Shown piece by piece: positions 1-64,000 of a DNA stretch of 64,000 bases. A program made the translations under genes and the position numbers. The stretch comes from Pseudomonadota bacterium (GTDB lineage Bacteria; Pseudomonadota; Alphaproteobacteria; Rhizobiales; Aestuariivirgaceae), in the NCBI GenBank assembly GCA_020161855.1, contig JAIUNJ010000002.1:1-64000 (forward strand), written 5' to 3'. The stretch's first letter is position 1. Every line of letters begins with the position of its first letter. The notes beneath the pieces are model-generated. The model made no database searches, was not told the origin of the DNA, and was given only the letters and a program-made list of their open reading frames with translations.

Positions 1-332
1 AGGCGCCCATCGCGCTGGGGCAGGAGGCGGCACGAGCGGTGTTCGGCCAGTTGCTCCGCAACGCGCGGGAGCATCACGCGACAACTGTGAGCATCAGTGC
101 CGAGCGGCGCGAGAACGTGCTGCATGTCCGCGTCATCGACAATGGCGAGGGCGTCTCCCCCGGCAATCGCGACCGCATCTTCGAGCCGTTCTTCACGACG
201 CGCCGTGAGTCCGGGGGCACCGGCATGGGCCTCCAGATCGTGCGCTCGATGCTGACCGCCCATGGCGGTACGATCGCCCTGCTGCCGTCGGAAGCTGGAG
301 CGGCGTTCGAGATCCGGGTACCGCTGGCCTAA
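1..332 (+). CDS. Sensor histidine kinase, C-terminal fragment
   Basis: This is the last part of a two-component sensor kinase whose start lies left of the window; about 110 codons are visible. The fragment is the HATPase_c ATP-binding domain: an N-box (QLLRNAREH), the G1 box DNGEGV, the F-box region EPFFTT and the G2 box GTGMGL occur in the expected order. It ends in a TAA that overlaps the stop of the convergent M32 peptidase gene. The sensor and phospho-acceptor His parts are outside the window, so signal and partner regulator are unknown. The reading frame stays open to the left edge, so a start inside the window is unlikely. Confidence 0.9.
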   Translation, partial: APIALGQEAARAVFGQLLRNAREHHATTVSISAERRENVLHVRVIDNGEGVSPGNRDRIFEPFFTTRRESGGTGMGLQIVRSMLTAHGGTIALLPSEAGAAFEIRVPLA

Positions 333-1810
333 GCCAGGTAGCGTCGCCGGAGGTGTTCTTCGAAGTGCCTGCCGTTGAGCTTTTCGCCGGTGGCCCTCAC
401 CAGCAGCTCCGGCGTCGAGTAGCGCGAGGCCTGTGACCAGACCTTGTCGCGGCGCCAGCCATTGATCTCGACGAAGCGGCCGTTGCGCATGTCGTCACGG
501 GCGCCCGGATGATCCTTCTCGAGCGAGGCCCAGAGCTGAGCGGCGATCATGGCACCCAGGGTGTAGCTCGGGAAGTAGCCGAACGCACCCGAGGGCCAGT
601 GGACGTCCTGCATCGGACCGTCCTTGTAGTTGTCGCGCGTCGACAGCCCGAGATACTCGCTCATGCGGGCGTGCCATTCCTCGGGTACGTCCCTGGGCCT
701 GATCGTTCCTTCGACGAGGCCCTTCTCGATCTCGTAGCGGAGGATCACATGCAGCGGGTAGGTGGTCTCATCGGCATCGACGCGGATGAGGCCAGTCTTG
801 ACCTCATGTACGTGGAGCAGCAGGTCCTCGATCTCCCAGCCGTCGATCGCCGCCGGTCCCAGGTGCTCGCGCACCAGGGGCATCGCCCACTCCCAGAATT
901 CCGCGCTGCGGCCGATCTGCTTTTCGACGAACAGGCTCTGGCTCTCATGCACGGTCATGCCCCGGGCCGATCCCACGCTCCAGTGCGACCAGGCCTTCGG
1001 CAGGCCCTGCTCGTAGAGGCCATGACCCGTTTCATGCAGCACGCCCATCAGCGCCGAGAGAAAGTCCGCCGTGTCGTAGCGCGTGGTCATGCGCACGTCG
1101 GTCGGCACGCCGCCGCAGAACGGATGGTGCGACACATCAAGCCGCCCATGTTCGAAGTCGAACCCCACGGCTTTCATCATCGTTTCGCCCAGGGCCTTCT
1201 GCCGGTCGATGGGAAAGCTGGCGGAAAAATTCTTCTGTGCCGGCTTCTGTGCGGCGATGGCCTGCGGGATGAAATCCTTCAGGAAGGCCTTCAACTCGGC
1301 AAAGACCGGCGCAATGGCCGCCACCCTGCTCCCGGGATCAAACTGCTCGATCAATGCGTCATAGGGATCGAGCTTCAGCACGTCGGCCCGCCGCTGTGCC
1401 TCCTCGCGGGCGAGTTCGATCACCTGGGTCAGCGCCGGCAGAAAGCTCTTCCAGTCGCCCGCAGGCCTGAGTTTGCGCCATAACTGTTCCGAGCGCACCC
1501 GCGCTTCCACCTGCCGCTTCACGAAGTCGGACGACAGGCAGGTGAGGTTCACATAGACGCGCTTCTGTTCCCGCAGCGCCGTGCGCTGTTCCGGCGACAG
1601 GTCCTCGCCCTCGGCCGTCGCGATCATCTCGCCCACCTCCGGGCCGGAAGCCATCTCGTGGCTCATGGCCGCCAGCATGGCCATCGCTTCCGCCCGCTTC
1701 TCGCCGCCGCCATCGGGCATCATCACCGCCTCGTCGACGCCCAGCATGGCCTGGGCATGGCCCAGCGCCTCGAGCTTGCGGTTCAGCATATCAAGTCGGG
1801 CAAAACTCAT
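329..1810 (-). CDS. Carboxypeptidase Taq family metallopeptidase (M32)
   Basis: A 493-residue cytosolic zinc carboxypeptidase of family M32, which removes C-terminal amino acids with broad specificity. The metal site HETGH is at residues 259-263 and the downstream HES motif that carries the third ligand is near 288-290, with the normal spacing. Length is typical of the family (about 490-500). It is a single gene, convergent with the sensor kinase (overlapping stops) and divergent from the ABC importer. The role is likely general peptide turnover. The family call is secure; the physiological substrate is not known. Confidence 0.95.
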   Translation of the reverse strand: MSFARLDMLNRKLEALGHAQAMLGVDEAVMMPDGGGEKRAEAMAMLAAMSHEMASGPEVGEMIATAEGEDLSPEQRTALREQKRVYVNLTCLSSDFVKRQVEARVRSEQLWRKLRPAGDWKSFLPALTQVIELAREEAQRRADVLKLDPYDALIEQFDPGSRVAAIAPVFAELKAFLKDFIPQAIAAQKPAQKNFSASFPIDRQKALGETMMKAVGFDFEHGRLDVSHHPFCGGVPTDVRMTTRYDTADFLSALMGVLHETGHGLYEQGLPKAWSHWSVGSARGMTVHESQSLFVEKQIGRSAEFWEWAMPLVREHLGPAAIDGWEIEDLLLHVHEVKTGLIRVDADETTYPLHVILRYEIEKGLVEGTIRPRDVPEEWHARMSEYLGLSTRDNYKDGPMQDVHWPSGAFGYFPSYTLGAMIAAQLWASLEKDHPGARDDMRNGRFVEINGWRRDKVWSQASRYSTPELLVRATGEKLNGRHFEEHLRRRYLA

Positions 1811-1914
1811 TTCGGGACGTCCTCATGTTCGATCCTTGCCCATAGCTCCGGCGCCGCTGCCTGCCAATGCATCACCGCCACCGGTGTGCTTTTTTGACGG
1901 GCAGCGCGATTGAC

Positions 1915-2979
1915 ATGGCCCCTCCCCATCCTGCAACCTCCAACCTTGGGAAACGTGCCTTGAAGCAAAATGTCATCGAGTTCCGTAACGTCTCCAAGCT
2001 CTTTGGGAACGTCGCGGCTGTCATCGACAATAACCTCGCAGTGGAAGCGGGTGAGTTCCTTTCGATCCTGGGTCCATCGGGCTGTGGCAAGACCACCAGC
2101 CTGCGCATGATGGCGGGCTTCGAGCAGCCCACTTCCGGCGAAGTCTACATACGCGGCGAAAACGTCACCGGCGTCCCCGCCTTCCGCCGCCCGGTCAACA
2201 TGGTCTTCCAGCATTACGCGCTGTTCCCCCATCTGAGCGTACAGGACAACGTCTCCTATGGGTTGCGCCAGCGCCGGCCGCGCCCCGCCACGGCCGATGT
2301 CGCCAAGGCGGTGGACGAAGCACTGTCGATGGTCCGGCTTGATGGCTATGGCAGCCGCCGCACCTATGAGCTTTCCGGTGGGCAGCAGCAGCGCGTCGCC
2401 CTCGCCCGCGCCCTCATCAACCGTCCGGCCGTGCTCCTCCTCGACGAGCCGCTGGCCGCCCTCGACCGCAAGCTTCGCCGCGACATGCAGGTGGAGCTGC
2501 AGAATCTGCAGCGCAATGTCGGCATCACCTTCCTGCTCGTCACGCATGATCAGGAGGAAGCGCTTTCCATGTCTGATCGTGTCTGCGTCATGCGCGAGGG
2601 CCGCCTCGTGCAGGTCGGCACGCCACGCGAACTCTATGATAAGCCGGTCAACCGCTACGTGGCCGAGTTCGTCGGCAAGAGTAATTTCTTCAAGGCCGGT
2701 GAAGCGGGCAAGGTGACCAGCGTGCGCCCCGAACTCATCGACGTGGCCAAGTCGAAGAAGGCGCTGCCCGATGGCCTGGTCACTTCCACCGAGGCCAAGG
2801 TGCTCAACCGCATCTTCCTCGGCGAGCAGACCGAATACCGCGTGGCCTCGGAGAGTCTCGGCGAGTTTGCCGTGGTAACGCCACGCAAGGCCGAGCGCGA
2901 GGCTGGTGCCTTCGACATCGGTGACAGGATCGCGGTGGGATGGCGTGCCGAGGCGGCGCGTCTCCTTCCGGATGAGTGA
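1915..2979 (+). CDS. Spermidine/putrescine-type ABC transporter ATP-binding protein
   Basis: ATPase subunit of a PotABCD-type importer. Walker A (GPSGCGKTT), Q-loop, the signature LSGGQQQ and Walker B LLLDEPLAALD are all present, followed by a short C-terminal TOBE-like regulatory region. It is first in a four-gene operon (ATPase, binding protein, two permeases) that imports polyamines or a related cation. I chose ATG 1915 as start. A TTG at 1960 is possible and would give a protein starting at MKQNVIEF, closer to the usual family N-terminus; neither start has a strong ribosome binding site. The stop overlaps the region of the next gene's longer possible start. Confidence 0.9.
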   Translation: MAPPHPATSNLGKRALKQNVIEFRNVSKLFGNVAAVIDNNLAVEAGEFLSILGPSGCGKTTSLRMMAGFEQPTSGEVYIRGENVTGVPAFRRPVNMVFQHYALFPHLSVQDNVSYGLRQRRPRPATADVAKAVDEALSMVRLDGYGSRRTYELSGGQQQRVALARALINRPAVLLLDEPLAALDRKLRRDMQVELQNLQRNVGITFLLVTHDQEEALSMSDRVCVMREGRLVQVGTPRELYDKPVNRYVAEFVGKSNFFKAGEAGKVTSVRPELIDVAKSKKALPDGLVTSTEAKVLNRIFLGEQTEYRVASESLGEFAVVTPRKAEREAGAFDIGDRIAVGWRAEAARLLPDE

Positions 2980-3005
2980 AGAACCAAACTTACAGGGAGA
3001 AACAC

Positions 3006-4157
3006 ATGAGCAAGATCATTGGACATCTGCCAGCCTCGAAATTCCTTGAGGAACTGCGCCGCTACCAGAAGGGCAGCGTCAGCCGCCGCCACTTCCTCGG
3101 CGTCACCGGGCTCGGCCTCGCCACCGCCGTCATGAGCTCGGCGGTTCCGGGCCTGCGCCCGCGCAAGGCCTATGCGGCCCTTTCGGGCACGGTGAACTTC
3201 ACCACCTGGCCGAGCTACTTCGCCCAGGAGAACCTCGACAACTTCACCAAGGACACCGGCGTCAAGATCAACGTCGCCGTCTTCGGTTCCAACGAGGAGA
3301 TGCTGGCCAAGCTGCAGGCTGGCTCGACGGGCTGGGATGTCTTCGTCCCGACCAACTATACGATCTCGACCTATCACGAACTCGGCCTCATCGATCCGCT
3401 CGATCTGGCCCGCCTGCCCAACTACGACGCGGCCCAGGTTGATGACCGCTTCAAGGGCGAAGGCATCATCGGGGGCAGCACCTATGCTGTGCCGAAGGAC
3501 TGGGGCACGACAGGCTTCGTCTACAATTCCAAGTCGGCGGCCGAGAAGCCGACGACATGGAAGGAATTCTGGGATCTGGCCCAGAAGGAGTGGACCGGCC
3601 GCGTCATGGTGCATGACTACCAGCTGACGACCATCGGCAATGCCCTCAAGTATTTCGGCTACTCCTTCAACTCCAACGACGAGAAGGAACTGGCAGACGC
3701 CGAGAAGCTCATGCTCGCGGCCAAACCGCATCTCTTTGGCATCAACTCCGACTACAAGCCTTCGCTCGCGGCAGGCGATGCCTGGGCCAGCGTCTGCTGG
3801 ACCGGCGATGCCGTGCAGTTGCAGCGCGACCAGCCGGAGTTCGTCTATGTGCTGGCCAAGGAAGGCGGCGAGATCTGGACCGACTACTACGCCATTCCGA
3901 AGGGCGGCCAGAACGTCGATGCGGCCTATGCCCTGATCGACTACCTCCTGCAGCCACCGAATAACGTCAAGGAAGGTATCGCTCACGGCTATCCGATCTG
4001 CGACAAGCGCGCGATCAGCATGATGCCGAAGGAGCTTCTTGATAACCCGGTTCTCTATCCGGCAGCCGAAGCTCTTGCTCCGCTGGAGTTCGGTGCTGCG
4101 GCAACACTCGTCAATCCGCTGCGCGCCGAGATCATGGCTCGCTTCAAGGCCGCCTGA
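3006..4157 (+). CDS. Periplasmic substrate-binding protein of polyamine/opine type, Tat-exported
   Basis: Extracellular solute-binding protein, 383 residues, of the PotD/PotF-like group that delivers substrate to the neighbouring permeases. The N-terminus has a twin-arginine signal (SRRHFLG followed by a hydrophobic stretch and a PRKAYAA cleavage region), so export is probably folded and Tat-dependent. ATG 3006 was chosen because AGGGAGA lies just upstream; an in-frame start at 2976 would overlap the ATPase gene. The mature part has the usual opening (VNFTTWPSY). Substrate cannot be read from sequence: putrescine, spermidine or a related cationic compound are the family options. Confidence 0.9.
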   Translation: MSKIIGHLPASKFLEELRRYQKGSVSRRHFLGVTGLGLATAVMSSAVPGLRPRKAYAALSGTVNFTTWPSYFAQENLDNFTKDTGVKINVAVFGSNEEMLAKLQAGSTGWDVFVPTNYTISTYHELGLIDPLDLARLPNYDAAQVDDRFKGEGIIGGSTYAVPKDWGTTGFVYNSKSAAEKPTTWKEFWDLAQKEWTGRVMVHDYQLTTIGNALKYFGYSFNSNDEKELADAEKLMLAAKPHLFGINSDYKPSLAAGDAWASVCWTGDAVQLQRDQPEFVYVLAKEGGEIWTDYYAIPKGGQNVDAAYALIDYLLQPPNNVKEGIAHGYPICDKRAISMMPKELLDNPVLYPAAEALAPLEFGAAATLVNPLRAEIMARFKAA

Positions 4158-4171
4158 CCGGTACCGCGACG

Positions 4172-5032
4172 TTGAACGACAAACGACACTCCCGCGCGGT
4201 GACCGCGGCGCTGCTGGCGCCCGCGGGGGTGTTTTTTCTGTTCCTGCTGATCATTCCGCTGGCCGTGGTGCTGGTCTTCTCCTTCGGCGAGCGTGCGCCC
4301 GCCGGTGGCTATGCCGCGGCCTTCACCTTCGACAACTACCTGAACCTCCCGGCCCGCAGCAAAGCCTTCATCAACACGCTGACCCTGGCCCCGCTCGGCA
4401 CCCTGCTGACCGCGATCATTGCTTTCCCGGTCGCCTACTTTCTGGCCGTCAAAGTCAGTCCGCGCTGGCGCGTCACCATGCTGGTGCTGATCATGGCGCC
4501 GTTCTGGACGAGTCAGCTTCTGCGCTACTACGCTTGGATCATGCTTCTCGGCGCCAAGGGCATCCCGTCATGGCTCGCGCTCATTGGCATCACCGATGTC
4601 CGTCTCATCAACACGCCATGGGCAGTGCTGATCGGCGCGGTCTATGGCTTCCTGCCGCTGATGGTTCCGCCCATCTATGTTTCGCTGGAGAAGCTCGACA
4701 AACGCCTGCTCGAGGCCTCCGCCGATCTCGGTGCCACACCCGTTTCCACGTTTTTCCAGATCACCCTGCCGCTGGCCCTTCCCGGCGTTGCAACGGGTTC
4801 CATGCTGGTCTTCATCCTGCTGATGGGTGACTACATCCTTCCGCAATATCTCGGCGGCGGAAAGGTCTTCTTCATCGGCAATGCCCTGGTCGACCTGTTC
4901 CTGCAATCGCGTAACTGGCCCTTCGGTGCCGCCGTGTCCGTCGCACTTGTCCTGATCATGCTGGTGACCATCTATGCCTACATGCGCTTTGTCCTGTCGC
5001 GCGGCGACAGGCGGCGGGCGGCTCTGGTCTGA
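4172..5032 (+). CDS. ABC transporter permease, PotB type
   Basis: Inner-membrane permease of 286 residues with about six hydrophobic segments and the EAA loop (LLEASADLGATP, near residues 180-195) that couples to the ATPase. It starts with TTG at 4172, 14 bases after the binding-protein gene, inside the importer operon. Its partner permease follows after 3 bases. Family membership is clear from the loop, spacing and context. Confidence 0.9.
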   Translation: MNDKRHSRAVTAALLAPAGVFFLFLLIIPLAVVLVFSFGERAPAGGYAAAFTFDNYLNLPARSKAFINTLTLAPLGTLLTAIIAFPVAYFLAVKVSPRWRVTMLVLIMAPFWTSQLLRYYAWIMLLGAKGIPSWLALIGITDVRLINTPWAVLIGAVYGFLPLMVPPIYVSLEKLDKRLLEASADLGATPVSTFFQITLPLALPGVATGSMLVFILLMGDYILPQYLGGGKVFFIGNALVDLFLQSRNWPFGAAVSVALVLIMLVTIYAYMRFVLSRGDRRRAALV

Positions 5033-5035
5033 GCC

Positions 5036-5839
5036 ATGCGCATCTTCATCGCCTTCATTTACGTTTTCCTCTACGCCCCGATCGCACTCATCGTCGGCCT
5101 GTCGTTCAACTCCGGGCGTCAGGCCTTCGTCTGGCAGGGCTTCTCCACCGAGTGGTATGGCAAGGCCTTCTCCAATCCGCTGATCACCGAGGCACTCATG
5201 ACCAGCCTCATGATCGCCCTCAGCACGGCCTTCCTCTCCGCCATCTTCGGCACATTGCTGGCACTCGGGCTCGAGCGGCTGAAAGGCTGGCTGCGTGTGC
5301 TCTTCGACATCCTGATCTACACTTCAATCATGGTGCCCGGCATTGTGATCGGCATCGCCACGCTGATCGCCTTCGTTTCGTTCTTCGATCTGGTCAATCC
5401 GGTCCTCGAAGCTGCTATTGGCTGGCGGTTGCAGATGGGGGCCTGGGCCGTCATTGCAGCCCACGTGCTGTTTAATATCGCGGTTGTGGCGCTGCTCGTC
5501 CGCGCGCGCCTACAGGGCATGGACCGCAGCCTCGTCGAGGCCTCGGAAGATCTCTATGCGACGCCCGCCGGAACCTTTGTGCAGGTTGTGCTGCCCCTGC
5601 TCGCGCCCGCGATCCTGGCGGGCTTCCTGCTAGCCTTCACCTTCTCGTTCGAGGACTTCATCATCGCCTACTTCGTGGCAGGCCCGGACGTGACGCTGCC
5701 CATCTACGTCTTCTCGTCGATCCGCCGCGGCGTCACACCGGAGATCAATGCTGTCGGTACGGTGGTGCTGCTCTCCTCCCTGCTGCTCCTGATTGCCGCG
5801 CAATGGGTTCTGCGCCGGGGAGACAGGACTGCGGACTAG
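5036..5839 (+). CDS. ABC transporter permease, PotC type
   Basis: Second inner-membrane permease of the importer, 267 residues, with six hydrophobic segments and an EAA loop (LVEASEDLYATPAGTF, near residue 165-180). It forms the heterodimeric channel with the preceding PotB-type protein. Its TAG stop shares the CTAG tetranucleotide with the stop of the convergent DUF1801 gene, so the operon ends here. Confidence 0.92.
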   Translation: MRIFIAFIYVFLYAPIALIVGLSFNSGRQAFVWQGFSTEWYGKAFSNPLITEALMTSLMIALSTAFLSAIFGTLLALGLERLKGWLRVLFDILIYTSIMVPGIVIGIATLIAFVSFFDLVNPVLEAAIGWRLQMGAWAVIAAHVLFNIAVVALLVRARLQGMDRSLVEASEDLYATPAGTFVQVVLPLLAPAILAGFLLAFTFSFEDFIIAYFVAGPDVTLPIYVFSSIRRGVTPEINAVGTVVLLSSLLLLIAAQWVLRRGDRTAD

Positions 5840-6258
5840 CGCTTCTTCGGCTTTGCGGCCTTCAGCGAAGCATTGAGCCTGGCCGCAGCGCGGATCAGGT
5901 CCGCCAATGCCGCTTCGTTGATCTCGTCACCCTCGCGGAGGTCGATCGCACGGCGGACATTGCCGTCGAGACTTGAATTGAACAGACCCGCGGGATCATC
6001 AAGCGATGCCCCTCTCGCGAAGGTCATCTTGACCACGGCCTTGTAGGTCTCGCCGGTGCAGATGGTGCCGTCGCGCTCCCATACCGGAACATCGCCCCAT
6101 TTCACCGTCTCCACCACCCCGGGATCGGCCTCCCGGATGATTGCCCTGAGGCGGTCCAGGGTTTCGCCTCGCCAACCGCCCAGCGCCCTGATTTTCGCGT
6201 CGATCTCTTTCGATGCAGACGGACCGGCCTCTTTGGCGGCGGTGCGCTTTGCGTTCAC
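5836..6258 (-). CDS. DUF1801 (YdhG/YjbR-like) protein
   Basis: A 140-residue DUF1801 protein, a small cytosolic fold of unknown biochemical function. Core family features are ETVKWGDVPVW and the later GASLDDP segment. The basic tail (KAAKPKKR) suggests possible nucleic-acid contact, which is only a guess. It overlaps the preceding DUF1801 gene by 4 bases (ATGA), so the two are translationally coupled and follow carA on the same strand. Confidence 0.85.
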   Translation of the reverse strand: MNAKRTAAKEAGPSASKEIDAKIRALGGWRGETLDRLRAIIREADPGVVETVKWGDVPVWERDGTICTGETYKAVVKMTFARGASLDDPAGLFNSSLDGNVRRAIDLREGDEINEAALADLIRAAARLNASLKAAKPKKR

Positions 6259-6674
6259 ATCTTTTCTCCCGGCAGAACACTCGCCTGCCTGACCCAGTTG
6301 ATGAACTGCCCCTCATCCAGACCGTCATTCTCGCGGATGTCGAGGTAGCGAACATCCTTCTGCTTCGATGGTCCCGGCGGTACGGGCGACAGCGAGGCCC
6401 CTTTGAAGAAGGCCACTTTCACGTATTTCTCGAAACAGTGAAAACTTAGGAACCAGACACCCTGCTCGACGCCATAGAAAGGCGAGTTCCATTTCACCGC
6501 CTTCTCAACCTGCGGAACCGCCTGCGCGATCAGCGCGTCCACTTTGCGGCAAATGTCGCGCTTCCAGCCGGGCACGGCTTCGATATAGGCCTGCACCGGC
6601 GCATCGCCATAGGCCTTGGCGATCTGCGGGTTGCCGCCTGAGAGGAGTTTCGGCCTGGGTGGCTTACCGGCCAC
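6255..6674 (-). CDS. DUF1801 protein, tandem paralog
   Basis: A 139-residue DUF1801 member (motifs [28 protein letters not shown]). It lies between carA and the second DUF1801 gene, overlapping both (11 and 4 bases), which implies one transcript. Function is unknown; the pairing with a sister copy may indicate a heteromeric unit or a recent duplication with divergence. Confidence 0.85.
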
Positions 6675-7896
6675 CCTGCCTGTCCATCAACTCAACGAAG
6701 CGAGTGAACAGATAGTGGCTGTCCTGCGGGCCGGGCGAAGCTTCCGGGTGGTGCTGCACCGAGAACACCGGCTTGTCCTTCACGGCGATGCCGGCGTTGG
6801 AGCCGTCGAACAGCGAGATGTGCGTTTCTTCGACATTGCCCGGGAGAGAGTCGCGGTCCACCGCAAAGCCGTGGTTCATCGAGACGATCTCGACCTTGCC
6901 GGTGGTGAAGTCTTTCACCGGATGGTTGGCGCCGTGATGGCCCTGATGCATCTTCATGGTTTTGCCGCCCAGCGCGATGGCCAGCATCTGATGGCCGAGG
7001 CAGATGCCGAAAACCGGCTTGCCGCTGTCGACCAGCTTGCGGATTTCCGGTACCGCATACTCGCCTGTTGCTGCCGGATCGCCGGGGCCATTGGACAGGA
7101 AAATGCCGTCCGGGTTCATGGCCAGAACATCCTCGGCCCTGGCATCGCCGGGTACCACGGTCACGTCGCAGCCGGCGCTGGTCAAACAGCGCAGAATGTT
7201 GCGCTTCAGACCGTAGTCGATGGCAACCACCTTGCGGCTGCCCTTGCCGTGCGTATAGCCATCCTTCCAGGTCCAGAGCTTCTCGTCCCAGTCGAGGCGC
7301 TGTGTGAGCGAGACATCCTTCGCCAGATCGAGACCGACGAGACCCGGCCAGGCGGCGGCCTTCTTCTTCAACGCCACGAGATCGAACTTGCCCTTGCTGG
7401 AGTGGGCAATCACGCCGTTCGGCATGCCTTTTTCACGGACGAGATTGGTGAGCGCCCGCGTGTCGATGCCGCTGAGGCCGATGATGTTGCGGGCCTTCAG
7501 CCATTTGTCGAAGTGCTTAGCGGAACGGTAGTTCGCGGGCTCCGTCACAGGAGCCTTGACGATGCAGCCGAGCACGGCAGCGGAAGCGGCCAGATTGGTG
7601 GTTTCGATGTCTTCGTCATTGGTGCCGACATTGCCGACATGCGGGAAGGTGAACGTGACGATCTGCCCGGCATAGGACGGATCGGTCAGCACCTCCTGAT
7701 AGCCCGTCATGGCGGTGTTGAAGCAGACTTCCCCGACGGCGTCGCCCTCGGCACCGAAGCCCTGCCCCTCGATCACCGTGCCATCGGCCAGCACCAGAAG
7801 CCCGGTCACGCGCGGACTGTCCCAGTCACCAAACTGGGGAGCCTTTTCTGCGCGCGCGCGCGGCTTGGCCTTCTTGGGCTGAGCGGGTTTCGCCAT
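6664..7896 (-). CDS. carA: Carbamoyl-phosphate synthase small subunit
   Basis: Glutamine amidotransferase subunit of carbamoyl-phosphate synthase, 410 residues; it releases ammonia from glutamine for CarB, feeding pyrimidine and arginine synthesis. The N-terminal CPSase domain shows [20 protein letters not shown], and the class I amidotransferase domain carries the nucleophile in GICLGHQ and the His/Glu pair in HHPEASPGP near the C-terminus. An N-terminal basic extension of about 25 residues precedes the core. carB is not in the window. Two DUF1801 genes follow with overlaps. Confidence 0.97.
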
Positions 7897-8043
7897 CTAT
7901 CGAGTCTCCGGGGATTTGCCCGGAATTAGGGACAGCGGGCGCCGCCGTCAAGTTTGCCGCGCAAGCCTCCACATCTCCGGTTTGCATGCTTCCGGCAAAG
8001 CGCCTATGGGAGCGCCATTCCCCAACAGCCTGGAGTTTCTCCC

Positions 8044-8505
8044 ATGAGTCTTCGCGACAAGCTCAACGCCGACCTCAAGGAAGCGATGAAGGCCGGTGAA
8101 AAGCGCAAGCTTGCCACCATCCGCCTGATGAATTCGTCCATCAAGGACAAGGACATCAACTCCCGCACTGACGGGCATGAGTCGGCGCTGACGCCTGATT
8201 CCGGCCTCGTCGAGCTCTTTGCCAAGATGGTGAAGCAGCGGCAGGACTCCATTGCCGCTTATGATCAGGGCGGCCGCCCCGAACTGGCACAGCAGGAGCG
8301 CGAGGAAATGGAGATCATCCAGTCCTACATGCCGAAGCAGCTCTCCGAGGAGGAAACCCGCGAGGCGGTGAAGGCCATCATCGCGGCCACCGGTGCCAGT
8401 TCGGTCAAGGACATGGGCAAGGTCATGGCGGAGCTCAAGGCAAAGTATGCAGGGCAGCTCGACATGGCCAAGGCCGGCGGCGTGGTGAAGGCCCTTCTGG
8501 GCTAG
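8044..8505 (+). CDS. GatB/YqeY domain protein
   Basis: A 153-residue YqeY-family protein, related to the tail domain of GatB, which contacts tRNA in the amidotransferase. Start is ATG 8044 (MSLRDKLNADLKEAMK), the standard N-terminus; the frame is open further upstream but that part does not resemble the family. Typical features are the ATIRLMNSSIKDKDI stretch and the C-terminal GQLDMAKAGGVVK. Divergent from carA, as in many rhizobial genomes. The exact role is unproven; a tRNA-related function is the family inference. Confidence 0.93.
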   Translation: MSLRDKLNADLKEAMKAGEKRKLATIRLMNSSIKDKDINSRTDGHESALTPDSGLVELFAKMVKQRQDSIAAYDQGGRPELAQQEREEMEIIQSYMPKQLSEEETREAVKAIIAATGASSVKDMGKVMAELKAKYAGQLDMAKAGGVVKALLG

Positions 8506-8552
8506 TCATCGGACCGTCACCAGACTGTCATGGAGCCTGATGCAGATGCAGC

Positions 8553-9524
8553 ATGCTCCCCCTGCAGGCCATACCCGGCTTCGTCTGCGCCTATGCGTTC
8601 GATGCCCACGGCACCGCAGAAGCGCTCACAGAACATGATGTTGCGCGGCTGGCAGGTGACGAGGACGGTTGGTTCTGGCTCCATCTCAATCTCACTGACC
8701 AGCGCTGCGGGCGCTGGCTGAGCGAGGATCTGGGTGTCGCGAAGGGCGTGACAGAGGCGTTCTGCGAGCCCCAGACTTATCAGTCTCTGCAGCAGCGCGG
8801 TCCCTTCCGCGTCGGGCACATGCCGGATTTCCGCCGCGACTTCGATGCCAACTCGACCGAGCATGCCTGGCTGCATGTCATCGGCGGGCCGCGCTTTCTC
8901 GTCACTGGCCGGACCAGGGCGGTACGCTCCGCAGAAACAATCAGGTCGGAGATTTCCCGGGGCACGCCCTTCGCGAACCCGGACGACTTGCTGTTCGCCA
9001 TGATCTCGAACTATCCCGATACGCTGGACGAGACCCTGCAGCGCCTGCTCGAGGAACTGGAGGTGATCGAGGACCATATCCTCGACGACCGTCACCGGGG
9101 CGAGCGGCGCAGGCTGATGATCGTCCGGCGCGAGGCCGCCCAGCTTCACCGCCATATGCGAGCCTTGCGGCGCACACTTAGCCACGCCGAACGGACCATA
9201 TCCGATCTTCCGGCCGGCGCCGCCGCCATCGTGCAACGCCTGACCCATCTCGACCAGGATTTTGACAGCCTCGAATCCCGCGCCCGCTTCTTTCACGACG
9301 AGATTGACGCCAAGCTCTCGGCCGAAACAAACCGGCAGCTCTACATCCTGTCCTGCCTCACCGCCGGATTCCTACCGCCCGCGCTCGTGGCAGGCCTCTT
9401 CGGCATGAACCTGCCTGACATGCCCTGGGCGGGTTCAGCCCATGGCTTCTGGATCGCCGCGGGGCTTTGCGCGCTCTCGTCTGCCGCCGTCGGGCTCTTC
9501 CTGTGGCGGGCCAATCGTAACTGA
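8553..9524 (+). CDS. CorA/ZntB family divalent cation transporter
   Basis: A 323-residue CorA-superfamily channel. It has a long cytosolic N-terminal domain with a helix-rich stalk, then two C-terminal transmembrane helices with the signature GMN in LFGMNLPDMPW. The sequence after GMN and the overall N-terminal pattern fit the ZntB branch better than classic CorA, so zinc or another divalent cation may be moved instead of magnesium. Start ATG 8553 follows yqeY by 47 bases. Confidence 0.88.
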   Translation: MLPLQAIPGFVCAYAFDAHGTAEALTEHDVARLAGDEDGWFWLHLNLTDQRCGRWLSEDLGVAKGVTEAFCEPQTYQSLQQRGPFRVGHMPDFRRDFDANSTEHAWLHVIGGPRFLVTGRTRAVRSAETIRSEISRGTPFANPDDLLFAMISNYPDTLDETLQRLLEELEVIEDHILDDRHRGERRRLMIVRREAAQLHRHMRALRRTLSHAERTISDLPAGAAAIVQRLTHLDQDFDSLESRARFFHDEIDAKLSAETNRQLYILSCLTAGFLPPALVAGLFGMNLPDMPWAGSAHGFWIAAGLCALSSAAVGLFLWRANRN

Positions 9525-9573
9525 TTGAAACAGCGCTTGATCCGGCAAGGCCACCTCCCTAATCCCCCTTGCC

Positions 9574-10704
9574 ATGATGACTGCCATCCCAACCGGCCTC
9601 GCCGGTGCTGTCCTGTCGATCGACCTTGGCGCCCTGCAATGGAACTATCGCGCGCTTGCGAAGAAGGCGGGCAAGGCGGAGTGCGGAGCGGCGGTCAAGG
9701 GCGACGCCTATGGACTGGGTCTCGCTCCCGTCTGCCGGGCGCTCTGGGACGCAGGCTGCCGCAGCTTCTTCGTTGCCCGCCCGACCGAGGGCGGTGAACT
9801 GCGCGAGGTACTGCCGCAAGCCATCATATACGTGCTCGACGGTTTGGCGCATGGGCAGTCCGAATACTACGCCAAGAACGACCTGCGCCCGGCCCTGATC
9901 TCGACCGAAGAGGCCCGCGAGTGGGCGGCCTTCGGCCGCCAGTACGGCCGCACGTTGCCCTGCGCTCTGCATGTTGATACCGGCATCAACCGCATCGGCT
10001 TCTCCATGGCAGAATTGAAGGGCCTGCTGGCTGATGATGTTTTGCGGGCCGGGCTGAATATTGCGCTTCTGATGAGCCATTTTGCCTGTGCGGACGAGCC
10101 GGACCACCCGTTGAACAAGCGCCAGATCGCGCGCTTTGCCGAAGCTCAGGCCTTGCTTGCGGATATTCCAACAAGCTTTTCAAATTCCTCGGGAATATTC
10201 CTCTCGGGAAAGCGTCCAGAGAGCCTCACGCGGGCCGGAATTGCCATCTATGGCGGCAATCCAACACCCTGGAAGAAGAACCCGATGAAACCGGTGGCCA
10301 CTCTGGCCGGTACGGTGATGCAGGTCCGCAGCGTCAACAAGGGCGAGACCGTCGGCTACAGCGCCACCTGGAAGGCAAAGCGCGACAGCCGGATCGCCAT
10401 CCTGGGTGCAGGCTACAAGGACGGCATTCCCCGCCACCTCAGTTCGCGCACCCAGACAGGCCCGGCGCAGGTGTGGATCGGCGGGCGGCGCTGCCCCATC
10501 GTCGGGCGCATTTCCATGGACATGATGGGCGTGGATGTCACCGATGTGCCCGCCAGCCGGGTTTCGCGCGGCGCGCAGGCAGAAATCATCGGTGCTCGCG
10601 TTTCGGTTGATGAGATGGCGGGCTGGGCCGGCACGATCTGCTACGAACTTCTCACGCGGCTGGGCAGCCGCTATGCACGCGTCTACTCTGGCGCGGAATC
10701 ATGA
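9574..10704 (+). CDS. alr: Alanine racemase
   Basis: PLP-dependent alanine racemase, 376 residues, making D-alanine for peptidoglycan. The PLP lysine is in AAVKGDAYGLG near residue 39; the usual Ala in this motif is replaced by Gly (KGDAYG instead of KADAYG). The C-terminal beta domain has the typical RISMDMMGVDV. Two ATG codons lie side by side at 9574 and 9577. The stop overlaps the start of the MlaE-type gene by 4 bases, so lipid-transport genes are translated from the same message. Confidence 0.95.
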   Translation: MMTAIPTGLAGAVLSIDLGALQWNYRALAKKAGKAECGAAVKGDAYGLGLAPVCRALWDAGCRSFFVARPTEGGELREVLPQAIIYVLDGLAHGQSEYYAKNDLRPALISTEEAREWAAFGRQYGRTLPCALHVDTGINRIGFSMAELKGLLADDVLRAGLNIALLMSHFACADEPDHPLNKRQIARFAEAQALLADIPTSFSNSSGIFLSGKRPESLTRAGIAIYGGNPTPWKKNPMKPVATLAGTVMQVRSVNKGETVGYSATWKAKRDSRIAILGAGYKDGIPRHLSSRTQTGPAQVWIGGRRCPIVGRISMDMMGVDVTDVPASRVSRGAQAEIIGARVSVDEMAGWAGTICYELLTRLGSRYARVYSGAES

Positions 10705-11474
10705 ACCCATTGGCCCCACTCGGACGTCTGGTGCTCGGCTTTCTCGCCGAGACGGGCCGCATTGCGCTCTTCACGCGCGATGCGCTGCTGCAGGGCCTCA
10801 CGCCGCGCTACTATCTCCGACAGATCGCCCTGCAGTTCTTCCGCATCGGTTACACGTCCCTGCCCGTGGTGGCGTTGACGGCCTTCTTTACCGGCGGTGC
10901 GCTCGCGTTGCAGATCTATCTTGGCTCATCGCGCTTTAATGCGGAAAGCCTCGTGGCCTCCATCGTGGCGCTTGGCATCACCCGCGAACTGGGACCGGTG
11001 CTTGCGGGGCTGATGGTCTCCGGCCGCGTTGGCGCGTCCATCGCCGCGGAGCTCGGAACAATGCGCGTTACCGAACAGATTGACGCGCTGGTGACCCTCT
11101 CCGCTAACCCGCAAAAATATCTCGTGGGGCCGCGCCTCTTGGCGGCGGTGATTTCGCTGCCGCTGCTCGTTGCCATCGGTGACACGATCGGCATATTCGG
11201 CGGCTACATGGTTGGCACTCATTCGCTTGGCTTCAACGAATACGCCTATCTCAAGAACACCGCGGATTTCCTCAAGCTCGATGACGTCACTTCGGGCCTC
11301 ATCAAGGCTGCCGTCTTCGGCTTCATCATCGCCCTTATGGGCTGCTATCACGGTTTCAACTCCAAGGGTGGCGCACAGGGTGTCGGCCGCGCGACGACAA
11401 ATGCGGTCGTGTCTTCGGCGATCCTCATCCTTGCCGCCAACTTCGTCCTCACTTCCTTGCTGTTCGGGGACTGA
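10701..11474 (+). CDS. MlaE-type lipid transport permease
   Basis: Inner-membrane permease of the MlaE family, 257 residues, part of ABC systems that move phospholipids between membranes. The family signature region TRELGPVLAGLMVSGRVGAS sits near residues 94-113, and several hydrophobic helices follow. It overlaps alr by ATGA and is followed after one base by the MlaF-type ATPase. The substrate-binding MlaD (MCE) gene usually found next is absent in the window. Confidence 0.92.
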   Translation: MNPLAPLGRLVLGFLAETGRIALFTRDALLQGLTPRYYLRQIALQFFRIGYTSLPVVALTAFFTGGALALQIYLGSSRFNAESLVASIVALGITRELGPVLAGLMVSGRVGASIAAELGTMRVTEQIDALVTLSANPQKYLVGPRLLAAVISLPLLVAIGDTIGIFGGYMVGTHSLGFNEYAYLKNTADFLKLDDVTSGLIKAAVFGFIIALMGCYHGFNSKGGAQGVGRATTNAVVSSAILILAANFVLTSLLFGD

Positions 11475-11475
11475 G

Positions 11476-12246
11476 ATGACGGCACACATCGTCCTTGAGA
11501 ATGTCGAGAAGCGTTTCGGGCCCAAGCATGTGCTGCGCGGCCTCACTGTGAGCGTCGCGAAGGGCCGTTCGCTGGTGGTGATTGGCGGCTCCGGCACCGG
11601 CAAGTCGGTGATGCTCAAGTGTATCCTGGGGATCATCCGCCCCGACAGCGGGAAGATCAGCGTCGGCGGCCAGAATGCCGTCGGGTTGCGGGGCGCAGAG
11701 CGCGACCAGTATCTCTCCCGGTTCGGCATGCTGTTTCAGGGTTCCGCATTGTTCGATTCCCTTCCCGTCTGGGAAAATGTCGCCTTCGGCCTGACCCACG
11801 GCCGCAACATGGCGCGAGGCCGGGCCAAAGACATCGCAATCGAGAAGCTGGCGCAGGTCGGGCTTGGCGCCGATGTGGGCGCTCTCTATCCCGCTGAACT
11901 TTCTGGCGGCATGCAGAAGCGCGTGGCACTCGCCCGCGCCATTGCCGCTGACCCTGAGATCATCTTTTTTGACGAGCCGACGACGGGCCTCGATCCCATC
12001 ATGGCGGATGTCATCAACGACCTCATCGTCGACTGCGTGAAACGCCTGGGCGCCACAACCATCTCGATCACACATGACATGGCTTCGGCCCGCAAGATTG
12101 CAGACGACATTGCCATGATCTACCGCGGCCAGATCATCTGGTCCGGACCGGCAAACACCATCGACCGATCCGGCAACGATTACGTCGACCAGTTCATCCA
12201 CGGCCGCGCCGATGGGCCGATCAAGATGGATGTGCTCAAGGCGTGA
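11476..12246 (+). CDS. MlaF-type lipid transport ATPase
   Basis: ATP-binding subunit of the MlaEF-type transporter, 256 residues. Walker A (GGSGTGKSV), the signature LSGGMQKRVALAR and Walker B IIFFDEPTTGLDP are intact. ATG 11476 was chosen: it lies one base after the permease stop and gives the normal MlaF N-terminus (HIVLENVEKRFG). The next gene is an unrelated amidohydrolase rather than MlaD. Confidence 0.92.
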   Translation: MTAHIVLENVEKRFGPKHVLRGLTVSVAKGRSLVVIGGSGTGKSVMLKCILGIIRPDSGKISVGGQNAVGLRGAERDQYLSRFGMLFQGSALFDSLPVWENVAFGLTHGRNMARGRAKDIAIEKLAQVGLGADVGALYPAELSGGMQKRVALARAIAADPEIIFFDEPTTGLDPIMADVINDLIVDCVKRLGATTISITHDMASARKIADDIAMIYRGQIIWSGPANTIDRSGNDYVDQFIHGRADGPIKMDVLKA

Positions 12247-12329
12247 CGTTCCGGCGCGCTCACCATGGCCGTGGTTGTATTGCTGCGGGCGCGATGACAT
12301 TGTTTCTTACTTTCTTGGGAAAATGACAC

Positions 12330-14003
12330 ATGACTTCCGCTTCCTTGATCATCCTGAATGCCCGCGTCATCACCATGGACAAGAACAGGCCCTTCGCCAC
12401 GGCGCTGGCTGTGGCCGGCAACCGCATCCTGAAAGTGGGTTCGGAGGATGACGTATCGGGATTCAAGACCACCAAGACACGGGTGATCGACGCCAGGGGC
12501 AAGACCGTCATCCCGGGCATCATCGAGAGCCACGTCCACCTTTTCATCGGCTCTGTCGAACTCGACCTTCTCAATGTCCTCGGCAAGGGTGGCTATGATG
12601 ATGTGAAGGCGCTCATTGCCGCCCACCGAAAAGCCAACCCCAAGCTGGATGTCGTCTTCGTTGTCGGCGCATCGCATGAACAATTCGGGGCAACGGCGCC
12701 GATCACCCGCCAGCTTCTGGACTCGCTGGTGAGTGACATTCCCTTCATTCTCGGCTGTTTCGACCATCATACCGTCTGGGCCAACAGCAAGGCGCTGGAG
12801 GCGGCCGGCCTGATGCATGGCAAGGAATTGCCTGTCGGCAACGAAGTCGTTCTCGATTCCAACGGACTGGCGACGGGCGAGCTTCGGGAGCCTGCGGCCT
12901 TCATGCCCGTTCTGGCATTGACTCAATCCGGTGGCCGCGATGCCCTTGGCTTCACGACGGGCGGCAATCCCATTCCGCCCGCGACAGCGGCCCAACGTGC
13001 CATTGACGAAGCGACCCTCAAGAAGGGCATCGCCCATGCCAATGCGCTTGGCATCACCTCGATGCACAATATGGACGGCAACTGGTATCAGCTTGAGTTG
13101 CTGGACGCCCTTCATCAACGCGGCGAGTTGAACTCGCGCATGGAGGTTCCGTTTCATCACAAGAACTTCTTCAGGCTAGAGCAGGTCGATGAGGCGCGTG
13201 AGTTTCACGCCCGCTACAAGGGAGACATGCTCCATTCCGGCCGGGTGAAGATCTTCATGGACGGCGTCCTCGAGACGCTGACGGCCGAGATGCTCGATGA
13301 CTACCCGGGCTATCCGGGCAACAAGGGAGCCCCGCTCTACACCCACGCCGAGATGCTGGCCCTCGTGCAGCGCGCCGACTCCTACGGTCTGCAGATCAGC
13401 ACCCACGCAATCGGCGATGGTGGTGTGCGCACGACGCTCGACGCGTATGAACATGCCCGCAAGATAAACGGCGCGCGCGACTCCCGCCATCGCATTGAAC
13501 ACATTGAACTGATCGATCCCGCCGATATTCCGCGCATTGCCGCATTGGGCGTGGTTGCGTCGTTGCAGCCCGTGGCAGGTGTCGGTGTTCCCGGCAATCC
13601 GCATGAGCCGATCCTGTCGCGGGTGGGCGAAAAACTTCCCTATGCCTATGCCTGGCAGACAATCCGCGATACCGGCGCTCACGTGGCATTCTCGTCAGAC
13701 TGGCCGGTTGCACCGCTCAATCCCTTCTTGGGCATGCAGGCCGCAATGACAGCCGTGCCGATCCGCCCTGACTGCCCGCCGCAGGCCCAGAGCCTGATGG
13801 ATACGATCCACGGCTTTACGCTCGCGGGCGCCCACATGGAGTTCATGGAGGACCGCAAGGGCATGCTGAAGGAAGGCTATCTCGCCGATATTGCCGTTCT
13901 AGATGCCGACATCGAGAAAACGCCCGCCAACGAGGTGGCGGGCGTGAAGCCTGTGATGACCATCTGCGATGGCCGCGTGGTCTACGAGCGGATCAGCGCC
14001 TGA
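12330..14003 (+). CDS. Amidohydrolase, YtcJ-like
   Basis: A 557-residue metal-dependent amidohydrolase of the YtcJ/amidohydrolase-3 group. The metal motif HVHLF is near residue 66, and later metal or catalytic residues sit in STHAIGDGGVRTTLDAYE, HRIEHIELI and FSSDWPVAPLNP. The C-terminal composite beta domain has the typical GYLADIAVLDADIEKTP. These enzymes hydrolyse amide or ester bonds in diverse substrates; none can be named here. The end overlaps the convergent hypothetical gene by 11 bases. Confidence 0.9.
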   Translation: MTSASLIILNARVITMDKNRPFATALAVAGNRILKVGSEDDVSGFKTTKTRVIDARGKTVIPGIIESHVHLFIGSVELDLLNVLGKGGYDDVKALIAAHRKANPKLDVVFVVGASHEQFGATAPITRQLLDSLVSDIPFILGCFDHHTVWANSKALEAAGLMHGKELPVGNEVVLDSNGLATGELREPAAFMPVLALTQSGGRDALGFTTGGNPIPPATAAQRAIDEATLKKGIAHANALGITSMHNMDGNWYQLELLDALHQRGELNSRMEVPFHHKNFFRLEQVDEAREFHARYKGDMLHSGRVKIFMDGVLETLTAEMLDDYPGYPGNKGAPLYTHAEMLALVQRADSYGLQISTHAIGDGGVRTTLDAYEHARKINGARDSRHRIEHIELIDPADIPRIAALGVVASLQPVAGVGVPGNPHEPILSRVGEKLPYAYAWQTIRDTGAHVAFSSDWPVAPLNPFLGMQAAMTAVPIRPDCPPQAQSLMDTIHGFTLAGAHMEFMEDRKGMLKEGYLADIAVLDADIEKTPANEVAGVKPVMTICDGRVVYERISA

Positions 14004-14742
14004 TCGACCCGTCAACGCACATCTGGCCGGGGCGCGTGCCGAAGCCCGTCGAACCGTAGTTCAGTTCCAGCTGGGAGACCCGGCGGCCATCGGAGCGAAG
14101 CTCTATGGCATTGGTGCGGGCATTGGCCGGAACTACGGTGTTGAGCGTCAAACGCTCGGAAGAACCGTCGTTGTACTTCACGCGGATCGTCGAGACCTGA
14201 ATGTCGAATGTCAGTGCGCGCAGGCGGATCGCCGTCAGGCGTGCCGCCGGTGCAATATCGATACGGTCCGTGTCATTGAGGAAGCTCACCTCATTGCAGC
14301 CAAGCTCGGCCCATGATGGCGGGCTTGGCGGTGGCTCGGGCGGCGGTGTCGGCCGGCCACCGCCTTCGACCATGAGGGCGATCCTCACCCGGCCCTGCGG
14401 CGTATAGGCAATTTCGATGGAACGCACGCGGCGGTCCGGATCGATGTCAAAGGCCTCGGTCCGGTCACCGGACTCAAACCTGTCGCGGATTGTGAAGCGC
14501 TCCGAGTCGCCGTCGCGGTAGCGTACCCGGAACGACCGGATCTCGGTGCGGCCTTCCTCAACGCGGAAGCGCAACGAACTGATCCGGCTCATCTCCGGTG
14601 CTATATCATAGGTGCCGATCTGCTCGGCTGCCGGTGCCGGATTGTAAGTGACCGTGCCGGCAGGCCGGTACTCCGCTTGCGCCGGCATGGCCACGGCGAG
14701 AACGGCCGCGGCGGCGGCCATGAGAAGTCTTCCAGAACGCAT
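13993..14742 (-). CDS. Secreted hypothetical protein with two repeated beta domains
   Basis: A 249-residue protein with a Sec signal peptide (MRSGRLLMAAAAAVLAVAMPAQA). ATG 14742 is supported by GGGAGGA just upstream. The mature part contains two similar units of about 90 residues separated by a proline-rich linker (PPPEPPPSPP, around residues 140-150). Each unit runs: low-complexity entry, I-x-LR-FR/ALTFD, R-x-RV-KYxDG-S-ER, then L-x-NAIEL-DRRV-x-IE-L-Y. The repeat looks like a beta-sandwich. I do not recognise a function; a periplasmic structural or binding role is the most that can be inferred. Confidence 0.75.
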   Translation of the reverse strand: MRSGRLLMAAAAAVLAVAMPAQAEYRPAGTVTYNPAPAAEQIGTYDIAPEMSRISSLRFRVEEGRTEIRSFRVRYRDGDSERFTIRDRFESGDRTEAFDIDPDRRVRSIEIAYTPQGRVRIALMVEGGGRPTPPPEPPPSPPSWAELGCNEVSFLNDTDRIDIAPAARLTAIRLRALTFDIQVSTIRVKYNDGSSERLTLNTVVPANARTNAIELRSDGRRVSQLELNYGSTGFGTRPGQMCVDGSIRR

Positions 14743-14851
14743 TTTGCTGTCCTCCCGAATCCCTGTTGATGGTAGCGCAGGGCCGCAGCAGGTCAAATCA
14801 ACTGCCCGCAGACGGCTTGCGTTCCCCAAATGTTCCATGCTATTGGCGGCA

Positions 14852-16243
14852 ATGGCCAAATCATCTTCCGTCTTTGTTTGTCAGTCCTGTGTCACGAGCC
14901 ATTCAAAGTGGACGGGCCGCTGTGATGGTTGCGGCGGCTGGAATACCATTGTCGAGGAAACGCGCGAGGCGCCCGCCTCCGGTGCCAAGGGACAGGCCCT
15001 TCCCAAAGGCAGGCCGTCGCGGCTTGTCGGGCTCAAGGGCGAGGCTGCAAGCCCGCCCCGCATCGAGACTGGCATATCTGAGCTGGACAGGGTGGCGGGC
15101 GGAGGTTTCGTGCCCGGTTCGGCCGTCCTGATCGGCGGCGACCCAGGGATCGGAAAATCCACCCTGCTCCTTCAGGCCCTCGCCAGCCTGGCGCGGCGGG
15201 GCCAGCGCGTTGTCTATGTCTCCGGTGAAGAAGCCATTGCCCAGGTTCGGCTCAGGGCCCAGCGGCTTGGCCTTGAGGACGCGCCAGTGCTGCTCGCGGC
15301 CGAAACCAATACATCGGATATCATCGCGACACTCGGTGAAGATGCGCCTCCCGCCGTGGTGGTGATCGACTCGATCCAGACCCTCTGGTCTCCCGTCATC
15401 GAGGCCGCACCAGGCACGGTGTCTCAGCTCAAGGCTGGTTCAGAAGCTCTGGTGCGATTTGCAAAACAGAAGGGCTCCTGCATCCTGCTGGTCGGCCACG
15501 TGACCAAGGATGGCCAGATCGCGGGGCCGAAGGTGGTCGAGCATCTCGTCGACGCCGTGCTCTATTTCGAGGGCGACAGGGGGCATCAGTTCCGCATCCT
15601 GCGGGCCGTCAAGAACCGCTTCGGGCCGACGGACGAAATCGGTGTCTTTGAGATGTCGGATGGCGGGTTGCAGGAGGTGACCAACCCGTCGCGCCTGTTC
15701 ATGGGGTCGGCAGAGCGTCCCTCGCCTGGAACCGCGGTCTTCGCCGGCATGGAAGGCACCCGTCCTCTACTGGTCGAGGTGCAGGCTCTCGTTTCGCCTT
15801 CGCCTCTGGGAACGCCGCGGCGCACGGCCGTGGGCTGGGACGGCAATCGCCTGGCGATGATTCTCGCGGTTCTGGATGCCCGGGCCGGGGTGTCGCTGTC
15901 GCAACACGATGTTTTCCTGAATGTGGCTGGCGGACTTCGCCTCAAGGAACCTGCGGCCGATCTTGCGGTGGCCGCTGCCCTGCTCTCCTCCATGTCAGAT
16001 ACGATCATCCCGCACGGCACGGTGCTGTTCGGGGAGATCGCGCTTTCCGGCAATGTGCGCCCGGTGAACCAGACAGAAGCCCGGCTCAAGGAGGCTCAGA
16101 AGCTGGGTTTGAAGGATGCGGTGCTGGCCGAATCAGGTGACAAGCTGGCGGTGAAGGGCCTCAACGCGCGGCAGATGGCCAATGTCGCCGACCTCGTGGC
16201 CTGGGTTGCCTCCCGTGCCAAGGGCCTTCGGCGCATTGCCTGA
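14852..16243 (+). CDS. radA: DNA repair protein RadA (Sms)
   Basis: A 463-residue RadA/Sms ATPase, a DnaB-like helicase that aids branch migration in recombination. ATG 14852 gives the family start with the zinc finger (CQSC ... CDGC). Walker A GGDPGIGKST, the RadA-specific KNRFG motif (VKNRFGPTDE) and the C-terminal Lon-protease-like domain follow in order. It belongs with cvpA and purF downstream, the conserved alphaproteobacterial order. Confidence 0.97.
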   Translation: MAKSSSVFVCQSCVTSHSKWTGRCDGCGGWNTIVEETREAPASGAKGQALPKGRPSRLVGLKGEAASPPRIETGISELDRVAGGGFVPGSAVLIGGDPGIGKSTLLLQALASLARRGQRVVYVSGEEAIAQVRLRAQRLGLEDAPVLLAAETNTSDIIATLGEDAPPAVVVIDSIQTLWSPVIEAAPGTVSQLKAGSEALVRFAKQKGSCILLVGHVTKDGQIAGPKVVEHLVDAVLYFEGDRGHQFRILRAVKNRFGPTDEIGVFEMSDGGLQEVTNPSRLFMGSAERPSPGTAVFAGMEGTRPLLVEVQALVSPSPLGTPRRTAVGWDGNRLAMILAVLDARAGVSLSQHDVFLNVAGGLRLKEPAADLAVAAALLSSMSDTIIPHGTVLFGEIALSGNVRPVNQTEARLKEAQKLGLKDAVLAESGDKLAVKGLNARQMANVADLVAWVASRAKGLRRIA

Positions 16244-16319
16244 AGGATATCCCGATAAAACTTTCGTCAACCGGGTTTTCGCCCTTGCGGGCAAGTCACT
16301 GGTAGGGATAGTGCAACAG

Positions 16320-16331
16320 CCCTATATAGGG
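16320..16331. promoter_or_regulatory. 12-bp palindrome upstream of cvpA
   Basis: CCCTATATAGGG is a perfect palindrome 29 bases before the cvpA start and contains a TATA stretch that could serve as a -10 element. It could be a promoter core or a weak operator; nothing else supports either reading. Confidence 0.3.
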
Positions 16332-16360
16332 GGCTTCCAAACAGGCGGACAAAGCGGCCC

Positions 16361-16975
16361 ATGCCTTTTCAAGTTCTTGATCTCATTCTGATCGGCATCA
16401 TGCTGATCTCCGGCCTTCTGGCCCTGATGCGCGGCTTCACCCGCGAGGTTCTGTCCCTCGTGGCCTGGGGCCTTGCGGCCCTGGCGGCCTACTTCGCCTT
16501 CCAGCAGCAGCAGTTCGTTGACCTGGTGATGCCCTATGTCAACAATCCAACTATCGCCAAGGTAGTTGTAGCTGCCGCGGCCTTTGTGGTGGTTCTCATC
16601 GTTGTTTCGGTGATCAGCGTGAAGATTTCCGACTCGGTCGTCGATTCCTCCGCCGGCGCCTTCGACCGCACACTGGGCTTCCTCTATGGGCTGGCCCGTG
16701 GCCTTGTGCTTGTGGCCCTCGCCTACCTCTTCTACGGCTTCCTCGTTCCCTATGAAAAGCAGGAAGACTGGGTGCGCAACGCGCAGTCCCTTTCGATCAT
16801 CCAGACGGTAAGCTCGGCGCTTCTCAGTGTCATGCCGCCCGACATTGCCAAGCAGCTCACACTCGATGTGATCAGCAACCCCGAAGGTAACACCGGCGTC
16901 GATCAGGCGCCCGTCGTCACCCCTGATCCCAATGCAGTTCCCGCCCAGGGCGGCACGACCACAACAGGCCAGTAA
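16361..16975 (+). CDS. cvpA: CvpA family membrane protein
   Basis: A 204-residue CvpA-family inner-membrane protein with about four hydrophobic helices in the first 140 residues and a polar, Pro/Thr-rich tail. The first helix region (LIGIMLISGLLALMRGFTRE) is typical. It stands between radA and purF, three bases before purF, as in many proteobacteria. The molecular role is unclear; the family is linked to colicin V production and, more broadly, cell-envelope maintenance. Confidence 0.92.
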   Translation: MPFQVLDLILIGIMLISGLLALMRGFTREVLSLVAWGLAALAAYFAFQQQQFVDLVMPYVNNPTIAKVVVAAAAFVVVLIVVSVISVKISDSVVDSSAGAFDRTLGFLYGLARGLVLVALAYLFYGFLVPYEKQEDWVRNAQSLSIIQTVSSALLSVMPPDIAKQLTLDVISNPEGNTGVDQAPVVTPDPNAVPAQGGTTTTGQ

Positions 16976-16978
16976 CCG

Positions 16979-18439
16979 ATGACAGAGACCTACGACTTCG
17001 ACCTCGACGGCGACACACTCCGCGAGGAGTGCGGTGTATTTGGAATCTACGGGCACCCGGATGCCTCAGCCCTAACCGCGCTCGGGCTTCATGCCTTGCA
17101 GCATCGCGGGCAGGAGGCGGCCGGTATCGTCTCCTTCGATGGCGGGCGCTATCACGCCGAACGCCGCATGGGCCTGGTTGGCGATCACTTCTCTAAGCAA
17201 TCCGTCATCGATCGTCTCAAGGGCAATGCCGCCCTGGGTCATGTGCGCTACTCGACAACAGGCGAAACCATTCTGCGCAATGTGCAGCCACTTTTCGCGG
17301 AACTGGCGGCCGGTGGCCTCGCCGTGGCGCACAACGGCAATCTGACCAACGGCCTGACATTGCGCCGCGAACTGATTTCACAGGGCGCAATCTGCCAGTC
17401 GACCTCCGACACAGAAGTGATCCTCCACCTTGTTGCGAGGTCGCAGCGTTCGCGCCTGATCGAGCGCTACATTGAAGCCCTACGCCGCCTTGAGGGTGCC
17501 TATGCCCTCGTCTCGCTTACCAACAAGAAGCTGATTGGCGCCCGCGATCCTCTTGGTATCCGGCCGCTGATCCTGGGCGAGCTCAACGGCGCCTATATTC
17601 TGTGTTCCGAGACCTGCGCCCTCGACATCATCGGCGCCCGTTTCGTTCGCGAGATCGAGAACGGTGAAGTGGTCGTGATCTCGGAGAATGGCGTCGAGAG
17701 CCACTGGCCCTTTCCACGCCAGGCACCCCGGCCCTGCATCTTCGAATATGTCTATTTCTCCCGCCCGGATTCAGTGCTCGGCGGCCGCTCTGTCTATGAC
17801 GTGCGGAAGAAGATGGGCATGGAACTGGCCAAGGAGTCGCCGGCCGACGTTGACGTCGTGGTGCCGATCCCCGACTCCGGTGTTCCTGCAGCGCTTGGCT
17901 ATGCGCGGCAGCTCAACATTCCCTTCGAACTCGGCATCATCCGTAATCACTATGTGGGCCGCACCTTCATCGAGCCGACGCAGTCGATCCGTTCGCTGGG
18001 CGTCAAGCTCAAGCACAACGCCAACCGCAATGCCATCGAAGGCAAGCGCATCGTTCTCATCGATGACTCGGTGGTGCGCGGCACAACATCCGTCAAGATC
18101 GTGCGCATGATGTATGAGGCAGGCGCCCGCGAAGTGCATATGCGGATTTCAAGTCCGCCGATCCGCTTCCCGGACTACTACGGCATCGACACGCCGGAAG
18201 TGAAGTCTCTGCTGGCGGCGACACATTCGCTTGAGGAGATGCGCAGCTTCATCGGCGTGACCTCTCTCGCCTTCCTGTCGGTTGACGGGATTTACCGGGC
18301 CGCCGGCCACGAGGGCCGCAACAACGCCGCGCCGCAGTTCACCGATCATTGCTTCACCGGCGAATACCCCACCCACCTTACGGATATCATCGGAGAGAGT
18401 GCCAAACAGCAGCTTTCCATGCTGGCAGAGGCAGGCTGA
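16979..18439 (+). CDS. purF: Amidophosphoribosyltransferase
   Basis: First committed enzyme of purine synthesis (PRPP plus glutamine to phosphoribosylamine), 486 residues. The N-terminal glutamine hydrolase domain has the nucleophile Cys in REECGVFGIYG after a short propeptide, so N-terminal processing is expected. The C-terminal PRT domain shows the PRPP loop VLIDDSVVRGTTS near residue 360. Directly follows cvpA and precedes an SDR gene by 2 bases. Confidence 0.97.
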   Translation: MTETYDFDLDGDTLREECGVFGIYGHPDASALTALGLHALQHRGQEAAGIVSFDGGRYHAERRMGLVGDHFSKQSVIDRLKGNAALGHVRYSTTGETILRNVQPLFAELAAGGLAVAHNGNLTNGLTLRRELISQGAICQSTSDTEVILHLVARSQRSRLIERYIEALRRLEGAYALVSLTNKKLIGARDPLGIRPLILGELNGAYILCSETCALDIIGARFVREIENGEVVVISENGVESHWPFPRQAPRPCIFEYVYFSRPDSVLGGRSVYDVRKKMGMELAKESPADVDVVVPIPDSGVPAALGYARQLNIPFELGIIRNHYVGRTFIEPTQSIRSLGVKLKHNANRNAIEGKRIVLIDDSVVRGTTSVKIVRMMYEAGAREVHMRISSPPIRFPDYYGIDTPEVKSLLAATHSLEEMRSFIGVTSLAFLSVDGIYRAAGHEGRNNAAPQFTDHCFTGEYPTHLTDIIGESAKQQLSMLAEAG

Positions 18440-18441
18440 CC

Positions 18442-19200
18442 ATGGCGAAGAGGCTTGAAGGCAAGATTGCGCTCGTTACGGGCGCTTCCCGGGGCTTGGG
18501 TTACGATACGGCACTTCATCTGGCGCGGGAAGGCGCCCATGTCGTCGCCACGGCCCGTACCAAGGCCGGGCTTGAGGAGCTCGACGATGCCATCCGCGCC
18601 GTCGGCAGCACCGCCACACTCGTGCCGATGGATATCCGCGACTTTGAGGCCATCGATCGCCTGGGGGCTGCAATCTTTGAGCGCTGGAAGAAGCTTGATG
18701 TGCTGATCGGCAACGCCGGCATTCTCGGCAAGCTGACGCCGCTGCCGCAGCTCGACCTCAAGGTCTGGGACGACGTGATGAAGATCACGGTCGACGCCAA
18801 CTTCCGGCTGATCCGTTCCATGGACCCGCTGCTGCGCATGGCCGACCATGGGCGCGCTATCTTCCTGACCTCCGGCAAGTCCTACAAGACGATTGCCTAT
18901 TGGGGCGCTTACTCCATTCCGCGCGCGGCTCTCGAGTGCATGATGCGCATCTATGCCGCCGAGATGGAAACAACGACAGTGCGGGTGAACTGCTTCTCCC
19001 CTGGCCCGGTACGCACCGATCTGCGCGCCCAGGCGCTGCCCGGCGAGGATCCACTCACGGTGCCCACCGCTGAAGAGGTGATGGCGCAGATCATTCCGAT
19101 GTGTCTGCCCGAGTTCACCGACAATGGCTCGGTCTACAAGTACGGGGCGACCGGACTCTACCGGCAGTACGGACCACACGACCTGCAGCCCAAGGAATAA
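18442..19200 (+). CDS. SDR family oxidoreductase with altered active site
   Basis: A 252-residue short-chain dehydrogenase-like protein. The cofactor motif GASRGLG (residues 14-20) and the NAG motif (GNAGIL) are present, and the start is 2 bases after purF. The catalytic motif normally reading YxxxK is YSIPR here, so the lysine that lowers the tyrosine pKa is an arginine; the preceding serine region is FLTSGKSY. Activity may be reduced or changed. An SDR after purF is common in Hyphomicrobiales. Substrate unknown. Confidence 0.88.
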   Translation: MAKRLEGKIALVTGASRGLGYDTALHLAREGAHVVATARTKAGLEELDDAIRAVGSTATLVPMDIRDFEAIDRLGAAIFERWKKLDVLIGNAGILGKLTPLPQLDLKVWDDVMKITVDANFRLIRSMDPLLRMADHGRAIFLTSGKSYKTIAYWGAYSIPRAALECMMRIYAAEMETTTVRVNCFSPGPVRTDLRAQALPGEDPLTVPTAEEVMAQIIPMCLPEFTDNGSVYKYGATGLYRQYGPHDLQPKE

Positions 19201-19218
19201 CCGGTCGCCACCAGAAAC

Positions 19219-19238
19219 ACTTAGTTCTTGACCTAAGT
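19219..19238. promoter_or_regulatory. Inverted-repeat operator before the ArsR gene
   Basis: ACTTAG and CTAAGT form perfect 6-base arms around an 8-base spacer. A third copy of ACTTAG lies at 19254-19259. The repeat covers the -35 element, a natural place for autorepression by the adjacent ArsR-family protein. Confidence 0.6.
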
Positions 19239-19256
19239 TTCGAGCACGCTCATACT
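19228..19256 (+). promoter_or_regulatory. Promoter of the arsR-SRPBCC pair
   Basis: TTGACC (19228-19233) and CATACT (19251-19256) are separated by 17 bases. The start point would fall within a few bases of ATG 19264, so the message may be leaderless. A perfect palindrome AGGCATATGCCT (19258-19269) surrounds the start codon and may be a second protein site. Confidence 0.55.
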
Positions 19257-19263
19257 TAGGCAT

Positions 19264-19602
19264 ATGCCTCATCAATTGCAGGTCGATCAGGTTTTCAAGG
19301 CCCTTTCCGACGCGACACGGTTGGCTGTCGTTGCCCAGTTGGCACGCGGCGAGGCCTCGGCCAGCGAACTCGCCAGGCCTTTCAATATGGCTTTGCCATC
19401 CTTCGTGCAGCACCTCGGCGTGCTGGAGGATTGCGGCCTCGTGTCATCACGCAAGTCGGGCCGGATTCGCACCTATCGGCTGGAGCCCCGACGTCTCGAT
19501 GCCGCGCGCCACTGGCTCGATGAACAGCGCAGCCATTGGGAGAAGCGCTTCGACCAGCTTGACCAATTCCTCATCACAGCAAAGGACAATGACCATGGCT
19601 GA
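19264..19602 (+). CDS. ArsR family transcriptional regulator
   Basis: A 112-residue winged-helix repressor. The opening [20 protein letters not shown] and the recognition-helix region ([16 protein letters not shown]) are typical of the group that is paired with SRPBCC proteins. No metal-binding ELCVCDL motif is present, so it is not an arsenic or metal sensor. It overlaps the next gene by 8 bases and likely regulates the pair from the operator just upstream. Confidence 0.92.
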
Positions 19603-20083
19603 TATCAATCCCGACCTCGACCTCGTGCTGGACCGGACCATTGATGTGCCGGTCGCCAAGGTTTGGGCGGCCTGGACCGAGCCAGAGCTGATCAAGCAGT
19701 GGTTCACGCCAGTGCCCTGGAAGACGGTGGACTGCGCCCTCGACCTTCGGCCTGGAGGCAAGTTTCACACGGTCATGCAATCACCCGAGGGCGAGCGCTT
19801 CCCCAACACAGGTTGCTTCCTAGAGGTGATCCCGCTCCGGCGCCTGACCTGGACCTCCGCCCTTGGGCCGGACTTCCGGCCGGTGCCAAAGCTCCAGACG
19901 GGCCAGGACGAGTTTCTCTTCACCGCTACGCTGACTTTCACGGAAGTTGCGGGGGGCACACGCTATATCGCGCATGTCCTTCACGCGGACATTGATGGAC
20001 AAAAGCGCCACGCTGCCATGGGCTTCCACAGCGGCTGGGGCGCGGCCCTCGACCAGCTTGTCGCCCTCATGAAACGGAACTGA
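19595..20083 (+). CDS. SRPBCC (AHSA1-like) domain protein
   Basis: A 162-residue START-like/AHSA1 fold protein (motifs [42 protein letters not shown]). ATG 19595 is favoured because AAAGGA lies 8 bases upstream; 19589 is an alternative. ArsR-SRPBCC pairs are widespread in alphaproteobacteria; the SRPBCC partner binds a hydrophobic ligand in other members, but the ligand here is unknown. Confidence 0.9.
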
Positions 20084-20085
20084 GT

Positions 20086-21438
20086 TTACTCGCCGTAGGG
20101 ATTGCGGCCGCCGCGCAGGGAGAAGCGGATGGGCACGCCCGCCAGATCGAAGTCCTGGCGCAGCCCGTTCATCAGGTAGCGAAGATAGCTCTCCGGCAGC
20201 TTGTCGAGCTGGTTGCCGAACAAGGCAAACGTCGGCGGCCGGGCATTGGCCTGCGTTGCATAGCGGATCTTGATGCGGCGCCCTGACGGCGCTGGCGGCG
20301 GGTTGCGCTCCATGGCCTGTTCAAGCCAGCGGTTCAGCCTGCTGGTGGAGACGCGGCTGTTCCAGCGAGCATCCGCCTGGGTCACAGCCTTCATCAGTGT
20401 GTCCATGCCGCGGCCCTGCTTTGCCGACAGCGTCACAACCGGCACGCCCCTGATCTCGGGCAGCACGTCCTCAAGCTTGCTCTCGACTTCGCGCAGTGTT
20501 TTCGCCTTCTCAGCGACCGCATCCCACTTGCTGAGCGCCAGCACCACGGCCCTGCCCTCGCGCGCTACAAGATCGGCCAGAGCCAAATCCTGCCGTTCGA
20601 TCTCCAGGGTGGCGTCAATGAGGACAACGACGCATTCGGCAAAGCGTATGGCGCGCAGGGCGTCTGAAACCGAGAGCTTCTCGATCTTCTCCTGCACACG
20701 GGACTTGCGCCGGATTCCGGCCGTGTCCCAGAGCCTGATCTCGCGCCCCTTCCATGACCAGTCACTGACGATCGCGTCACGTGTGATACCGGCTTCGGGC
20801 CCGGTCAGCATGCGGTCCTCGCCAAGCATGGCATTGACGAGGGTCGACTTCCCGGCATTCGGCTGGCCAATGATGGCAAGCTTGAGAGCACGGCCCTGTT
20901 CCTCCGCGCCCTCCTCACCATCAGCGTATTCATGAGCGCGTTTGGCCTTGCCGACATGCGGCTTGAGGGCATCGTGCAGTTCATAGAGGCCTTCTGCATG
21001 CTCGGCGGAAATGGCCACCGGCTCACCAAAGCCAAGCGCATGAGCCTCGCCAAGACCGGGAAGCGCGGCCCGCGACTCAGCCTTGTTGCCGACGAGAATG
21101 ACGGGCTTTCCGAGCTTCCGGATACGTACTGCAAAATCCTTGTCTGTAGGTGTCACCCCCGCGCGCGCATCGATGACAAAGAGGATCACATCAGCCAGCC
21201 GTGCAGCCTCCTCGCTCTGTGCGCTCATGCGTGCTTCGAGGGAGCCCTTCCGCGCATCATCAAGACCCGCGGTATCGAACAGGCTGAAATGCAGATCGCC
21301 GAGTCTCGCCTCGCCTTCGCGCCGGTCACGGGTGACACCCGGTGTATCGTCAACGATCGCGAGCTTCTGGCCCACGAGCCTGTTAAAGAGTGTCGATTTG
21401 CCGACGTTAGGGCGGCCGAGGATGGCAACAGTCGCCAT
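20086..21438 (-). CDS. der: Ribosome biogenesis GTPase Der (EngA)
   Basis: A 450-residue double-GTPase essential for 50S assembly. Both G1 loops are visible (GRPNVGKST near residue 8 and GQPNAGKST near 190), with DTAG switch motifs and a C-terminal KH-like domain. ATG 21438 overlaps the stop of the upstream lipoprotein gene as TGATG; a GTG at 21441 is also possible. The order YfgM-like, lipoprotein, der matches the proteobacterial yfgM-bamB-der neighbourhood. Confidence 0.97.
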   Translation of the reverse strand: MATVAILGRPNVGKSTLFNRLVGQKLAIVDDTPGVTRDRREGEARLGDLHFSLFDTAGLDDARKGSLEARMSAQSEEAARLADVILFVIDARAGVTPTDKDFAVRIRKLGKPVILVGNKAESRAALPGLGEAHALGFGEPVAISAEHAEGLYELHDALKPHVGKAKRAHEYADGEEGAEEQGRALKLAIIGQPNAGKSTLVNAMLGEDRMLTGPEAGITRDAIVSDWSWKGREIRLWDTAGIRRKSRVQEKIEKLSVSDALRAIRFAECVVVLIDATLEIERQDLALADLVAREGRAVVLALSKWDAVAEKAKTLREVESKLEDVLPEIRGVPVVTLSAKQGRGMDTLMKAVTQADARWNSRVSTSRLNRWLEQAMERNPPPAPSGRRIKIRYATQANARPPTFALFGNQLDKLPESYLRYLMNGLRQDFDLAGVPIRFSLRGGRNPYGE

Positions 21439-21749
21439 CACTGGCCATCGCTGTAGAAGCCGTCACCCGTGTCCGCGCCGGCTCCGCCGCCGGAGACGCC
21501 GCAGTTGATATCCGTCTCCGGATCACAGGCGGGGCCAAGATCATTTGGTGCCGTCGAGTTACTGGAACCACTGCGCTTGATGTCCGGGCTCTTTCCCGTC
21601 GTCTGGTCAGGCGGCAGGATCGGCTCACGTTCTCCCGGCAGCACGGTGTTATCGTTCTGTCCCGTCAAACGCTTCACCTGGCTGCAACCCGCAAGTCCGG
21701 TCGCCGCAACCGCGCTGAGCAAGATCAGAACTGATCTGCGTGTGGTCAT
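21438..21749 (-). CDS. Small lipoprotein in the BamB position, possible BamB remnant
   Basis: A 103-residue lipoprotein with signal sequence and lipobox TGLAGC, mature from the Cys near residue 22. The start ATG 21749 places this directly after the charged residues MTTRR. The following LPGEREPILPP resembles the LPGER-type segment near the N-terminus of alphaproteobacterial BamB, but the eight-bladed propeller that should follow (about 350 residues) is missing; instead there is a short Gly/Ser/Asp-rich tail. The gene sits exactly where bamB is expected. It is either a truncated BamB or an unrelated lipoprotein. Confidence 0.7.
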   Translation of the reverse strand: MTTRRSVLILLSAVAATGLAGCSQVKRLTGQNDNTVLPGEREPILPPDQTTGKSPDIKRSGSSNSTAPNDLGPACDPETDINCGVSGGGAGADTGDGFYSDGQ

Positions 21750-21757
21750 CGCCTGGC

Positions 21758-22414
21758 TCACTTTGCGGGCAATTCCGGCGTGATGAGCTGGATCATGACC
21801 TGGGCCCGCTGACGCATGGAGTCGGGTGTATCCGGATCTGCGAAAATGGCGTTGAAGTAGCGGTCGGCCATGGTCATGTCGCCGGTCCGCCATGCCGCCA
21901 GGCCGAAAATCTCGCGGGCCTGATTGCGCCAGACCTGTCCATCCCTGTCGTACTGGCCAAGCCGGGTGAGCAGCTCATCCGGCGTCTTGCTGTCGACCAG
22001 CGCGTAGCCGGCGCGAATGCGCGCCAGATCGGCAAAGGTCTTGTCATTCGAACTGTCGGCCGCAAAGGAATCATAGATGGCGACAGCACCGTCAATGTCA
22101 CCCTTCTCGGCAAGAACGGCAGCTTCGCGGAGCCTAGCCAGCTGACCATAGCCGGTCGACTTGACGGCCTGCAGGGCTGCCAGCGCGTCATCATACTTGC
22201 CTTCTTCGGCCTTCTTGGCAGCGTCGAAATAGACGACGGCCGCAGCCTCGGACTGCTGCTTCTGGTAGTATTTCCAGCCCTGGAAGCCAGCGACACCGGC
22301 AACAATGAGCACGGCTAGGGCGAGGAACAGCTTGCCATAGCGCTGCCAGAGCTGCTGGTATTGTTCCGCACGGATTTCCTCATCGACTTCGCGGATCAGG
22401 CCATCATCAGTCAC
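21758..22414 (-). CDS. YfgM-like tetratricopeptide membrane protein
   Basis: A 218-residue protein with a short cytosolic N-terminus, one transmembrane helix (LFLALAVLIVAGVAGFQGW, residues about 29-47) and a periplasmic TPR-like domain. This is the YfgM/UPF0070 layout; in enterobacteria YfgM works with the Sec translocon and periplasmic chaperones. Starts with GTG at 22414. Stop lies 8 bases before the lipoprotein gene, so it shares an operon with it and der. Confidence 0.88.
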   Translation of the reverse strand: MTDDGLIREVDEEIRAEQYQQLWQRYGKLFLALAVLIVAGVAGFQGWKYYQKQQSEAAAVVYFDAAKKAEEGKYDDALAALQAVKSTGYGQLARLREAAVLAEKGDIDGAVAIYDSFAADSSNDKTFADLARIRAGYALVDSKTPDELLTRLGQYDRDGQVWRNQAREIFGLAAWRTGDMTMADRYFNAIFADPDTPDSMRQRAQVMIQLITPELPAK

Positions 22415-22474
22415 TAGGCATGCCTTCTTTTTATGCTTGGATGGGTTGCGGCCTAGAGCAGGCGCAGGGCCAAA

Positions 22475-23860
22475 TCAAGGCATATCGGAGACCGTAAACC
22501 CCGCGATCAAGCCAGCATCAAGCCGCTCCGCAACCAGGCTTTGCAGTGCCCACTGGCCGGGATTGTCAGCCACCATCAGCAGCTTCGCCTTGCCCTGCGC
22601 GACGACAACGTGTGTGTCGCGCCACGGAGCATCTGCGACCGGCTGGCCATCCTGCTCGATCACCTTCCAGACATGGCCGTGAATGTGCAGCGGCTGGGAA
22701 AAATTGGTCTGATTGACGACATCAAGGATCAACGTTTCACCCTTGCGGGCGTCCATGAGCATCGGCCCACCGGTGCCCGCAACCCCGTTGATGGCCCAGG
22801 CTAGGCCACGCTCCAGCATGGCGCGGAGTTCCATCTCTTCCTCGCCAACCCTGGCCGACTTCAGGCCTCCCTTGGCACCGCCAGCGATCACCACCGGCAC
22901 AACGCGCGCTTCTGACACCTCGCCTACGGGTGTCAGCGGATTTGCGGGAAGCGAGAAGCGATCCGGCAGTGGTGGCGGCGTCTGGCCAGAAGCCAGCAGG
23001 AACGAGGACTCCACAACATCTTCAAAGAGATCGATCGAAATGATCACCTGATCCAGCGGATTGACCAGCAGCAAATCCACACGCTGCCCCGGTGCGAGCG
23101 TGATGGACTCCGGGCCGAGCGCACGCATCGGCACAGGTTGGCCGTCGAGCGCCAGCAGGCTCAAATCGGTGTTCTTGAATTGCAATGTGAAGCTTCTTGC
23201 GTTCGCCACATTGGCAAGGCGCAGCCGGTTGTTCCGGTTGCGCTCAATGGTGATCCTCGGCTTGAAGGCACCATTCACGGTGAACCAGTTACCCTGCCTT
23301 CCCTCCGCGATGGCGGCGTTGAGATCACCAAAGTTCTCGTCGAGCTTGCCATCATCGCCGATGATCCAGTCATCGAAGACCAGCGGTACGTCGTTGAAGT
23401 TGGCGGGCGGCTCGGCCTCCTCAACGATCAGCAGTGCCTGCAGGCCCATGTCCCGCTGCCGCGAGGCATTGAGCAAGGGAAGGATCAGAAAGGTGCCGGC
23501 GTCAGGCGGCGTGAAGCGAACATCCACAGGGCTGGTGGTATGGGCTGGTACCTGCACGGTCATGGCCTCATATCCGCCGCGCACACCGTGGAAATGCAGC
23601 CACAGTTCTACATCAAGTTCGTTGCTGATCTGCAGGTGAAACTCGACGCCCTGCCTGGCGCGTAGCACAGGCAACGATCCGTCTACCGTCAGTTCCCAAA
23701 GCTCGGTAGGTGGGCCATCCGGAGCCAGAACCTGCCGCTTCACCTTGCGGGCCCGAAGTGTTGCCGGGGTGGATGCCTCTTGCGCATGCGTAGCTGTTCC
23801 AACGGCCGAGGCCGCCAGTGTCAGCAACAGTTCGCGCCGTGACGGATGCCATCCTCGCAT
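22475..23860 (-). CDS. Multicopper-oxidase-like protein lacking half of its copper ligands
   Basis: A 461-residue three-domain cupredoxin protein with a Tat-type signal (SRRELLLTLAAS). The first His pair (HFH, residues 89 and 91) and the third (LHIHGH, near 405) are present. The second HxH is replaced (GTFLILPLL near 122-130) and the C-terminal HCHxxxH is replaced (GQWALQSLVAERL near 437-449), so the T1 site and half of the trinuclear cluster are lost. It may be a copper-free structural homologue, comparable in kind to FtsP/SufI, or bind copper differently. It lies downstream of panB. Confidence 0.85.
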   Translation of the reverse strand: MRGWHPSRRELLLTLAASAVGTATHAQEASTPATLRARKVKRQVLAPDGPPTELWELTVDGSLPVLRARQGVEFHLQISNELDVELWLHFHGVRGGYEAMTVQVPAHTTSPVDVRFTPPDAGTFLILPLLNASRQRDMGLQALLIVEEAEPPANFNDVPLVFDDWIIGDDGKLDENFGDLNAAIAEGRQGNWFTVNGAFKPRITIERNRNNRLRLANVANARSFTLQFKNTDLSLLALDGQPVPMRALGPESITLAPGQRVDLLLVNPLDQVIISIDLFEDVVESSFLLASGQTPPPLPDRFSLPANPLTPVGEVSEARVVPVVIAGGAKGGLKSARVGEEEMELRAMLERGLAWAINGVAGTGGPMLMDARKGETLILDVVNQTNFSQPLHIHGHVWKVIEQDGQPVADAPWRDTHVVVAQGKAKLLMVADNPGQWALQSLVAERLDAGLIAGFTVSDMP

Positions 23861-23908
23861 GCGGCGACGATCATAGGGCGATTCTTGGCAATTTGATGAA
23901 GGTGGTCC

Positions 23909-24727
23909 CTACTCCTTGAGGGCGTAGGTGTTATCCGCACCTGGAAACTGCCGCGAACGGACATCTTCCGCATAAGTTGCAATGGCGCGCTCGATGGCCT
24001 CGCCGACCTTGCCGAATTCCTTCACAAAGCGCGGCACGCGCGGGCTCAGGCCCAGCATGTCTTCCATGACGAGAATCTGGCCGTCGCAGACCGACGAAGC
24101 GCCAATGCCGATGGTGGGCACCGCGACCTGTTTTGTGATCTTCGCCGCCAAAGGTTCAGCCACGGCCTCAATCACCATGGCAAAGGCTCCGGCCTCGGCA
24201 ACAACACGGGCGTCTTCCTCAATCGCTGCCCACTCCTCACGCGTGCGGCCTTGCGCCTTGAATGAGCCGATGGTGTTGATCGATTGCGGCGTAAGGCCGA
24301 CATGTCCCATGACCGGAATGCCGCGTTCGGTGAGAAAATGGATGGTCTCGGCCATCCGGCGTCCGCCCTCGAGCTTGATGGCGCCGCACTCGGTTTCCTT
24401 CACGACGCGCGCCGCATTGCGAAAGGCCTGCGATGGGCTTTCCTCATAGGAGCCGAAGGGCATGTCGACCACGACAAGCGCCTTCTTGGCGCCGCGCATG
24501 ACAGCGCGTCCGTGCATGATCATCAATTCGAGCGGTACCGGCAGCGTCGACTCAAAGCCATGCATCACCATGCCAAGCGAGTCGCCCACCAGCAGGAAGT
24601 CGACATGCCTGTCGGCGATCGCCGCCGTATGTGCGTGGTATGAAGTCAGCGAGACAATCGGAGCGCCACCCTTGCGCGCTCGTATGTCCGGGGCTGTGGT
24701 TCGCTTGGCGGGACTGTGCTGTGACAT
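23909..24727 (-). CDS. panB: 3-methyl-2-oxobutanoate hydroxymethyltransferase
   Basis: First enzyme of pantothenate synthesis, transferring a hydroxymethyl group from methylene-THF to ketoisovalerate; 272 residues. Motifs include [26 protein letters not shown] and [10 protein letters not shown] chose ATG 24727 (MSQHSPAKR), which matches the family length; a GTG at 24748 would add 7 residues. It lies in a row of same-strand genes after MOSC. panC is not in the window. Confidence 0.95.
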
Positions 24728-24751
24728 GCCGGGAGATTTAGCCCCCACGTC

Positions 24752-25243
24752 CTACGCGGGCAAGCGCACCTTGAACTCGGGCATCGCGGCGACAATCCTG
24801 ACCGGGAGCCCCAGCGCAACCGGCCCGCCCGTCAGCACTTTGCAGGTGATGCCGCCGCGCCACTCCTGCGCCAGCGCGCTGAGCAGCCCCGGATGCACCT
24901 CATTCATGCGGCTGCAGGGATATGTCTCTTCGGTGACCTTCAGCATGCAATTGCCAAGCGCAACAACAGAGCCGATGCCACGCGGCAACCGGATGCCCTC
25001 GACCAGAACATTTGCGCGGCGCGCGGTCCATGGCAGTTCAGGTGTGCCTGCGGGGCCGCTCAATTCGTTCATCGCTGCCTGCCAGTCCTCTGCCGACATG
25101 ATCGTGATCTGGCGCTCCGGGAACTTGCTACCCTTGCAGTCGCCGAACAGGCCCTTGTCGATGGTCAGCAGCCCGCTTTGCAACTCTTCCATCGGCGCGC
25201 GGCTGACAGGCCGCCGGGCCAAGCCAGTGATGCGGCCGATCAT
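24752..25243 (-). CDS. MOSC domain protein
   Basis: A 163-residue MOSC-domain protein, a fold related to the molybdenum cofactor sulfurase C-terminal domain. Recognisable parts are the GLFGDCKG segment, the ITIMSAEDW strand, PWTARRANVLVEG and the Cys in TYPCSRMNEV. These proteins bind sulfur or molybdopterin in studied cases; here the role is unknown. It overlaps the NnrU-like gene by 4 bases. Confidence 0.9.
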   Translation of the reverse strand: MIGRITGLARRPVSRAPMEELQSGLLTIDKGLFGDCKGSKFPERQITIMSAEDWQAAMNELSGPAGTPELPWTARRANVLVEGIRLPRGIGSVVALGNCMLKVTEETYPCSRMNEVHPGLLSALAQEWRGGITCKVLTGGPVALGLPVRIVAAMPEFKVRLPA

Positions 25244-25809
25244 GACTGAAACACCGAGATATCGATCACCGGCACGCCGGCAAAAACGCTGTGCAGTTGC
25301 ACCGCGACGCCATAGAAAGCAGCACCAAAGAGAAGCGACAGACCATCATGGCCTGCCCGCACTTCACTGGGCTTCCATGCCCGAAGCCTCAAAGACAACA
25401 AAACCTGCACGATTGCTATTCCCCAGAATCCTGCAAAGAAGACGATGCTCCGCGCATCGCCATTGGCCAGCAGGTGGCCGATGGCCCAGAGTGTCACGCC
25501 AATCGCTACCGGGTACTTAAGGCGGTTACGCAAACTGCCGCGAAACGCGAATATGCCGAAGCAAAAAAACGCGAGCAGCGTTAAAAGAAAATTGGCGTGC
25601 CGTCCCCACGCGGGTGGCGAGTAGACATAAGCAGTCGGTGCTGCCCTGAGTGCGACAAAAACCAATACAAGAAGCAAAAGTGACAGAACGCCATAGACGG
25701 GGCCATAGGCTCGCCCGAGCATGGACAGTGCCATACTTTTCGCTGGTGGAATGACCGGAACAAGATGCGCCAAGGCAAACAGTGCCAGCGCCGCAACAAG
25801 CATACTCAT
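25240..25809 (-). CDS. NnrU family membrane protein
   Basis: A 189-residue membrane protein with five to six hydrophobic helices and the NnrU-type core (YPVAIGVTLWAIGHLLANGD). NnrU proteins are linked to nitrite/nitric oxide reduction in some alphaproteobacteria and are related to the methyltransferase-like isoprenylcysteine family fold. Overlaps both its neighbours by 4 bases, so it is co-translated with a second NnrU copy and MOSC. Confidence 0.88.
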   Translation of the reverse strand: MSMLVAALALFALAHLVPVIPPAKSMALSMLGRAYGPVYGVLSLLLLVLVFVALRAAPTAYVYSPPAWGRHANFLLTLLAFFCFGIFAFRGSLRNRLKYPVAIGVTLWAIGHLLANGDARSIVFFAGFWGIAIVQVLLSLRLRAWKPSEVRAGHDGLSLLFGAAFYGVAVQLHSVFAGVPVIDISVFQS

Positions 25810-26381
25810 GATACCACCGGGATGTTAAGGACATAAGGATGAAAGACGAGCGCGAAGAACGCCGCAACCACCGCGCCTCCCAAGATTGCAATGACATCGG
25901 CGCGGAGCTGCGGCTTAAACCCGGACACGCTCTTGCGGGCCGTCGAGCACACAATGTCCGTCAGTGCGATACCGAGGAACATTGCAAAGATCACGACAAC
26001 AACCTTCTCGCCGTTTGCAAGCAGGTGCCCGAGTGACCATAGCGCAATTCCGATCGACATCGGATTGCGAACCCAGGCCTTGATGTGGCTTCTGCCATGC
26101 GAAGCGGCGATGAAAACAAAACTCAGCGCAATCAGCCCAAGGATGGCGTGGCGTGCGCCATAGAGCGGCTCGTAAAATGCATCTGAAGGCGAAGCTCCCG
26201 TCCGGCCGTCGTAATAAGCCATTGCCAGGAGAAGCAAACCAGCCGCGGACAGTATTGAGAAGCCCGCCTTGTAGAAGCCCACGCCAATGCGGGCCTGCAG
26301 GTCGTCACGCAGACGGCGCGCCACTATCGAAAACAGGTGCGGAGCAGCGAAGAGCATCACACCGAGCCACAATTTCCACAT
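25806..26381 (-). CDS. NnrU family membrane protein, paralog
   Basis: A 191-residue NnrU-like membrane protein (motif NPMSIGIALWSLGHLLANGEK). ATG 26381 follows AGGAG and gives the normal start MWKLWLGVMLFAAPHLF; upstream in-frame codons are not family-like. First gene of the probable operon nnrU-nnrU-MOSC-panB-multicopper oxidase. No nitrite or nitric oxide reductase genes are in the window, so the denitrification link is not supported locally. Confidence 0.88.
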   Translation of the reverse strand: MWKLWLGVMLFAAPHLFSIVARRLRDDLQARIGVGFYKAGFSILSAAGLLLLAMAYYDGRTGASPSDAFYEPLYGARHAILGLIALSFVFIAASHGRSHIKAWVRNPMSIGIALWSLGHLLANGEKVVVVIFAMFLGIALTDIVCSTARKSVSGFKPQLRADVIAILGGAVVAAFFALVFHPYVLNIPVVS

Positions 26382-26542
26382 GATGTTCTCCTGTCTAGGC
26401 GCTGCATAGCTTAGCCGATAGCCCCGCGAAACGGGTCTCACCATTCGCAGCAGCGGCAAAGTGTACTCACCTGCGCTCCCGTGATATGGCTTCACCGTGT
26501 CTCGGAGGCAATCGATTCACGAGAAAAGACAAGGGGATAGTC

Positions 26543-27280
26543 ATGAAGCCTACTTTGATTTTGGTCGGTGCTGACAAGGGCGGTGTCGGCAAGACGACCG
26601 TGTCACGCGCCCTGCTCGACTACTTTGCGCGCAAGAATATCTTGACGCGCGCTTTCGACACGGAAAACCCGAGGGGTTCCCTGCACCGCTTCTATCCCTC
26701 CATCACCGAGGTGATCGACCTCGGCAACGTGGCGCACCAGATGCGCATGCTCGACACCATTGAAACCGCCAATGTTCCGGTGACGGTCGTCGATCTCAAG
26801 GCGGGCAACCTCTCATACTCGCTTGATCTGTTCGAGCGCATTGGCGTGCTGGAAGCCGCGCGCAACGGTATGTTCACGCTTGGCCTTTTCCACGTCGTCG
26901 GCCCCTCCATCGCCTCGCTCGACGAGATTGGCGAAATCGCAAAATATCTCACGGGCATGCAGTATGTTGTGGCACGCAACGCCATCAACGAAACGAACTT
27001 CTTTGAGTGGGACGAGGCGACCTATCGCAAATACTTCTCACAGATCGCCAAGACGCAGGAAATCAACATCCCGAAGCTCAATGAAATGGCCTATGAGCAG
27101 GTCGATGTTGCAGGCGTCACCTTCAAGGACTTCATCGACAACCGCTCCGCTGACGGCAATCAGGGCAAGTTCTCCTTCGTGCTGCGGGGCTATGTGCGCA
27201 AGTGGTGTTCCGAGATTGACGCCGAATTTGCCCACATCAAGGTGCTGCAGGATATCGTCTCTGGCGGCCGCCAGGGCTGA
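26543..27280 (+). CDS. MinD/ParA-like ATPase
   Basis: A 245-residue P-loop protein of the deviant Walker A class: DKGGVGKTT at residues 11-19 with the extra lysine, then DTENPRG (switch I) and VVDLKAG (Walker B). ATG 26543 follows AAGGGGAT. It resembles chromosome- or cargo-partition ATPases but has no ParB gene beside it. The C-terminal half is not like classic ParA. The next gene is a paralog, so the two may form a heterodimer. Cargo unknown. Confidence 0.82.
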   Translation: MKPTLILVGADKGGVGKTTVSRALLDYFARKNILTRAFDTENPRGSLHRFYPSITEVIDLGNVAHQMRMLDTIETANVPVTVVDLKAGNLSYSLDLFERIGVLEAARNGMFTLGLFHVVGPSIASLDEIGEIAKYLTGMQYVVARNAINETNFFEWDEATYRKYFSQIAKTQEINIPKLNEMAYEQVDVAGVTFKDFIDNRSADGNQGKFSFVLRGYVRKWCSEIDAEFAHIKVLQDIVSGGRQG

Positions 27281-27305
27281 ACTCCTGCCATGAAAGGCTG
27301 ATCCC

Positions 27306-27983
27306 GTGGCACAGCCCACGGTTCACATCGTCTGTTCCGACCAGCACCGCAACGGCAAGACACTGCTTGCGCGGCTGCTGGTCGATTTTCTGCTTCTCGA
27401 TGGGCGGGATCCCCTCGTCATCGATACGGATGCGCCGGAAGGCCCCCTCCGCGCCTTCTTCCCCGGTCGCACGACGCTTGCCGATTTTGCAGCGATCACC
27501 GGTCAGATGAAGGTGTTCGACACCATCATGAACTCACCTGGCCGCGACTATGTGATCGACCTGCCGGTGCGGCATCGCGAGGCTTTCTTTGCGGCTGCAC
27601 GCGACCTGAACTTCTTCGAGGAGTGCCACAAGACGGGCTTTCGTGTCTTCGTGATGTTCATTGTTGACTCCAGCCTCGCGTCTCTCAAGATCGCGAGGCA
27701 AGTGCGCGAGGATCGCAGCATCGACCTCTTTGTACCGGTGCGCAGCATGCTGGTGAACAGCCAATGGCCTGCCGACGAAGGCGCGCTGACCTTGCCACTT
27801 CTTCCCGCGCCGCTCGCTTCTGCCATTTCCAACAAGCGTTTCTCGCTGCGTGAGTTCATCAACGGAGACCCGCAGGGTCTTGATGACGACATGGCCCACA
27901 CGCTTCGCACCTTCATGTACGAGGTGTTGACCGGTCTCAACAATCTGGAACCAATCAACACACTTGAAGCCTTGAAGCGCTGA
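27306..27983 (+). CDS. Divergent MinD-like P-loop paralog
   Basis: A 225-residue protein whose whole layout follows the preceding ATPase: IDTDAPEGPLRAFFPG matches FDTENPRGSLHRFYPS, then a similar GQMKVFDTI segment, a IDLP Walker B region and SSLASLKIA. Its P-loop is altered (SDQHRNGKT), lacking the first Gly and the deviant lysine, so ATP hydrolysis is doubtful. Starts with GTG 27306. It is followed by a strong hairpin shared with the convergent Cys-rich gene. Confidence 0.75.
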   Translation: MAQPTVHIVCSDQHRNGKTLLARLLVDFLLLDGRDPLVIDTDAPEGPLRAFFPGRTTLADFAAITGQMKVFDTIMNSPGRDYVIDLPVRHREAFFAAARDLNFFEECHKTGFRVFVMFIVDSSLASLKIARQVREDRSIDLFVPVRSMLVNSQWPADEGALTLPLLPAPLASAISNKRFSLREFINGDPQGLDDDMAHTLRTFMYEVLTGLNNLEPINTLEALKR

Positions 27984-28012
27984 TCCGCAGAGGCCCCGGG
28001 AGGCCTCGCGGA
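27984..28012. terminator. Hairpin between convergent genes
   Basis: TCCGC-A-GAGGCC and GGCCTC-GCGGA pair into an 11-bp GC-rich stem with one bulged A around a 6-base loop. It lies between the stops of the MinD-like gene and the Cys-rich gene. No clear T-run follows on either strand, so it may act with Rho. Confidence 0.55.
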
Positions 28013-28018
28013 GACCGC

Positions 28019-29890
28019 CTAGGGTTTGCCTTCTACACAGCGGCCATTGTTGTCACGATAGAAGCCGCGCGGACAGCTCTTCTGGATGTTCACGCCATCA
28101 TTCTGGCCGTCATCGAAGGTCTGGATTTTGCGCTTTGGCTTGGGTTGGAGCTGTTCAAGGAGCTTGCCTGGATCAATCGTCGGCGTGCGCTTCAAGGTTG
28201 GCACATTCGGCTCATCATCAACGTCGAGCGGAATGCACTTCTGATAGCGCTTGCTGTAGACAAAGCCATCGGGGCAGCCCTGAGGTACGCGACGGATGCG
28301 CTCGCACTCGCCGTCCTCATTGCGCCGGAAGCCCTCAGGGCAGTTCCGCTGCACCGGAATGTCCACGCACAGACCGGATTTGCCAAGCTGAGTGCCACGC
28401 GGGCAGACGCACTTGCCATTCTTGCCGCGCACAAAGGTGTCGCCACATGCCGGCACGCAGCGGCCCTGATAGCGCTCGGTTCCCTGCGGACAGGCGGGTG
28501 GCATGCAGCGGCCGTTCTTGTCACGGACGAGGCCCTGATCACATTCCGGCACACAACGGCCACCGACGAAATCCAGGCCATCCGGACAGCCGCAACGGCC
28601 ATTGTCACCGCGCACAAGGCCCTGCTTGCACTTCGGCACACACTTGCCATTGAAGTTGTCGGTGCCTTGCGGGCAGACGCAGCGGCCGTTGCTGTCGCGG
28701 GTCAGACCAGCGGGGCAGCGCGGCACACACTTGCCATTGAGCTTGACCTGGCCATCCGGGCAACCGGTCGGGATACAGCGGCCATTGTTGTCACGGACGG
28801 TGTCACGCGGGCACTCCGGCACACACTGGCCGTTAAAGCGCTCGGTGCCGTCCGCACAATCGGTCGGTATGCAGCGGCCGTTTCCGTCGCGCCGGGTCTC
28901 TTCCGAGCAGACCGGCACGCACTGGCCATTCCACTCTTCCGTCCCTTGCGGGCAATCGTCATCGGGAGGCACACAACGGCCGTTCTCGTCGCGGCTCCAG
29001 TCCTGCGGGCAGGACGGGATGCACTGGCCGCGGATGTTGTCGCTGCCTTGCGGACATTCCGGCTCCTGGCATTGACCACGGAGGTTCGGGTAGCTGCCAT
29101 CCGGGCAACGCTCCGGCACACAGTAGCCATAGGGATCACGGCGCGTTCCCTCGTCGCAGACCGGCACACAGCGGCCGTTGTAGGGCTCGAAGCTGTCCGG
29201 GCATTGGGGCGGCGGCGGAACGCAGCGTGTGGGCTGGTAGATGTCACGCACATAGTTCGGCGGACACTGCGGCAAGCAGATCCAGTCGTAACCAGATGGC
29301 CAATCACCCGGTGGCAGGCAGCGGCCCGTCTGAGGATCACGCGTGTAGTTGGCCGGGCATTCGCGCTCGTAATAGCTCTGGCACAGCCCGTTCTCGCCGA
29401 TGTAACTGCCTTCCGGGCAGTCCACCACACACTGGCCGGTACGCGGCGAAAGCACCATGCCTGCCGGGCAGTCATCCTGCGTGCTATCGTCGAAATCCGC
29501 TACGCAATAGTCTGGGTTCGCCAGATCGCGGTGGAATCCTTCCGGACAGCGCGGCAGAGGCACCTGGTCCCAGCCTTCCGGGCAGCCATGGGTGCAAGGT
29601 GGCGTGCACAGGCCGGGGTAACCCGGATAGCGCTGCCACCCTTGAGGGCACGCCGGCAGGCAGATGTCGTTGTAGAGTTCCTGGCCCGTGGGGCAGCGTG
29701 GGACACCAATGTCACCGCAGCCGCATGTCGCACAGCCGCAGGCGTTGACGGGTGCCGCCGCGCAGAAGTTGTTGCCTGCAAAGGCTTGCGTCGCCGCCGG
29801 AGGCGATGCCAAGATAATCCAGAGACTGAAAGCAAAGAAAAGCAGTTGCAGCGCTGACCGAAGCGCGCTCGCAGCCGAAGATCGCATCAT
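28019..29890 (-). CDS. Secreted cysteine-rich repeat protein
   Basis: A 623-residue protein with an N-terminal signal (hydrophobic residues about 15-37, ATQAFA end). After a Cys-dense start (CGCATCGCG) come about 29 modules of 14-20 residues, each opening with a Cys (mostly CP) and holding a second Cys. In the central part two types alternate: CPxGTxxFNGQCVPx and CPxGLxRDxNGRCIPx. The C-terminal segment is basic and unstructured (KPKPKRKI) before one last module. Regular Cys pairs imply many disulfides and an extracytoplasmic place. I do not know a matching family; a surface fibre, adhesin or binding protein is conceivable. It converges on the two MinD-like genes. Confidence 0.85.
   Translation of the reverse strand: MMRSSAASALRSALQLLFFAFSLWIILASPPAATQAFAGNNFCAAAPVNACGCATCGCGDIGVPRCPTGQELYNDICLPACPQGWQRYPGYPGLCTPPCTHGCPEGWDQVPLPRCPEGFHRDLANPDYCVADFDDSTQDDCPAGMVLSPRTGQCVVDCPEGSYIGENGLCQSYYERECPANYTRDPQTGRCLPPGDWPSGYDWICLPQCPPNYVRDIYQPTRCVPPPPQCPDSFEPYNGRCVPVCDEGTRRDPYGYCVPERCPDGSYPNLRGQCQEPECPQGSDNIRGQCIPSCPQDWSRDENGRCVPPDDDCPQGTEEWNGQCVPVCSEETRRDGNGRCIPTDCADGTERFNGQCVPECPRDTVRDNNGRCIPTGCPDGQVKLNGKCVPRCPAGLTRDSNGRCVCPQGTDNFNGKCVPKCKQGLVRGDNGRCGCPDGLDFVGGRCVPECDQGLVRDKNGRCMPPACPQGTERYQGRCVPACGDTFVRGKNGKCVCPRGTQLGKSGLCVDIPVQRNCPEGFRRNEDGECERIRRVPQGCPDGFVYSKRYQKCIPLDVDDEPNVPTLKRTPTIDPGKLLEQLQPKPKRKIQTFDDGQNDGVNIQKSCPRGFYRDNNGRCVEGKP
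28025..29695 (-). repeat. Array of about 29 coding repeats, 42-60 bases each
   Basis: The DNA repeats encode the two-Cys modules of the cysteine-rich protein. The antisense strand reads GGCCATTGTTGTCACG-like cores many times. The most regular part is roughly 28380-29080, where modules alternate every 15 and 17 residues; units toward the N-terminus are more diverged. Confidence 0.85.
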
Positions 29891-30003
29891 GGCTCAAGTC
29901 CTCTGGACCTAGCCCCCAAGTTGCAAGCTAACAGACTTGTAAGAATCGTCAATCAGGCGCCTTCGCAATTGCAGCACCGTTGGTCCCTGACGAAACGGAG
30001 AGG

Positions 30004-30228
30004 TCAGCGTGGGCGCGCGCTACGCACGGCCGCCACTAGCGCAAAGACAATGGCAAAAATGACTGCCAACACAGGGCCAATGATGAAGATCGCGCCCATT
30101 GCGCCGCCGCCGTCGCGGTCAAATACCCCGAAGAAGTTGGTTGCCACGATGTAGCCGAGGATCGCCAAGCCTTCACCCGCAACCAGGCCACCAATGAATG
30201 CCAAAACGATCTCCAGAAAACGAGGCAC
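30004..30228 (-). CDS. Small two-helix membrane protein
   Basis: A 74-residue protein with two hydrophobic segments (residues about 5-27 and 42-66) split by an acidic/Gly loop (FDRDGGGAMG). It begins at GTG 30228, three bases after the guaA stop, so it is probably read from the guaA message. No family recognised. The ribosome binding site is weak. Confidence 0.55.
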   Translation of the reverse strand: MPRFLEIVLAFIGGLVAGEGLAILGYIVATNFFGVFDRDGGGAMGAIFIIGPVLAVIFAIVFALVAAVRSARPR

Positions 30229-30231
30229 CCG

Positions 30232-31788
30232 TCATTCCCATTCGATCGTGCCGGGCGGTTTCGACGTGACATCGTAGACCACGCGGGAGACGCCCTTCAC
30301 CTCGTTGATGATGCGGGTTGCCGCCCTTCCGAGAAAGGCCATGTCGAACGGATAAAAGTCCGCCGTCATGCCATCGACGGACGTCACGGCCCTGAGAGCC
30401 AGAACCCGGTCGTAGGTCCGGTCGTCGCCCATCACGCCCACAGTCTGCACGGGCAGCAAGACAGCGAAGGCCTGCCAGATCACATCATAGAGGCCCGCCC
30501 TGCGGATCTCGTCGAGATAGACGGCGTCGGCCTTGCGCAGGATGTCCAGCTTCTCGCGGGTGACGCCGCCCGGCAGGCGGATCGCCAGACCGGGTCCGGG
30601 GAATGGGTGTCGGCCGATAAATTTCTGCGGCAATCCAAGCTCTTGCCCGAGCTTTCGCACTTCATCCTTGAAGAGTTCGCGCAGCGGCTCCACCAGCTTC
30701 ATGTTCATCCGCTCAGGCAGACCGCCGACGTTGTGGTGCGACTTGATCGTGACGGAAGGCCCGCCGGTGAAGGACACACTCTCAATAACGTCCGGATAGA
30801 GTGTTCCCTGCGCCAGGAAGTCTGCGCCGCCCAACTTCCGGGCCTCGCGCTCAAAGACATCGATGAACAGCTTGCCGATTGTCTTTCGCTTCTTCTCTGG
30901 GTCGACCTCGCCTTCGAGGGCCGTGATGAATTCGTCGCTGGCATCCACATGGACAAGCGGAAGGTTGTAGTGCTCCCGGAACATGGCGACGACGTCCGCC
31001 GCCTCGTTCTGCCGCATCAGGCCGTGATCGACCAGGACGCAGGTCAGTTGGTCACCAACCGCCTCATGGATCAGCAAAGCCGCCACCGAGGAGTCCACGC
31101 CCCCCGACAATCCGCAGAGAACCCTGCCCTTGCCCACCTGTGCACGGATGCGGGCAACGGCCTCTTCGCGAAACGAGGCCATCGTCCAGTCACCACGGCA
31201 ACCGGCGATCTTGAGCACGAAGTTCCTAAGCAGAGCCGCGCCATCCCGCGTGTGTACGACTTCCGGGTGGAACATGGTCGTGTAGATGCGCCGGGCCTCG
31301 TCGCTGGCCACTGCGTATGGCGCGTTCTCCGACGTTGCCTTGACCGTGATGCCGGCAGGCATGCGCGTTACGCGGTCGCCATGGCTCATCCAAACGGGAT
31401 AGCGCTTGCCGACCTCCCAGATGCCATCGAACAGCGCGCTCGGCTCTTTCACCTCGACATCGGCGCGCCCGAATTCGGCGGCATGGCCTCCCTCGACCAC
31501 GCCACCCAACTGGACGGCTGTTGTCTGCTGGCCATAGCAGATCGACAGGATGGGAAGACCTGCGTCGAAGACCACTTGCGGAGCCCGCGGCGAGCCCGCC
31601 CGCGTGACTGAGTCCGGGCCCCCGGACAGAATGACGGCCTTCGGCTTCATGCGGTGGAAGGCCGCTTCAGCGCTCTGGAATGGGACAATTTCCGAATAGA
31701 CCCCCATTTCGCGTACGCGCCTGGCGATCAGCTGCGTGACCTGGGAGCCGAAATCAATGATGAGGACTTGATCGTGCTGGGGCTTCAT
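30232..31788 (-). CDS. guaA: GMP synthase (glutamine-hydrolysing)
   Basis: Converts XMP to GMP with glutamine and ATP; 518 residues. N-terminal amidotransferase nucleophile region ISICYGQQ, His/Glu in MFHPEVVHT, then the ATP pyrophosphatase loop GLSGGVDSS near residue 230, and the C-terminal dimerisation domain ending PGTIEWE. Same strand as guaB about 4 kb away but not in one operon, as mntH/mntR separate them. Confidence 0.97.
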
Positions 31789-31831
31789 GCGCGGCCAATA
31801 AGGAAAGTTCCCGGAGTCTGCAACCCCGCAG

Positions 31832-33166
31832 CTATGCCCCTACGGCAACATCCCACAGCAACTTGATGTTGAGGGCAATGATGATGAGGGCAATCGCCCC
31901 CGAGACAGCCGTCAGCCACCCAGGGGCGACAAGGGCGCCCATCTTGGCCTTGTCCCGCGTAAAGTGGACGAGCGGCACGATCGCAAAGGGAAGCTGGAAG
32001 GCCAGGATGACCTGGCTGAGGATCAGGAGATACCCCGTCCCTTCCGCTCCATAGTAGATCGTCACCGCCGCCGCCGGAACAATGGCCACCATACGGGTGA
32101 TCAGGCGCCTCAGCCACGCGGGCAGCCTGATGTCGAGGAACCCTTCCATGACAATCTGTCCGGCAAGCGTCGCTGTCACCGTCGAGTTCAGGCCGCAGCA
32201 CAGCAGGGCAATGGCAAAAAGCGAGGGAGCCAGCATCGACCCCACCAGTGGCTCCAGCATCGCGTGAGCGTCACCGATCTCGGACACCTGGAAATTGCCT
32301 GTCTTGTGGAATGTCGCCGCAGCCAGAATCAGGATCGAAGCGTTGACCAGGAGCGCAAACATCAGGGCGATGGTCGAATCCGCCGTGGCCAACTTCAGTG
32401 CCTCCCGCTTCTCCGGCAGGCTTTCCCCGTAAGCCCGGGTCTGCACGATGCCGGAATGGAGATAGAGATTGTGCGGCATCACAGTGGCACCGATGATGCC
32501 AAGCGCCAGATAGAGCATGTCCGGATTCTTCACGATCTCCACCGTCGGGGCGAAGCCACGGATCACCTCGCCCCAGAGCGGATCAGCAAGGGCGATCTGC
32601 ACGAAGAAGCAGACAAAGATGACCGCCAGCAACGCGACCACGAAGGCTTCGACCCAACGGAAGCCAAGACGCTGGAGCATCAGGATCAGGAATACATCGA
32701 GCGCCGTAATGATAACGCCCAGTTCCAGCGGAATGCCGAAGAGCAGGTTGAGGCCGATGGCGGTGCCGACAACCTCTGCAATATCCGTAGCAATGATGGC
32801 AATCTCGGCAAAGAGCCACAACACCCAGGCTACGGGCCGCGGGAAGGCATCGCGGCAGGCCTGTGCCAGATCGCGCCCCGAAGCAATCGCCAACCTTGCG
32901 CAGAGCGACTGCAGGATGATCGCCATGATGTTCGACAGCAGCGCGACAAAGAGCAGCGTGTAGCCGAAGCTGGCACCACCGGCGATTGATGTCGCCCAGT
33001 TGCCGGGGTCCATATAGCCCACGGAAACGAGATATCCGGGGCCGACAAAGGCCATGAAACGGCGGAATAGGGAGCCGCCGCTCGTTACCCTGACGCTGCG
33101 GAAAGATTCCACCAGAGAGGGTTCACCCCGGGCGCGGGACCAGCCAGAAAGAACAGTGTCGATCAT
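31832..33166 (-). CDS. mntH: NRAMP divalent metal (manganese) transporter
   Basis: A proton-coupled Mn(II)/divalent metal importer of 444 residues with about eleven hydrophobic helices. The metal motif DPGN is in [10 protein letters not shown] (residues about 50-60) and the MPH motif is in [10 protein letters not shown]. Divergent from mntR; the intergenic region carries two MntR-type operators, so expression is likely shut off when manganese is plentiful. Confidence 0.95.
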
Positions 33167-33172
33167 GTAAGA

Positions 33173-33190
33173 GTTTAGCCTTTGCTAAAC
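33173..33190. promoter_or_regulatory. MntR operator box 1
   Basis: GTTTAGC-CTTT-GCTAAAC is a perfect 7-base inverted repeat with a 4-base spacer, close in type to the known TAGC-NNNN-GCTA core of MntR boxes. It lies at the expected transcription start of mntH. Confidence 0.75.
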
Positions 33191-33192
33191 TT

Positions 33193-33220
33193 AATTTAGC
33201 ATTGGCTAAACCGTTGTCAA
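33193..33220 (-). promoter_or_regulatory. mntH promoter
   Basis: On the minus strand a perfect -35 TTGACA (33215-33220) and TAAATT (33193-33198) are 16 bases apart. Operator box 2 fills the spacer and box 1 lies just downstream. The -35 is inside another palindrome, CCGTTG-T-CAACGG (33211-33223). Confidence 0.6.
33195..33210. promoter_or_regulatory. MntR operator box 2
   Basis: TTTAGC-ATTG-GCTAAA repeats the same core with 6-base arms. Its centre is 21 bases from box 1, two helical turns, so two dimers could bind on one face of the DNA. Confidence 0.75.
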
Positions 33221-33245
33221 CGGGGTATTGAGCGGTCGAATTGTC

Positions 33246-33692
33246 ATGCCCCAGACCGCACGCCGAGCACGCGCCGCAAAGGCCGCAAAATTGCAATCTG
33301 CAGCATTCCGGCGCACGCGTTCGGATCACTCGCGGGAACTGGCAGAGGATTATGTCGAGTTGATCGCCGATCTGATCGACGAGCGCGGCCTTGCCCGCGG
33401 CACAGACGTGGCCGGGCGCCTCGGCGTGGCTAACGCCACCGTCGTCAAGATGCTGAAAAGGCTGCAAGATGCCGGACTTGTCACCCAGGAGCCTTATCGC
33501 GAGATCAATCTTACCGGCGAAGGCTGGCTTCTTGCGGAGAATGGCAGGAAGCGCCACAGGATTGTCGAGAATTTCCTGTTAGCGCTGGGATTGTCGGAAG
33601 AGACGGCCCGGATCGACTCGGAAGGCATTGAACATCACGTCAGTGACGAGACCTTGAAGGCCATGGCCCGTTTCGTCGCGCGCAATAGTTGA
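33246..33692 (+). CDS. mntR: Manganese-responsive regulator MntR (DtxR family)
   Basis: A 148-residue DtxR/MntR-type repressor: basic N-terminal extension, winged-helix domain (LARGTDVAGRLGVANATVVKMLKRL), then the metal-binding/dimer helices with GRKRHRIVENFLLALG and EGIEHHVSDETL. ATG 33246 was chosen; a TTG at 33228 would add six residues. Divergent from mntH, with operators in between that it should bind when Mn(II) is loaded. Confidence 0.92.
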   Translation: MPQTARRARAAKAAKLQSAAFRRTRSDHSRELAEDYVELIADLIDERGLARGTDVAGRLGVANATVVKMLKRLQDAGLVTQEPYREINLTGEGWLLAENGRKRHRIVENFLLALGLSEETARIDSEGIEHHVSDETLKAMARFVARNS

Positions 33693-33702
33693 AGGAGTTA
33701 TC

Positions 33703-34002
33703 ATGCGTCTTTTCATTCTGGCGGCCGCCCTGCTGGCCAGCACCCCTGCCTTCGCACAGGACCTGAGCTTTGATACGGCCAAGCTCTGCGCCTGGCAGTC
33801 GCAGAACAACGGCATGGATCCCAACGAATGCGCGAGTTTGGAACAGGAGGCAAAGGCCTCTGTGCCGGCGCTCGAGGCTGCGGCCGACCAGCCGCGCAAG
33901 GATGCCTGCACGACCGAAGCCCAGAACTATTCCGGCGGCTCCGGCTATGCGAGCTACACTGTCTACGCAGAATGCCTCAAGAACGGTCCCGGCGGCCAGT
34001 AA
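33703..34002 (+). CDS. Small secreted hypothetical protein
   Basis: A 99-residue protein with a clear Sec signal peptide (MRLFILAAALLASTPAFA). The mature 80 residues hold four Cys (KLCAWQ, NECASL, DACTTE, AECLKN), likely two disulfides. AAGGAG precedes ATG 33703, and the gap to mntR is 10 bases, so it may be in the mntR transcript. Function not recognised. Confidence 0.75.
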   Translation: MRLFILAAALLASTPAFAQDLSFDTAKLCAWQSQNNGMDPNECASLEQEAKASVPALEAAADQPRKDACTTEAQNYSGGSGYASYTVYAECLKNGPGGQ

Positions 34003-34005
34003 GCC

Positions 34006-35289
34006 TCAGGCCTTACGCAGGACTGTCATGAAGAAACCGTCAGTGCCATGGCAGCGTGGCGACAACAGCAGGCCGTCGTCGCGCCCGTCGGCCGACACCG
34101 GCGGCTCGGAGCCGATGCTGTTCTTCCATTGCGTTGCATAAGGCACGACGCTGAAGCCGCCGCCCTGTTGCAGGAACCACGTGACTTGCTCCGTGTTCTC
34201 CTGCGGCAGAACCGAACAGGTGATGTAGACAAGCCTCCCGCCCGGCTTCACGAGGGCAGCACCGCGCGACAGCACCTCGCGCTGCTCTCCGATGCGTTGC
34301 GTCAGTTGCTTGTCAGTAAAACGCCACTTGGCATCCGGCTTTCTCCGCCATGCACCAGAACCGGAGCAAGGCGCATCGATGACGACGCAATCGAAGCCGC
34401 CCTGATCGGCCAGCTTCTCGCTCTGCTCCGCAGCCAGCACTTCGATGTTTGTAGCACCACTCCGGCCGATGCGCTCGAAGATCGGCCGCAAGCGATGGCG
34501 GTCCCGGTCGTGCGCAAAGATCCTGCCACCATTCTCCATCATGGCTGCAAGCGCCAGGGTCTTTCCCCCGGCACCAGCACAGATGTCGGCCACCGTCTCG
34601 CCGGTGCGCACGCCCGACATCAGAGCCGCCACCTGCGAAGCGGAATCCTGCACCTCAAACCAGCCCAACCCATGCGCAGGTTCGGCTTCCACATTGATGT
34701 TCCGCTGCTCGGGGCCCGGTGCCCCGATACGCACGGACAGGGGCGACAATGGACCCGCGGTCGCCCCAAAGCGCTGAAGCGCCTCCTGAACCTGTTGCCG
34801 ATTGGCCTTGAGTGTATTCACCCGCAGATCGATCGGCGCACGCGATGAAAGTGCAGCACCCTCAGGCACCAGCCCTTCGCCGAAGACCTGGCGGAAAGAT
34901 GGCTCGAGCCATTCCGGAATGTCAGCTGCCGCCCAGGCCGGGGCATCATCGCCATCGGAAGACAGCAGCTTCCGCTCGGCTTCCGTCAGCTTGCTTGGTC
35001 CATGCTGTTCCTCTGCAAGTGCCGAGATCTGGTCAGCCGAGAGCTGCCATTGACTGTGCAGCGTCGCCAGAACCAGCGGCCTCGCACCCTCGCTCTTCAT
35101 GCGGAATGCTGCACTGGCCCGTTTGCGCAGCGTATCATAGACAAGAGTGCCGATCGCATGCCGGTCTCCCCCGCCTGCAAAGCGATGAGCCTTGCCCCAA
35201 TCCTTGAGGGCTTCTGACGCCGGCCGATGGCGATCCTGTATTTCCGTCAGAATCTCAATCGCCGCACTGACCCGGCCCGGGAGACGCAT
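34006..35289 (-). CDS. RsmB/NOP family RNA (cytosine-5) methyltransferase
   Basis: A 427-residue SAM-dependent m5C methyltransferase of the RsmB group, acting on rRNA or another RNA. The SAM motif region (DICAGAGGKTLALA), the PC motif IDAPCSGSGAWRRKPD with a catalytic Cys, and the second Cys motif ITCSVLPQENT are present. It is third in the guaB-MAPEG-rsmB order, starting 3 bases after the MAPEG stop. Confidence 0.92.
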   Translation of the reverse strand: MRLPGRVSAAIEILTEIQDRHRPASEALKDWGKAHRFAGGGDRHAIGTLVYDTLRKRASAAFRMKSEGARPLVLATLHSQWQLSADQISALAEEQHGPSKLTEAERKLLSSDGDDAPAWAAADIPEWLEPSFRQVFGEGLVPEGAALSSRAPIDLRVNTLKANRQQVQEALQRFGATAGPLSPLSVRIGAPGPEQRNINVEAEPAHGLGWFEVQDSASQVAALMSGVRTGETVADICAGAGGKTLALAAMMENGGRIFAHDRDRHRLRPIFERIGRSGATNIEVLAAEQSEKLADQGGFDCVVIDAPCSGSGAWRRKPDAKWRFTDKQLTQRIGEQREVLSRGAALVKPGGRLVYITCSVLPQENTEQVTWFLQQGGGFSVVPYATQWKNSIGSEPPVSADGRDDGLLLSPRCHGTDGFFMTVLRKA

Positions 35290-35292
35290 GTA

Positions 35293-35718
35293 TTATCCGA
35301 TCACGAAAAGACGCAGGCCGAACCACAACCACAGGACCATCACCGCTGTAAAGCCGGCCAGAAAGAGCGTCATCCGGGCCGGCACATCATTGCTGCCGCA
35401 ATGCACGTAGCTGTGGGCGATGCGCAGGCTCACAAAGAGCCAGGACAGGGCCACTGCAAACCAATCCACAAGGCCCGTCGCCACAATCAGCCCACAGCCG
35501 GCATACCAAAGCATCGGAACCTGAAACTGATTATCAAAATTATTGCCCAGAGCCCGAACATCATCGGGCCAGCCTTGCGTACCGACTGCAATGTCCTTGA
35601 GCTTCGTCCTGCCACGCTTGACGCTGCGGAAGCGTGCCTTGAGCGTCAGGTAGCCAACGAAGAATATCAGCAGCAGGTGGACAAAGAGCGGCAGCAGAAG
35701 AAGCTTGGTCGCCGTCAT
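35293..35718 (-). CDS. MAPEG family membrane protein
   Basis: A 141-residue protein with four hydrophobic helices and the MAPEG-type central segment (NNFDNQFQVPMLWYAG and RIAHSYVHCG). Start is ATG 35718; it lies 3 bases after the guaB stop. MAPEG proteins conjugate glutathione or process eicosanoids in eukaryotes; the bacterial role is open. Confidence 0.9.
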   Translation of the reverse strand: MTATKLLLLPLFVHLLLIFFVGYLTLKARFRSVKRGRTKLKDIAVGTQGWPDDVRALGNNFDNQFQVPMLWYAGCGLIVATGLVDWFAVALSWLFVSLRIAHSYVHCGSNDVPARMTLFLAGFTAVMVLWLWFGLRLFVIG

Positions 35719-35721
35719 CAA

Positions 35722-37266
<1,545 letters not shown>

Positions 37267-38193
37267 TCAGGCGGCCCGCGTTCCTGCTCTCAGGGCAAGC
37301 ACGCCAGCCATGGCGATCAACATCATGCCCAGAATGGTCAAAGGCTCGGGCACCTCGCCAAAAAGCAGAAAGGCCAGCAGGCTGACCCAGATCATGCCGG
37401 TATATTCGAAAGGCGTAACCACGGCTGCCTGGCCCACCCGATAGGCATGCGACAGCAGCACCGACCCGAAGGCCGCTATCACGCCACAAAGTCCCATCAG
37501 TGCCATATCGCGCGGCGCTGGAATGGTCCAAGGCCGGACCAGGAAGTCAACACTGGGATGACCCGGCGGCTGAACCTGGAAGGCGTACATCACACCGGCA
37601 AAGGCAATCGGGGCGAGAAGATATACGATGTTGCTGTAGAAGGACATGACGGATGCCTGCACACCTGCGCCATGCTTGCGGGCGAGGATCATGGAGTAGG
37701 CGTAGGCAGCGGCACTGGTCAGCGACAGCAGCGCCGCCGGCTCAAAGACACCAAAGCCCGGCCGCAAGATGACGAAAACCCCGAGAAGGCCAATCAACAC
37801 AGCGCCTGCGGACTTGAGCGTCACCCGCTCCCCCAGCAGCGGCGCCGACATCAAAGTCACAAACACGGGCACCATCAGATAGAGCGCGATGGCCTCGGAC
37901 ATGGGCAAGGCCGGAAAGGCCATGAAATAGGTGGTATAGGCACAGAGCAGCGTGAAGCCCCGCAGCAGCATGATGGGCCAATAGGGCGTTGCGATCTGCG
38001 CAAGGCCGCCTGAAAGCGCCACCATGGCCACGAGAATTGGGAAAGACACCACGGCCCGCAGGGATACGGCCAGTGTCACGGCATAGTCGCCGCTGATGGC
38101 CTTGATCACCATGTCCTGCATCGAAAAAACCAGTGATCCAAGGCAAAGCGAGGCAATGCCGATCAAATTGTTGCGGGAAGCGGAGGCGAGCAT
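37267..38193 (-). CDS. EamA/DMT family transporter
   Basis: A 308-residue drug/metabolite-superfamily protein with ten hydrophobic helices in two EamA repeats; the second repeat ends FEYTGMIWVSLLAFLLFGEVPEPLTILGM-like. It probably exports a small metabolite. No partner gene indicates the substrate. Confidence 0.88.
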   Translation of the reverse strand: MLASASRNNLIGIASLCLGSLVFSMQDMVIKAISGDYAVTLAVSLRAVVSFPILVAMVALSGGLAQIATPYWPIMLLRGFTLLCAYTTYFMAFPALPMSEAIALYLMVPVFVTLMSAPLLGERVTLKSAGAVLIGLLGVFVILRPGFGVFEPAALLSLTSAAAYAYSMILARKHGAGVQASVMSFYSNIVYLLAPIAFAGVMYAFQVQPPGHPSVDFLVRPWTIPAPRDMALMGLCGVIAAFGSVLLSHAYRVGQAAVVTPFEYTGMIWVSLLAFLLFGEVPEPLTILGMMLIAMAGVLALRAGTRAA

Positions 38194-38326
38194 GGGGCCC
38201 TCAGCGATAGCGTGGCTGCCCCATCCCCCGCAATGCCACGGCTTCTCACCTGCCCTGCGGCAAACTCATCAAGCCCATCTCGACAGCCTGCGCCCTCTTA
38301 CCTAAGCACACCCGAGGAGGTGCCCC

Positions 38327-39433
38327 ATGTCCCTGCTCGACCCCATCCATGCCGTCCTGAAAAGAACCGGGCTTGATGCCATTGCGCTGGTGCCGGGGGC
38401 CAATTTCCTCCGTGTTTTCGGCAAGGATTTCCATCAGATGGAACGGCCCCTTGTGGTGATCGTACCCCGAACGGGCAGCCCCGCGGCAGTTGTTCCAAAT
38501 CTGGAGCTTGGTTCGTTCAAACCGCTGGGCTTTCCGGGTGAAATTTTCGACTGGCGCGACGAGGAAGGCTACATGGAAGCCTTTCTTTCGGCGGGCCGTT
38601 TCCTGCCGCAGCTCGGCAAGGGATCCAGGGTCGGGGTCGAAGGCCAGCGCATGCGGGTCTTCGACTTTCTGGCCCTCCAGCAGGCCTTGCCGCTGGCCTC
38701 CTTCACCGACGCCCATGCCGTCATCTCCACCGTTCGCCTCCACAAGACCCCGGCCGAGGTCGCCGCCCTCAGGGAAGCCATCCGCCGCTCGGAGCTGGCA
38801 CTTGAAAACACGCTCCCTCAGGTGAAGGTCGGCATGACGGAAAAGGACATTGAATCGATCCTGCTGCGCGAGCTTTTTGCGGCGGGCTGCGACGGCATCT
38901 CCTTCGACCCCATCGTTGCCGCCGGTGACAACGCTGCCAAACCTCATGCCTCGGCCCGCTCAGACTATCGCATCAAGGCGGGCGATGCCCTGCTGTTCGA
39001 CTACGGCGGCCGCTACAATCACTTCAGCGCCGACATCACCCGCACCTTCTTTGTTGGTAGTGTAAGCGAGCACGATCGGGCCTTCTATGAAACAGTCCTT
39101 GCTGCGAACAGCAAAGGCCGCGCCTTTGCCAAGCCAGGCCTCACGGCCTCCGCGGTGGATGACGCCGTTTGCAAGGTGCTCGAGAACTCCCAGTTTGCGG
39201 CTTTCAAGCGCCACAAGACCGGCCATGGCCTTGGACTCGACGTTCACGAGGCGCCTCAGATCATGCGCGGAAACCAGCAGGTTCTTGAGCCCGGCATGAT
39301 CTTCACAATCGAGCCGGGGCTCTACCGAGACGGTGAGGCGGGCGTGCGGATCGAGGATGACGTCGTCGTCACGGAGAGCGGCATCGAAAGCCTCACGACA
39401 TTCCCGCGCGAACTGCGCATCATCGGACTCTAG
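38327..39433 (+). CDS. M24 family Xaa-Pro aminopeptidase-like protein
   Basis: A 368-residue creatinase/prolidase-fold peptidase. The metal ligands are in order: DYGGRYNHFSADITR (two Asp), HKTGHGLGLDVHE (His), MIFTIEPGLY (Glu) and GVRIEDDVVVT (Glu). GAGGAGG sits ahead of ATG 38327. The TAG stop shares CTAG with the convergent dnaB stop. Substrate is likely X-Pro dipeptides or a related amide. Confidence 0.92.
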   Translation: MSLLDPIHAVLKRTGLDAIALVPGANFLRVFGKDFHQMERPLVVIVPRTGSPAAVVPNLELGSFKPLGFPGEIFDWRDEEGYMEAFLSAGRFLPQLGKGSRVGVEGQRMRVFDFLALQQALPLASFTDAHAVISTVRLHKTPAEVAALREAIRRSELALENTLPQVKVGMTEKDIESILLRELFAAGCDGISFDPIVAAGDNAAKPHASARSDYRIKAGDALLFDYGGRYNHFSADITRTFFVGSVSEHDRAFYETVLAANSKGRAFAKPGLTASAVDDAVCKVLENSQFAAFKRHKTGHGLGLDVHEAPQIMRGNQQVLEPGMIFTIEPGLYRDGEAGVRIEDDVVVTESGIESLTTFPRELRIIGL

Positions 39434-40938
39434 CTAAACTGCTCCGGCACATAGCTGTCGCGGGCGAGATTCTGGAATTTTGTCAGCATCGCGTTGAATT
39501 GCAGCTCCACAATGCCGGTGGGGCCGTGGCGCTGCTTGCCGATGATGACTTCGGCAATCCCCTCCACCTTGTTCATCTCATCCTGCCAGGTGATATGTTC
39601 GGGCGTTCCGGGGCGCGGTTCCTTGCGCAGCATGTAGTACTCTTCGCGGTAGATGAAGAGCACCACGTCTGCGTCCTGTTCGATTGATCCGGATTCACGA
39701 AGGTCCGCCAACTGGGGACGCTTGTCGTCGCGGTTCTCGACCTGACGCGAAAGCTGCGACAAGGCGATGATAGGTACACTCAGTTCCTTCGCCAGTGCCT
39801 TGAGGCCGACAGTGATCTCCGACACTTCCTGCACGCGGCCCTCAGCAGCCTTGCGCGCCGAGCCTGCGAGAAGCTGCAAGTAATCAACCACAATGAGGCC
39901 AAGCCCGCGCTGGCGCTTCAGCCGCCGCGCCCGCGCTGCAACCTGGGCAATGGTGAGGCCGCCCGTCGCGTCGATATAGAGCGGCAGACGCTGCAACTCC
40001 TGACTCACTTCAACAAGCCGCGAAAACTCCTCGGAGCTGATCTTGCCGCGGCGGATCTTCTCCGAGCCGATACCGGATTGTTCCGAGATGATACGGGTTG
40101 CCAGCTGCTCCGCCGACATTTCGAGCGAGAAGAAGGCAACGACGCCGCCGTTCTTGACCTCCGTCGTACCGTCCGTCTTGAACTCAGCCTCGTAGCTCTT
40201 GGCCACATAATACGCGAGGTTGGTACCCAGCGCCGTCTTGCCCATGGATGGCCTGCCCGCCAGAATGATCAAGTCGGACGACTGAAGCCCGCCAAGCTTC
40301 TCATCGAGGTCGCGCAGGCCCGTCGAAAGCCCGGACAGGTGGCCATCACGCTTATATGCGGCCGCCGCCATGTCGATGGCATCGGTCAAGGCCCGGCCAA
40401 AGGGCATAAAGCCCTTCCCGTACTTGTCGACCTCAGCCAGCGAATAGAGTGTAGACTCCGCCCGCTCGATCATGTCGCGCGCCGTATTCTCCACGTTGCT
40501 GTCGAAGGCGTCGTTGACGATGTCCGTGCCGATGCCGATCAGCTTGCGCCGTTGCGCCAACTCGTGGATCGAGCGGCCATATTCCTCGGCATTGATGATC
40601 GTCGTGGCCGATGCCGCAAGTCTCGCGAGATAGACCGGCCCACCGATTTCCTTCAACGTGGCATCGTTGTCGAAATAGGACTTCAGCGTCACAGGCGTGG
40701 CGAGCTTGCCCATGCGCACGAGGCTTGCTGCCGCCTCGTAGATGCGGGCATGAACCGGCTCAAAGAAGTGCTCGGCATTGAGAAATGCCGACACACGGTC
40801 ACAAGCTTCGTTGTTGGTGAGGATCGCACCCAACAGGGCCTGCTCCGCCTCGATGTTGTGCGGAGGCGTGCGGTGGGCATCTTCCTGCTGCGGAGCGGAA
40901 TCAACGGGGCGAAGCGGCGCGACAGTGTTCATAATCAT
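39430..40938 (-). CDS. dnaB: Replicative DNA helicase
   Basis: Hexameric replication-fork helicase, 502 residues. N-terminal DnaB domain, then the RecA-like motor with Walker A GRPSMGKTALG near residue 227, Walker B LIVVDYLQLL and the C-terminal arginine-finger region. ATG 40938 with a second ATG at 40932. Lies near rplI-rpsR-rpsF as in the ancestral alphaproteobacterial cluster, but a redoxin-dioxygenase gene separates them. Confidence 0.96.
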   Translation of the reverse strand: MIMNTVAPLRPVDSAPQQEDAHRTPPHNIEAEQALLGAILTNNEACDRVSAFLNAEHFFEPVHARIYEAAASLVRMGKLATPVTLKSYFDNDATLKEIGGPVYLARLAASATTIINAEEYGRSIHELAQRRKLIGIGTDIVNDAFDSNVENTARDMIERAESTLYSLAEVDKYGKGFMPFGRALTDAIDMAAAAYKRDGHLSGLSTGLRDLDEKLGGLQSSDLIILAGRPSMGKTALGTNLAYYVAKSYEAEFKTDGTTEVKNGGVVAFFSLEMSAEQLATRIISEQSGIGSEKIRRGKISSEEFSRLVEVSQELQRLPLYIDATGGLTIAQVAARARRLKRQRGLGLIVVDYLQLLAGSARKAAEGRVQEVSEITVGLKALAKELSVPIIALSQLSRQVENRDDKRPQLADLRESGSIEQDADVVLFIYREEYYMLRKEPRPGTPEHITWQDEMNKVEGIAEVIIGKQRHGPTGIVELQFNAMLTKFQNLARDSYVPEQFS

Positions 40939-41010
40939 TTCGGTGTGAAGGCCGATCGAAGTTTATTCAATTCCGAATCGTCGGCTGCCCCTGTTTTCCA
41001 GCGACACTGT

Positions 41011-41041
41011 GGAAAAGAAAAGGCTTGCGCCATAAGGCCTT
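41011..41041 (-). terminator. Possible terminator after the dioxygenase gene
   Basis: On the minus strand AAGGC and GCCTT pair around a 12-base loop and are followed by TTCTTTTCC. The stem is short, so this is a weak candidate. Confidence 0.4.
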
Positions 41042-41048
41042 GAAATCA

Positions 41049-42176
41049 CTAGCTACGCTGGGCCGAATAAGCTCCCACGCCTTCACCGAGAAACTTGTTA
41101 TTGGCTTCCCGCACCTTCGCGGCTGCATCGTCGTAGAGAAATGGCAGGAAGGCATAGCGCCTGCCCCGCGTGACCTGAGACACGCGATGCAGCAGTGAGC
41201 ACGAGAAGACGACGGCACCGCCCGGTGGCGCCTTGAAGCTACGCGGGCCATATTCGGGGAAGCTCACCTCACCGCCATCGAAGTCCGCATTCAGATTGAT
41301 CGACACTGCAAATCGCCGATGGGCTGTGCCGGCAGTGGTATTGTCGCGGTGGCTGTTGAAGTGCCCCTTGTCCTCTGCCGAGTAGCAGCAGACGATGTAG
41401 CGTTCCATGCGCGTCACATGGAACTGATGGACCTTCATGATCTCCGGCACAACGCGCCGCAAAATGCGTGTCTGTGCATCCTTGATGATGGCCGCATCCT
41501 TGATTTCATGATCCTTGCGGCGCTTGTGATTGTGATCGTGGATCTTGACGGTCTTGCCGTCGATCTCACGCATGAAGCCGGATTCCTCGCCGCCGTGCTC
41601 GTCATAGAGGCTGATGAGCTTCCGGCAGAAATCCGCCTCAAACACATTCGGCAGGATCAGAACCGGGGCCTGAACCTCAAATCCGGCATAGCGTGCGGGC
41701 GGTGGCAAATTTCGCAGATAGTCGAATATGGATTGTCCCTGCCCCTCGCCTGCCATCGGCCGCATGTGCAGAATGCGCAAGGTGGGATCGAGCACCATCC
41801 ACATCGGGCGAAGCTGCGCCTGCGCGTCCTGCTCGCCAGCATCAAGGTTGATGGCCCCGTATTTCTTGGCGACTGCAGCATCACCGTCCCAGACAACCCG
41901 GATGCCTGGCAAGGCATCCTTGAGCCTGCCCTGCTTCTCATCTTCCGTGTCGTTGCTGACGATGAAAAGCGACACAATATCGTCATCGAACAAAGCTCGG
42001 TTACTTGCGATTGCGGCAAGCGCTCTCTGGCTCGGCGGCAGGCTGGCAGATCCGAGAAAGCAGAGCACCACATAACGCCCACCGACAGTATCGAATGCGT
42101 AGGACGGATTTGCACTCGTCCTGGCGCGGAACCATGGCGCTGGTTCGCCTTCCGACAGTGCCTGGTACTTCGCCAC
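41049..42176 (-). CDS. Fusion of redoxin-like domain and Fe(II)/2-oxoglutarate dioxygenase
   Basis: A 375-residue two-domain protein. Residues about 1-170 look like an AhpC/TSA peroxiredoxin fold (GEPAPWF, VVLCFLGSA, IVSNDTEDE), but the peroxidatic Cys is missing: the segment is GSASLPPSQRAL. Residues about 185-360 are a prolyl-4-hydroxylase-type dioxygenase with HRD (HFNSHRDNT), GGEVSFPEYG and the distal His/Arg in LLHRVSQVTRGRRYAF. GTG 42176 follows a strong GGGAGGA. The redoxin part may bind a partner or substrate; the substrate is unknown. Confidence 0.88.
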   Translation of the reverse strand: MAKYQALSEGEPAPWFRARTSANPSYAFDTVGGRYVVLCFLGSASLPPSQRALAAIASNRALFDDDIVSLFIVSNDTEDEKQGRLKDALPGIRVVWDGDAAVAKKYGAINLDAGEQDAQAQLRPMWMVLDPTLRILHMRPMAGEGQGQSIFDYLRNLPPPARYAGFEVQAPVLILPNVFEADFCRKLISLYDEHGGEESGFMREIDGKTVKIHDHNHKRRKDHEIKDAAIIKDAQTRILRRVVPEIMKVHQFHVTRMERYIVCCYSAEDKGHFNSHRDNTTAGTAHRRFAVSINLNADFDGGEVSFPEYGPRSFKAPPGGAVVFSCSLLHRVSQVTRGRRYAFLPFLYDDAAAKVREANNKFLGEGVGAYSAQRS

Positions 42177-42256
42177 GCCGCTTCCTCCCGTCTTCCAAGA
42201 CTGCTCAGGACGATAACACCTCAGGCTGTCATGGCAACCCACACGGTGACTGCTGG

Positions 42257-42287
42257 CAAAAACAGAAAGGGCCGCACGAGGCGGCCC
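42257..42287 (-). terminator. Rho-independent terminator of the rpsF-rpsR-rplI operon
   Basis: GGGCCGC and GCGGCCC (42269-42287) form a 7-bp GC stem with a 5-base loop, followed on the minus strand by CTTTCTGTTTTTGC. It lies about 25 bases after the rplI stop. Confidence 0.85.
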
Positions 42288-42312
42288 ATTCCAATCTTCA
42301 GAAGACAGTACC

Positions 42313-42897
42313 TTACTGTTCGTTGGCCTCTTCGGCCAGACGCTCGGCTTCAGCTTCCTGGAACAGGGCTTCTGCTGCCGCGCGCACTTCGGCGCGATCA
42401 GAGGCAGAGCCCGTCAGAACTTCACCACGCGCCTGCGCCGCAGCTTCGTCCTCGGAGCGAGCCACGTTGACCGTTACCTTGGTCAGCACTTCGGGATGCA
42501 GGGCGATATCGACCGCATGGACACCGATGGTCTTGATCGGCGTGTTGAGCTCCACATGGTTGCGATGCACCGCTACGCCCGATGCCGCCGAAGCCGCATC
42601 GGCGATGTCGCGCGGGCTCACGGAACCATAGAGATGGCCCGATTCACCGGCTTGCCGGATGATGACGAAGGTCTTGCCCTCGAGCTTCTTGGAGTCGACT
42701 TCAGACTGGGAACGCGTCTCGGCGTTCCGCGCCTCAAGCTGCGCGCGCTGAGCTTCAAACTTGGCCTTGTTGGCGTCGTTTGCGCGCAGTGCCTTGCCGC
42801 GCGGCAGAAGGAAATTGCGGGCATAGCCCTCCTTCACCTTCACGGTCTCACCCATATGGCCAAGCTTGGCAACGCGTTCGAGAAGAATAACGTCCAT
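42313..42897 (-). CDS. rplI: 50S ribosomal protein L9 (bL9)
   Basis: A 194-residue bL9, longer than the 149-residue E. coli protein because of an Ala/Glu-rich C-terminal tail, common in alphaproteobacteria. N-terminal rRNA-binding part is [19 protein letters not shown] with the [15 protein letters not shown] loop. It follows rpsR by 10 bases and ends before a clear terminator. Confidence 0.97.
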
Positions 42898-42907
42898 GTT
42901 GTCCTCC

Positions 42908-43147
42908 TTAGCCGATCACATACGGCAGGAGACCGAGGAAGCGGGCGCGCTTGATGGCCTGGGCCAGTTCACGCTGCTTCTTGGCCGACACAGCCGAAAT
43001 GCGGGCCGGAATGATCTTGCCGCGCTCGGAAACATAGCGCTGCAAAAGGCGGGTGTCCTTGTAGTCGATCTTGGGCGCGTTTGCGCCGGAGAACGGGCAC
43101 GACTTCCGGCGGCGGAAGAAGGGACGGCGGGCTTGCTGTTCGGCCAT
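42908..43147 (-). CDS. rpsR: 30S ribosomal protein S18 (bS18)
   Basis: A 79-residue bS18: basic N-terminus [15 protein letters not shown], then [23 protein letters not shown] and [21 protein letters not shown]. Binds S6 and 16S rRNA. It overlaps the rpsF stop by one base, so the two are coupled. Confidence 0.97.
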
Positions 43148-43512
43148 CAGTTGAACTCCTCTTGTTCGTCGTCGTCACGGCGGCGGTCTTCGCGACGGCG
43201 CATCTGGGCCGACGGACCGGCCTCGAGTTCCTCGACGCTGACCGTCATGAAGCGGATGACGTCTTCCGAAATTGACATCTGACGCTCCATTTCCTTCACG
43301 GCAGCGGAAGGGCTGGAGATGTTCAGCAGCGTGAAATGCGCCTTGCGGTTCTTCTTGATACGATAGGTCAGGGACTTGATGCCCCAGCTCTCGACCTTTT
43401 CGACCTTGCCACCACCAGTGGTGATGACACCCTTGTATTGCTCCACCAGCGCTTCTACCTGCGCTGGCGTCGCATCCTGGCGAACCAGGAAGACATGCTC
43501 ATAAAGACCCAT
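43147..43512 (-). CDS. rpsF: 30S ribosomal protein S6 (bS6)
   Basis: A 121-residue bS6 with the typical start [19 protein letters not shown], the W-G-x-K-x-L-xY-x-I segment and an acidic/basic tail. ATG 43512 is the family start; a longer in-frame reading upstream is not conserved. First gene of the ribosomal operon. An S6:S18 binding leader could exist upstream but I could not fold one with confidence. Confidence 0.96.
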
Positions 43513-43794
43513 TGGGACCCTTTCTGTTTCAATCACACGAGCCAGGCACCGGCGCGAAGCCTCCTCCAAACCAAGACAGAAAGGTTTGAAAGACCGGTCA
43601 TAGAAGAGCGGAGACACTGGAAACCGGCCTCTTGCGAAGCCTAACCCCTTGATTTACCGCGAGGTCTTTCCGTTCAGCCACCAGCCTGATGCCTAGACGT
43701 GCGCGGCTTATGGCGGAAGCCAGCCAGAATTGCAACCCATGCGCTGCTACATCGTGTCCGTTGTCACGGACCTCTGCTTGGTTATCCTGACCGA
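43513..43794. other. 282-base divergent intergenic region
   Basis: Separates rpsF (minus) from the copper module (plus). The right end holds a promoter and inverted repeat described separately. The left part must hold the rpsF promoter and leader; I see no strong consensus or stable hairpin that I can assign. Confidence 0.4.
43756..43771. promoter_or_regulatory. Inverted repeat over the copper-module promoter
   Basis: GTCCGT-TGTC-ACGGAC has perfect 6-base arms. It covers a -35-like TTGTCA (43761-43766), with TATCCT (43783-43788) 16 bases later and ATG at 43795. A regulator bound here would block transcription. Confidence 0.45.
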
Positions 43795-44181
43795 ATGAGT
43801 GGCTGGATAACATCCGTGCTGAGAACGGTTCAAAAGCTCGCGGCGGCGTTCGCTATCGCCGCGCTGCTGCTGCCGGCCATTCTGACAGTGCTTCCCTCTC
43901 CGGCTTCGGCAGAGGAACAGGCTCTGTATCGTGACCTCATGGTGAGCCGCTGTCTCGACGGCGAAGCCGGCAAGATCCCGATGCCTGGCATGGGCAGCCA
44001 TGGGGAATGCTGCATCCTTGGCAAAGGCCTTCCGGTGGCCGACCGCGCTGCCGATGTCTTGGAGCCCGTCGTCTTTGTTGCGCCGGTTCAGGAAGCAGAC
44101 GTGTCCGTCTGGTTCCAGAAGGAACACCTGCCAGACCCCACACATTGGCTACCGCTGTCAAGGCGCGGCCCACCAGCCTGA
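43795..44181 (+). CDS. DUF2946-like secreted protein
   Basis: A 128-residue protein with a hydrophobic N-terminal signal (residues about 13-38, PASA end). The mature part contains a metal-binding-looking cluster: SRCLDGEAG, MPGMGSHGECC. This combination of signal, CxDG, Met/His stretch and paired Cys resembles DUF2946 proteins found beside copper genes. It precedes PepSY, PCuAC and Sco1, which supports a copper role. ATG 43795 is near the predicted transcription start. Confidence 0.6.
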   Translation: MSGWITSVLRTVQKLAAAFAIAALLLPAILTVLPSPASAEEQALYRDLMVSRCLDGEAGKIPMPGMGSHGECCILGKGLPVADRAADVLEPVVFVAPVQEADVSVWFQKEHLPDPTHWLPLSRRGPPA

Positions 44182-44256
44182 CCCTCAAGAATTACTGAAT
44201 TCCGCATCCGGCTCTTAGGGCCTGATACTGCTTAACTTCTCAGTCTTGAGGACTTC

Positions 44257-45654
44257 ATGTCTTTTCAAACGTCTTCCGGCGATGAATTTCGCCAATCCAA
44301 CCGGCTGTACCGTGCTGTATGGCGCTGGCATTTCTATGCGGGCCTCTTTGTTGCCCCGTTCCTTCTCATGTTGGCCACAACCGGCCTCATCATCCTGTGG
44401 GTGACTGCAATCAGTCCCGAATACGGCGACTGGCTGAGAGTTAAGGCCGCTGGCGAGGCCTTACGGCCCAGCGCTCAAGTCGAGGCCGCACTGGCTGCCC
44501 ACCCGGGCAGCTCGGCCGGCAAATACATTTCGCCGTGGGGATCCGATTACCCCGCAATCGTGCGCATTGATTTGCCGGAGGGGAATCGCGTCCTCGCCAT
44601 CAACCCCTACGATGGCGCTGTCCTCCGCGACACCGCCGAGGGTGACACCTGGAACGACTTCATCACCGATATCCATGGAACGCTGCTGATCAGCGGCGAT
44701 AATGGCATCGGCGATTGGCTGATCGAGATTGCTGCAAGCCTAGCCATCATCGTTGTCATCACCGGCCTATACCTTTGGTTCCCCCGGGACCGCCGCGGCA
44801 TTGCCTCTGCCCTGCTTCCACAACTGGGCCTCCGTGGCAGGGCGCTGTGGCGTTCGCTTCACCAGAGCGTCGGCATCTGGATCTCCGTCATTCTGTTGTT
44901 CTTCGTTCTTTCGGGTCTCTCATGGACGGGAGTATGGGGCAGCAAGATCGTGCAGGCATGGAGTACTTTCCCTGCAGAAAAGTGGGACAACGTTCCCCTT
45001 TCCGATTCGGCACATGCCAGCATGAATCATGGAGCTGTGAAGGAGGTTCCCTGGACCCTCGAGCAGACCCTCCTGCCAGAGTCGGGTTCAAATGCGGGCA
45101 TTGAGGGCCTGCCGCCTGGTATCCCTGCAAACGTCGACTCGATCGTGGCTCTGGGGCGCGCAATTGGCCTTCAGGGGCGTTTCCAGGTGGCTTACCCGGG
45201 TGACGACAAGGGGGTTTGGACGATCAGTCAAGATTCCATGAGCTACGACAGCAACAGTCCGACGGGGGACCGGACCGTTCACATCGACCAGTTCACCGGC
45301 AAGATCCTCGCCGACGTCAAGTTTGCTGACTACCCCTTGGGCGGGAAGGCCATGGCGGTGGGAATAGCCCTTCATGAGGGCCAACTGGGCTGGTGGAACG
45401 TAGTGCTAAATGCGCTCTACTGCCTCGCCGTGATCTTTGCCTGTATCTCCGGCATTGTCATGTGGTGGAAGCGCCGTCCGGCGAGCGAGTTTGGTTCGCC
45501 ACGCTATGCCCGCGGCTATCGCGTACCCACCGGTGCGCTCATCGCCGGGGCCATACTCGCGGTGCTTTTCCCCCTCGGCGGCATCGCCATTCTCACCTTT
45601 GCCATCATCGACTTCCTTCTGCCCAACCGGCTCAAACAAGCCGGTGCGGCATGA
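44257..45654 (+). CDS. PepSY-associated transmembrane protein
   Basis: A 465-residue inner-membrane protein with about four to five helices (residues near 28-50, 155-175, 205-225, 385-405, 430-455) and large periplasmic parts with PepSY domains (NRVLAINPYDGAVL, VHIDQFTGKILAD). The His in the opening RAVWRWHFYAGLFVAPFL matches the family's haem or metal-linked helix. Such proteins act in iron or copper reduction; the PCuAC and Sco1 neighbours point to copper here. Confidence 0.9.
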   Translation: MSFQTSSGDEFRQSNRLYRAVWRWHFYAGLFVAPFLLMLATTGLIILWVTAISPEYGDWLRVKAAGEALRPSAQVEAALAAHPGSSAGKYISPWGSDYPAIVRIDLPEGNRVLAINPYDGAVLRDTAEGDTWNDFITDIHGTLLISGDNGIGDWLIEIAASLAIIVVITGLYLWFPRDRRGIASALLPQLGLRGRALWRSLHQSVGIWISVILLFFVLSGLSWTGVWGSKIVQAWSTFPAEKWDNVPLSDSAHASMNHGAVKEVPWTLEQTLLPESGSNAGIEGLPPGIPANVDSIVALGRAIGLQGRFQVAYPGDDKGVWTISQDSMSYDSNSPTGDRTVHIDQFTGKILADVKFADYPLGGKAMAVGIALHEGQLGWWNVVLNALYCLAVIFACISGIVMWWKRRPASEFGSPRYARGYRVPTGALIAGAILAVLFPLGGIAILTFAIIDFLLPNRLKQAGAA

Positions 45655-45695
45655 AGGAAAAACAATCAACACCTCGGAACAACAAGGACTCACTC

Positions 45696-46169
45696 ATGAA
45701 ACTCTTGAACCAAGTCATCTTTGCAACCGCATTGACCCTCGCCTCCTTCGCGGACATTGCCCAAAGCCATGCCCACGAAATCAAGTTTGGCAACATCGAG
45801 ATCATCCATCCCTGGGCACGCCAATCACCGGCGCGCGCGGATGTCGCCGCCGGTTTCCTCATCATCAAGAACAACGGAACGGAAGACGACAAGCTGATCA
45901 AGGCGACTGCGTCGATAACGCCGAACGTTCAGCTTCACGCGATGAAGATGGAGAACGATGTCATGAAGATGACTGAAGTGGACGGCGGCATTCCGATCCC
46001 GGCTGGTGGAACGGTGGAACTGAAACCGATGTCCTATCACATCATGTTCGTCGACTTGAAGTCAGCGCCAGTGGCCAATACGCAGTTCGCCGGCACGCTC
46101 ACTTTTGAAAAGGCCGGCACTGTGGACATCGAGTTTGAGGTGACAGAACCAGACGCAGGGATGAACTGA
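45696..46169 (+). CDS. Copper chaperone PCuAC
   Basis: A 157-residue periplasmic Cu(I) chaperone with signal peptide (MKLLNQVIFATALTLASFADIAQSHA). The copper motif is visible: LHAMKMENDVMKM with His and Met, then YHIMF with His and Met about 21 residues later. PCuAC passes copper to the CuA site of cytochrome oxidase, often with Sco. ATG 45696 has AAGGA 7 bases upstream; an ATG at 45651 overlapping the PepSY stop is in frame too. Confidence 0.93.
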   Translation: MKLLNQVIFATALTLASFADIAQSHAHEIKFGNIEIIHPWARQSPARADVAAGFLIIKNNGTEDDKLIKATASITPNVQLHAMKMENDVMKMTEVDGGIPIPAGGTVELKPMSYHIMFVDLKSAPVANTQFAGTLTFEKAGTVDIEFEVTEPDAGMN

Positions 46170-46174
46170 GTCAC

Positions 46175-46759
46175 ATGAAGATCATTCGCATGATCCTCTG
46201 GGGAGCGGCGGTGCTTTGCACCGCCCTCCTCGGCTTTCTCTATTGGCAGGGGCTTAGCCCCAGCCAGACACAACAGATGACACTGGGTGGGGAATTCACC
46301 CTTCCAGCTACAACGGGTGCAACGATCACCCGCAAGCAACTCCAAGGCAAACCCTATGCAATCTTCTTCGGCTTCACACGATGCCCCGAGGTCTGCCCCA
46401 CCACGCTGTTCACGCTCACGGCAGCCTATGAAGATCTCGGCGACGCTGCGCGCGACTTCAATGTCTATTTCATCAGCGTGGATCCGGAGCGTGATACACT
46501 TGAGTACATGCGGGACTATCTCACGAACTTTGATCCGCGCATCGTGGGCCTTGTGCCAAGCGTCGCGCAGCTGGCTGAAATCGCCAGGTCCTTCCATATC
46601 CTCTACGAAAAGGTACCAACGAGCGACGGCAGCTATACGATGAATCACACGGCCAGCGTGTTTCTGTTTCGTGCAGATGGCAGCTTTGCCGGTACGATCG
46701 CCTATGGTGAGGAAAAGGGCACGCGCGTCGCAAAGTTGCGGAGATTGCTGGGCGGATAG
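46175..46759 (+). CDS. Sco1/SenC family copper protein
   Basis: A 194-residue thioredoxin-fold protein with one N-terminal membrane anchor (IRMILWGAAVLCTALLGFLYW). The copper site has the Cys pair CPEVCP (near residue 70) and the distal His in YTMNHTASVFLF. Sco assembles the CuA centre of cytochrome c oxidase. It ends the copper module, 5 bases after PCuAC. Confidence 0.94.
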   Translation: MKIIRMILWGAAVLCTALLGFLYWQGLSPSQTQQMTLGGEFTLPATTGATITRKQLQGKPYAIFFGFTRCPEVCPTTLFTLTAAYEDLGDAARDFNVYFISVDPERDTLEYMRDYLTNFDPRIVGLVPSVAQLAEIARSFHILYEKVPTSDGSYTMNHTASVFLFRADGSFAGTIAYGEEKGTRVAKLRRLLGG

Positions 46760-47032
46760 TCGAACTCGGGTTCCACCATCGAATTGTCTGCTACTCCAAC
46801 GGCCCAATCGAGCATGTCCTGCAGCCGCAGCTGCTCGCGCTGCAATGACATGCTCAAGTTGGCCGGAGGCATGGGGCCAAGCTCCGGCTTTCTCCTCCCG
46901 GGGCGGCGGGTGGAGCAGATCGGGCAGACTACGCACAAACTGGCCAGATGCGCGGCATCATGGCTGCCGTGTGGTTGGCAGAGCAGTTTATCGTTTGAGT
47001 GACGGTGCGGCCCGAGGGCCGCGCCCGTTCCA
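46760..47032 (-). pseudogene. Possible DUF2946-type gene remnant in a 273-base gap
   Basis: No intact gene is seen. On the minus strand a reading frame at about 46887-46980 encodes CQPHGSHDAAHLAS followed by CVVCPICS. That Cys/His pattern resembles the metal-binding core of DUF2946 proteins. No signal peptide or clear start precedes it, because the frame runs into psuG. Chance is a real alternative. Confidence 0.2.
47007..47022 (-). terminator. Hairpin after psuG
   Basis: GCGGCCC and GGGCCGC pair almost without a loop, 11 bases downstream of the psuG stop. There is no T-run, so termination would need Rho, or the hairpin protects the 3' end. Confidence 0.4.
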
Positions 47033-47950
47033 TCAGTCGCGTTGATGTTCTGCAAAGGCTGCCGCGATACCCGCAGCAACGCGGGCATTGTTCAGGACCA
47101 ATGCGATGTTGGCCGCCAGAGAGCGGCCCGCCGTGATTTCTGTCAGGCGCTTCAGGAGGAACGGCGTAACGGCCTTGCCCGAGATGCCGTCTGCGGCCGC
47201 ATCTGCCAATGCCGCCATGATTGCAGGCTCAATCTGAGCCGCCGGAATCTCATCTGCCGCGGGGATGGGATTGGCCACCACGACCCCCCCGTCCAGCCCC
47301 ATCTTCCACTTGGCCGCCATGAGCGCCGCAACCTCGCCCACTGTATCGCAGCGGATCGGCACCTTGTGACCACTCTGCCGTGAGTAAAATGCCGGGAATT
47401 CATCCGTACCGAAGCCCACCACCGGAACACCGCGGGTCTCCAGCACTTCAAGTGTCAACGCCAGATCGAGGATGGCCTTGGCGCCGGCTGTCACCACGGC
47501 AACATTGCTGCGAGCAAACTCGTCCAGATCATTTGAGATATCGAAGCTCGTCGCAGCACCGCGATGAACGCCACCAATTCCGCCGGTTGCAAAGACTGCG
47601 ATGCCTGCCAGTGCTGCGATGCGCATCGTCGAAGCGACGGTCGTCGCCCCCGTTCCTCCCTTTGCCACAATGCCCGGCATGTCCCGGATCGAGACCTTGG
47701 GGATGGAAAGGCCCTGCTCAGCGAACAGCGCCAACTCGGCAACGTCCAGGCCAGCCCGCAGCTTGCCGTCAATGATGGCAATGGTGGCCGGAACAGCGCC
47801 GCCTGCCCGGACCGCCTGCTCGACATCGCGCGCCATCGCCAGATTCTGCGGAAACGGCATGCCATGCGCAATGATGGTGGACTCGAGCGCCACCACAGGC
47901 TTGCCAGACTTCAGGGCCTTCCGGACATCGCTTGTGAGATGAACTTTCAT
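47033..47950 (-). CDS. psuG: Pseudouridine-5'-phosphate glycosidase
   Basis: A 305-residue PsuG/IndA-type enzyme that splits pseudouridine 5'-phosphate into uracil and ribose 5-phosphate. Family blocks: VALESTIIAHGMPFPQN, GGTGATTVASTM, ATGGIGGVHRGAATSFDISNDL, YSRQSGHKVPIRCD and VANPIPAADEIP. ATG 47950 lies 11 bases after the psuK stop. It is the last gene of the LysR-mttB-psuK-psuG operon. The pair with psuK completes pseudouridine catabolism. Confidence 0.95.
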   Translation of the reverse strand: MKVHLTSDVRKALKSGKPVVALESTIIAHGMPFPQNLAMARDVEQAVRAGGAVPATIAIIDGKLRAGLDVAELALFAEQGLSIPKVSIRDMPGIVAKGGTGATTVASTMRIAALAGIAVFATGGIGGVHRGAATSFDISNDLDEFARSNVAVVTAGAKAILDLALTLEVLETRGVPVVGFGTDEFPAFYSRQSGHKVPIRCDTVGEVAALMAAKWKMGLDGGVVVANPIPAADEIPAAQIEPAIMAALADAAADGISGKAVTPFLLKRLTEITAGRSLAANIALVLNNARVAAGIAAAFAEHQRD

Positions 47951-47961
47951 CGCATTCCTGA

Positions 47962-48822
47962 TCAAAGTGTCGAAGCGTTGGAGGCGATCACCCGGCCGGC
48001 GCAGACCTGCCCCCGGGCCGCCGCATCCACCAGCGAGTCGCCCTGCAGCAGGCCAAAGACGAGCCCGGCCACGGCCGCATCACCCGCACCAGTCACGTCG
48101 ACAATCCTTTCGGGAGGTTGAGCCGCGACGTGTTCCACTTCCTTGCCATCGGAGACAAAGGCGCCTTCCGGACCAGCATGGAGGACGGCATTCCGCAAGC
48201 CTTTGCGATGCAAAAAGGAGATAGCCTCGTAGATATCCCGCGTGCCCGAAAGATGCTCCATCTGGTCAAAATTCGGTGAGGCCAGAAGCACTTGCTGACG
48301 CGCCAGCGCCTTTAGCAGCTTTTCCGACTTCGGCACCGAGACCGGCTCAATGATAAGCTTCGGCCCCACCATCTCGGCAATGGTTACCAGCGTGTCGGTG
48401 CGCAGGTTGCAGTCAGCGACGACGTAGTGGGCACCATGAAGCCGGGCCTCATTGCTCCGTACCATTTCCGGTGTGATCATCTCGACAGCCCGCATATCGT
48501 TAAGCGCCGTAATCAGTTCACCATCATGATCGAGGAGCGCGACGTAAGTCCCCGTCGAGATTGGCGCGGTGACAACCCCAGACATGTCAACACCTGCATC
48601 CCGCGTCATGTCAAGAATAGCGGCTCCATGAGCCCCTTGCCCGACCACCGATATCAGATCGACCTTTGCCCCCAGCCGAGCAAGGTTGTGGGCAATGTTG
48701 CGCCCCACTCCGCCGGGCGACGTTACCACAACACCCGGGTTCGACGTTCCCAGCCGGTTGGCCTCGATTGACTTCGCCTTGATGTCGATGTTGGCGCCAC
48801 CAACGACCACCACGTCGCTCAT
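47962..48822 (-). CDS. psuK: PfkB family sugar kinase, probable pseudouridine kinase
   Basis: A 286-residue ribokinase-family kinase. The N-terminal GGANIDIKAKS, the GGVGRNIAHNLARLG motif and the C-terminal anion hole/catalytic DVTGAGDAAVAGLVFG are in place. With psuG next to it, the substrate is most likely pseudouridine. It starts 2 bases after the mttB-like stop, so it is made from the same message. Confidence 0.9.
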   Translation of the reverse strand: MSDVVVVGGANIDIKAKSIEANRLGTSNPGVVVTSPGGVGRNIAHNLARLGAKVDLISVVGQGAHGAAILDMTRDAGVDMSGVVTAPISTGTYVALLDHDGELITALNDMRAVEMITPEMVRSNEARLHGAHYVVADCNLRTDTLVTIAEMVGPKLIIEPVSVPKSEKLLKALARQQVLLASPNFDQMEHLSGTRDIYEAISFLHRKGLRNAVLHAGPEGAFVSDGKEVEHVAAQPPERIVDVTGAGDAAVAGLVFGLLQGDSLVDAAARGQVCAGRVIASNASTL

Positions 48823-48824
48823 GC

Positions 48825-50375
48825 TCAGAAGTCCGTCTTGACGCCGCCTTCCTTGATGCGGCGGTCAACAAAGGCGTCAAGCTCAGCACGGATCGTCGCG
48901 TCCATCGGAGGTTCCTCATAGAGTTCGAGAACCTGCTTGTAGACCTGATTTGCCTTTTTGTATGCATCGGGGCTGCCAGCGGCGACCCATTGTTGATAGT
49001 TGCGCCAGTCCGATATGATCGGCTCGTAGAAGGCGGTCGAATAGCGCGCCAGCGTGTGCTGGGCGCCGAAAAAATGGCCGCCCGGCCCAACCTCACGAAT
49101 GGCGTCGAGCCCCAAGGCTTCTTCACTGGTATCAATGGGTTGCAGGAATGCCTTGATCATTTGAATGAGATCGCAGTCGAGCACGAATTTCTCGAAGCTT
49201 GCAACCAGCCCGCCTTCCATCCAACCGGCGCTGTGCATGATGTAGTTGCCGCCTCCCATGGTGACACCCCACAACGAGAAGACACTTTCATAGGCCGCCT
49301 GTGCGTCGACGACATTGGCCGCGTTGGTGTTGGAGGTGCGGTATGGCAGGCCGTAGCGTCGGGCCATCTGGCCGCCCAGCAGAGTGCTTTTCATATACTC
49401 GGGCGTACCAAAGGCCGGCGCGCCCGACTTCATGTCAACATTCGAGGTAAAGCCGCCATAGATCACCGGCGCGCCCTTGCGCACCAACTGGCAGAAGGCA
49501 AGCCCGGCCAGCGCCTCGGCGTTCTGCTCGACGACGGCACCCGCGATCGTTATGGGAGCCATTGCTCCGGCCAGCGTAAACGGCGTCACACATACAATCT
49601 GGTTGCGTGACGAGAGCTCCATCATCCCCATCAGCATGTTGCCATCAAGCTTCAGCGGCGAATTGGTGTTGACGATCGTCATCAGTGATGGCCGGTGGTT
49701 GAACTCCTCCTCGCTCACGCCATGCGAGATACGTGCGATCTCTATCGCATCGAGAACGTTCTGCCGCCCGAGTGAATAGCATACCAGGGGCTTGTCGAGC
49801 ATCGTCGCCATGTCGCGAACGGCCACAAGATGGCGAATGGAAGGATGGACGTCGATTGGCTCGACACAGTAGCCGCCGCAGGCGTCGAGGCAATTAAACC
49901 ACTGTGACAGTTTGAGGAACTTCCGGAAGTCGGCAAGCGTGCCGGGCCTGCGGCCCCCTTCCATGTCATGGCAGTTCGGCGGGCTGCCCACCGACACAAA
50001 GGCCATGTGGCCACCGCCGATGGGTACGTGCTTCTGGGCATTTCGGGAGTGAAAGGTGAAGTTCGAGGGCGCATGAGCTACCAGCTCTTCGATCATTGCG
50101 GGGTCGAAGCGGACCCGCTCGCCCTCAACTTTGGCGCCGGCCTTCTTCAGCAGATCCCGCGCCTCCGGCAGCAGGAACTCCATGCCAATCTCACTGAGAA
50201 CCTTCAGCGAGGCCTGATGAATGGCTTCCACCTGATCATCAGAAACAATCTTGGTCGGTTCGAAAGGCCGCTTTGCCACGCCGCGCGGAAGCTGGGGCAC
50301 GGTCGTGCCGGCGGCGGCACGCCGCGGACTGTCACGGCGGCTGCGGCGGGTGGTTTCGGCGTTTGTCTCGGTCAT
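48825..50375 (-). CDS. MttB-superfamily corrinoid methyltransferase, non-pyrrolysine (copy 1)
   Basis: A 516-residue MttB/trimethylamine methyltransferase family protein. The frame has no internal TAG, so it lacks pyrrolysine; such relatives (for example MtgB) demethylate quaternary amines and load a corrinoid protein. Recognisable parts are VSDDQVEAIHQASLKVLSEIG, GRRPGTLADFRKF, TPFTLAGAMAPITIAGA and GGNYIMHSAGWMEGGLVAS. ATG 50375 overlaps the stop of the LysR gene (ATGA). The cognate corrinoid protein is probably the one at 56119. Co-transcription with psuK-psuG is unusual and hints at a special substrate. Confidence 0.9.
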   Translation of the reverse strand: MTETNAETTRRSRRDSPRRAAAGTTVPQLPRGVAKRPFEPTKIVSDDQVEAIHQASLKVLSEIGMEFLLPEARDLLKKAGAKVEGERVRFDPAMIEELVAHAPSNFTFHSRNAQKHVPIGGGHMAFVSVGSPPNCHDMEGGRRPGTLADFRKFLKLSQWFNCLDACGGYCVEPIDVHPSIRHLVAVRDMATMLDKPLVCYSLGRQNVLDAIEIARISHGVSEEEFNHRPSLMTIVNTNSPLKLDGNMLMGMMELSSRNQIVCVTPFTLAGAMAPITIAGAVVEQNAEALAGLAFCQLVRKGAPVIYGGFTSNVDMKSGAPAFGTPEYMKSTLLGGQMARRYGLPYRTSNTNAANVVDAQAAYESVFSLWGVTMGGGNYIMHSAGWMEGGLVASFEKFVLDCDLIQMIKAFLQPIDTSEEALGLDAIREVGPGGHFFGAQHTLARYSTAFYEPIISDWRNYQQWVAAGSPDAYKKANQVYKQVLELYEEPPMDATIRAELDAFVDRRIKEGGVKTDF

Positions 50376-51304
50376 GCTGCCTTGCCTGTTTCTCGGTAAA
50401 CTTCCAGCGCAGGGTCTGCGGCCACCTGCTTGGCGAGCCATTCCTCAAAGCGCTTCACTTTCGGCTTGTTCCGGTGCTCAGTGTGGCACGCAAAATACCA
50501 ATTATGACGGTGCTGAACACGCAGCGGGAACGGCTGGACAAGCCGCCCCAGCTTGATCTCTTCGGCGGCAAATGGCCCAATGGTCATGGCAACGCCCCGG
50601 CCTTCAATCGCGGCCTCTTGCGCCAGGATGTAGCTGTCGACCGTCAACCGGTTGTTCGGCTTGACGCCCTTCACACTGGCCGCATCGAGCCAGAGCTGCC
50701 AGTCTTCTTCAGCTGTATAAACGTCAATGAGCTTGTGCTTCTTCAGGTCGTCGGGCTTCTTGATGGCATTGTCGCCCTTGAGCAGCGCAGGTGCACAGAC
50801 AGGCGCCAGGTAAGAGCGGAACAGCGGCCGGTAGTGATGCCCAGGGGCCTTGTTGCGCGCCAGAATGATACCGACGTCAACATTGCGCTCGTCGAAATCC
50901 CAATCGAAATACGACGTGGACAGGCGGACTTTCATGTCGGGGAAGCGCCGTTCGAAATCATGCAGGCGCGGGATCAGCCATTTCAGCGCCACCGTCACAT
51001 AGACCTGCACCGTGAGTTCATTGTCGGCAACGGAAGGCCTGATGGCCCGCGTCTGTGCCTCGATCTGGTCGAAGGCATCGCGAATGGCCGGATAATAGGC
51101 CTGCCCGCCCTGGGTCAGTTCGGCCCGCCGCGCATCCCGGCGGAACAGCTGCAACCCGAGACGATCCTCAAGAAGTTTAACCTGATGGCTTACGGCGGAA
51201 CGGGTAATTCCCAGTTCGTTGGCCGCCATGCGGAACGAACCGAGCCGGGCGGCGGCCTCGAAGGCCGTCAGCGCGCGCAGCGGCGGCAGATCACGTCTGG
51301 GCAA
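50372..51304 (-). CDS. LysR-type regulator of the mttB-psuKG operon
   Basis: A 310-residue LTTR of the GcvA-like group. Helix-turn-helix is in the first 60 residues (LRALTAFEAAARLGSFRMAANELGITRSAVSHQV), followed by a ligand-binding domain. Its gene overlaps the mttB start, so regulator and enzymes are made together, and it faces the second mttB gene. It likely controls both directions from the 183-base divergent region. Confidence 0.93.
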   Translation of the reverse strand: MPRRDLPPLRALTAFEAAARLGSFRMAANELGITRSAVSHQVKLLEDRLGLQLFRRDARRAELTQGGQAYYPAIRDAFDQIEAQTRAIRPSVADNELTVQVYVTVALKWLIPRLHDFERRFPDMKVRLSTSYFDWDFDERNVDVGIILARNKAPGHHYRPLFRSYLAPVCAPALLKGDNAIKKPDDLKKHKLIDVYTAEEDWQLWLDAASVKGVKPNNRLTVDSYILAQEAAIEGRGVAMTIGPFAAEEIKLGRLVQPFPLRVQHRHNWYFACHTEHRNKPKVKRFEEWLAKQVAADPALEVYRETGKAA

Positions 51305-51320
51305 GATGGCTCACCATGGG

Positions 51321-51339
51321 TATTGACGCTCTCTCAATA
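51321..51339. promoter_or_regulatory. LysR-type operator between the two mttB operons
   Basis: TATTGA-CGCTCTC-TCAATA is an inverted repeat with 6-base arms, a LysR-box-like shape (T-N11-A inside). The region also has TCAC-N8-GTGA (51383-51398) and two copies of TCACCAT (51311-51317, 51406-51412). One or more may be regulator sites. Confidence 0.45.
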
Positions 51340-51487
51340 GCAGTCTTGTTTTCAGTATGTTAGAGGCCGCGGAGGGCCATGGTCACAATTTAGCGTGAAA
51401 TCTGCTCACCATTCAACGGGCAAAAAACAGCCTTTGCCTTCGCCGCGTTTCGGCGCATCTATGCGCTGACTGGCTAGGGAGTCCGCC

Positions 51488-53068
51488 ATGAGTGTTGCCG
51501 AAGATCTGTCAAAGCGCCGCGGGGGACGCGAAGCACGGAAGGCGCTGCGCGCCCGCGCAGTGCCGATGTCGGAGGCCGCCGTCCGTCCCGGGATGACCGG
51601 AGGTCAATACAAGCCGCTGAAAGACGCTGACCTGCCGAAGATTCATGACGCGGCCATGAAGCTCCTGGAGACCGTGGGCCTCGGCAATGCCATTCCAAGC
51701 TGCATTGAAGCGATGACTGCTCACGGCTGCTGGGTGAATGCAAGGGGCAGGCTTTGTATTCCGCGCAGCCTCGTCGAAGATACCGTCGCCAAGGCGCGCC
51801 GCCACTTCATCCTGCATGCACGCGACCCGCAGCACGATATGGAGCCTTCGGGCAATCGCGTGTACTTCGGCACTGCAGGCGCCGCGGTTCATATCGTCGA
51901 GCCGGAGAAGCAGGAGTATCGGGAATCGCTTCTGGTCGATCTCTATGATGCCGGACGCATCGTTGACGTCTGCGACCATATTCATTTCTATCAGCGGCCC
52001 GTGACGGCCCGCGACATGATCACCGGACACGACCTCGACATCAACACCATGTATGCCTGCGTTGCCGCCACGCGGAAACACGTTGGCACCTCGATGGTGG
52101 ATCCCGCCCATGTGGCCGAGTGCCTGGAAATTCTTCATCTCGTCGCCGGAGGCGAAGACAAGTGGCGCGAGCGTCCGTTCGTGTCGCAGTCCAACTGCTT
52201 TGTCGTGCCGCCGCTGAAGTTCGCCGAGGATGCTTGCCGTTGCCTTGAAGTGGCAGCGCGCGGTGGCATGCCTGTGCTTCTGCTTTCGGCCGCGCAGGCC
52301 GGCGCCACGTCGCCTGCCGCTCTTGCCGGCACCGTCGTTCAGGCTGTTGCCGAATGCCTGGCGGGGCTCGTCTATATCAACTGCGTGGTGCCCGGCGCTG
52401 TGGCGATCTGGGGCCCATGGCCCTTCGTCTCCGACCTGAGGACCGGCGCCATGTCTGGCGGCTCGGGAGAGCAAGCGCTTATCACCTCGGCCTGCGCCCA
52501 GATGGGGCACTTCTACGACCTCACCGTCGGCTCGGCGGCGGGAATGTGTGATTCCAAGCTCCCCGACATGCAGGCAGGCTATGAGAAGGGTGTGACGGCC
52601 GGCATTTCCGCGATGACCGGCGTCAATATGCTGTATGAAAGTGCAGGGATGCACGCGTCATTGCTGGGGTTCTGTCTTGAGAGCCTGCTCATCGACAATG
52701 ACATGCTGGGCTCGATCAACCGTAACGTCCGCGGCATCGAAGTGACCGAGGATTCACTGTCGATCGAGGTGATCTCTCAGGTTTGCCTCGAGGGGCCCGG
52801 GCACTATCTCGGAAGCGACCAAACGCTCAACCTCATGCAGAAAGACTATGTCTATCCTTCCCTCGGTAACCGCATGAGCCCCAAGGAATGGCTCGAGGCC
52901 GGCAAACCCGACATCGTAAAGCGTGCTGCTGCGCGCAAGCGCGAGATTCTCTCGACCCATTATCCGGACTACATCCCTCGCCATATCGACGAGCTGATCC
53001 GCGCCAAGCATGACATTCGTCTGCCGCGCGAAGCCATGGAAGCCGGGGATCCGCGCTGGGCCCGGTAA
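51488..53068 (+). CDS. MttB-superfamily corrinoid methyltransferase, non-pyrrolysine (copy 2)
   Basis: A 526-residue MttB-family protein, clearly diverged from copy 1, again without an in-frame amber codon. Family parts: LPKIHDAAMKLLETVGLG, TAGAAVHIVEP, ATSPAALAGTVVQAVAECLAG and MTGVNMLYESAGM. AGGGAG precedes ATG 51488. It opens a plus-strand operon: mttB2, Fe-S protein (0-base gap), homocysteine methyltransferase, Gfa-like protein. That order suggests it hands methyl groups via a corrinoid to homocysteine. Substrate not visible. Confidence 0.9.
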   Translation: MSVAEDLSKRRGGREARKALRARAVPMSEAAVRPGMTGGQYKPLKDADLPKIHDAAMKLLETVGLGNAIPSCIEAMTAHGCWVNARGRLCIPRSLVEDTVAKARRHFILHARDPQHDMEPSGNRVYFGTAGAAVHIVEPEKQEYRESLLVDLYDAGRIVDVCDHIHFYQRPVTARDMITGHDLDINTMYACVAATRKHVGTSMVDPAHVAECLEILHLVAGGEDKWRERPFVSQSNCFVVPPLKFAEDACRCLEVAARGGMPVLLLSAAQAGATSPAALAGTVVQAVAECLAGLVYINCVVPGAVAIWGPWPFVSDLRTGAMSGGSGEQALITSACAQMGHFYDLTVGSAAGMCDSKLPDMQAGYEKGVTAGISAMTGVNMLYESAGMHASLLGFCLESLLIDNDMLGSINRNVRGIEVTEDSLSIEVISQVCLEGPGHYLGSDQTLNLMQKDYVYPSLGNRMSPKEWLEAGKPDIVKRAAARKREILSTHYPDYIPRHIDELIRAKHDIRLPREAMEAGDPRWAR

Positions 53069-53731
53069 GTGGAACACCCGGTTCTGATCCGTATCCGGGC
53101 TGAGGCCTTCACACCGCTGGGCTGGTTTGAGACTGCAGGTGGCGATTTGCTGCCGGAGAATACCCGCTTCGTCATTCTCATCGGAAATGCCGGTCCGGCC
53201 ATGTTCAGGCGCTTTGCCCGGGAGCGCGATCCCCTGCGCCATGCGATGGACGACTGGACTCGCGATGTTGTGATCCCGATGGCGGAGGACCTCGGCGCGC
53301 AAGCCGTCTTCGCTTTTGACAGCCCGCCGCGCCCCTTTCTGACCTGGGCCAGAAAGGCGCAAGCTGGTCACGTCTCGCCCCTGGGCCTCAACATCCATCC
53401 TATCTACGGATTGTGGCACGCTTATCGGGCCGCCCTGCTCTTTCCTGTGGTGTTCGACTTACCGCGCACAAGTGCAGGTGCCCACCCTTGCGAGAGCTGC
53501 GCCAGCAAGCCCTGCCTTTCATCCTGTCCCGTCGGTGCTTTCGACGGCCAGAGCTACAATCTGAAAGCTTGCGGCCAACACATCATGAGCGACGCTGGAC
53601 ATCAGTGTCTTTCCGGCGGATGCCTTGCCAGGCTGGCTTGTCCTGTGGGAAAATCATACGAATACACACCGCCGCAGAAGCAGTTTCACATGCGTGCCTT
53701 CCTGGCGGCACGGCAGAAGGAGTTACCTTGA
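53069..53731 (+). CDS. Cysteine-rich ferredoxin-like protein, candidate corrinoid redox partner
   Basis: A 220-residue protein starting with GTG directly after the mttB2 stop. The C-terminal third holds eight Cys in a two-cluster pattern: CESCASKPCLSSCP, then KAC, QCLSGGC and LAC, fitting two [4Fe-4S] clusters. The preceding part (NIHPIYGLWHAYRAALLFP) loosely recalls the cobalamin-binding N-terminal half of QueG-type epoxyqueuosine reductases. In this cluster a role in reducing cob(II)alamin for reactivation is plausible, but this is inference. Confidence 0.7.
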   Translation: MEHPVLIRIRAEAFTPLGWFETAGGDLLPENTRFVILIGNAGPAMFRRFARERDPLRHAMDDWTRDVVIPMAEDLGAQAVFAFDSPPRPFLTWARKAQAGHVSPLGLNIHPIYGLWHAYRAALLFPVVFDLPRTSAGAHPCESCASKPCLSSCPVGAFDGQSYNLKACGQHIMSDAGHQCLSGGCLARLACPVGKSYEYTPPQKQFHMRAFLAARQKELP

Positions 53732-54642
53732 GCTACGACCATGTCCGAAAGAAACTCGTGAGTGGCGAGATCATCGTGCTCGACGGCGGCACAGGCACCG
53801 ATATTCAGCGTCGCGGTGTCGCGATGAGCGGTGAAACCTGGTGCGCTGAAGCGAATCTCACGCATGCGGATGTGGTTCGGTCGGTTCATGATGACTACAT
53901 TGCCGCCGGTGCCGATGTCATCACCGCCAACACATTCGCCTCGAGCGCGCTCTTATTCAACCATCTGGGGCGGGACGCTGATGTTCCGCGCGTCGACTCA
54001 GCTGCCTTGCGTGCTGCAAAAGCTGCGGCATACGGCAAGCCTGTGGCGGTTGCCGGATCCATGTCAACAATGCGGCCGATGACCAACGGTTCCGATCGCA
54101 ATCAGCTTACGGTCACCTGGCCGGAGGAGGATGCGCGCAGATTGTTCCGGGCAAAGGCAGCGGCCCTGAGAGATGCCGGCGCTGACTTCATCATGATGGA
54201 GCTTCTGAGGGACACTGACTACGCGATATGGGCGAGCGAGGCAGCGCTCGAAGTCGGGCTACCGGTTTGGATAGGCCTGTCATGTGAGCGCGGCGAAGAC
54301 GGCGCCCTGTATGGCTGGGGCAGGCCGGATTGCGCATTTGACAGGATTGCAAGCTCTCTGGCCGCTCTGCGGCCGGACGTCATGAGCATCATGCACACCT
54401 CGCCCAACGATACCGGCGAAGCGATCAACATCTTGAAGAAGTACTGGGGTGGTCCAATCGGTACATATCCGGAGAGCGGCTATTTCAAATCTCCTGACTG
54501 GGTCTTCGTAGATGTCATCACACCTGGCGATCTTGTGGACAAGACGAGAGAGTGGCAGCAACAGGGCGCGACTATATTTGGTGGCTGTTGTGGAATCGGG
54601 CCAAGTCATATCGAGGCACTGAGCGAGGCATTTAAGCTATGA
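53728..54642 (+). CDS. Homocysteine S-methyltransferase family protein (copy 1)
   Basis: A 304-residue Pfam S-methyl_trans protein, transferring a methyl group to homocysteine. The TTG start at 53728 overlaps the preceding stop and has AGAAGGAG upstream. Zinc-type Cys are in IGLSCERGEDG and the GGCCGIG motif near the C-terminus, with N-terminal LDGGTGTDIQRRG. It is translationally coupled to the Fe-S and Gfa-like genes. Donor (betaine, S-methylmethionine or corrinoid-bound methyl) cannot be told from sequence. Confidence 0.88.
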   Translation: MSYDHVRKKLVSGEIIVLDGGTGTDIQRRGVAMSGETWCAEANLTHADVVRSVHDDYIAAGADVITANTFASSALLFNHLGRDADVPRVDSAALRAAKAAAYGKPVAVAGSMSTMRPMTNGSDRNQLTVTWPEEDARRLFRAKAAALRDAGADFIMMELLRDTDYAIWASEAALEVGLPVWIGLSCERGEDGALYGWGRPDCAFDRIASSLAALRPDVMSIMHTSPNDTGEAINILKKYWGGPIGTYPESGYFKSPDWVFVDVITPGDLVDKTREWQQQGATIFGGCCGIGPSHIEALSEAFKL

Positions 54643-55022
54643 AAACTGGTTCATGCCTCTGTGGCAGCGTAAAGTTCGAACTGCATGGACCGCTTGATCC
54701 GGTTGTCGCCTGCCACTGTACGCAATGCCGCAAGCAGACCGGGAACTACTGGTCATCCACGCGCTCGGCAGACTCCGACCTGAAGTTCATTTCGAATGAC
54801 ACGCTGACCTGGTACCGGACCAGCGAAGCGGCGCAGCGCGGCTTTTGCCAGGCCTGCGGCTCAACACTGTTCTGGAAGGCGGATGGCCGGAGCACGACCT
54901 CAATCTGTGCCGGATCAATTGACGGCAAGACTGGCCTTGCTCTCGATGGCCACATCTATGTTGCCGATGCGGGCGACTACTACGAGATCGCCGGTGGCAG
55001 CTACCGGCTTCCAAAGGACTAG
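54639..55022 (+). CDS. Gfa family protein (glutathione-dependent formaldehyde-activating enzyme-like)
   Basis: A 127-residue zinc beta-barrel protein with the Cys pattern CLCGS, CHCTQCRKQTG and GFCQACGSTLFW, matching the GFA/CENP-V fold. Its start overlaps the homocysteine methyltransferase stop by 4 bases. Gfa relatives have a debated link to formaldehyde and glutathione; the demethylation context fits a formaldehyde or one-carbon role, but it is not proof. Confidence 0.9.
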   Translation: MKTGSCLCGSVKFELHGPLDPVVACHCTQCRKQTGNYWSSTRSADSDLKFISNDTLTWYRTSEAAQRGFCQACGSTLFWKADGRSTTSICAGSIDGKTGLALDGHIYVADAGDYYEIAGGSYRLPKD

Positions 55023-55023
55023 A

Positions 55024-55677
55024 TCAGGCTCTGGCGGCAAGTCCGCTTGCCAGTTCCCCATAACCAGTGAAGCGATATTCGTAGCCGAGACCCAGACGCT
55101 TGGCAGCTGCCTCCGCCTTTCTGGCAAGCCCTTCATCTTCCGTCTGCGCGAGATAGATGATCTTCGTATAGTTGCCGAAATACATGGGCAGCAGCTCCGG
55201 GTGGCGGTCAAGCCCCAGCCCCTCCCACACGAGCTTGTCAAAGTGCCGGGCCAGATAGTCCGTCAGGAAGAAGGCTGAAAAGTCCTCTGCCTCGCGCTGT
55301 GCGAAAAGTGGATTGCCGCTGAAAAAGGCATAGCAGTGCGGTCCGTCAATGCGCTCCACGCGCTCTTCCTCAAGCATCTTGTCCAGCAGGCCACCGGTGC
55401 CGCAATCGCCATAGAGCACGTAGATCGACTTGTAGTGTTCGCGGCCCTCATGGATCTTTTCGCGCACGGCTGGTACGATGTGCTGAGGCGTGTTGTGCCA
55501 CTTCGCAGGCAGGCACTGGATATCGAAAGCCCGCCACCTGTTGTGTTCGATGAGATCGACGATCTCCCGGGCCAGCGCTCCGCATGCAATCAGAAGCACC
55601 TCGCCTTCCCCCTTGCCGAAAGCAAAGGTTTCCGAGGGAGCGAGTTCCAGATGATCCTGCGGGGTTGTGCTCGTCAC
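55024..55677 (-). CDS. DUF1638 protein
   Basis: A 217-residue DUF1638 protein (LLIACGALAREIVDLI, YVLYGDCGTGGLLDKML, HCYAFFSGNPLF). The family is often beside corrinoid methyltransferase genes, as here. The conserved Cys, Asp and Gly residues hint at a catalytic or metal site. Biochemical function is not established; it may help corrinoid handling. Convergent with the Gfa-like gene, one base apart. Confidence 0.88.
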   Translation of the reverse strand: MTSTTPQDHLELAPSETFAFGKGEGEVLLIACGALAREIVDLIEHNRWRAFDIQCLPAKWHNTPQHIVPAVREKIHEGREHYKSIYVLYGDCGTGGLLDKMLEEERVERIDGPHCYAFFSGNPLFAQREAEDFSAFFLTDYLARHFDKLVWEGLGLDRHPELLPMYFGNYTKIIYLAQTEDEGLARKAEAAAKRLGLGYEYRFTGYGELASGLAARA

Positions 55678-55754
55678 GTCTCAGCCTGCTCAACGTTCAT
55701 TGACCGTTTACCATAGTGCAGCCTTGGTTCGCTTTCCGGCCCGTTAGTTTCGAA

Positions 55755-55784
55755 TTGACAGAACCTGCTTCAGGTCCCGTTAAA
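55755..55784 (+). promoter_or_regulatory. Promoter before the Flp pilin gene
   Basis: A perfect -35 TTGACA (55755-55760) and a -10-like GTTAAA (55779-55784) are 18 bases apart, about 85 bases before the pilin start. Confidence 0.45.
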
Positions 55785-55870
55785 TTTCCCCGCCTTACAT
55801 TACGCTCACGTTCATGGCGCATAGGGTTGTGTCGGCAAGAACTGTGAACAACGACTTCTGGAGTGGCAAG

Positions 55871-56032
55871 ATGATCAAGTTCTTCAAGGATGAATCCGGC
55901 GCAACTGCGATCGAATATGGCCTCATAGCCACAACGATGGGCATGGCACTGATCGCAGTGATGCCGACCCTCGTGTCAGCGATCAGCGACCGCTTTACGA
56001 TCCTTGCCTCGGACCTTGCCGGCGGCTCCTGA
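55871..56032 (+). CDS. Flp/Fap-type pilin, isolated
   Basis: A 53-residue type IVb pilin: MIKFFKDESGATAIEYGLIATTMG with the prepilin cleavage site after Gly and the E at +5, then a hydrophobic helix. ATG 55871 gives the normal short leader. No tad/cpa assembly genes are in the window, so it would need machinery encoded elsewhere. A terminator follows. Confidence 0.92.
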   Translation: MIKFFKDESGATAIEYGLIATTMGMALIAVMPTLVSAISDRFTILASDLAGGS

Positions 56033-56056
56033 TCCCCGGACGCCCTCCAGTACAAC

Positions 56057-56080
56057 GGCGCCCCTCTCTGGGCGCCTTTC
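56057..56080 (+). terminator. Terminator after the Flp pilin gene
   Basis: GGCGCCC and GGGCGCC form a perfect 7-bp stem with a 6-base loop, followed by TTTC. The T-run is short but the position between convergent genes fits. Confidence 0.65.
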
Positions 56081-56118
56081 TGCCTGTGGTTGGCCGAACC
56101 TGATCAGCCGCGCTTTCC

Positions 56119-56817
56119 CTAGCCAGCCAACTGGTTGTGCTTGCGCGCCATGAAGGACTTGGCCGTCTCTACGGCGACCGCAGCATCACGGCAGTAAGCG
56201 TCAGCGCCAATCGCCTTGGCGAAATCTTCGTTCAGCGGCGCACCGCCGACCAACACCGTATAGTCGTCGCGAATGCCCTTTTCCTTCATCGTGTCGATCA
56301 CGACCTTCATATAAGGCATCGTCGTCGTCAGCAGCGCAGACATGCCCAGGATGTCGGGCTTGTGCTGCTCCATGGCATCAAGATACTTCTCGACAGGGTT
56401 GTTGATGCCCAGGTCGATCACCTCGAAGCCCGCACCTTCCATCATCATGCCGACAAGGTTCTTGCCGATGTCGTGAATGTCGCCCTTGACGGTTCCGATC
56501 ACCATCTTGCCGAGGCGCGGGGCGCCGGTGGCGATGAGCAGTGGCCTCAGGATGAACATCCCGGCCTTCATCGAATTGGCGGCCAACAGCACTTCCGGCA
56601 CGAAGAGAATGCCGTCACGGAAATCGATACCGACGATGCGCATGCCTTCGACCAGCGCTTCGGTCAAAACCTTGTAGGGCGCCCAGCCACGGCCCAGCAG
56701 AATATGAACACCCGCCTCGACCTCTTCCTTGAGGCCATCATACAGATCGTCGTGAATCTGCTGCGTCAGTTCCTCATCATTCAGGGAATTCAGGTCAAGA
56801 TCGCCAGCATCGCTCAT
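56119..56817 (-). CDS. Corrinoid (B12-binding) methyl carrier protein, MttC/MtbC type
   Basis: A 232-residue two-domain methyl carrier: an N-terminal helical cap (residues about 10-100, EALVEGMRIVGIDFRDGILFVPEVL) and a Rossmann B12 domain with the cobalt-ligand motif DIHDIGKNLV. It ends with the loop VLVGGAPLNEDFAKAIGAD. It is the only corrinoid protein in the window and is therefore the likely methyl acceptor for both MttB-like enzymes, though it is transcribed alone. Confidence 0.95.
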   Translation of the reverse strand: MSDAGDLDLNSLNDEELTQQIHDDLYDGLKEEVEAGVHILLGRGWAPYKVLTEALVEGMRIVGIDFRDGILFVPEVLLAANSMKAGMFILRPLLIATGAPRLGKMVIGTVKGDIHDIGKNLVGMMMEGAGFEVIDLGINNPVEKYLDAMEQHKPDILGMSALLTTTMPYMKVVIDTMKEKGIRDDYTVLVGGAPLNEDFAKAIGADAYCRDAAVAVETAKSFMARKHNQLAG

Positions 56818-56962
56818 GGATCACTCCGGGGGGTCGCACTCGAACCACAAATATAGCTTCCGCAGCGCCAAAAACCGCGCCACGCCGCGACTTCCCCATG
56901 CCGGAAAGCGACGGGCAAGACAAGGACTTATCAGGAAGGCCGAAGGCGGATAAAGAGCTGCC

Positions 56963-58201
56963 ATGACTCACACCCTCGACATTGCCGCCATCCGCGCCCG
57001 CTTCCCCGCCCTTGCCCTCCGGGACAACGACACAGCCCGGATTTACTTCGATAATCCGGCAGGAACCCAGGTTCCGACCGAAGTGGTGGAGCGGACCACG
57101 GAGGCCCTGCTACGCAAGAATGCCAATCTCGGTGGCTACTTCCGCACGACAGTCGATGCAGACGCGCTGGTGAACGATGCTCACCAGGCTGTTGCCGATC
57201 TTTACGGTGCGGCCTCCGCGGCAGAGATCATCTTCGGCCAGAACATGACGACGCTGACGCTGCATATGTCTCGCTGCCTTGGACGCTCCTTCAACGCGGG
57301 GGATGAAATTGTCCTGTCGCGCATGGACCATGACGCCAATGTCGCGCCCTGGCTGCTGCTTGCCGAGGACAAAGGCCTCACTGTTCGCTGGATGGATTTC
57401 GATCCCGGAACTTTCGAGTTTCCGGACGATGCGCTGGAAAAGGTGCTGTCGCCGCGCACAAAGCTCGTGGCGCTTGGCTATGCCTCGAACTGCACCGGCA
57501 CAATCAATGACGTAAAGCGTTTCTGCGCCCAAGCGCGGGCGGCGGGGGCACTTTCCTATGTCGATGCCGTGCAGTTCGCCCCTCACGGACTTGTCGACGT
57601 GCAGGACATCGGCTGCGATTTTCTGGTGTCTTCGGCCTACAAGTGGTTCGGGCCGCATATGGGAATCCTGTGGGGCCGCGAAGCGCTTCTCAAGCAGACA
57701 TTCGGCTACAAGGTCCGTCCGGCTGGCGAAGATCTGCCCCACAAGTTTGAAACTGGCACATTGTCTCACGAAGGCATGGCTGGGTGCCTCGGGGCTGTCG
57801 AATACCTGGGCTCGCTCGGCACCGGCGGCGATGCCCGGACACGCATCAAGAGTGCCTGGAAGACATTGGAAGCTTACGAGCAGGCGCTGACACTGCACCT
57901 GATCAATGCCATCAAGCCGGTCAAAGGCCTCAAGATTCAGGGCATCACCTCGGCCAATGCCATGCACCGGCGCGTGCCGACGGTCTCTTTCACCATTGAC
58001 GGCAAGACGCCGGAGAGCCTGGCCCGGCACTTTGCGGCCGAGAACATCTTTGTCTGGTCTGGTCACAATTACGCTGTCGAACCGGTGGGCCGCCTCGGCC
58101 TGCTCGACAAGGGCGGCGTGCTTCGCGTCGGCCTCGCCCACTACAACACCACAGAGGAGGTCGACCAGTTCGTGGCCTCCCTGTACCGCGCCATCCAGTG
58201 A
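56963..58201 (+). CDS. Cysteine desulfurase-like class V aminotransferase, VC1184 subfamily
   Basis: A 412-residue PLP enzyme of fold type I. The PLP lysine lies in SSAYKWFGPHMG, with an Asp in VDAVQFAPHG that pairs with the ring nitrogen. The opening IRARFPALALRD and YFDNPAGTQVP match the VC1184-type subfamily. The mobile Cys loop of SufS-type desulfurases is not evident, so real desulfurase activity is doubtful. It is followed after 7 bases by a sugar dehydrogenase-like gene. Confidence 0.88.
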   Translation: MTHTLDIAAIRARFPALALRDNDTARIYFDNPAGTQVPTEVVERTTEALLRKNANLGGYFRTTVDADALVNDAHQAVADLYGAASAAEIIFGQNMTTLTLHMSRCLGRSFNAGDEIVLSRMDHDANVAPWLLLAEDKGLTVRWMDFDPGTFEFPDDALEKVLSPRTKLVALGYASNCTGTINDVKRFCAQARAAGALSYVDAVQFAPHGLVDVQDIGCDFLVSSAYKWFGPHMGILWGREALLKQTFGYKVRPAGEDLPHKFETGTLSHEGMAGCLGAVEYLGSLGTGGDARTRIKSAWKTLEAYEQALTLHLINAIKPVKGLKIQGITSANAMHRRVPTVSFTIDGKTPESLARHFAAENIFVWSGHNYAVEPVGRLGLLDKGGVLRVGLAHYNTTEEVDQFVASLYRAIQ

Positions 58202-58208
58202 GGATACC

Positions 58209-59147
58209 ATGGTCTACCGCATTGCCGTCGCCGGTCTCGGAAAGATCGCCAACGACCAGCACCTCCCCTGCATCGCCAAGAACAAGAACTTCAAGCTGGT
58301 GGCTGGTGTAAGCCGCCACGCCAGGATCGACAGCGTCCCCTGCTTCGAGTCATTGGCCGGGCTTCGCGCCAGCAAGATCGCAGTGGATGCGGTAGCGCTG
58401 TGCACACCACCTGCGGTGAGGCTGGCATTGGCCCGCGAGGTTCTCGATGCCGGCTGGCATCTGCTCATCGAGAAGCCGCCGACACCTACAGTCGGCGAAC
58501 TGATCAGCATGGAGGCCTATGCCCGCAAGAAGAAGCGCGTGCTCTATGCCACCTGGCATTCGCGCTATAACGCTTCCGTTGATGAGGCGAAAAAACGCCT
58601 CAAGGGCAAGCGGGTGTCGCACCTCCGTGTGACCTGGAAGGAAGATGTCAATCGCTGGCATCCCGGCCAGGAGTGGATCTGGCAGCCCGGTGGCTTCGGT
58701 GTCTTCGATCCGGGCATCAATGCGCTCTCGATTGTCACCAAGATCCTGCCTGAACCCATCTTCGTCGAAAGCGCTACGATCGAAGTGCCGTCGAATTCTG
58801 CAACGCCGATCGGCGCCGACATCCGGTTCAAGCGCGGCGATGGCGAACAAGCGGATCTATCTGCTGTCTTCGATTGGCGGCAGCGCGGCGAGCAGATCTG
58901 GGAAATGGAGATCGCGACGCGCGATGGATTGAAGCTCGAGTTGAAGAAGGGTGGTTCCGTTCTCCTCGTCAACGGCAAGACCGTTCGCGAAGCGCCGCTC
59001 GAAGAATATGAAATGATCTACGCGAAGTTTGCGCGGCTGTTGAAAGCGAAGAAGTCCGATGTGGACCCCTCGCCGCTGCAACTCGTGTCCGACTGCTTCA
59101 TGCTGGGCAAGCCGGTGGTCGTAGACGCCTTCAGGTGGTCGGTCTGA
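58209..59147 (+). CDS. Gfo/Idh/MocA oxidoreductase, galactose/arabinose 1-dehydrogenase-like
   Basis: A 312-residue NAD(P) dehydrogenase. Rossmann motif AGLGKIANDQHLP at the N-terminus, EKPP near residue 90, and the blocks LYATWHSRYN, RVTWKEDVNRWHPGQEW and GGFGVFDPGINALSI match D-galactose/L-arabinose 1-dehydrogenases. The substrate may be a sugar or a sugar-like compound. It is probably co-transcribed with the aminotransferase-like gene. Relation to the methyl-transfer genes is unclear. Confidence 0.88.
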   Translation: MVYRIAVAGLGKIANDQHLPCIAKNKNFKLVAGVSRHARIDSVPCFESLAGLRASKIAVDAVALCTPPAVRLALAREVLDAGWHLLIEKPPTPTVGELISMEAYARKKKRVLYATWHSRYNASVDEAKKRLKGKRVSHLRVTWKEDVNRWHPGQEWIWQPGGFGVFDPGINALSIVTKILPEPIFVESATIEVPSNSATPIGADIRFKRGDGEQADLSAVFDWRQRGEQIWEMEIATRDGLKLELKKGGSVLLVNGKTVREAPLEEYEMIYAKFARLLKAKKSDVDPSPLQLVSDCFMLGKPVVVDAFRWSV

Positions 59148-59162
59148 TTGACTTTGAAGGCG

Positions 59163-59438
59163 CTAGCGCCGCAAGCGATAGCGCCATTCATTGGCCTCAT
59201 GCCTGAGTCTGTGCCGCTGCAACAGGTCGTCTGGCAGGTTCAGATCGCGCAAATGGGCCTCCGACAGACCCTGGAGATCCAGCCGCGCACCTGTCGACCG
59301 GCGGATCCCTATATTCCCGAGTAAATTCAAAAAGATATTGAGTGTTCCGGTCATCTCGCGACGCGCCTCCGCATTGGATGTCTCGCATTCTGCTGCCTCG
59401 ACCAGGAAAACTCCAACGCGAAACCTGGCATAAGCCAT
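59163..59438 (-). CDS. DUF1127 domain protein
   Basis: A 91-residue small protein with a C-terminal DUF1127 motif (LSEAHLRDLNLPDDL), an Arg-rich segment typical of alphaproteobacterial small RNA-linked or phosphate-response proteins. ATG 59438. It lies between two plus-strand genes and starts 22 bases from the LysR gene, so the promoters overlap. Confidence 0.7.
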   Translation of the reverse strand: MAYARFRVGVFLVEAAECETSNAEARREMTGTLNIFLNLLGNIGIRRSTGARLDLQGLSEAHLRDLNLPDDLLQRHRLRHEANEWRYRLRR

Positions 59439-59460
59439 CAATCTGCTTTATGTCTTGGCA

Positions 59461-60348
59461 ATGAGTGCTTCCCCACCACTGCAGGCTGTTCGCGTCTTCG
59501 AGGCCGTCGCCCGTCACGGCAATTTCACGCGGGCAGCGGCCGAACTGAACATGACCCAGTCGGCGGTCAGCTATCAGATCCGCCTGATCGAACGGCACGC
59601 AGGCACCATCCTGTTTATCCGCCAGGCGCGGGGTGTTGCCCTGACGGCCGAAGGCCAGCGCATCTTTCCGATCATCCGGCAAAGCCTTCTCGACATCGGC
59701 AACGCCTTCCGCAACCTGAAGGACGATCGCGAAAATCTTCTGGTGATCACCACCATGCCAACCATCGCCAACGCATGGCTCGCGCCTCGTCTTGGGTCTC
59801 TGCAAATGGAGCATCCAAACCTCGCCGTGAGGCTCCATATCGGCAACGACGTCATGGACCTGTCAGCAGGCGACATCGACGTCGCCATCCGCTCCGGCAA
59901 AGGCAATTGGCCAGGCGTCACCAGCCACCATCTTCTCGATCAGAACTTCATCGCTGTTGCGAGCCCAGCCTATTTGGCGCGCGAAGGAACGCCAGAGACA
60001 GCCGCTGCGCTGCTCGATCACGTCATCATCGCGCCCACCGATGACTGGTGGGCCATCTGGCTTGCCAAGGCAGGCTATCATAGGCCCATTGCCTTCAAGA
60101 GACCGGGTGTCGACGTCGAAACACAGCAGATGAGTGTTCGTCTTGCATTGTCCGGGCAAGGCATCACGCTGGCCACACCAGCCTTCATCCGGCAGGAGCT
60201 GTCCCAGGGCCATTTGCTGCAAGTCCTCGATGTCGAGGCCACATCCGGGCTGAGCTACCATGTTGCCTATGCCAAGGCGCGTGCGGACAGCCGCAAGATC
60301 AGGCTCTTTCGCGACTGGGCCCTCGGTCAGGCCCGCGGCAACAGCTAG
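59461..60348 (+). CDS. LysR-type transcriptional regulator (GcvA-like)
   Basis: A 295-residue LTTR with an N-terminal winged helix (LQAVRVFEAVARHGNFTRAAAELNMTQSAVSYQI) and a C-terminal sensing domain. ATG 59461; a TTG at 59455 is weaker. Target unknown, possibly the neighbouring DUF1127 gene or the aminotransferase-dehydrogenase pair. Stop shares CTAG with the AAA gene. Confidence 0.92.
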   Translation: MSASPPLQAVRVFEAVARHGNFTRAAAELNMTQSAVSYQIRLIERHAGTILFIRQARGVALTAEGQRIFPIIRQSLLDIGNAFRNLKDDRENLLVITTMPTIANAWLAPRLGSLQMEHPNLAVRLHIGNDVMDLSAGDIDVAIRSGKGNWPGVTSHHLLDQNFIAVASPAYLAREGTPETAAALLDHVIIAPTDDWWAIWLAKAGYHRPIAFKRPGVDVETQQMSVRLALSGQGITLATPAFIRQELSQGHLLQVLDVEATSGLSYHVAYAKARADSRKIRLFRDWALGQARGNS

Positions 60349-61118
60349 GTTTCAGCTTTGTCGTCGCCCAGAAGCCGCCGCAGCATAGCTTGCGGGCGCT
60401 CCAGAAACGTCCGGGTGATCTGAACGTGCTCGGTTTCGTCAAAACTCACCTGTTGAATGCCGTTCTCGCTGATCTGGTAGATGCAGGCATCCGGATAGGC
60501 CATGAGGATCGGCGAATGGGTGGCGATGATGAACTGGGAATTGTCATCGGCCAGTTCCTTCATCCGCACGAGCATCGCAAGCTGCCGCATCGGTGAGAGC
60601 GCCGCCTCGGGTTCGTCGAGGATGTAGAGGCCGTTGCCACGCAAGCGGTTTTCGAGCAGCGCCATGAAAGACTCGCCATGCGATTGCTCATGCAGCGAGA
60701 CGCCGCCATAGGACGAGATCACGGGCGGAGAAAATCCCGGTTCCCGGTCCAGTGCATCGATGTTGCTGGCCACGTTGAAGTAGCTTTCGGCCCGCAGGAA
60801 AAAGCCGTCACGGGCGCGCTTCACGCCCTTCACCAGCCGCAGTGCCTTGTGCAGGTCGGAGTGTGCCTTGACCGTTGCGAAATTGAAGTTCTTCGAGCCA
60901 CCCTCGGCGTTGAAGCCCCAGGCTACCGCCAGGGCCTCGATCAAGGTGGATTTGCCCGAGCCATTCTCGCCGACGAGGAACGTCACCTTTGGATGGAAGG
61001 TGATTTCCGCGAAGTCGCGCAATACAGGCAGCGAAAATGGATAGACCTTGTGATCAGGAATGCGCTCAGCGAGCAGCTGGGCCTTCAGAAGATAGTGCCT
61101 GGCCTCAAAGGCCTTCAC
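60345..61118 (-). CDS. AAA ATPase (SMC/RecF-like, AAA_21 type)
   Basis: A 257-residue ABC/SMC-type ATPase: Walker A VGENGSGKST near residue 55, signature-like SHGESFMALLENRLRG and Walker B LYILDEPEAALSP, then IATHSPILMAYP. Start GTG 61118 lies 4 bases after the homocysteine methyltransferase stop; a longer reading into that gene is not family-like. Role unknown; similar ATPases act in gene-regulatory or defence contexts, but no partner nuclease is present. Confidence 0.8.
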   Translation of the reverse strand: MKAFEARHYLLKAQLLAERIPDHKVYPFSLPVLRDFAEITFHPKVTFLVGENGSGKSTLIEALAVAWGFNAEGGSKNFNFATVKAHSDLHKALRLVKGVKRARDGFFLRAESYFNVASNIDALDREPGFSPPVISSYGGVSLHEQSHGESFMALLENRLRGNGLYILDEPEAALSPMRQLAMLVRMKELADDNSQFIIATHSPILMAYPDACIYQISENGIQQVSFDETEHVQITRTFLERPQAMLRRLLGDDKAET

Positions 61119-61122
61119 ACCA

Positions 61123-62136
61123 TCAGCCCCTGCGGCGCTCGCGGCGGGCAGCCCCTTCCGCAGCCTTGTCGAGCCCCTTGGCAAGCTCTGACACCGGCCC
61201 AAGCTTGGTTTCCACCAGTTCCAGTGTCGGCATCGGCCCTTTGGTGTGGCCTTCGAGGGCCCGGCGCATGGAGGCAAGGTGCTCCGGGCTGGTGCCACAG
61301 CACCCGCCGATGATCCGCGCCCCGCTGTCGAAGGCGATGCGGGCATAGTCCGCCATCAGCTCCGGCGTCCCCGAGTAGTGGATGCTGCCATCGACATATT
61401 GCGGAATGCCGCAGTTGCCCTTGGCCACCACAGCCGCATCCGGCCGCGCCTTGGCGATCCCCATCACGGTGGCCACGAGCTCGGACGCGCCGACACCGCA
61501 ATTGGCCCCGATGGCCACAGGCTGCACCGGCAATGACGCCGCGATGTTGCCAAAGGCTGCAGGCGTGATGCCCATCATCGTCCGTCCATTGGTGTCGAAA
61601 CTCATCGTGGTGACGATCGGAAGCCCTGCCTGCGCGGCACCTTCAACGGCCGCACGCAGCTCCTCCTCGGAGGACATGGTTTCGATCCAGAGCACATCCA
61701 CGCCGCCATCCTTCAGCGCCATGGCCTGCTCGGCGAAAGCAGCGACACCTTCCTCATGCGGCATTGTCCCGACAGGCATGAAAATCTCGCCGGTCGGCCC
61801 GATGGAGCCGCCAACATAAACATCACGTCCGGCCGCGTCGGCCTCTGCGCGCGCATTGCCCGCCGCGGCTACGTTGATCTCATGCACCTGATCCTGGGCG
61901 TTGTGCAGCTTCAGGCGGTGCCTATTGCCTCCGAAAGTGTTGGTCAGAACGATGTCGGCACCCGCCTCGATGAAGCGCCGGTGCAGCGAACGCACCCGGT
62001 CCGGATGCTCAAAGTTCCACATTTCCGGGGCATCCCCGGAGACCAGCCCCATCTGGAAATAGTTGGTACCGGTGGCACCGTCAGCGAGCAGCCATGGGCG
62101 GGTGGCGAGTGCTTCAGTAAACGACTGGCGCGGCAT
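61123..62136 (-). CDS. Homocysteine S-methyltransferase, betaine-homocysteine type (copy 2)
   Basis: A 337-residue S-methyltransferase resembling bacterial betaine-homocysteine methyltransferases. N-terminal LLADGATGTNYFQMGL, zinc Cys in GANCGVGASE and GGCCGTSPEH, plus TNTFGGNRHRLKLH and GPTGEIFMPVG. ATG 62136 was chosen. A striking palindrome lies just upstream. It would use a methyl donor to make methionine. It is the second such enzyme in the window. Confidence 0.9.
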   Translation of the reverse strand: MPRQSFTEALATRPWLLADGATGTNYFQMGLVSGDAPEMWNFEHPDRVRSLHRRFIEAGADIVLTNTFGGNRHRLKLHNAQDQVHEINVAAAGNARAEADAAGRDVYVGGSIGPTGEIFMPVGTMPHEEGVAAFAEQAMALKDGGVDVLWIETMSSEEELRAAVEGAAQAGLPIVTTMSFDTNGRTMMGITPAAFGNIAASLPVQPVAIGANCGVGASELVATVMGIAKARPDAAVVAKGNCGIPQYVDGSIHYSGTPELMADYARIAFDSGARIIGGCCGTSPEHLASMRRALEGHTKGPMPTLELVETKLGPVSELAKGLDKAAEGAARRERRRG

Positions 62137-62152
62137 ATTCGTTGTCCTCGAA

Positions 62153-62176
62153 CTATATAAAGAGTTCTTTATATAG
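62153..62176. promoter_or_regulatory. Long AT-rich palindrome before the homocysteine methyltransferase
   Basis: CTATATAAAGA-GT-TCTTTATATAG has perfect 11-base arms with a 2-base centre. It spans the last bases of the MBL gene (stop 62169-62171) and lies 17 bases before ATG 62136. The TATAAAGA/TCTTTATA core is the kind of site used by ArsR-type regulators of the methionine cycle (SahR/MetR-like); this match is from memory. AT-rich arms argue against a classic terminator. Confidence 0.6.
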
Positions 62177-63020
62177 ATTCCGACGGCTGCTGCCAAGACG
62201 CAAATGCGTGCGGCGCCGTCAGCAGGTACATGCGTTCATTGACCTCGATCCGCTCCGGCCGATCACCGCTTTTCTTCAGATTTTCCAAAGTGGTTAGCAG
62301 GTCTTTCAAATCCTGTTTGTAAAGGCGGGGTGCATCATGCCGGCCATCGTCGTCGGGCTTTCCATGTGCCCCAAAGATCAGCGTATCGTCGCCCACCAGT
62401 GCCAGCAGCTCCTCAACCACCCGCAGATAGGCGGCCAGATCCGCCCCACGCACCTGTCCATACAGCGCACCGAGATAGATGTAGTCCGCCGCCAGCAGAA
62501 GGTTTGCCAGCGGGTCCCATAGCGCAACATGATCGGGCGCATGCCCCGGCGTGTGCAATATCTCTAACACTCGGCCACCGAGGTCAATCTTGTGCCCGAT
62601 AGGCCACCACTGCTGCACACGCATTGGCTTCCAGGTCATGCCCTCGAGATGGCCGAGAAAGCGCTCGCCGGGCTCGAACAGGATGCCGTTCCGTTCGTGC
62701 GCACGCAGCAGCGGCAGGTCGGCCACGGCGACATCGTCGAAGCGATGCAGGTTCCCCACATGGTCGAAATGCATGTGTGAGCAGAAAGCCGTCACCGGCA
62801 GTGGCGTAAGCGCCCGCACGACTTCCGTGATGTCGCGGACACCGGGGCCTGTGTCGAACATCAATGCACGCTCGGTTCCCGCCACCAGATAGTTCCAGTT
62901 CAACTGGTGAAAGCGCGGCTCGCCAATCGCCGTCACGCCCGGTGCAACCTCGCGGATGGCGAACCAGTCATCAAACCAGCGAACACCGGGGGCGAGCATG
63001 TCAGGCATTTGCCAGTCCAT
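62169..63020 (-). CDS. Metallo-beta-lactamase fold hydrolase
   Basis: A 283-residue MBL-superfamily enzyme. Zinc motif CSHMHFDHVG (HxHxDH, near residues 81-86), then HTPGHAPDHVALWD and a late GAHGKPD with His. Substrate is unknown; thioesters, lactones and glyoxalase-type substrates occur in the family. It overlaps the DmsC gene by 20 bases and follows it on the same strand. Confidence 0.9.
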   Translation of the reverse strand: MDWQMPDMLAPGVRWFDDWFAIREVAPGVTAIGEPRFHQLNWNYLVAGTERALMFDTGPGVRDITEVVRALTPLPVTAFCSHMHFDHVGNLHRFDDVAVADLPLLRAHERNGILFEPGERFLGHLEGMTWKPMRVQQWWPIGHKIDLGGRVLEILHTPGHAPDHVALWDPLANLLLAADYIYLGALYGQVRGADLAAYLRVVEELLALVGDDTLIFGAHGKPDDDGRHDAPRLYKQDLKDLLTTLENLKKSGDRPERIEVNERMYLLTAPHAFASWQQPSESI

Positions 63021-63927
63021 AGTAGAGGTTCACGACGTGCACTGCCTCTGCGAAGAAGAGCCAGCGCTCGATAACTGCGGCAGCGAGGGCAGCCACGGCA
63101 AGCCCGAAGGATAGCCACGGGCTCAGCAAGGCGGCAAGCACGGCAAAGACAATGGCCATCGCTAGCAACAGGAACACGAGGCGCCGCAGCTTTTGTGCAT
63201 GGCGGCGGGCCACGGCATAGCCCATTTCCTTCTGGATGAAGTTGATGTTCGTATGCGGCACTTCCCACTGGCGCACACCGGGGCCGAGGCCGGTGGCCGC
63301 CGCCATTGAGTGCTTGCGTGGGGCATTGTCGATCGAGTGCCAGTAGGCAAACTTCAGGATCAGCACCGCCACCAGCGCCACCACAGCCAGTACGATCTGA
63401 AACCACTGGAACCTGCCAAAGAGTGTCGCAATGGGAGCAAGCAGGGCCGCACCGGTCGCCAGCCCGAAAACCAGATATACCGGCACCGTCAGGCCATGAT
63501 GCCATTGCGGGATGGTTTTGAGGGAGGAATAGATCTTGCCGGTGCAGAACACCGTCACGCCGCTCATGATGGCCGTGGCCCAGCCCAGCGGCCCAATCAG
63601 TGATGGCCAATCCACGAGTCCTGACCAGACAAGCCCAAATGCCAATGCGACGGGATAGGTGACAACGGCCGCCACACCCTCGCGGGAGAGCCAGGATGAG
63701 CGCCACTGCGAAAAGGCGCGCCAGGCTCGCTCCGGATGACCGAGATGGAACGTCGAGGACAGCAGCCCCACCGTGATCAGTGCCAGCGCTATGAACAGCG
63801 CGACCAGCGCAAAAGCCAGTGACGAAGCCTGTCCATGCTGCACGCCAACCAGCCCGAGCAGCGCCAGAAGCCCGTAGCCTGCTCCCGAAGACGTCGTGAA
63901 GAGGATCACAGAGTAGGCCGGATTCAT
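63001..63927 (-). CDS. dmsC: DMSO-reductase-type membrane anchor subunit
   Basis: A 308-residue membrane protein with eight hydrophobic helices, matching the DmsC/YnfH anchor that holds the molybdenum reductase and passes quinol electrons (NPAYSVILFTTSSGAGYGL, LGHPERAWRAFSQWRSSWLSREG). ATG 63927 is 3 bases after the upstream gene's stop. The catalytic A subunit is not in the window. Confidence 0.9.
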   Translation of the reverse strand: MNPAYSVILFTTSSGAGYGLLALLGLVGVQHGQASSLAFALVALFIALALITVGLLSSTFHLGHPERAWRAFSQWRSSWLSREGVAAVVTYPVALAFGLVWSGLVDWPSLIGPLGWATAIMSGVTVFCTGKIYSSLKTIPQWHHGLTVPVYLVFGLATGAALLAPIATLFGRFQWFQIVLAVVALVAVLILKFAYWHSIDNAPRKHSMAAATGLGPGVRQWEVPHTNINFIQKEMGYAVARRHAQKLRRLVFLLLAMAIVFAVLAALLSPWLSFGLAVAALAAAVIERWLFFAEAVHVVNLYYGLANA

Positions 63928-63930
63928 TGT

Positions 63931-64000
63931 TCAGCCTTCCAGCCGGTCGGAGACATCGGCCGGATTCACCGACGCCGTTGCCCGTGAACTCGTCATCAGC
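63931..64000 (-). CDS. C-terminal tail of the gene upstream of dmsC, probably the Fe-S subunit
   Basis: About 22 codons are readable to the right edge, ending SDRLEG and a TGA at 63931-63933, with an open frame beyond. In dmsABC order the gene before dmsC encodes the four-cluster Fe-S subunit, so it is probably dmsB. The visible part has no cluster motif, so the call rests on position alone. Confidence 0.55.
   Translation of the reverse strand, partial: LMTSSRATASVNPADVSDRLEG

Follow-up and report, generated by a model that had tools for sequence, protein, structure and literature searches.

A methyl-transfer island of the MtgBCDE kind with an eight-cysteine protein of predicted cobalamin-enzyme fold

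How corrinoid methyltransferases are kept in the Co(I) state in aerobic cells is poorly explained; RamA is implicated. The locus described here lies on an alphaproteobacterial contig (JAIUNJ010000002.1; hereafter, the window is the whole stretch of 64,000 nucleotides that was analysed) and carries a version of a B12-based system with which aerobic bacteria take methyl groups off nitrogen compounds and form methionine. It raises the question of whether the island is a known system, and whether any of its genes could contribute to Co(I) upkeep. The reading that we favour, at a probability of about 0.55, is that the island belongs to the published MtgBCDE kind, with the addition of an eight-Cys protein, FeS, as a class-III-type reducer or loader of the corrinoid and of HMT2 as an alternative methyl acceptor. 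The presence of the genes was read from translated frames, and families were assigned by Pfam and NCBIfam profile scans with their cut-offs:

47033..47965, minus strand: PsuG, pseudouridine-5'-phosphate glycosidase family (Indigoidine_A; PF04227, 413.9 bits)
47962..48822, minus strand: PfkB-family kinase (PF00294, 157.6 bits)
48825..50375, minus strand: MttB1, non-pyrrolysine MttB-superfamily methyltransferase (PF06253, 658 bits)
50372..51304, minus strand: LysR1, LysR-family regulator (PF00126, PF03466)
51488..53068, plus strand: MttB2, divergent non-pyrrolysine MttB (PF06253, 350 bits)
53069..53731, plus strand: FeS, eight-Cys protein of 220 residues, predicted MMACHC/QueG/RdhA-like fold
53728..54642, plus strand: HMT2, divergent homocysteine S-methyltransferase-family protein (PF02574, 159.6 bits)
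54639..55022, plus strand: GFA-family small protein (PF04828, 71 bits)
55024..55677, minus strand: DUF1638 protein (PF07796, 92.7 bits)
56119..56817, minus strand: MtgC, corrinoid carrier (PF02607 and PF02310; DIHDIG motif at residue 113)
56963..58201, plus strand: cysteine desulfurase-like PLP protein (TIGR01976, 496.7 bits; cut-off 352)
61123..62196, minus strand: MtgE, homocysteine module (betaine--homocysteine S-methyltransferase, PRK07534 family; 507.4 bits, cut-off 338)

The island and the published split methyltransferase

MtgC, MtgD, MtgE, MttB proteins, RamA and DUF1638 have been described as a split methionine synthase and glycine-betaine demethylase of aerobic alphaproteobacteria, the evidence for the modules being genetic for Ruegeria pomeroyi and Phaeobacter inhibens and, for Sinorhizobium meliloti, the co-location of the genes (PMC12478193, 2025; PMC5764234, 2018). 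An earlier note on this DNA had named two uninterrupted, non-pyrrolysine MttB proteins, one corrinoid carrier, two homocysteine S-methyltransferases, a DUF1638 protein and an eight-Cys Fe-S protein, and all were recovered by our scans, FeS being the sole named part without the support of a Pfam family. Its expectation that a full system of this sort would be new in an aerobic alphaproteobacterium did not survive, the same modules having already been published in these two papers, and novelty of the island as a whole was rejected on the same ground; because its core was published in 2025, the methyl-transfer island is itself of lesser importance. The one genome encodes the PF06253, corrinoid, pterin and homocysteine modules as separate proteins, together with both a RamA-like reactivase and DUF1638. 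The RamA and MtgD homologs lie on another contig (C14), and the pterin gene resembles one in the S. meliloti locus annotated as methyltetrahydrofolate cobalamin methyltransferase. The MetH reactivation domain (PF02965) was not found in the genome, which is 91.94% complete; its absence is typical of the MtgBCDE kind, not required. The best reading, as the earlier note had suggested, is that methyl groups pass in a cobalamin-dependent way, by the carrier, to folate and homocysteine, with the folate module and RamA encoded away from the island.

For the carrier, the top NCBIfam model was NF047996 (MtgC), at 206 bits and under its cut-off of 370, and MtgE has the three zinc cysteines (Cys233, Cys299 and Cys300). 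DUF1638 has a published genetic link to B12 reactivation, for which its authors made no specific proposal (PMC5764234). The cysteine desulfurase-like PLP protein is a neighbour retained in many relatives.

Two of the six PF06253 genes in the genome are in the island. A pyrrolysine MttB (trimethylamine methyltransferase) was rejected for both: the frames are open, with no in-frame UAG, and MttB2 has Met at the pyrrolysine position (ATG, 52544-52546). A match to Rfam PYLIS_3 (52544-52643) begins at this very ATG and is therefore taken as coding homology. MttB2 scores nearly equally against Pyl-MttB (203 bits) and MtgB (197 bits), and its relatives adjoin dimethylglycine-dehydrogenase-like proteins in five of the six records viewed. 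The MttB1 frame is open to 50441, and translation probably begins at 50375, where the ATG shares the sequence ATGA with the stop of LysR1; among solved structures the closest are 4yyc, at 378 bits, and, at 318 bits, the glycine betaine methyltransferase 9yce/2qne.

LysR1, divergent from MttB2 in a position kept in relatives, heads a string that continues with MttB1, PfkB and, as its last gene, PsuG, the latter two overlapping by 4 bp. The near-zero gaps joining MttB1, PfkB and PsuG, and the presence of PsuG in 15 relatives' loci, seven of them with another MttB beyond it, could be read as a methylated-nucleoside pathway from which the MttB2 operon stands apart. However, when PsuG was surveyed among 289 alphaproteobacterial genomes, an MttB gene lay within 1.5 kb in just one of 30 loci (the best 30 of the 58 genomes with a match), the window itself. 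We know of no nucleoside among the substrates of the MttB superfamily, and regard a nucleoside pathway as very improbable. The pseudouridine genes, counted by the earlier note as part of the system, are thus linked to it among close relatives only, and the pseudouridine pathway as a general partner of MttB was rejected.

The MttB2-FeS-HMT2-GFA operon

MttB2, FeS, HMT2 and the GFA gene are coupled through junctions of 0, 4 and 4 bp: the GTG start of FeS directly follows the MttB2 stop, the end of FeS and the start of HMT2 overlap in TTGA, and HMT2 and the GFA gene in ATGA. Of 80 loci taken from genome contigs, 24, from relatives, have an MttB2 (73-88% identity) on the 5' side of FeS and in the same orientation, at 200 bp or less in 21; HMT2 accompanies the pair in 23 of the 24 and GFA in 21. 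Because the MttB2-FeS pair recurs in this way, the gene set is not a matter of chance. The papers that our searches turned up do not describe this operon.

In all 25 aligned rows HMT2 reads Met-His where the first zinc Cys motif is expected, and it keeps the GGCC motif in all 24 untruncated ones; it is short of the three zinc cysteines of homocysteine S-methyltransferases. Its nearest solved relative is betaine--homocysteine methyltransferase (BHMT; E 6e-20). The Gfa-like protein named in the earlier note is indeed a member of the GFA family, but at 19.7 and 20.1 bits against TIGR02820 and NF003829 (cut-offs 234.55 and 249) a role as the formaldehyde enzyme S-(hydroxymethyl)glutathione synthase was rejected.

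FeS and the readings of its role

FeS has no Pfam match at E 0.001, and no paper on its family is named among those listed in our literature searches; the words ferredoxin, Fe-S, iron-sulfur and MMACHC do not occur in the main text of PMC12478193, and no FeS-like protein is among the five P. inhibens genes from fitness data in the passages of PMC5764234 that were consulted, which counts against the role favoured here. Eight cysteines in its C-terminal part are invariant in alignments of 34 and 73 sequences and follow a two-cluster ferredoxin pattern, from which two [4Fe-4S] sites are predicted; in the nitroreductase-like domain, G39, P89, W93, G114 and R120 are also invariant. The AF2 model (pLDDT 95.3) has the fold of a nitroreductase-type cobalamin domain and matches QueG, MMACHC and RdhA (Foldseek, VIA-align 2), a cobalamin-binding core being joined to a two-cluster ferredoxin as in epoxyqueuosine reductase and the reductive dehalogenases; among two-cluster folds, QueG and RdhA come closest. 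At the level of profiles, 17 of 34 family members match MMACHC (PF16690) at E up to 0.1, the protein of the window scoring 13.5 bits against a gathering score of 27, and 27 of 73 match TIGR00276 (QueG) at E up to 0.01. No cobalamin ligand motif was readable in the FeS sequence, and a common fold alone shows no function. Identity with QueG was rejected: FeS ends 29 residues past its last invariant Cys and lacks the C-terminal helical repeat domain of QueG. The predicted fold, which the earlier note had missed, may be the new part of the island.

Among the 289 genomes, FeS is present in 59 and MttB in 62; both occur in 46 of the 59 FeS genomes (12.7 expected). FeS is found with RamA in 46 genomes (13.3 expected) and with DUF1638 in 41 (10.8 expected), and shows no association with MetH (34, against 31.4 expected). 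Counted at family level, co-occurrence stands at 30 against 9.7 expected. FeS is not obligatory, since 16 of the 62 MttB genomes are without it, and 11 of the 59 FeS genomes are without MttB, RamA and DUF1638 alike. MttB genes from three subfamilies are followed on their 3' side by FeS within 200 bp, and for a fourth subfamily the distance is about 0.6 kb; FeS, labelled 'ferredoxin' or 'hypothetical', is likewise 3' of MttB in the mtg locus of S. meliloti and in that of Paracoccus aminovorans. The S. meliloti relative of FeS is LZK74_26790. In an even draw over the class such adjacency is rare: MttB was upstream of FeS in none of 33 loci (33 of the 59 matches outside the window), and any nearby match to MttB, MtgC, DUF1638, RamA or MtgD was seen in six. 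A Pfam scan of 101 of the 161 neighbour ORFs called around 26 other FeS genes (with a crude gene caller; two of the 26 loci, L135 and L150, have MttB further off) revealed no shared theme, the commonest of the families listed (25 of 126) occurring in five of the 101 and PF06253 in two.

The arrangement is consistent with the following scheme. MttB1 and MttB2 would each demethylate a methylated amine, probably quaternary, and pass the methyl group to the cob(I)alamin of their common carrier, MtgC, from which it would go to homocysteine through MtgE, giving methionine, and to tetrahydrofolate through MtgD; HMT2 may be an alternative acceptor module, although the lack of the first zinc Cys speaks against this. 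RamA and DUF1638 would help to keep the cofactor active. FeS is predicted to hold base-off cobalamin in its nitroreductase-like domain, next to the two clusters, and may give electrons, or reduced cobalamin, to the carrier under oxic conditions. We tentatively propose, at somewhat less than even odds, that FeS adds another family to the class III cobalamin/[4Fe-4S] proteins, which include QueG and the reductive dehalogenases. It would be an MMACHC-like core that stands alone, brings its own redox chain and serves specifically to reduce or load the corrinoid carriers of methyltransferases in aerobes, masked in databases by the labels ferredoxin and hypothetical protein.

Other readings of FeS have to be weighed against this proposal. 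The island could be an ordinary MtgBCDE island in which FeS is an electron-donating ferredoxin for RamA, its fold inherited from cobalamin enzymes and itself carrying no cobalamin. The two-cluster Cys pattern is what such a protein would show, FeS co-occurs with RamA as strongly as with MttB, and RamA adjoins FeS in one locus (L053) and lies within about 6 kb in two others (L109 and L116). However, the whole nitroreductase-like domain, with its five invariant residues, is conserved, which a plain ferredoxin would not need; we consider this reading rather unlikely. FeS as a substitute for RamA was rejected because the genome has RamA, whose presence also weighs against the reading that we favour. 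FeS could also be a chaperone in the manner of MMACHC, acting in dealkylation, decyanation and the loading of MtgC and not as reactivase of the running enzyme, but the ferredoxin domain is missing from MMACHC as described in PMC4646009, and FeS shows no co-occurrence with MetH, another user of cobalamin; this too appears unlikely, and slightly more so. An enzyme with a small-molecule substrate of its own, as QueG and RdhA are, would suit the two closest two-cluster folds and the 11 FeS genomes devoid of the three partners. Its link to methyl-transfer loci would then be genetic only, which fits poorly with the genome-level co-occurrence and the repeated pairing with several MttB subfamilies, and we regard it as improbable.

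Comparison with known systems

If the role proposed for FeS as corrinoid reducer or loader holds, FeS, as a partner that recurs and is predicted to fold like a cobalamin enzyme, would be a concrete, testable component of Co(I) upkeep, through which the B12 cofactor of such islands may stay working. PMC4646009 allows for further class III families and, as they have no sequence motif, expects that they may come to light only once genes encoding a C-terminal ferredoxin module are studied; the FeS family is a candidate for one of them. Compared with the class III enzymes QueG and reductive dehalogenases, FeS is a protein of 220 residues that tracks corrinoid methyltransferases, and compared with human MMACHC (CblC) it has, in addition, a predicted Fe-S domain. 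HMT2 has the PF02574 barrel and GGCC motif in common with BHMT and the homocysteine modules of MetH, but differs in the Met-His at the first zinc position and, by manual count, in an Ala aligned with BHMT Tyr77. With the MtgBCDE systems of R. pomeroyi, P. inhibens and S. meliloti, the island and its genome share PF06253 donors, separate MtgC, MtgD and MtgE, RamA, DUF1638 and the lack of a detected MetH reactivation domain. They differ from them in that the two MttB paralogs of the island are other than the S. meliloti-type MttB, itself represented on contig C1 by a copy of about 69% identity, in that MtgD and RamA are unlinked, and in the added MttB2-FeS-HMT2-GFA operon.

Gene order in the window and among relatives

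All genes that the earlier note had named were found in the window by reading of open reading frames and, except for the eight-Cys protein, by family profiles. The window occupies positions 1-64000 of contig C13. The genome is alphaproteobacterial (3.36 Mb, 19 contigs, completeness 91.94%), and its nearest named relatives by the FeS protein, among the matches listed, are MAGs or genomes labelled Aestuariivirga, other Hyphomicrobiales or Alphaproteobacteria.

47033-50375, minus: MttB1 (48825-50375), closely followed by the PfkB-kinase and PsuG genes
50372-51304, minus: LysR1
51488-53068, plus: MttB2
53069-53731, plus: FeS, the eight-Cys protein
53728-54642, plus: HMT2, a homocysteine S-methyltransferase-family protein
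54639-55022, plus: GFA-family protein
55024-55677, minus: DUF1638
55814-56032, plus: 72-codon ORF between DUF1638 and MtgC, resembling a Flp/Fap pilin by eye
56119-56817, minus: MtgC, the corrinoid carrier
61123-62196, minus: MtgE, the homocysteine module, further along

The ends of LysR1, MttB1, the PfkB gene and psuG overlap or nearly touch, and the MttB2, FeS, HMT2 and GFA-family genes run divergently from this string. As the MttB2/FeS junction has no gap and the FeS/HMT2 and HMT2/GFA junctions overlap by 4 bp each, these four genes are probably translated jointly. The best 80 of 531 confirmed FeS loci were compared, a choice that favours close relatives. In 24 of them MttB2 (73-88% identity) precedes FeS in the same orientation, with a gap of up to 200 bp in 21 and of 377-778 bp in three. 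HMT2 is present in 23 of the 24; the exception is locus L096, cut short by the end of its contig. HMT2 was also found in L097, a locus without MttB2 at this place. The GFA-family gene comes next in 21 of the 24, the contig ending in L093 and L096 and the gene not being found in L100. Some of these relatives also keep the wider order with LysR1, MttB1, DUF1638, MtgC and a cysteine-desulfurase-like gene. Because the MttB2-FeS-HMT2-GFA order recurs in relatives' loci, a chance arrangement is excluded.

PsuG was found in 15 relatives' loci, with another MttB on its far side in seven. The pseudouridine genes had been counted as part of the system, a link that found no support in the class at large: among 30 class PsuG loci (the best 30 of 58), the MttB-PsuG pairing was seen in the window only.

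FeS and corrinoid methyl transfer

In an even draw of 289 alphaproteobacterial genomes, the 59 with FeS share 46 with the 62 carrying MttB (12.7 expected), 46 with the 65 carrying RamA (13.3 expected) and 41 with the 53 carrying DUF1638 (10.8 expected); no association was seen with the MetH reactivation domain, PF02965 (154 genomes; 34 in common, 31.4 expected). Collapsed to taxonomic families, which reduces the effect of relatedness without removing it, FeS occurs in 40, MttB in 38 and both in 30, against 9.7 expected for a family total of 157, the highest family label seen. MttB lies within 1.2 kb 5' of FeS, on the same strand, in 34 of the 115 FeS loci examined, and by best match is of the MttB2 kind in 25, the S. 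meliloti kind in six, the MttB1 kind in two and a fourth kind in one; 27 of the 34 gaps do not exceed 200 bp, and both MttB1-kind cases have gaps of about 0.6 kb. In S. meliloti and Paracoccus aminovorans, where it is annotated as 'ferredoxin' and 'hypothetical protein', the FeS gene stands beside MttB, MtgC, DUF1638, a folate module, methylenetetrahydrofolate reductase and RamA. The words 'ferredoxin', 'Fe-S' and 'iron-sulfur' are absent from the main text of the paper describing the mtg system (PMC12478193). We regard FeS as the overlooked part: a putative class III cobalamin/[4Fe-4S] protein that may assist aerobic corrinoid methyltransferases.

Against a strict link, none of the 33 loci fetched from the even draw (59 matches outside the window) has an MttB within 1.2 kb 5' of FeS, and in only six does a match to MttB, MtgC, DUF1638, RamA or MtgD lie no more than about 8 kb away; close MttB-FeS pairing is a strong pattern only among the similarity-ranked loci and in the two plasmid records. 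Of the 289 genomes, 11 have FeS without any of MttB, RamA and DUF1638, and 16 have MttB without FeS; the neighbours of 26 remote FeS genes showed no common theme. FeS is therefore a frequent but not obligatory partner of corrinoid methyl transfer, and may have a second role.

MttB substrates and accessory proteins

Both MttB proteins proved, as had been stated, to be without pyrrolysine, MttB2 having Met at that position. A match to the pyrrolysine insertion sequence family PYLIS_3 (RF02510; 52544-52643; 51.1 bits, gathering score 38) nevertheless sits in this pyrrolysine-free gene, and the RNA family appears to pick up mttB coding homology. Since the MttB on contig C1 of the same genome is the one of the S. 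meliloti mtg-locus type (69%), MttB1 and MttB2 probably serve other methyl donors. Relatives of MttB2 with 40-58% identity were found in 189 records of named replicons, six of which were viewed. In five, an FAD oxidoreductase that carries the folate-binding domain GCV_T is encoded within a few kb; it resembles dimethylglycine dehydrogenase, and its domains were checked with Pfam in every case. In the sixth (Leisingera), an aromatic ring-hydroxylating dioxygenase and a mandelate-racemase-family gene adjoin the MttB2 relative. One of the six (Mesorhizobium) has a glycine-betaine/proline ABC transporter. The dimethylglycine dehydrogenase-like and betaine-transporter neighbours point to betaines as likely substrates, and an oxidoreductase of the former type, 55% identical, is encoded elsewhere on the window's own contig, C13. 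Other MttB genes of this genome (loci L060, L061 and L062) lie beside a TRAP transporter, an amino-acid permease and ABC transporters, as judged by eye from translations. By Pfam, L061 also has a DAO-type oxidoreductase and L062 an FMN oxidoreductase. These neighbours suggest separate methylated-amine pathways.

HMT2 keeps the GGCC zinc pair, but all 25 aligned rows show Met-His where the first zinc Cys motif would stand (the alignment sets that His one column off); this leaves both the metal site and the acceptor of HMT2 uncertain. The idea that the GFA-family protein is a formaldehyde enzyme was not borne out, its scores falling far under that enzyme's cut-offs; a small GFA-family gene occurs within 1.5 kb of FeS in several contexts (the window and loci L055, L056, L103, L148 and L156). 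DUF1638 is predicted to fold with alternating strands and helices, without a clear relative among solved structures, and its residues C32, C55, C92, C115, H61 and H114, invariant in 19 sequences, could form a metal site.

Comparison with the published split methyltransferase

The split methionine synthase was found in 2018, together with genetic evidence tying RamA and DUF1638 to B12 reactivation (PMC5764234). For Ruegeria pomeroyi, proteomics and mutants showed MtgC and MtgD to be required for both methionine synthesis and glycine betaine demethylation (PMC12478193, 2025). The same paper proposes a model in which MtgB proteins of the MttB family and MtgE take part, predicts cofactor recharging for RamA and DUF1638, and mentions that a genome may carry as many as seven MttB genes and that the genes are co-located in S. 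meliloti. The earlier interpretation, in which methyl groups pass through the carrier to folate and homocysteine, is thus supported in part and for the most part already published: the function stands as expected, and the novelty does not. The present genome fits the MtgBCDE system: RamA and an MtgD homolog are present outside the window, both on contig C14, and PF02965 was not found in this 91.94% complete assembly. Carrier-mediated methyl transfer to folate and homocysteine is therefore the expected function of the island, not a new one.
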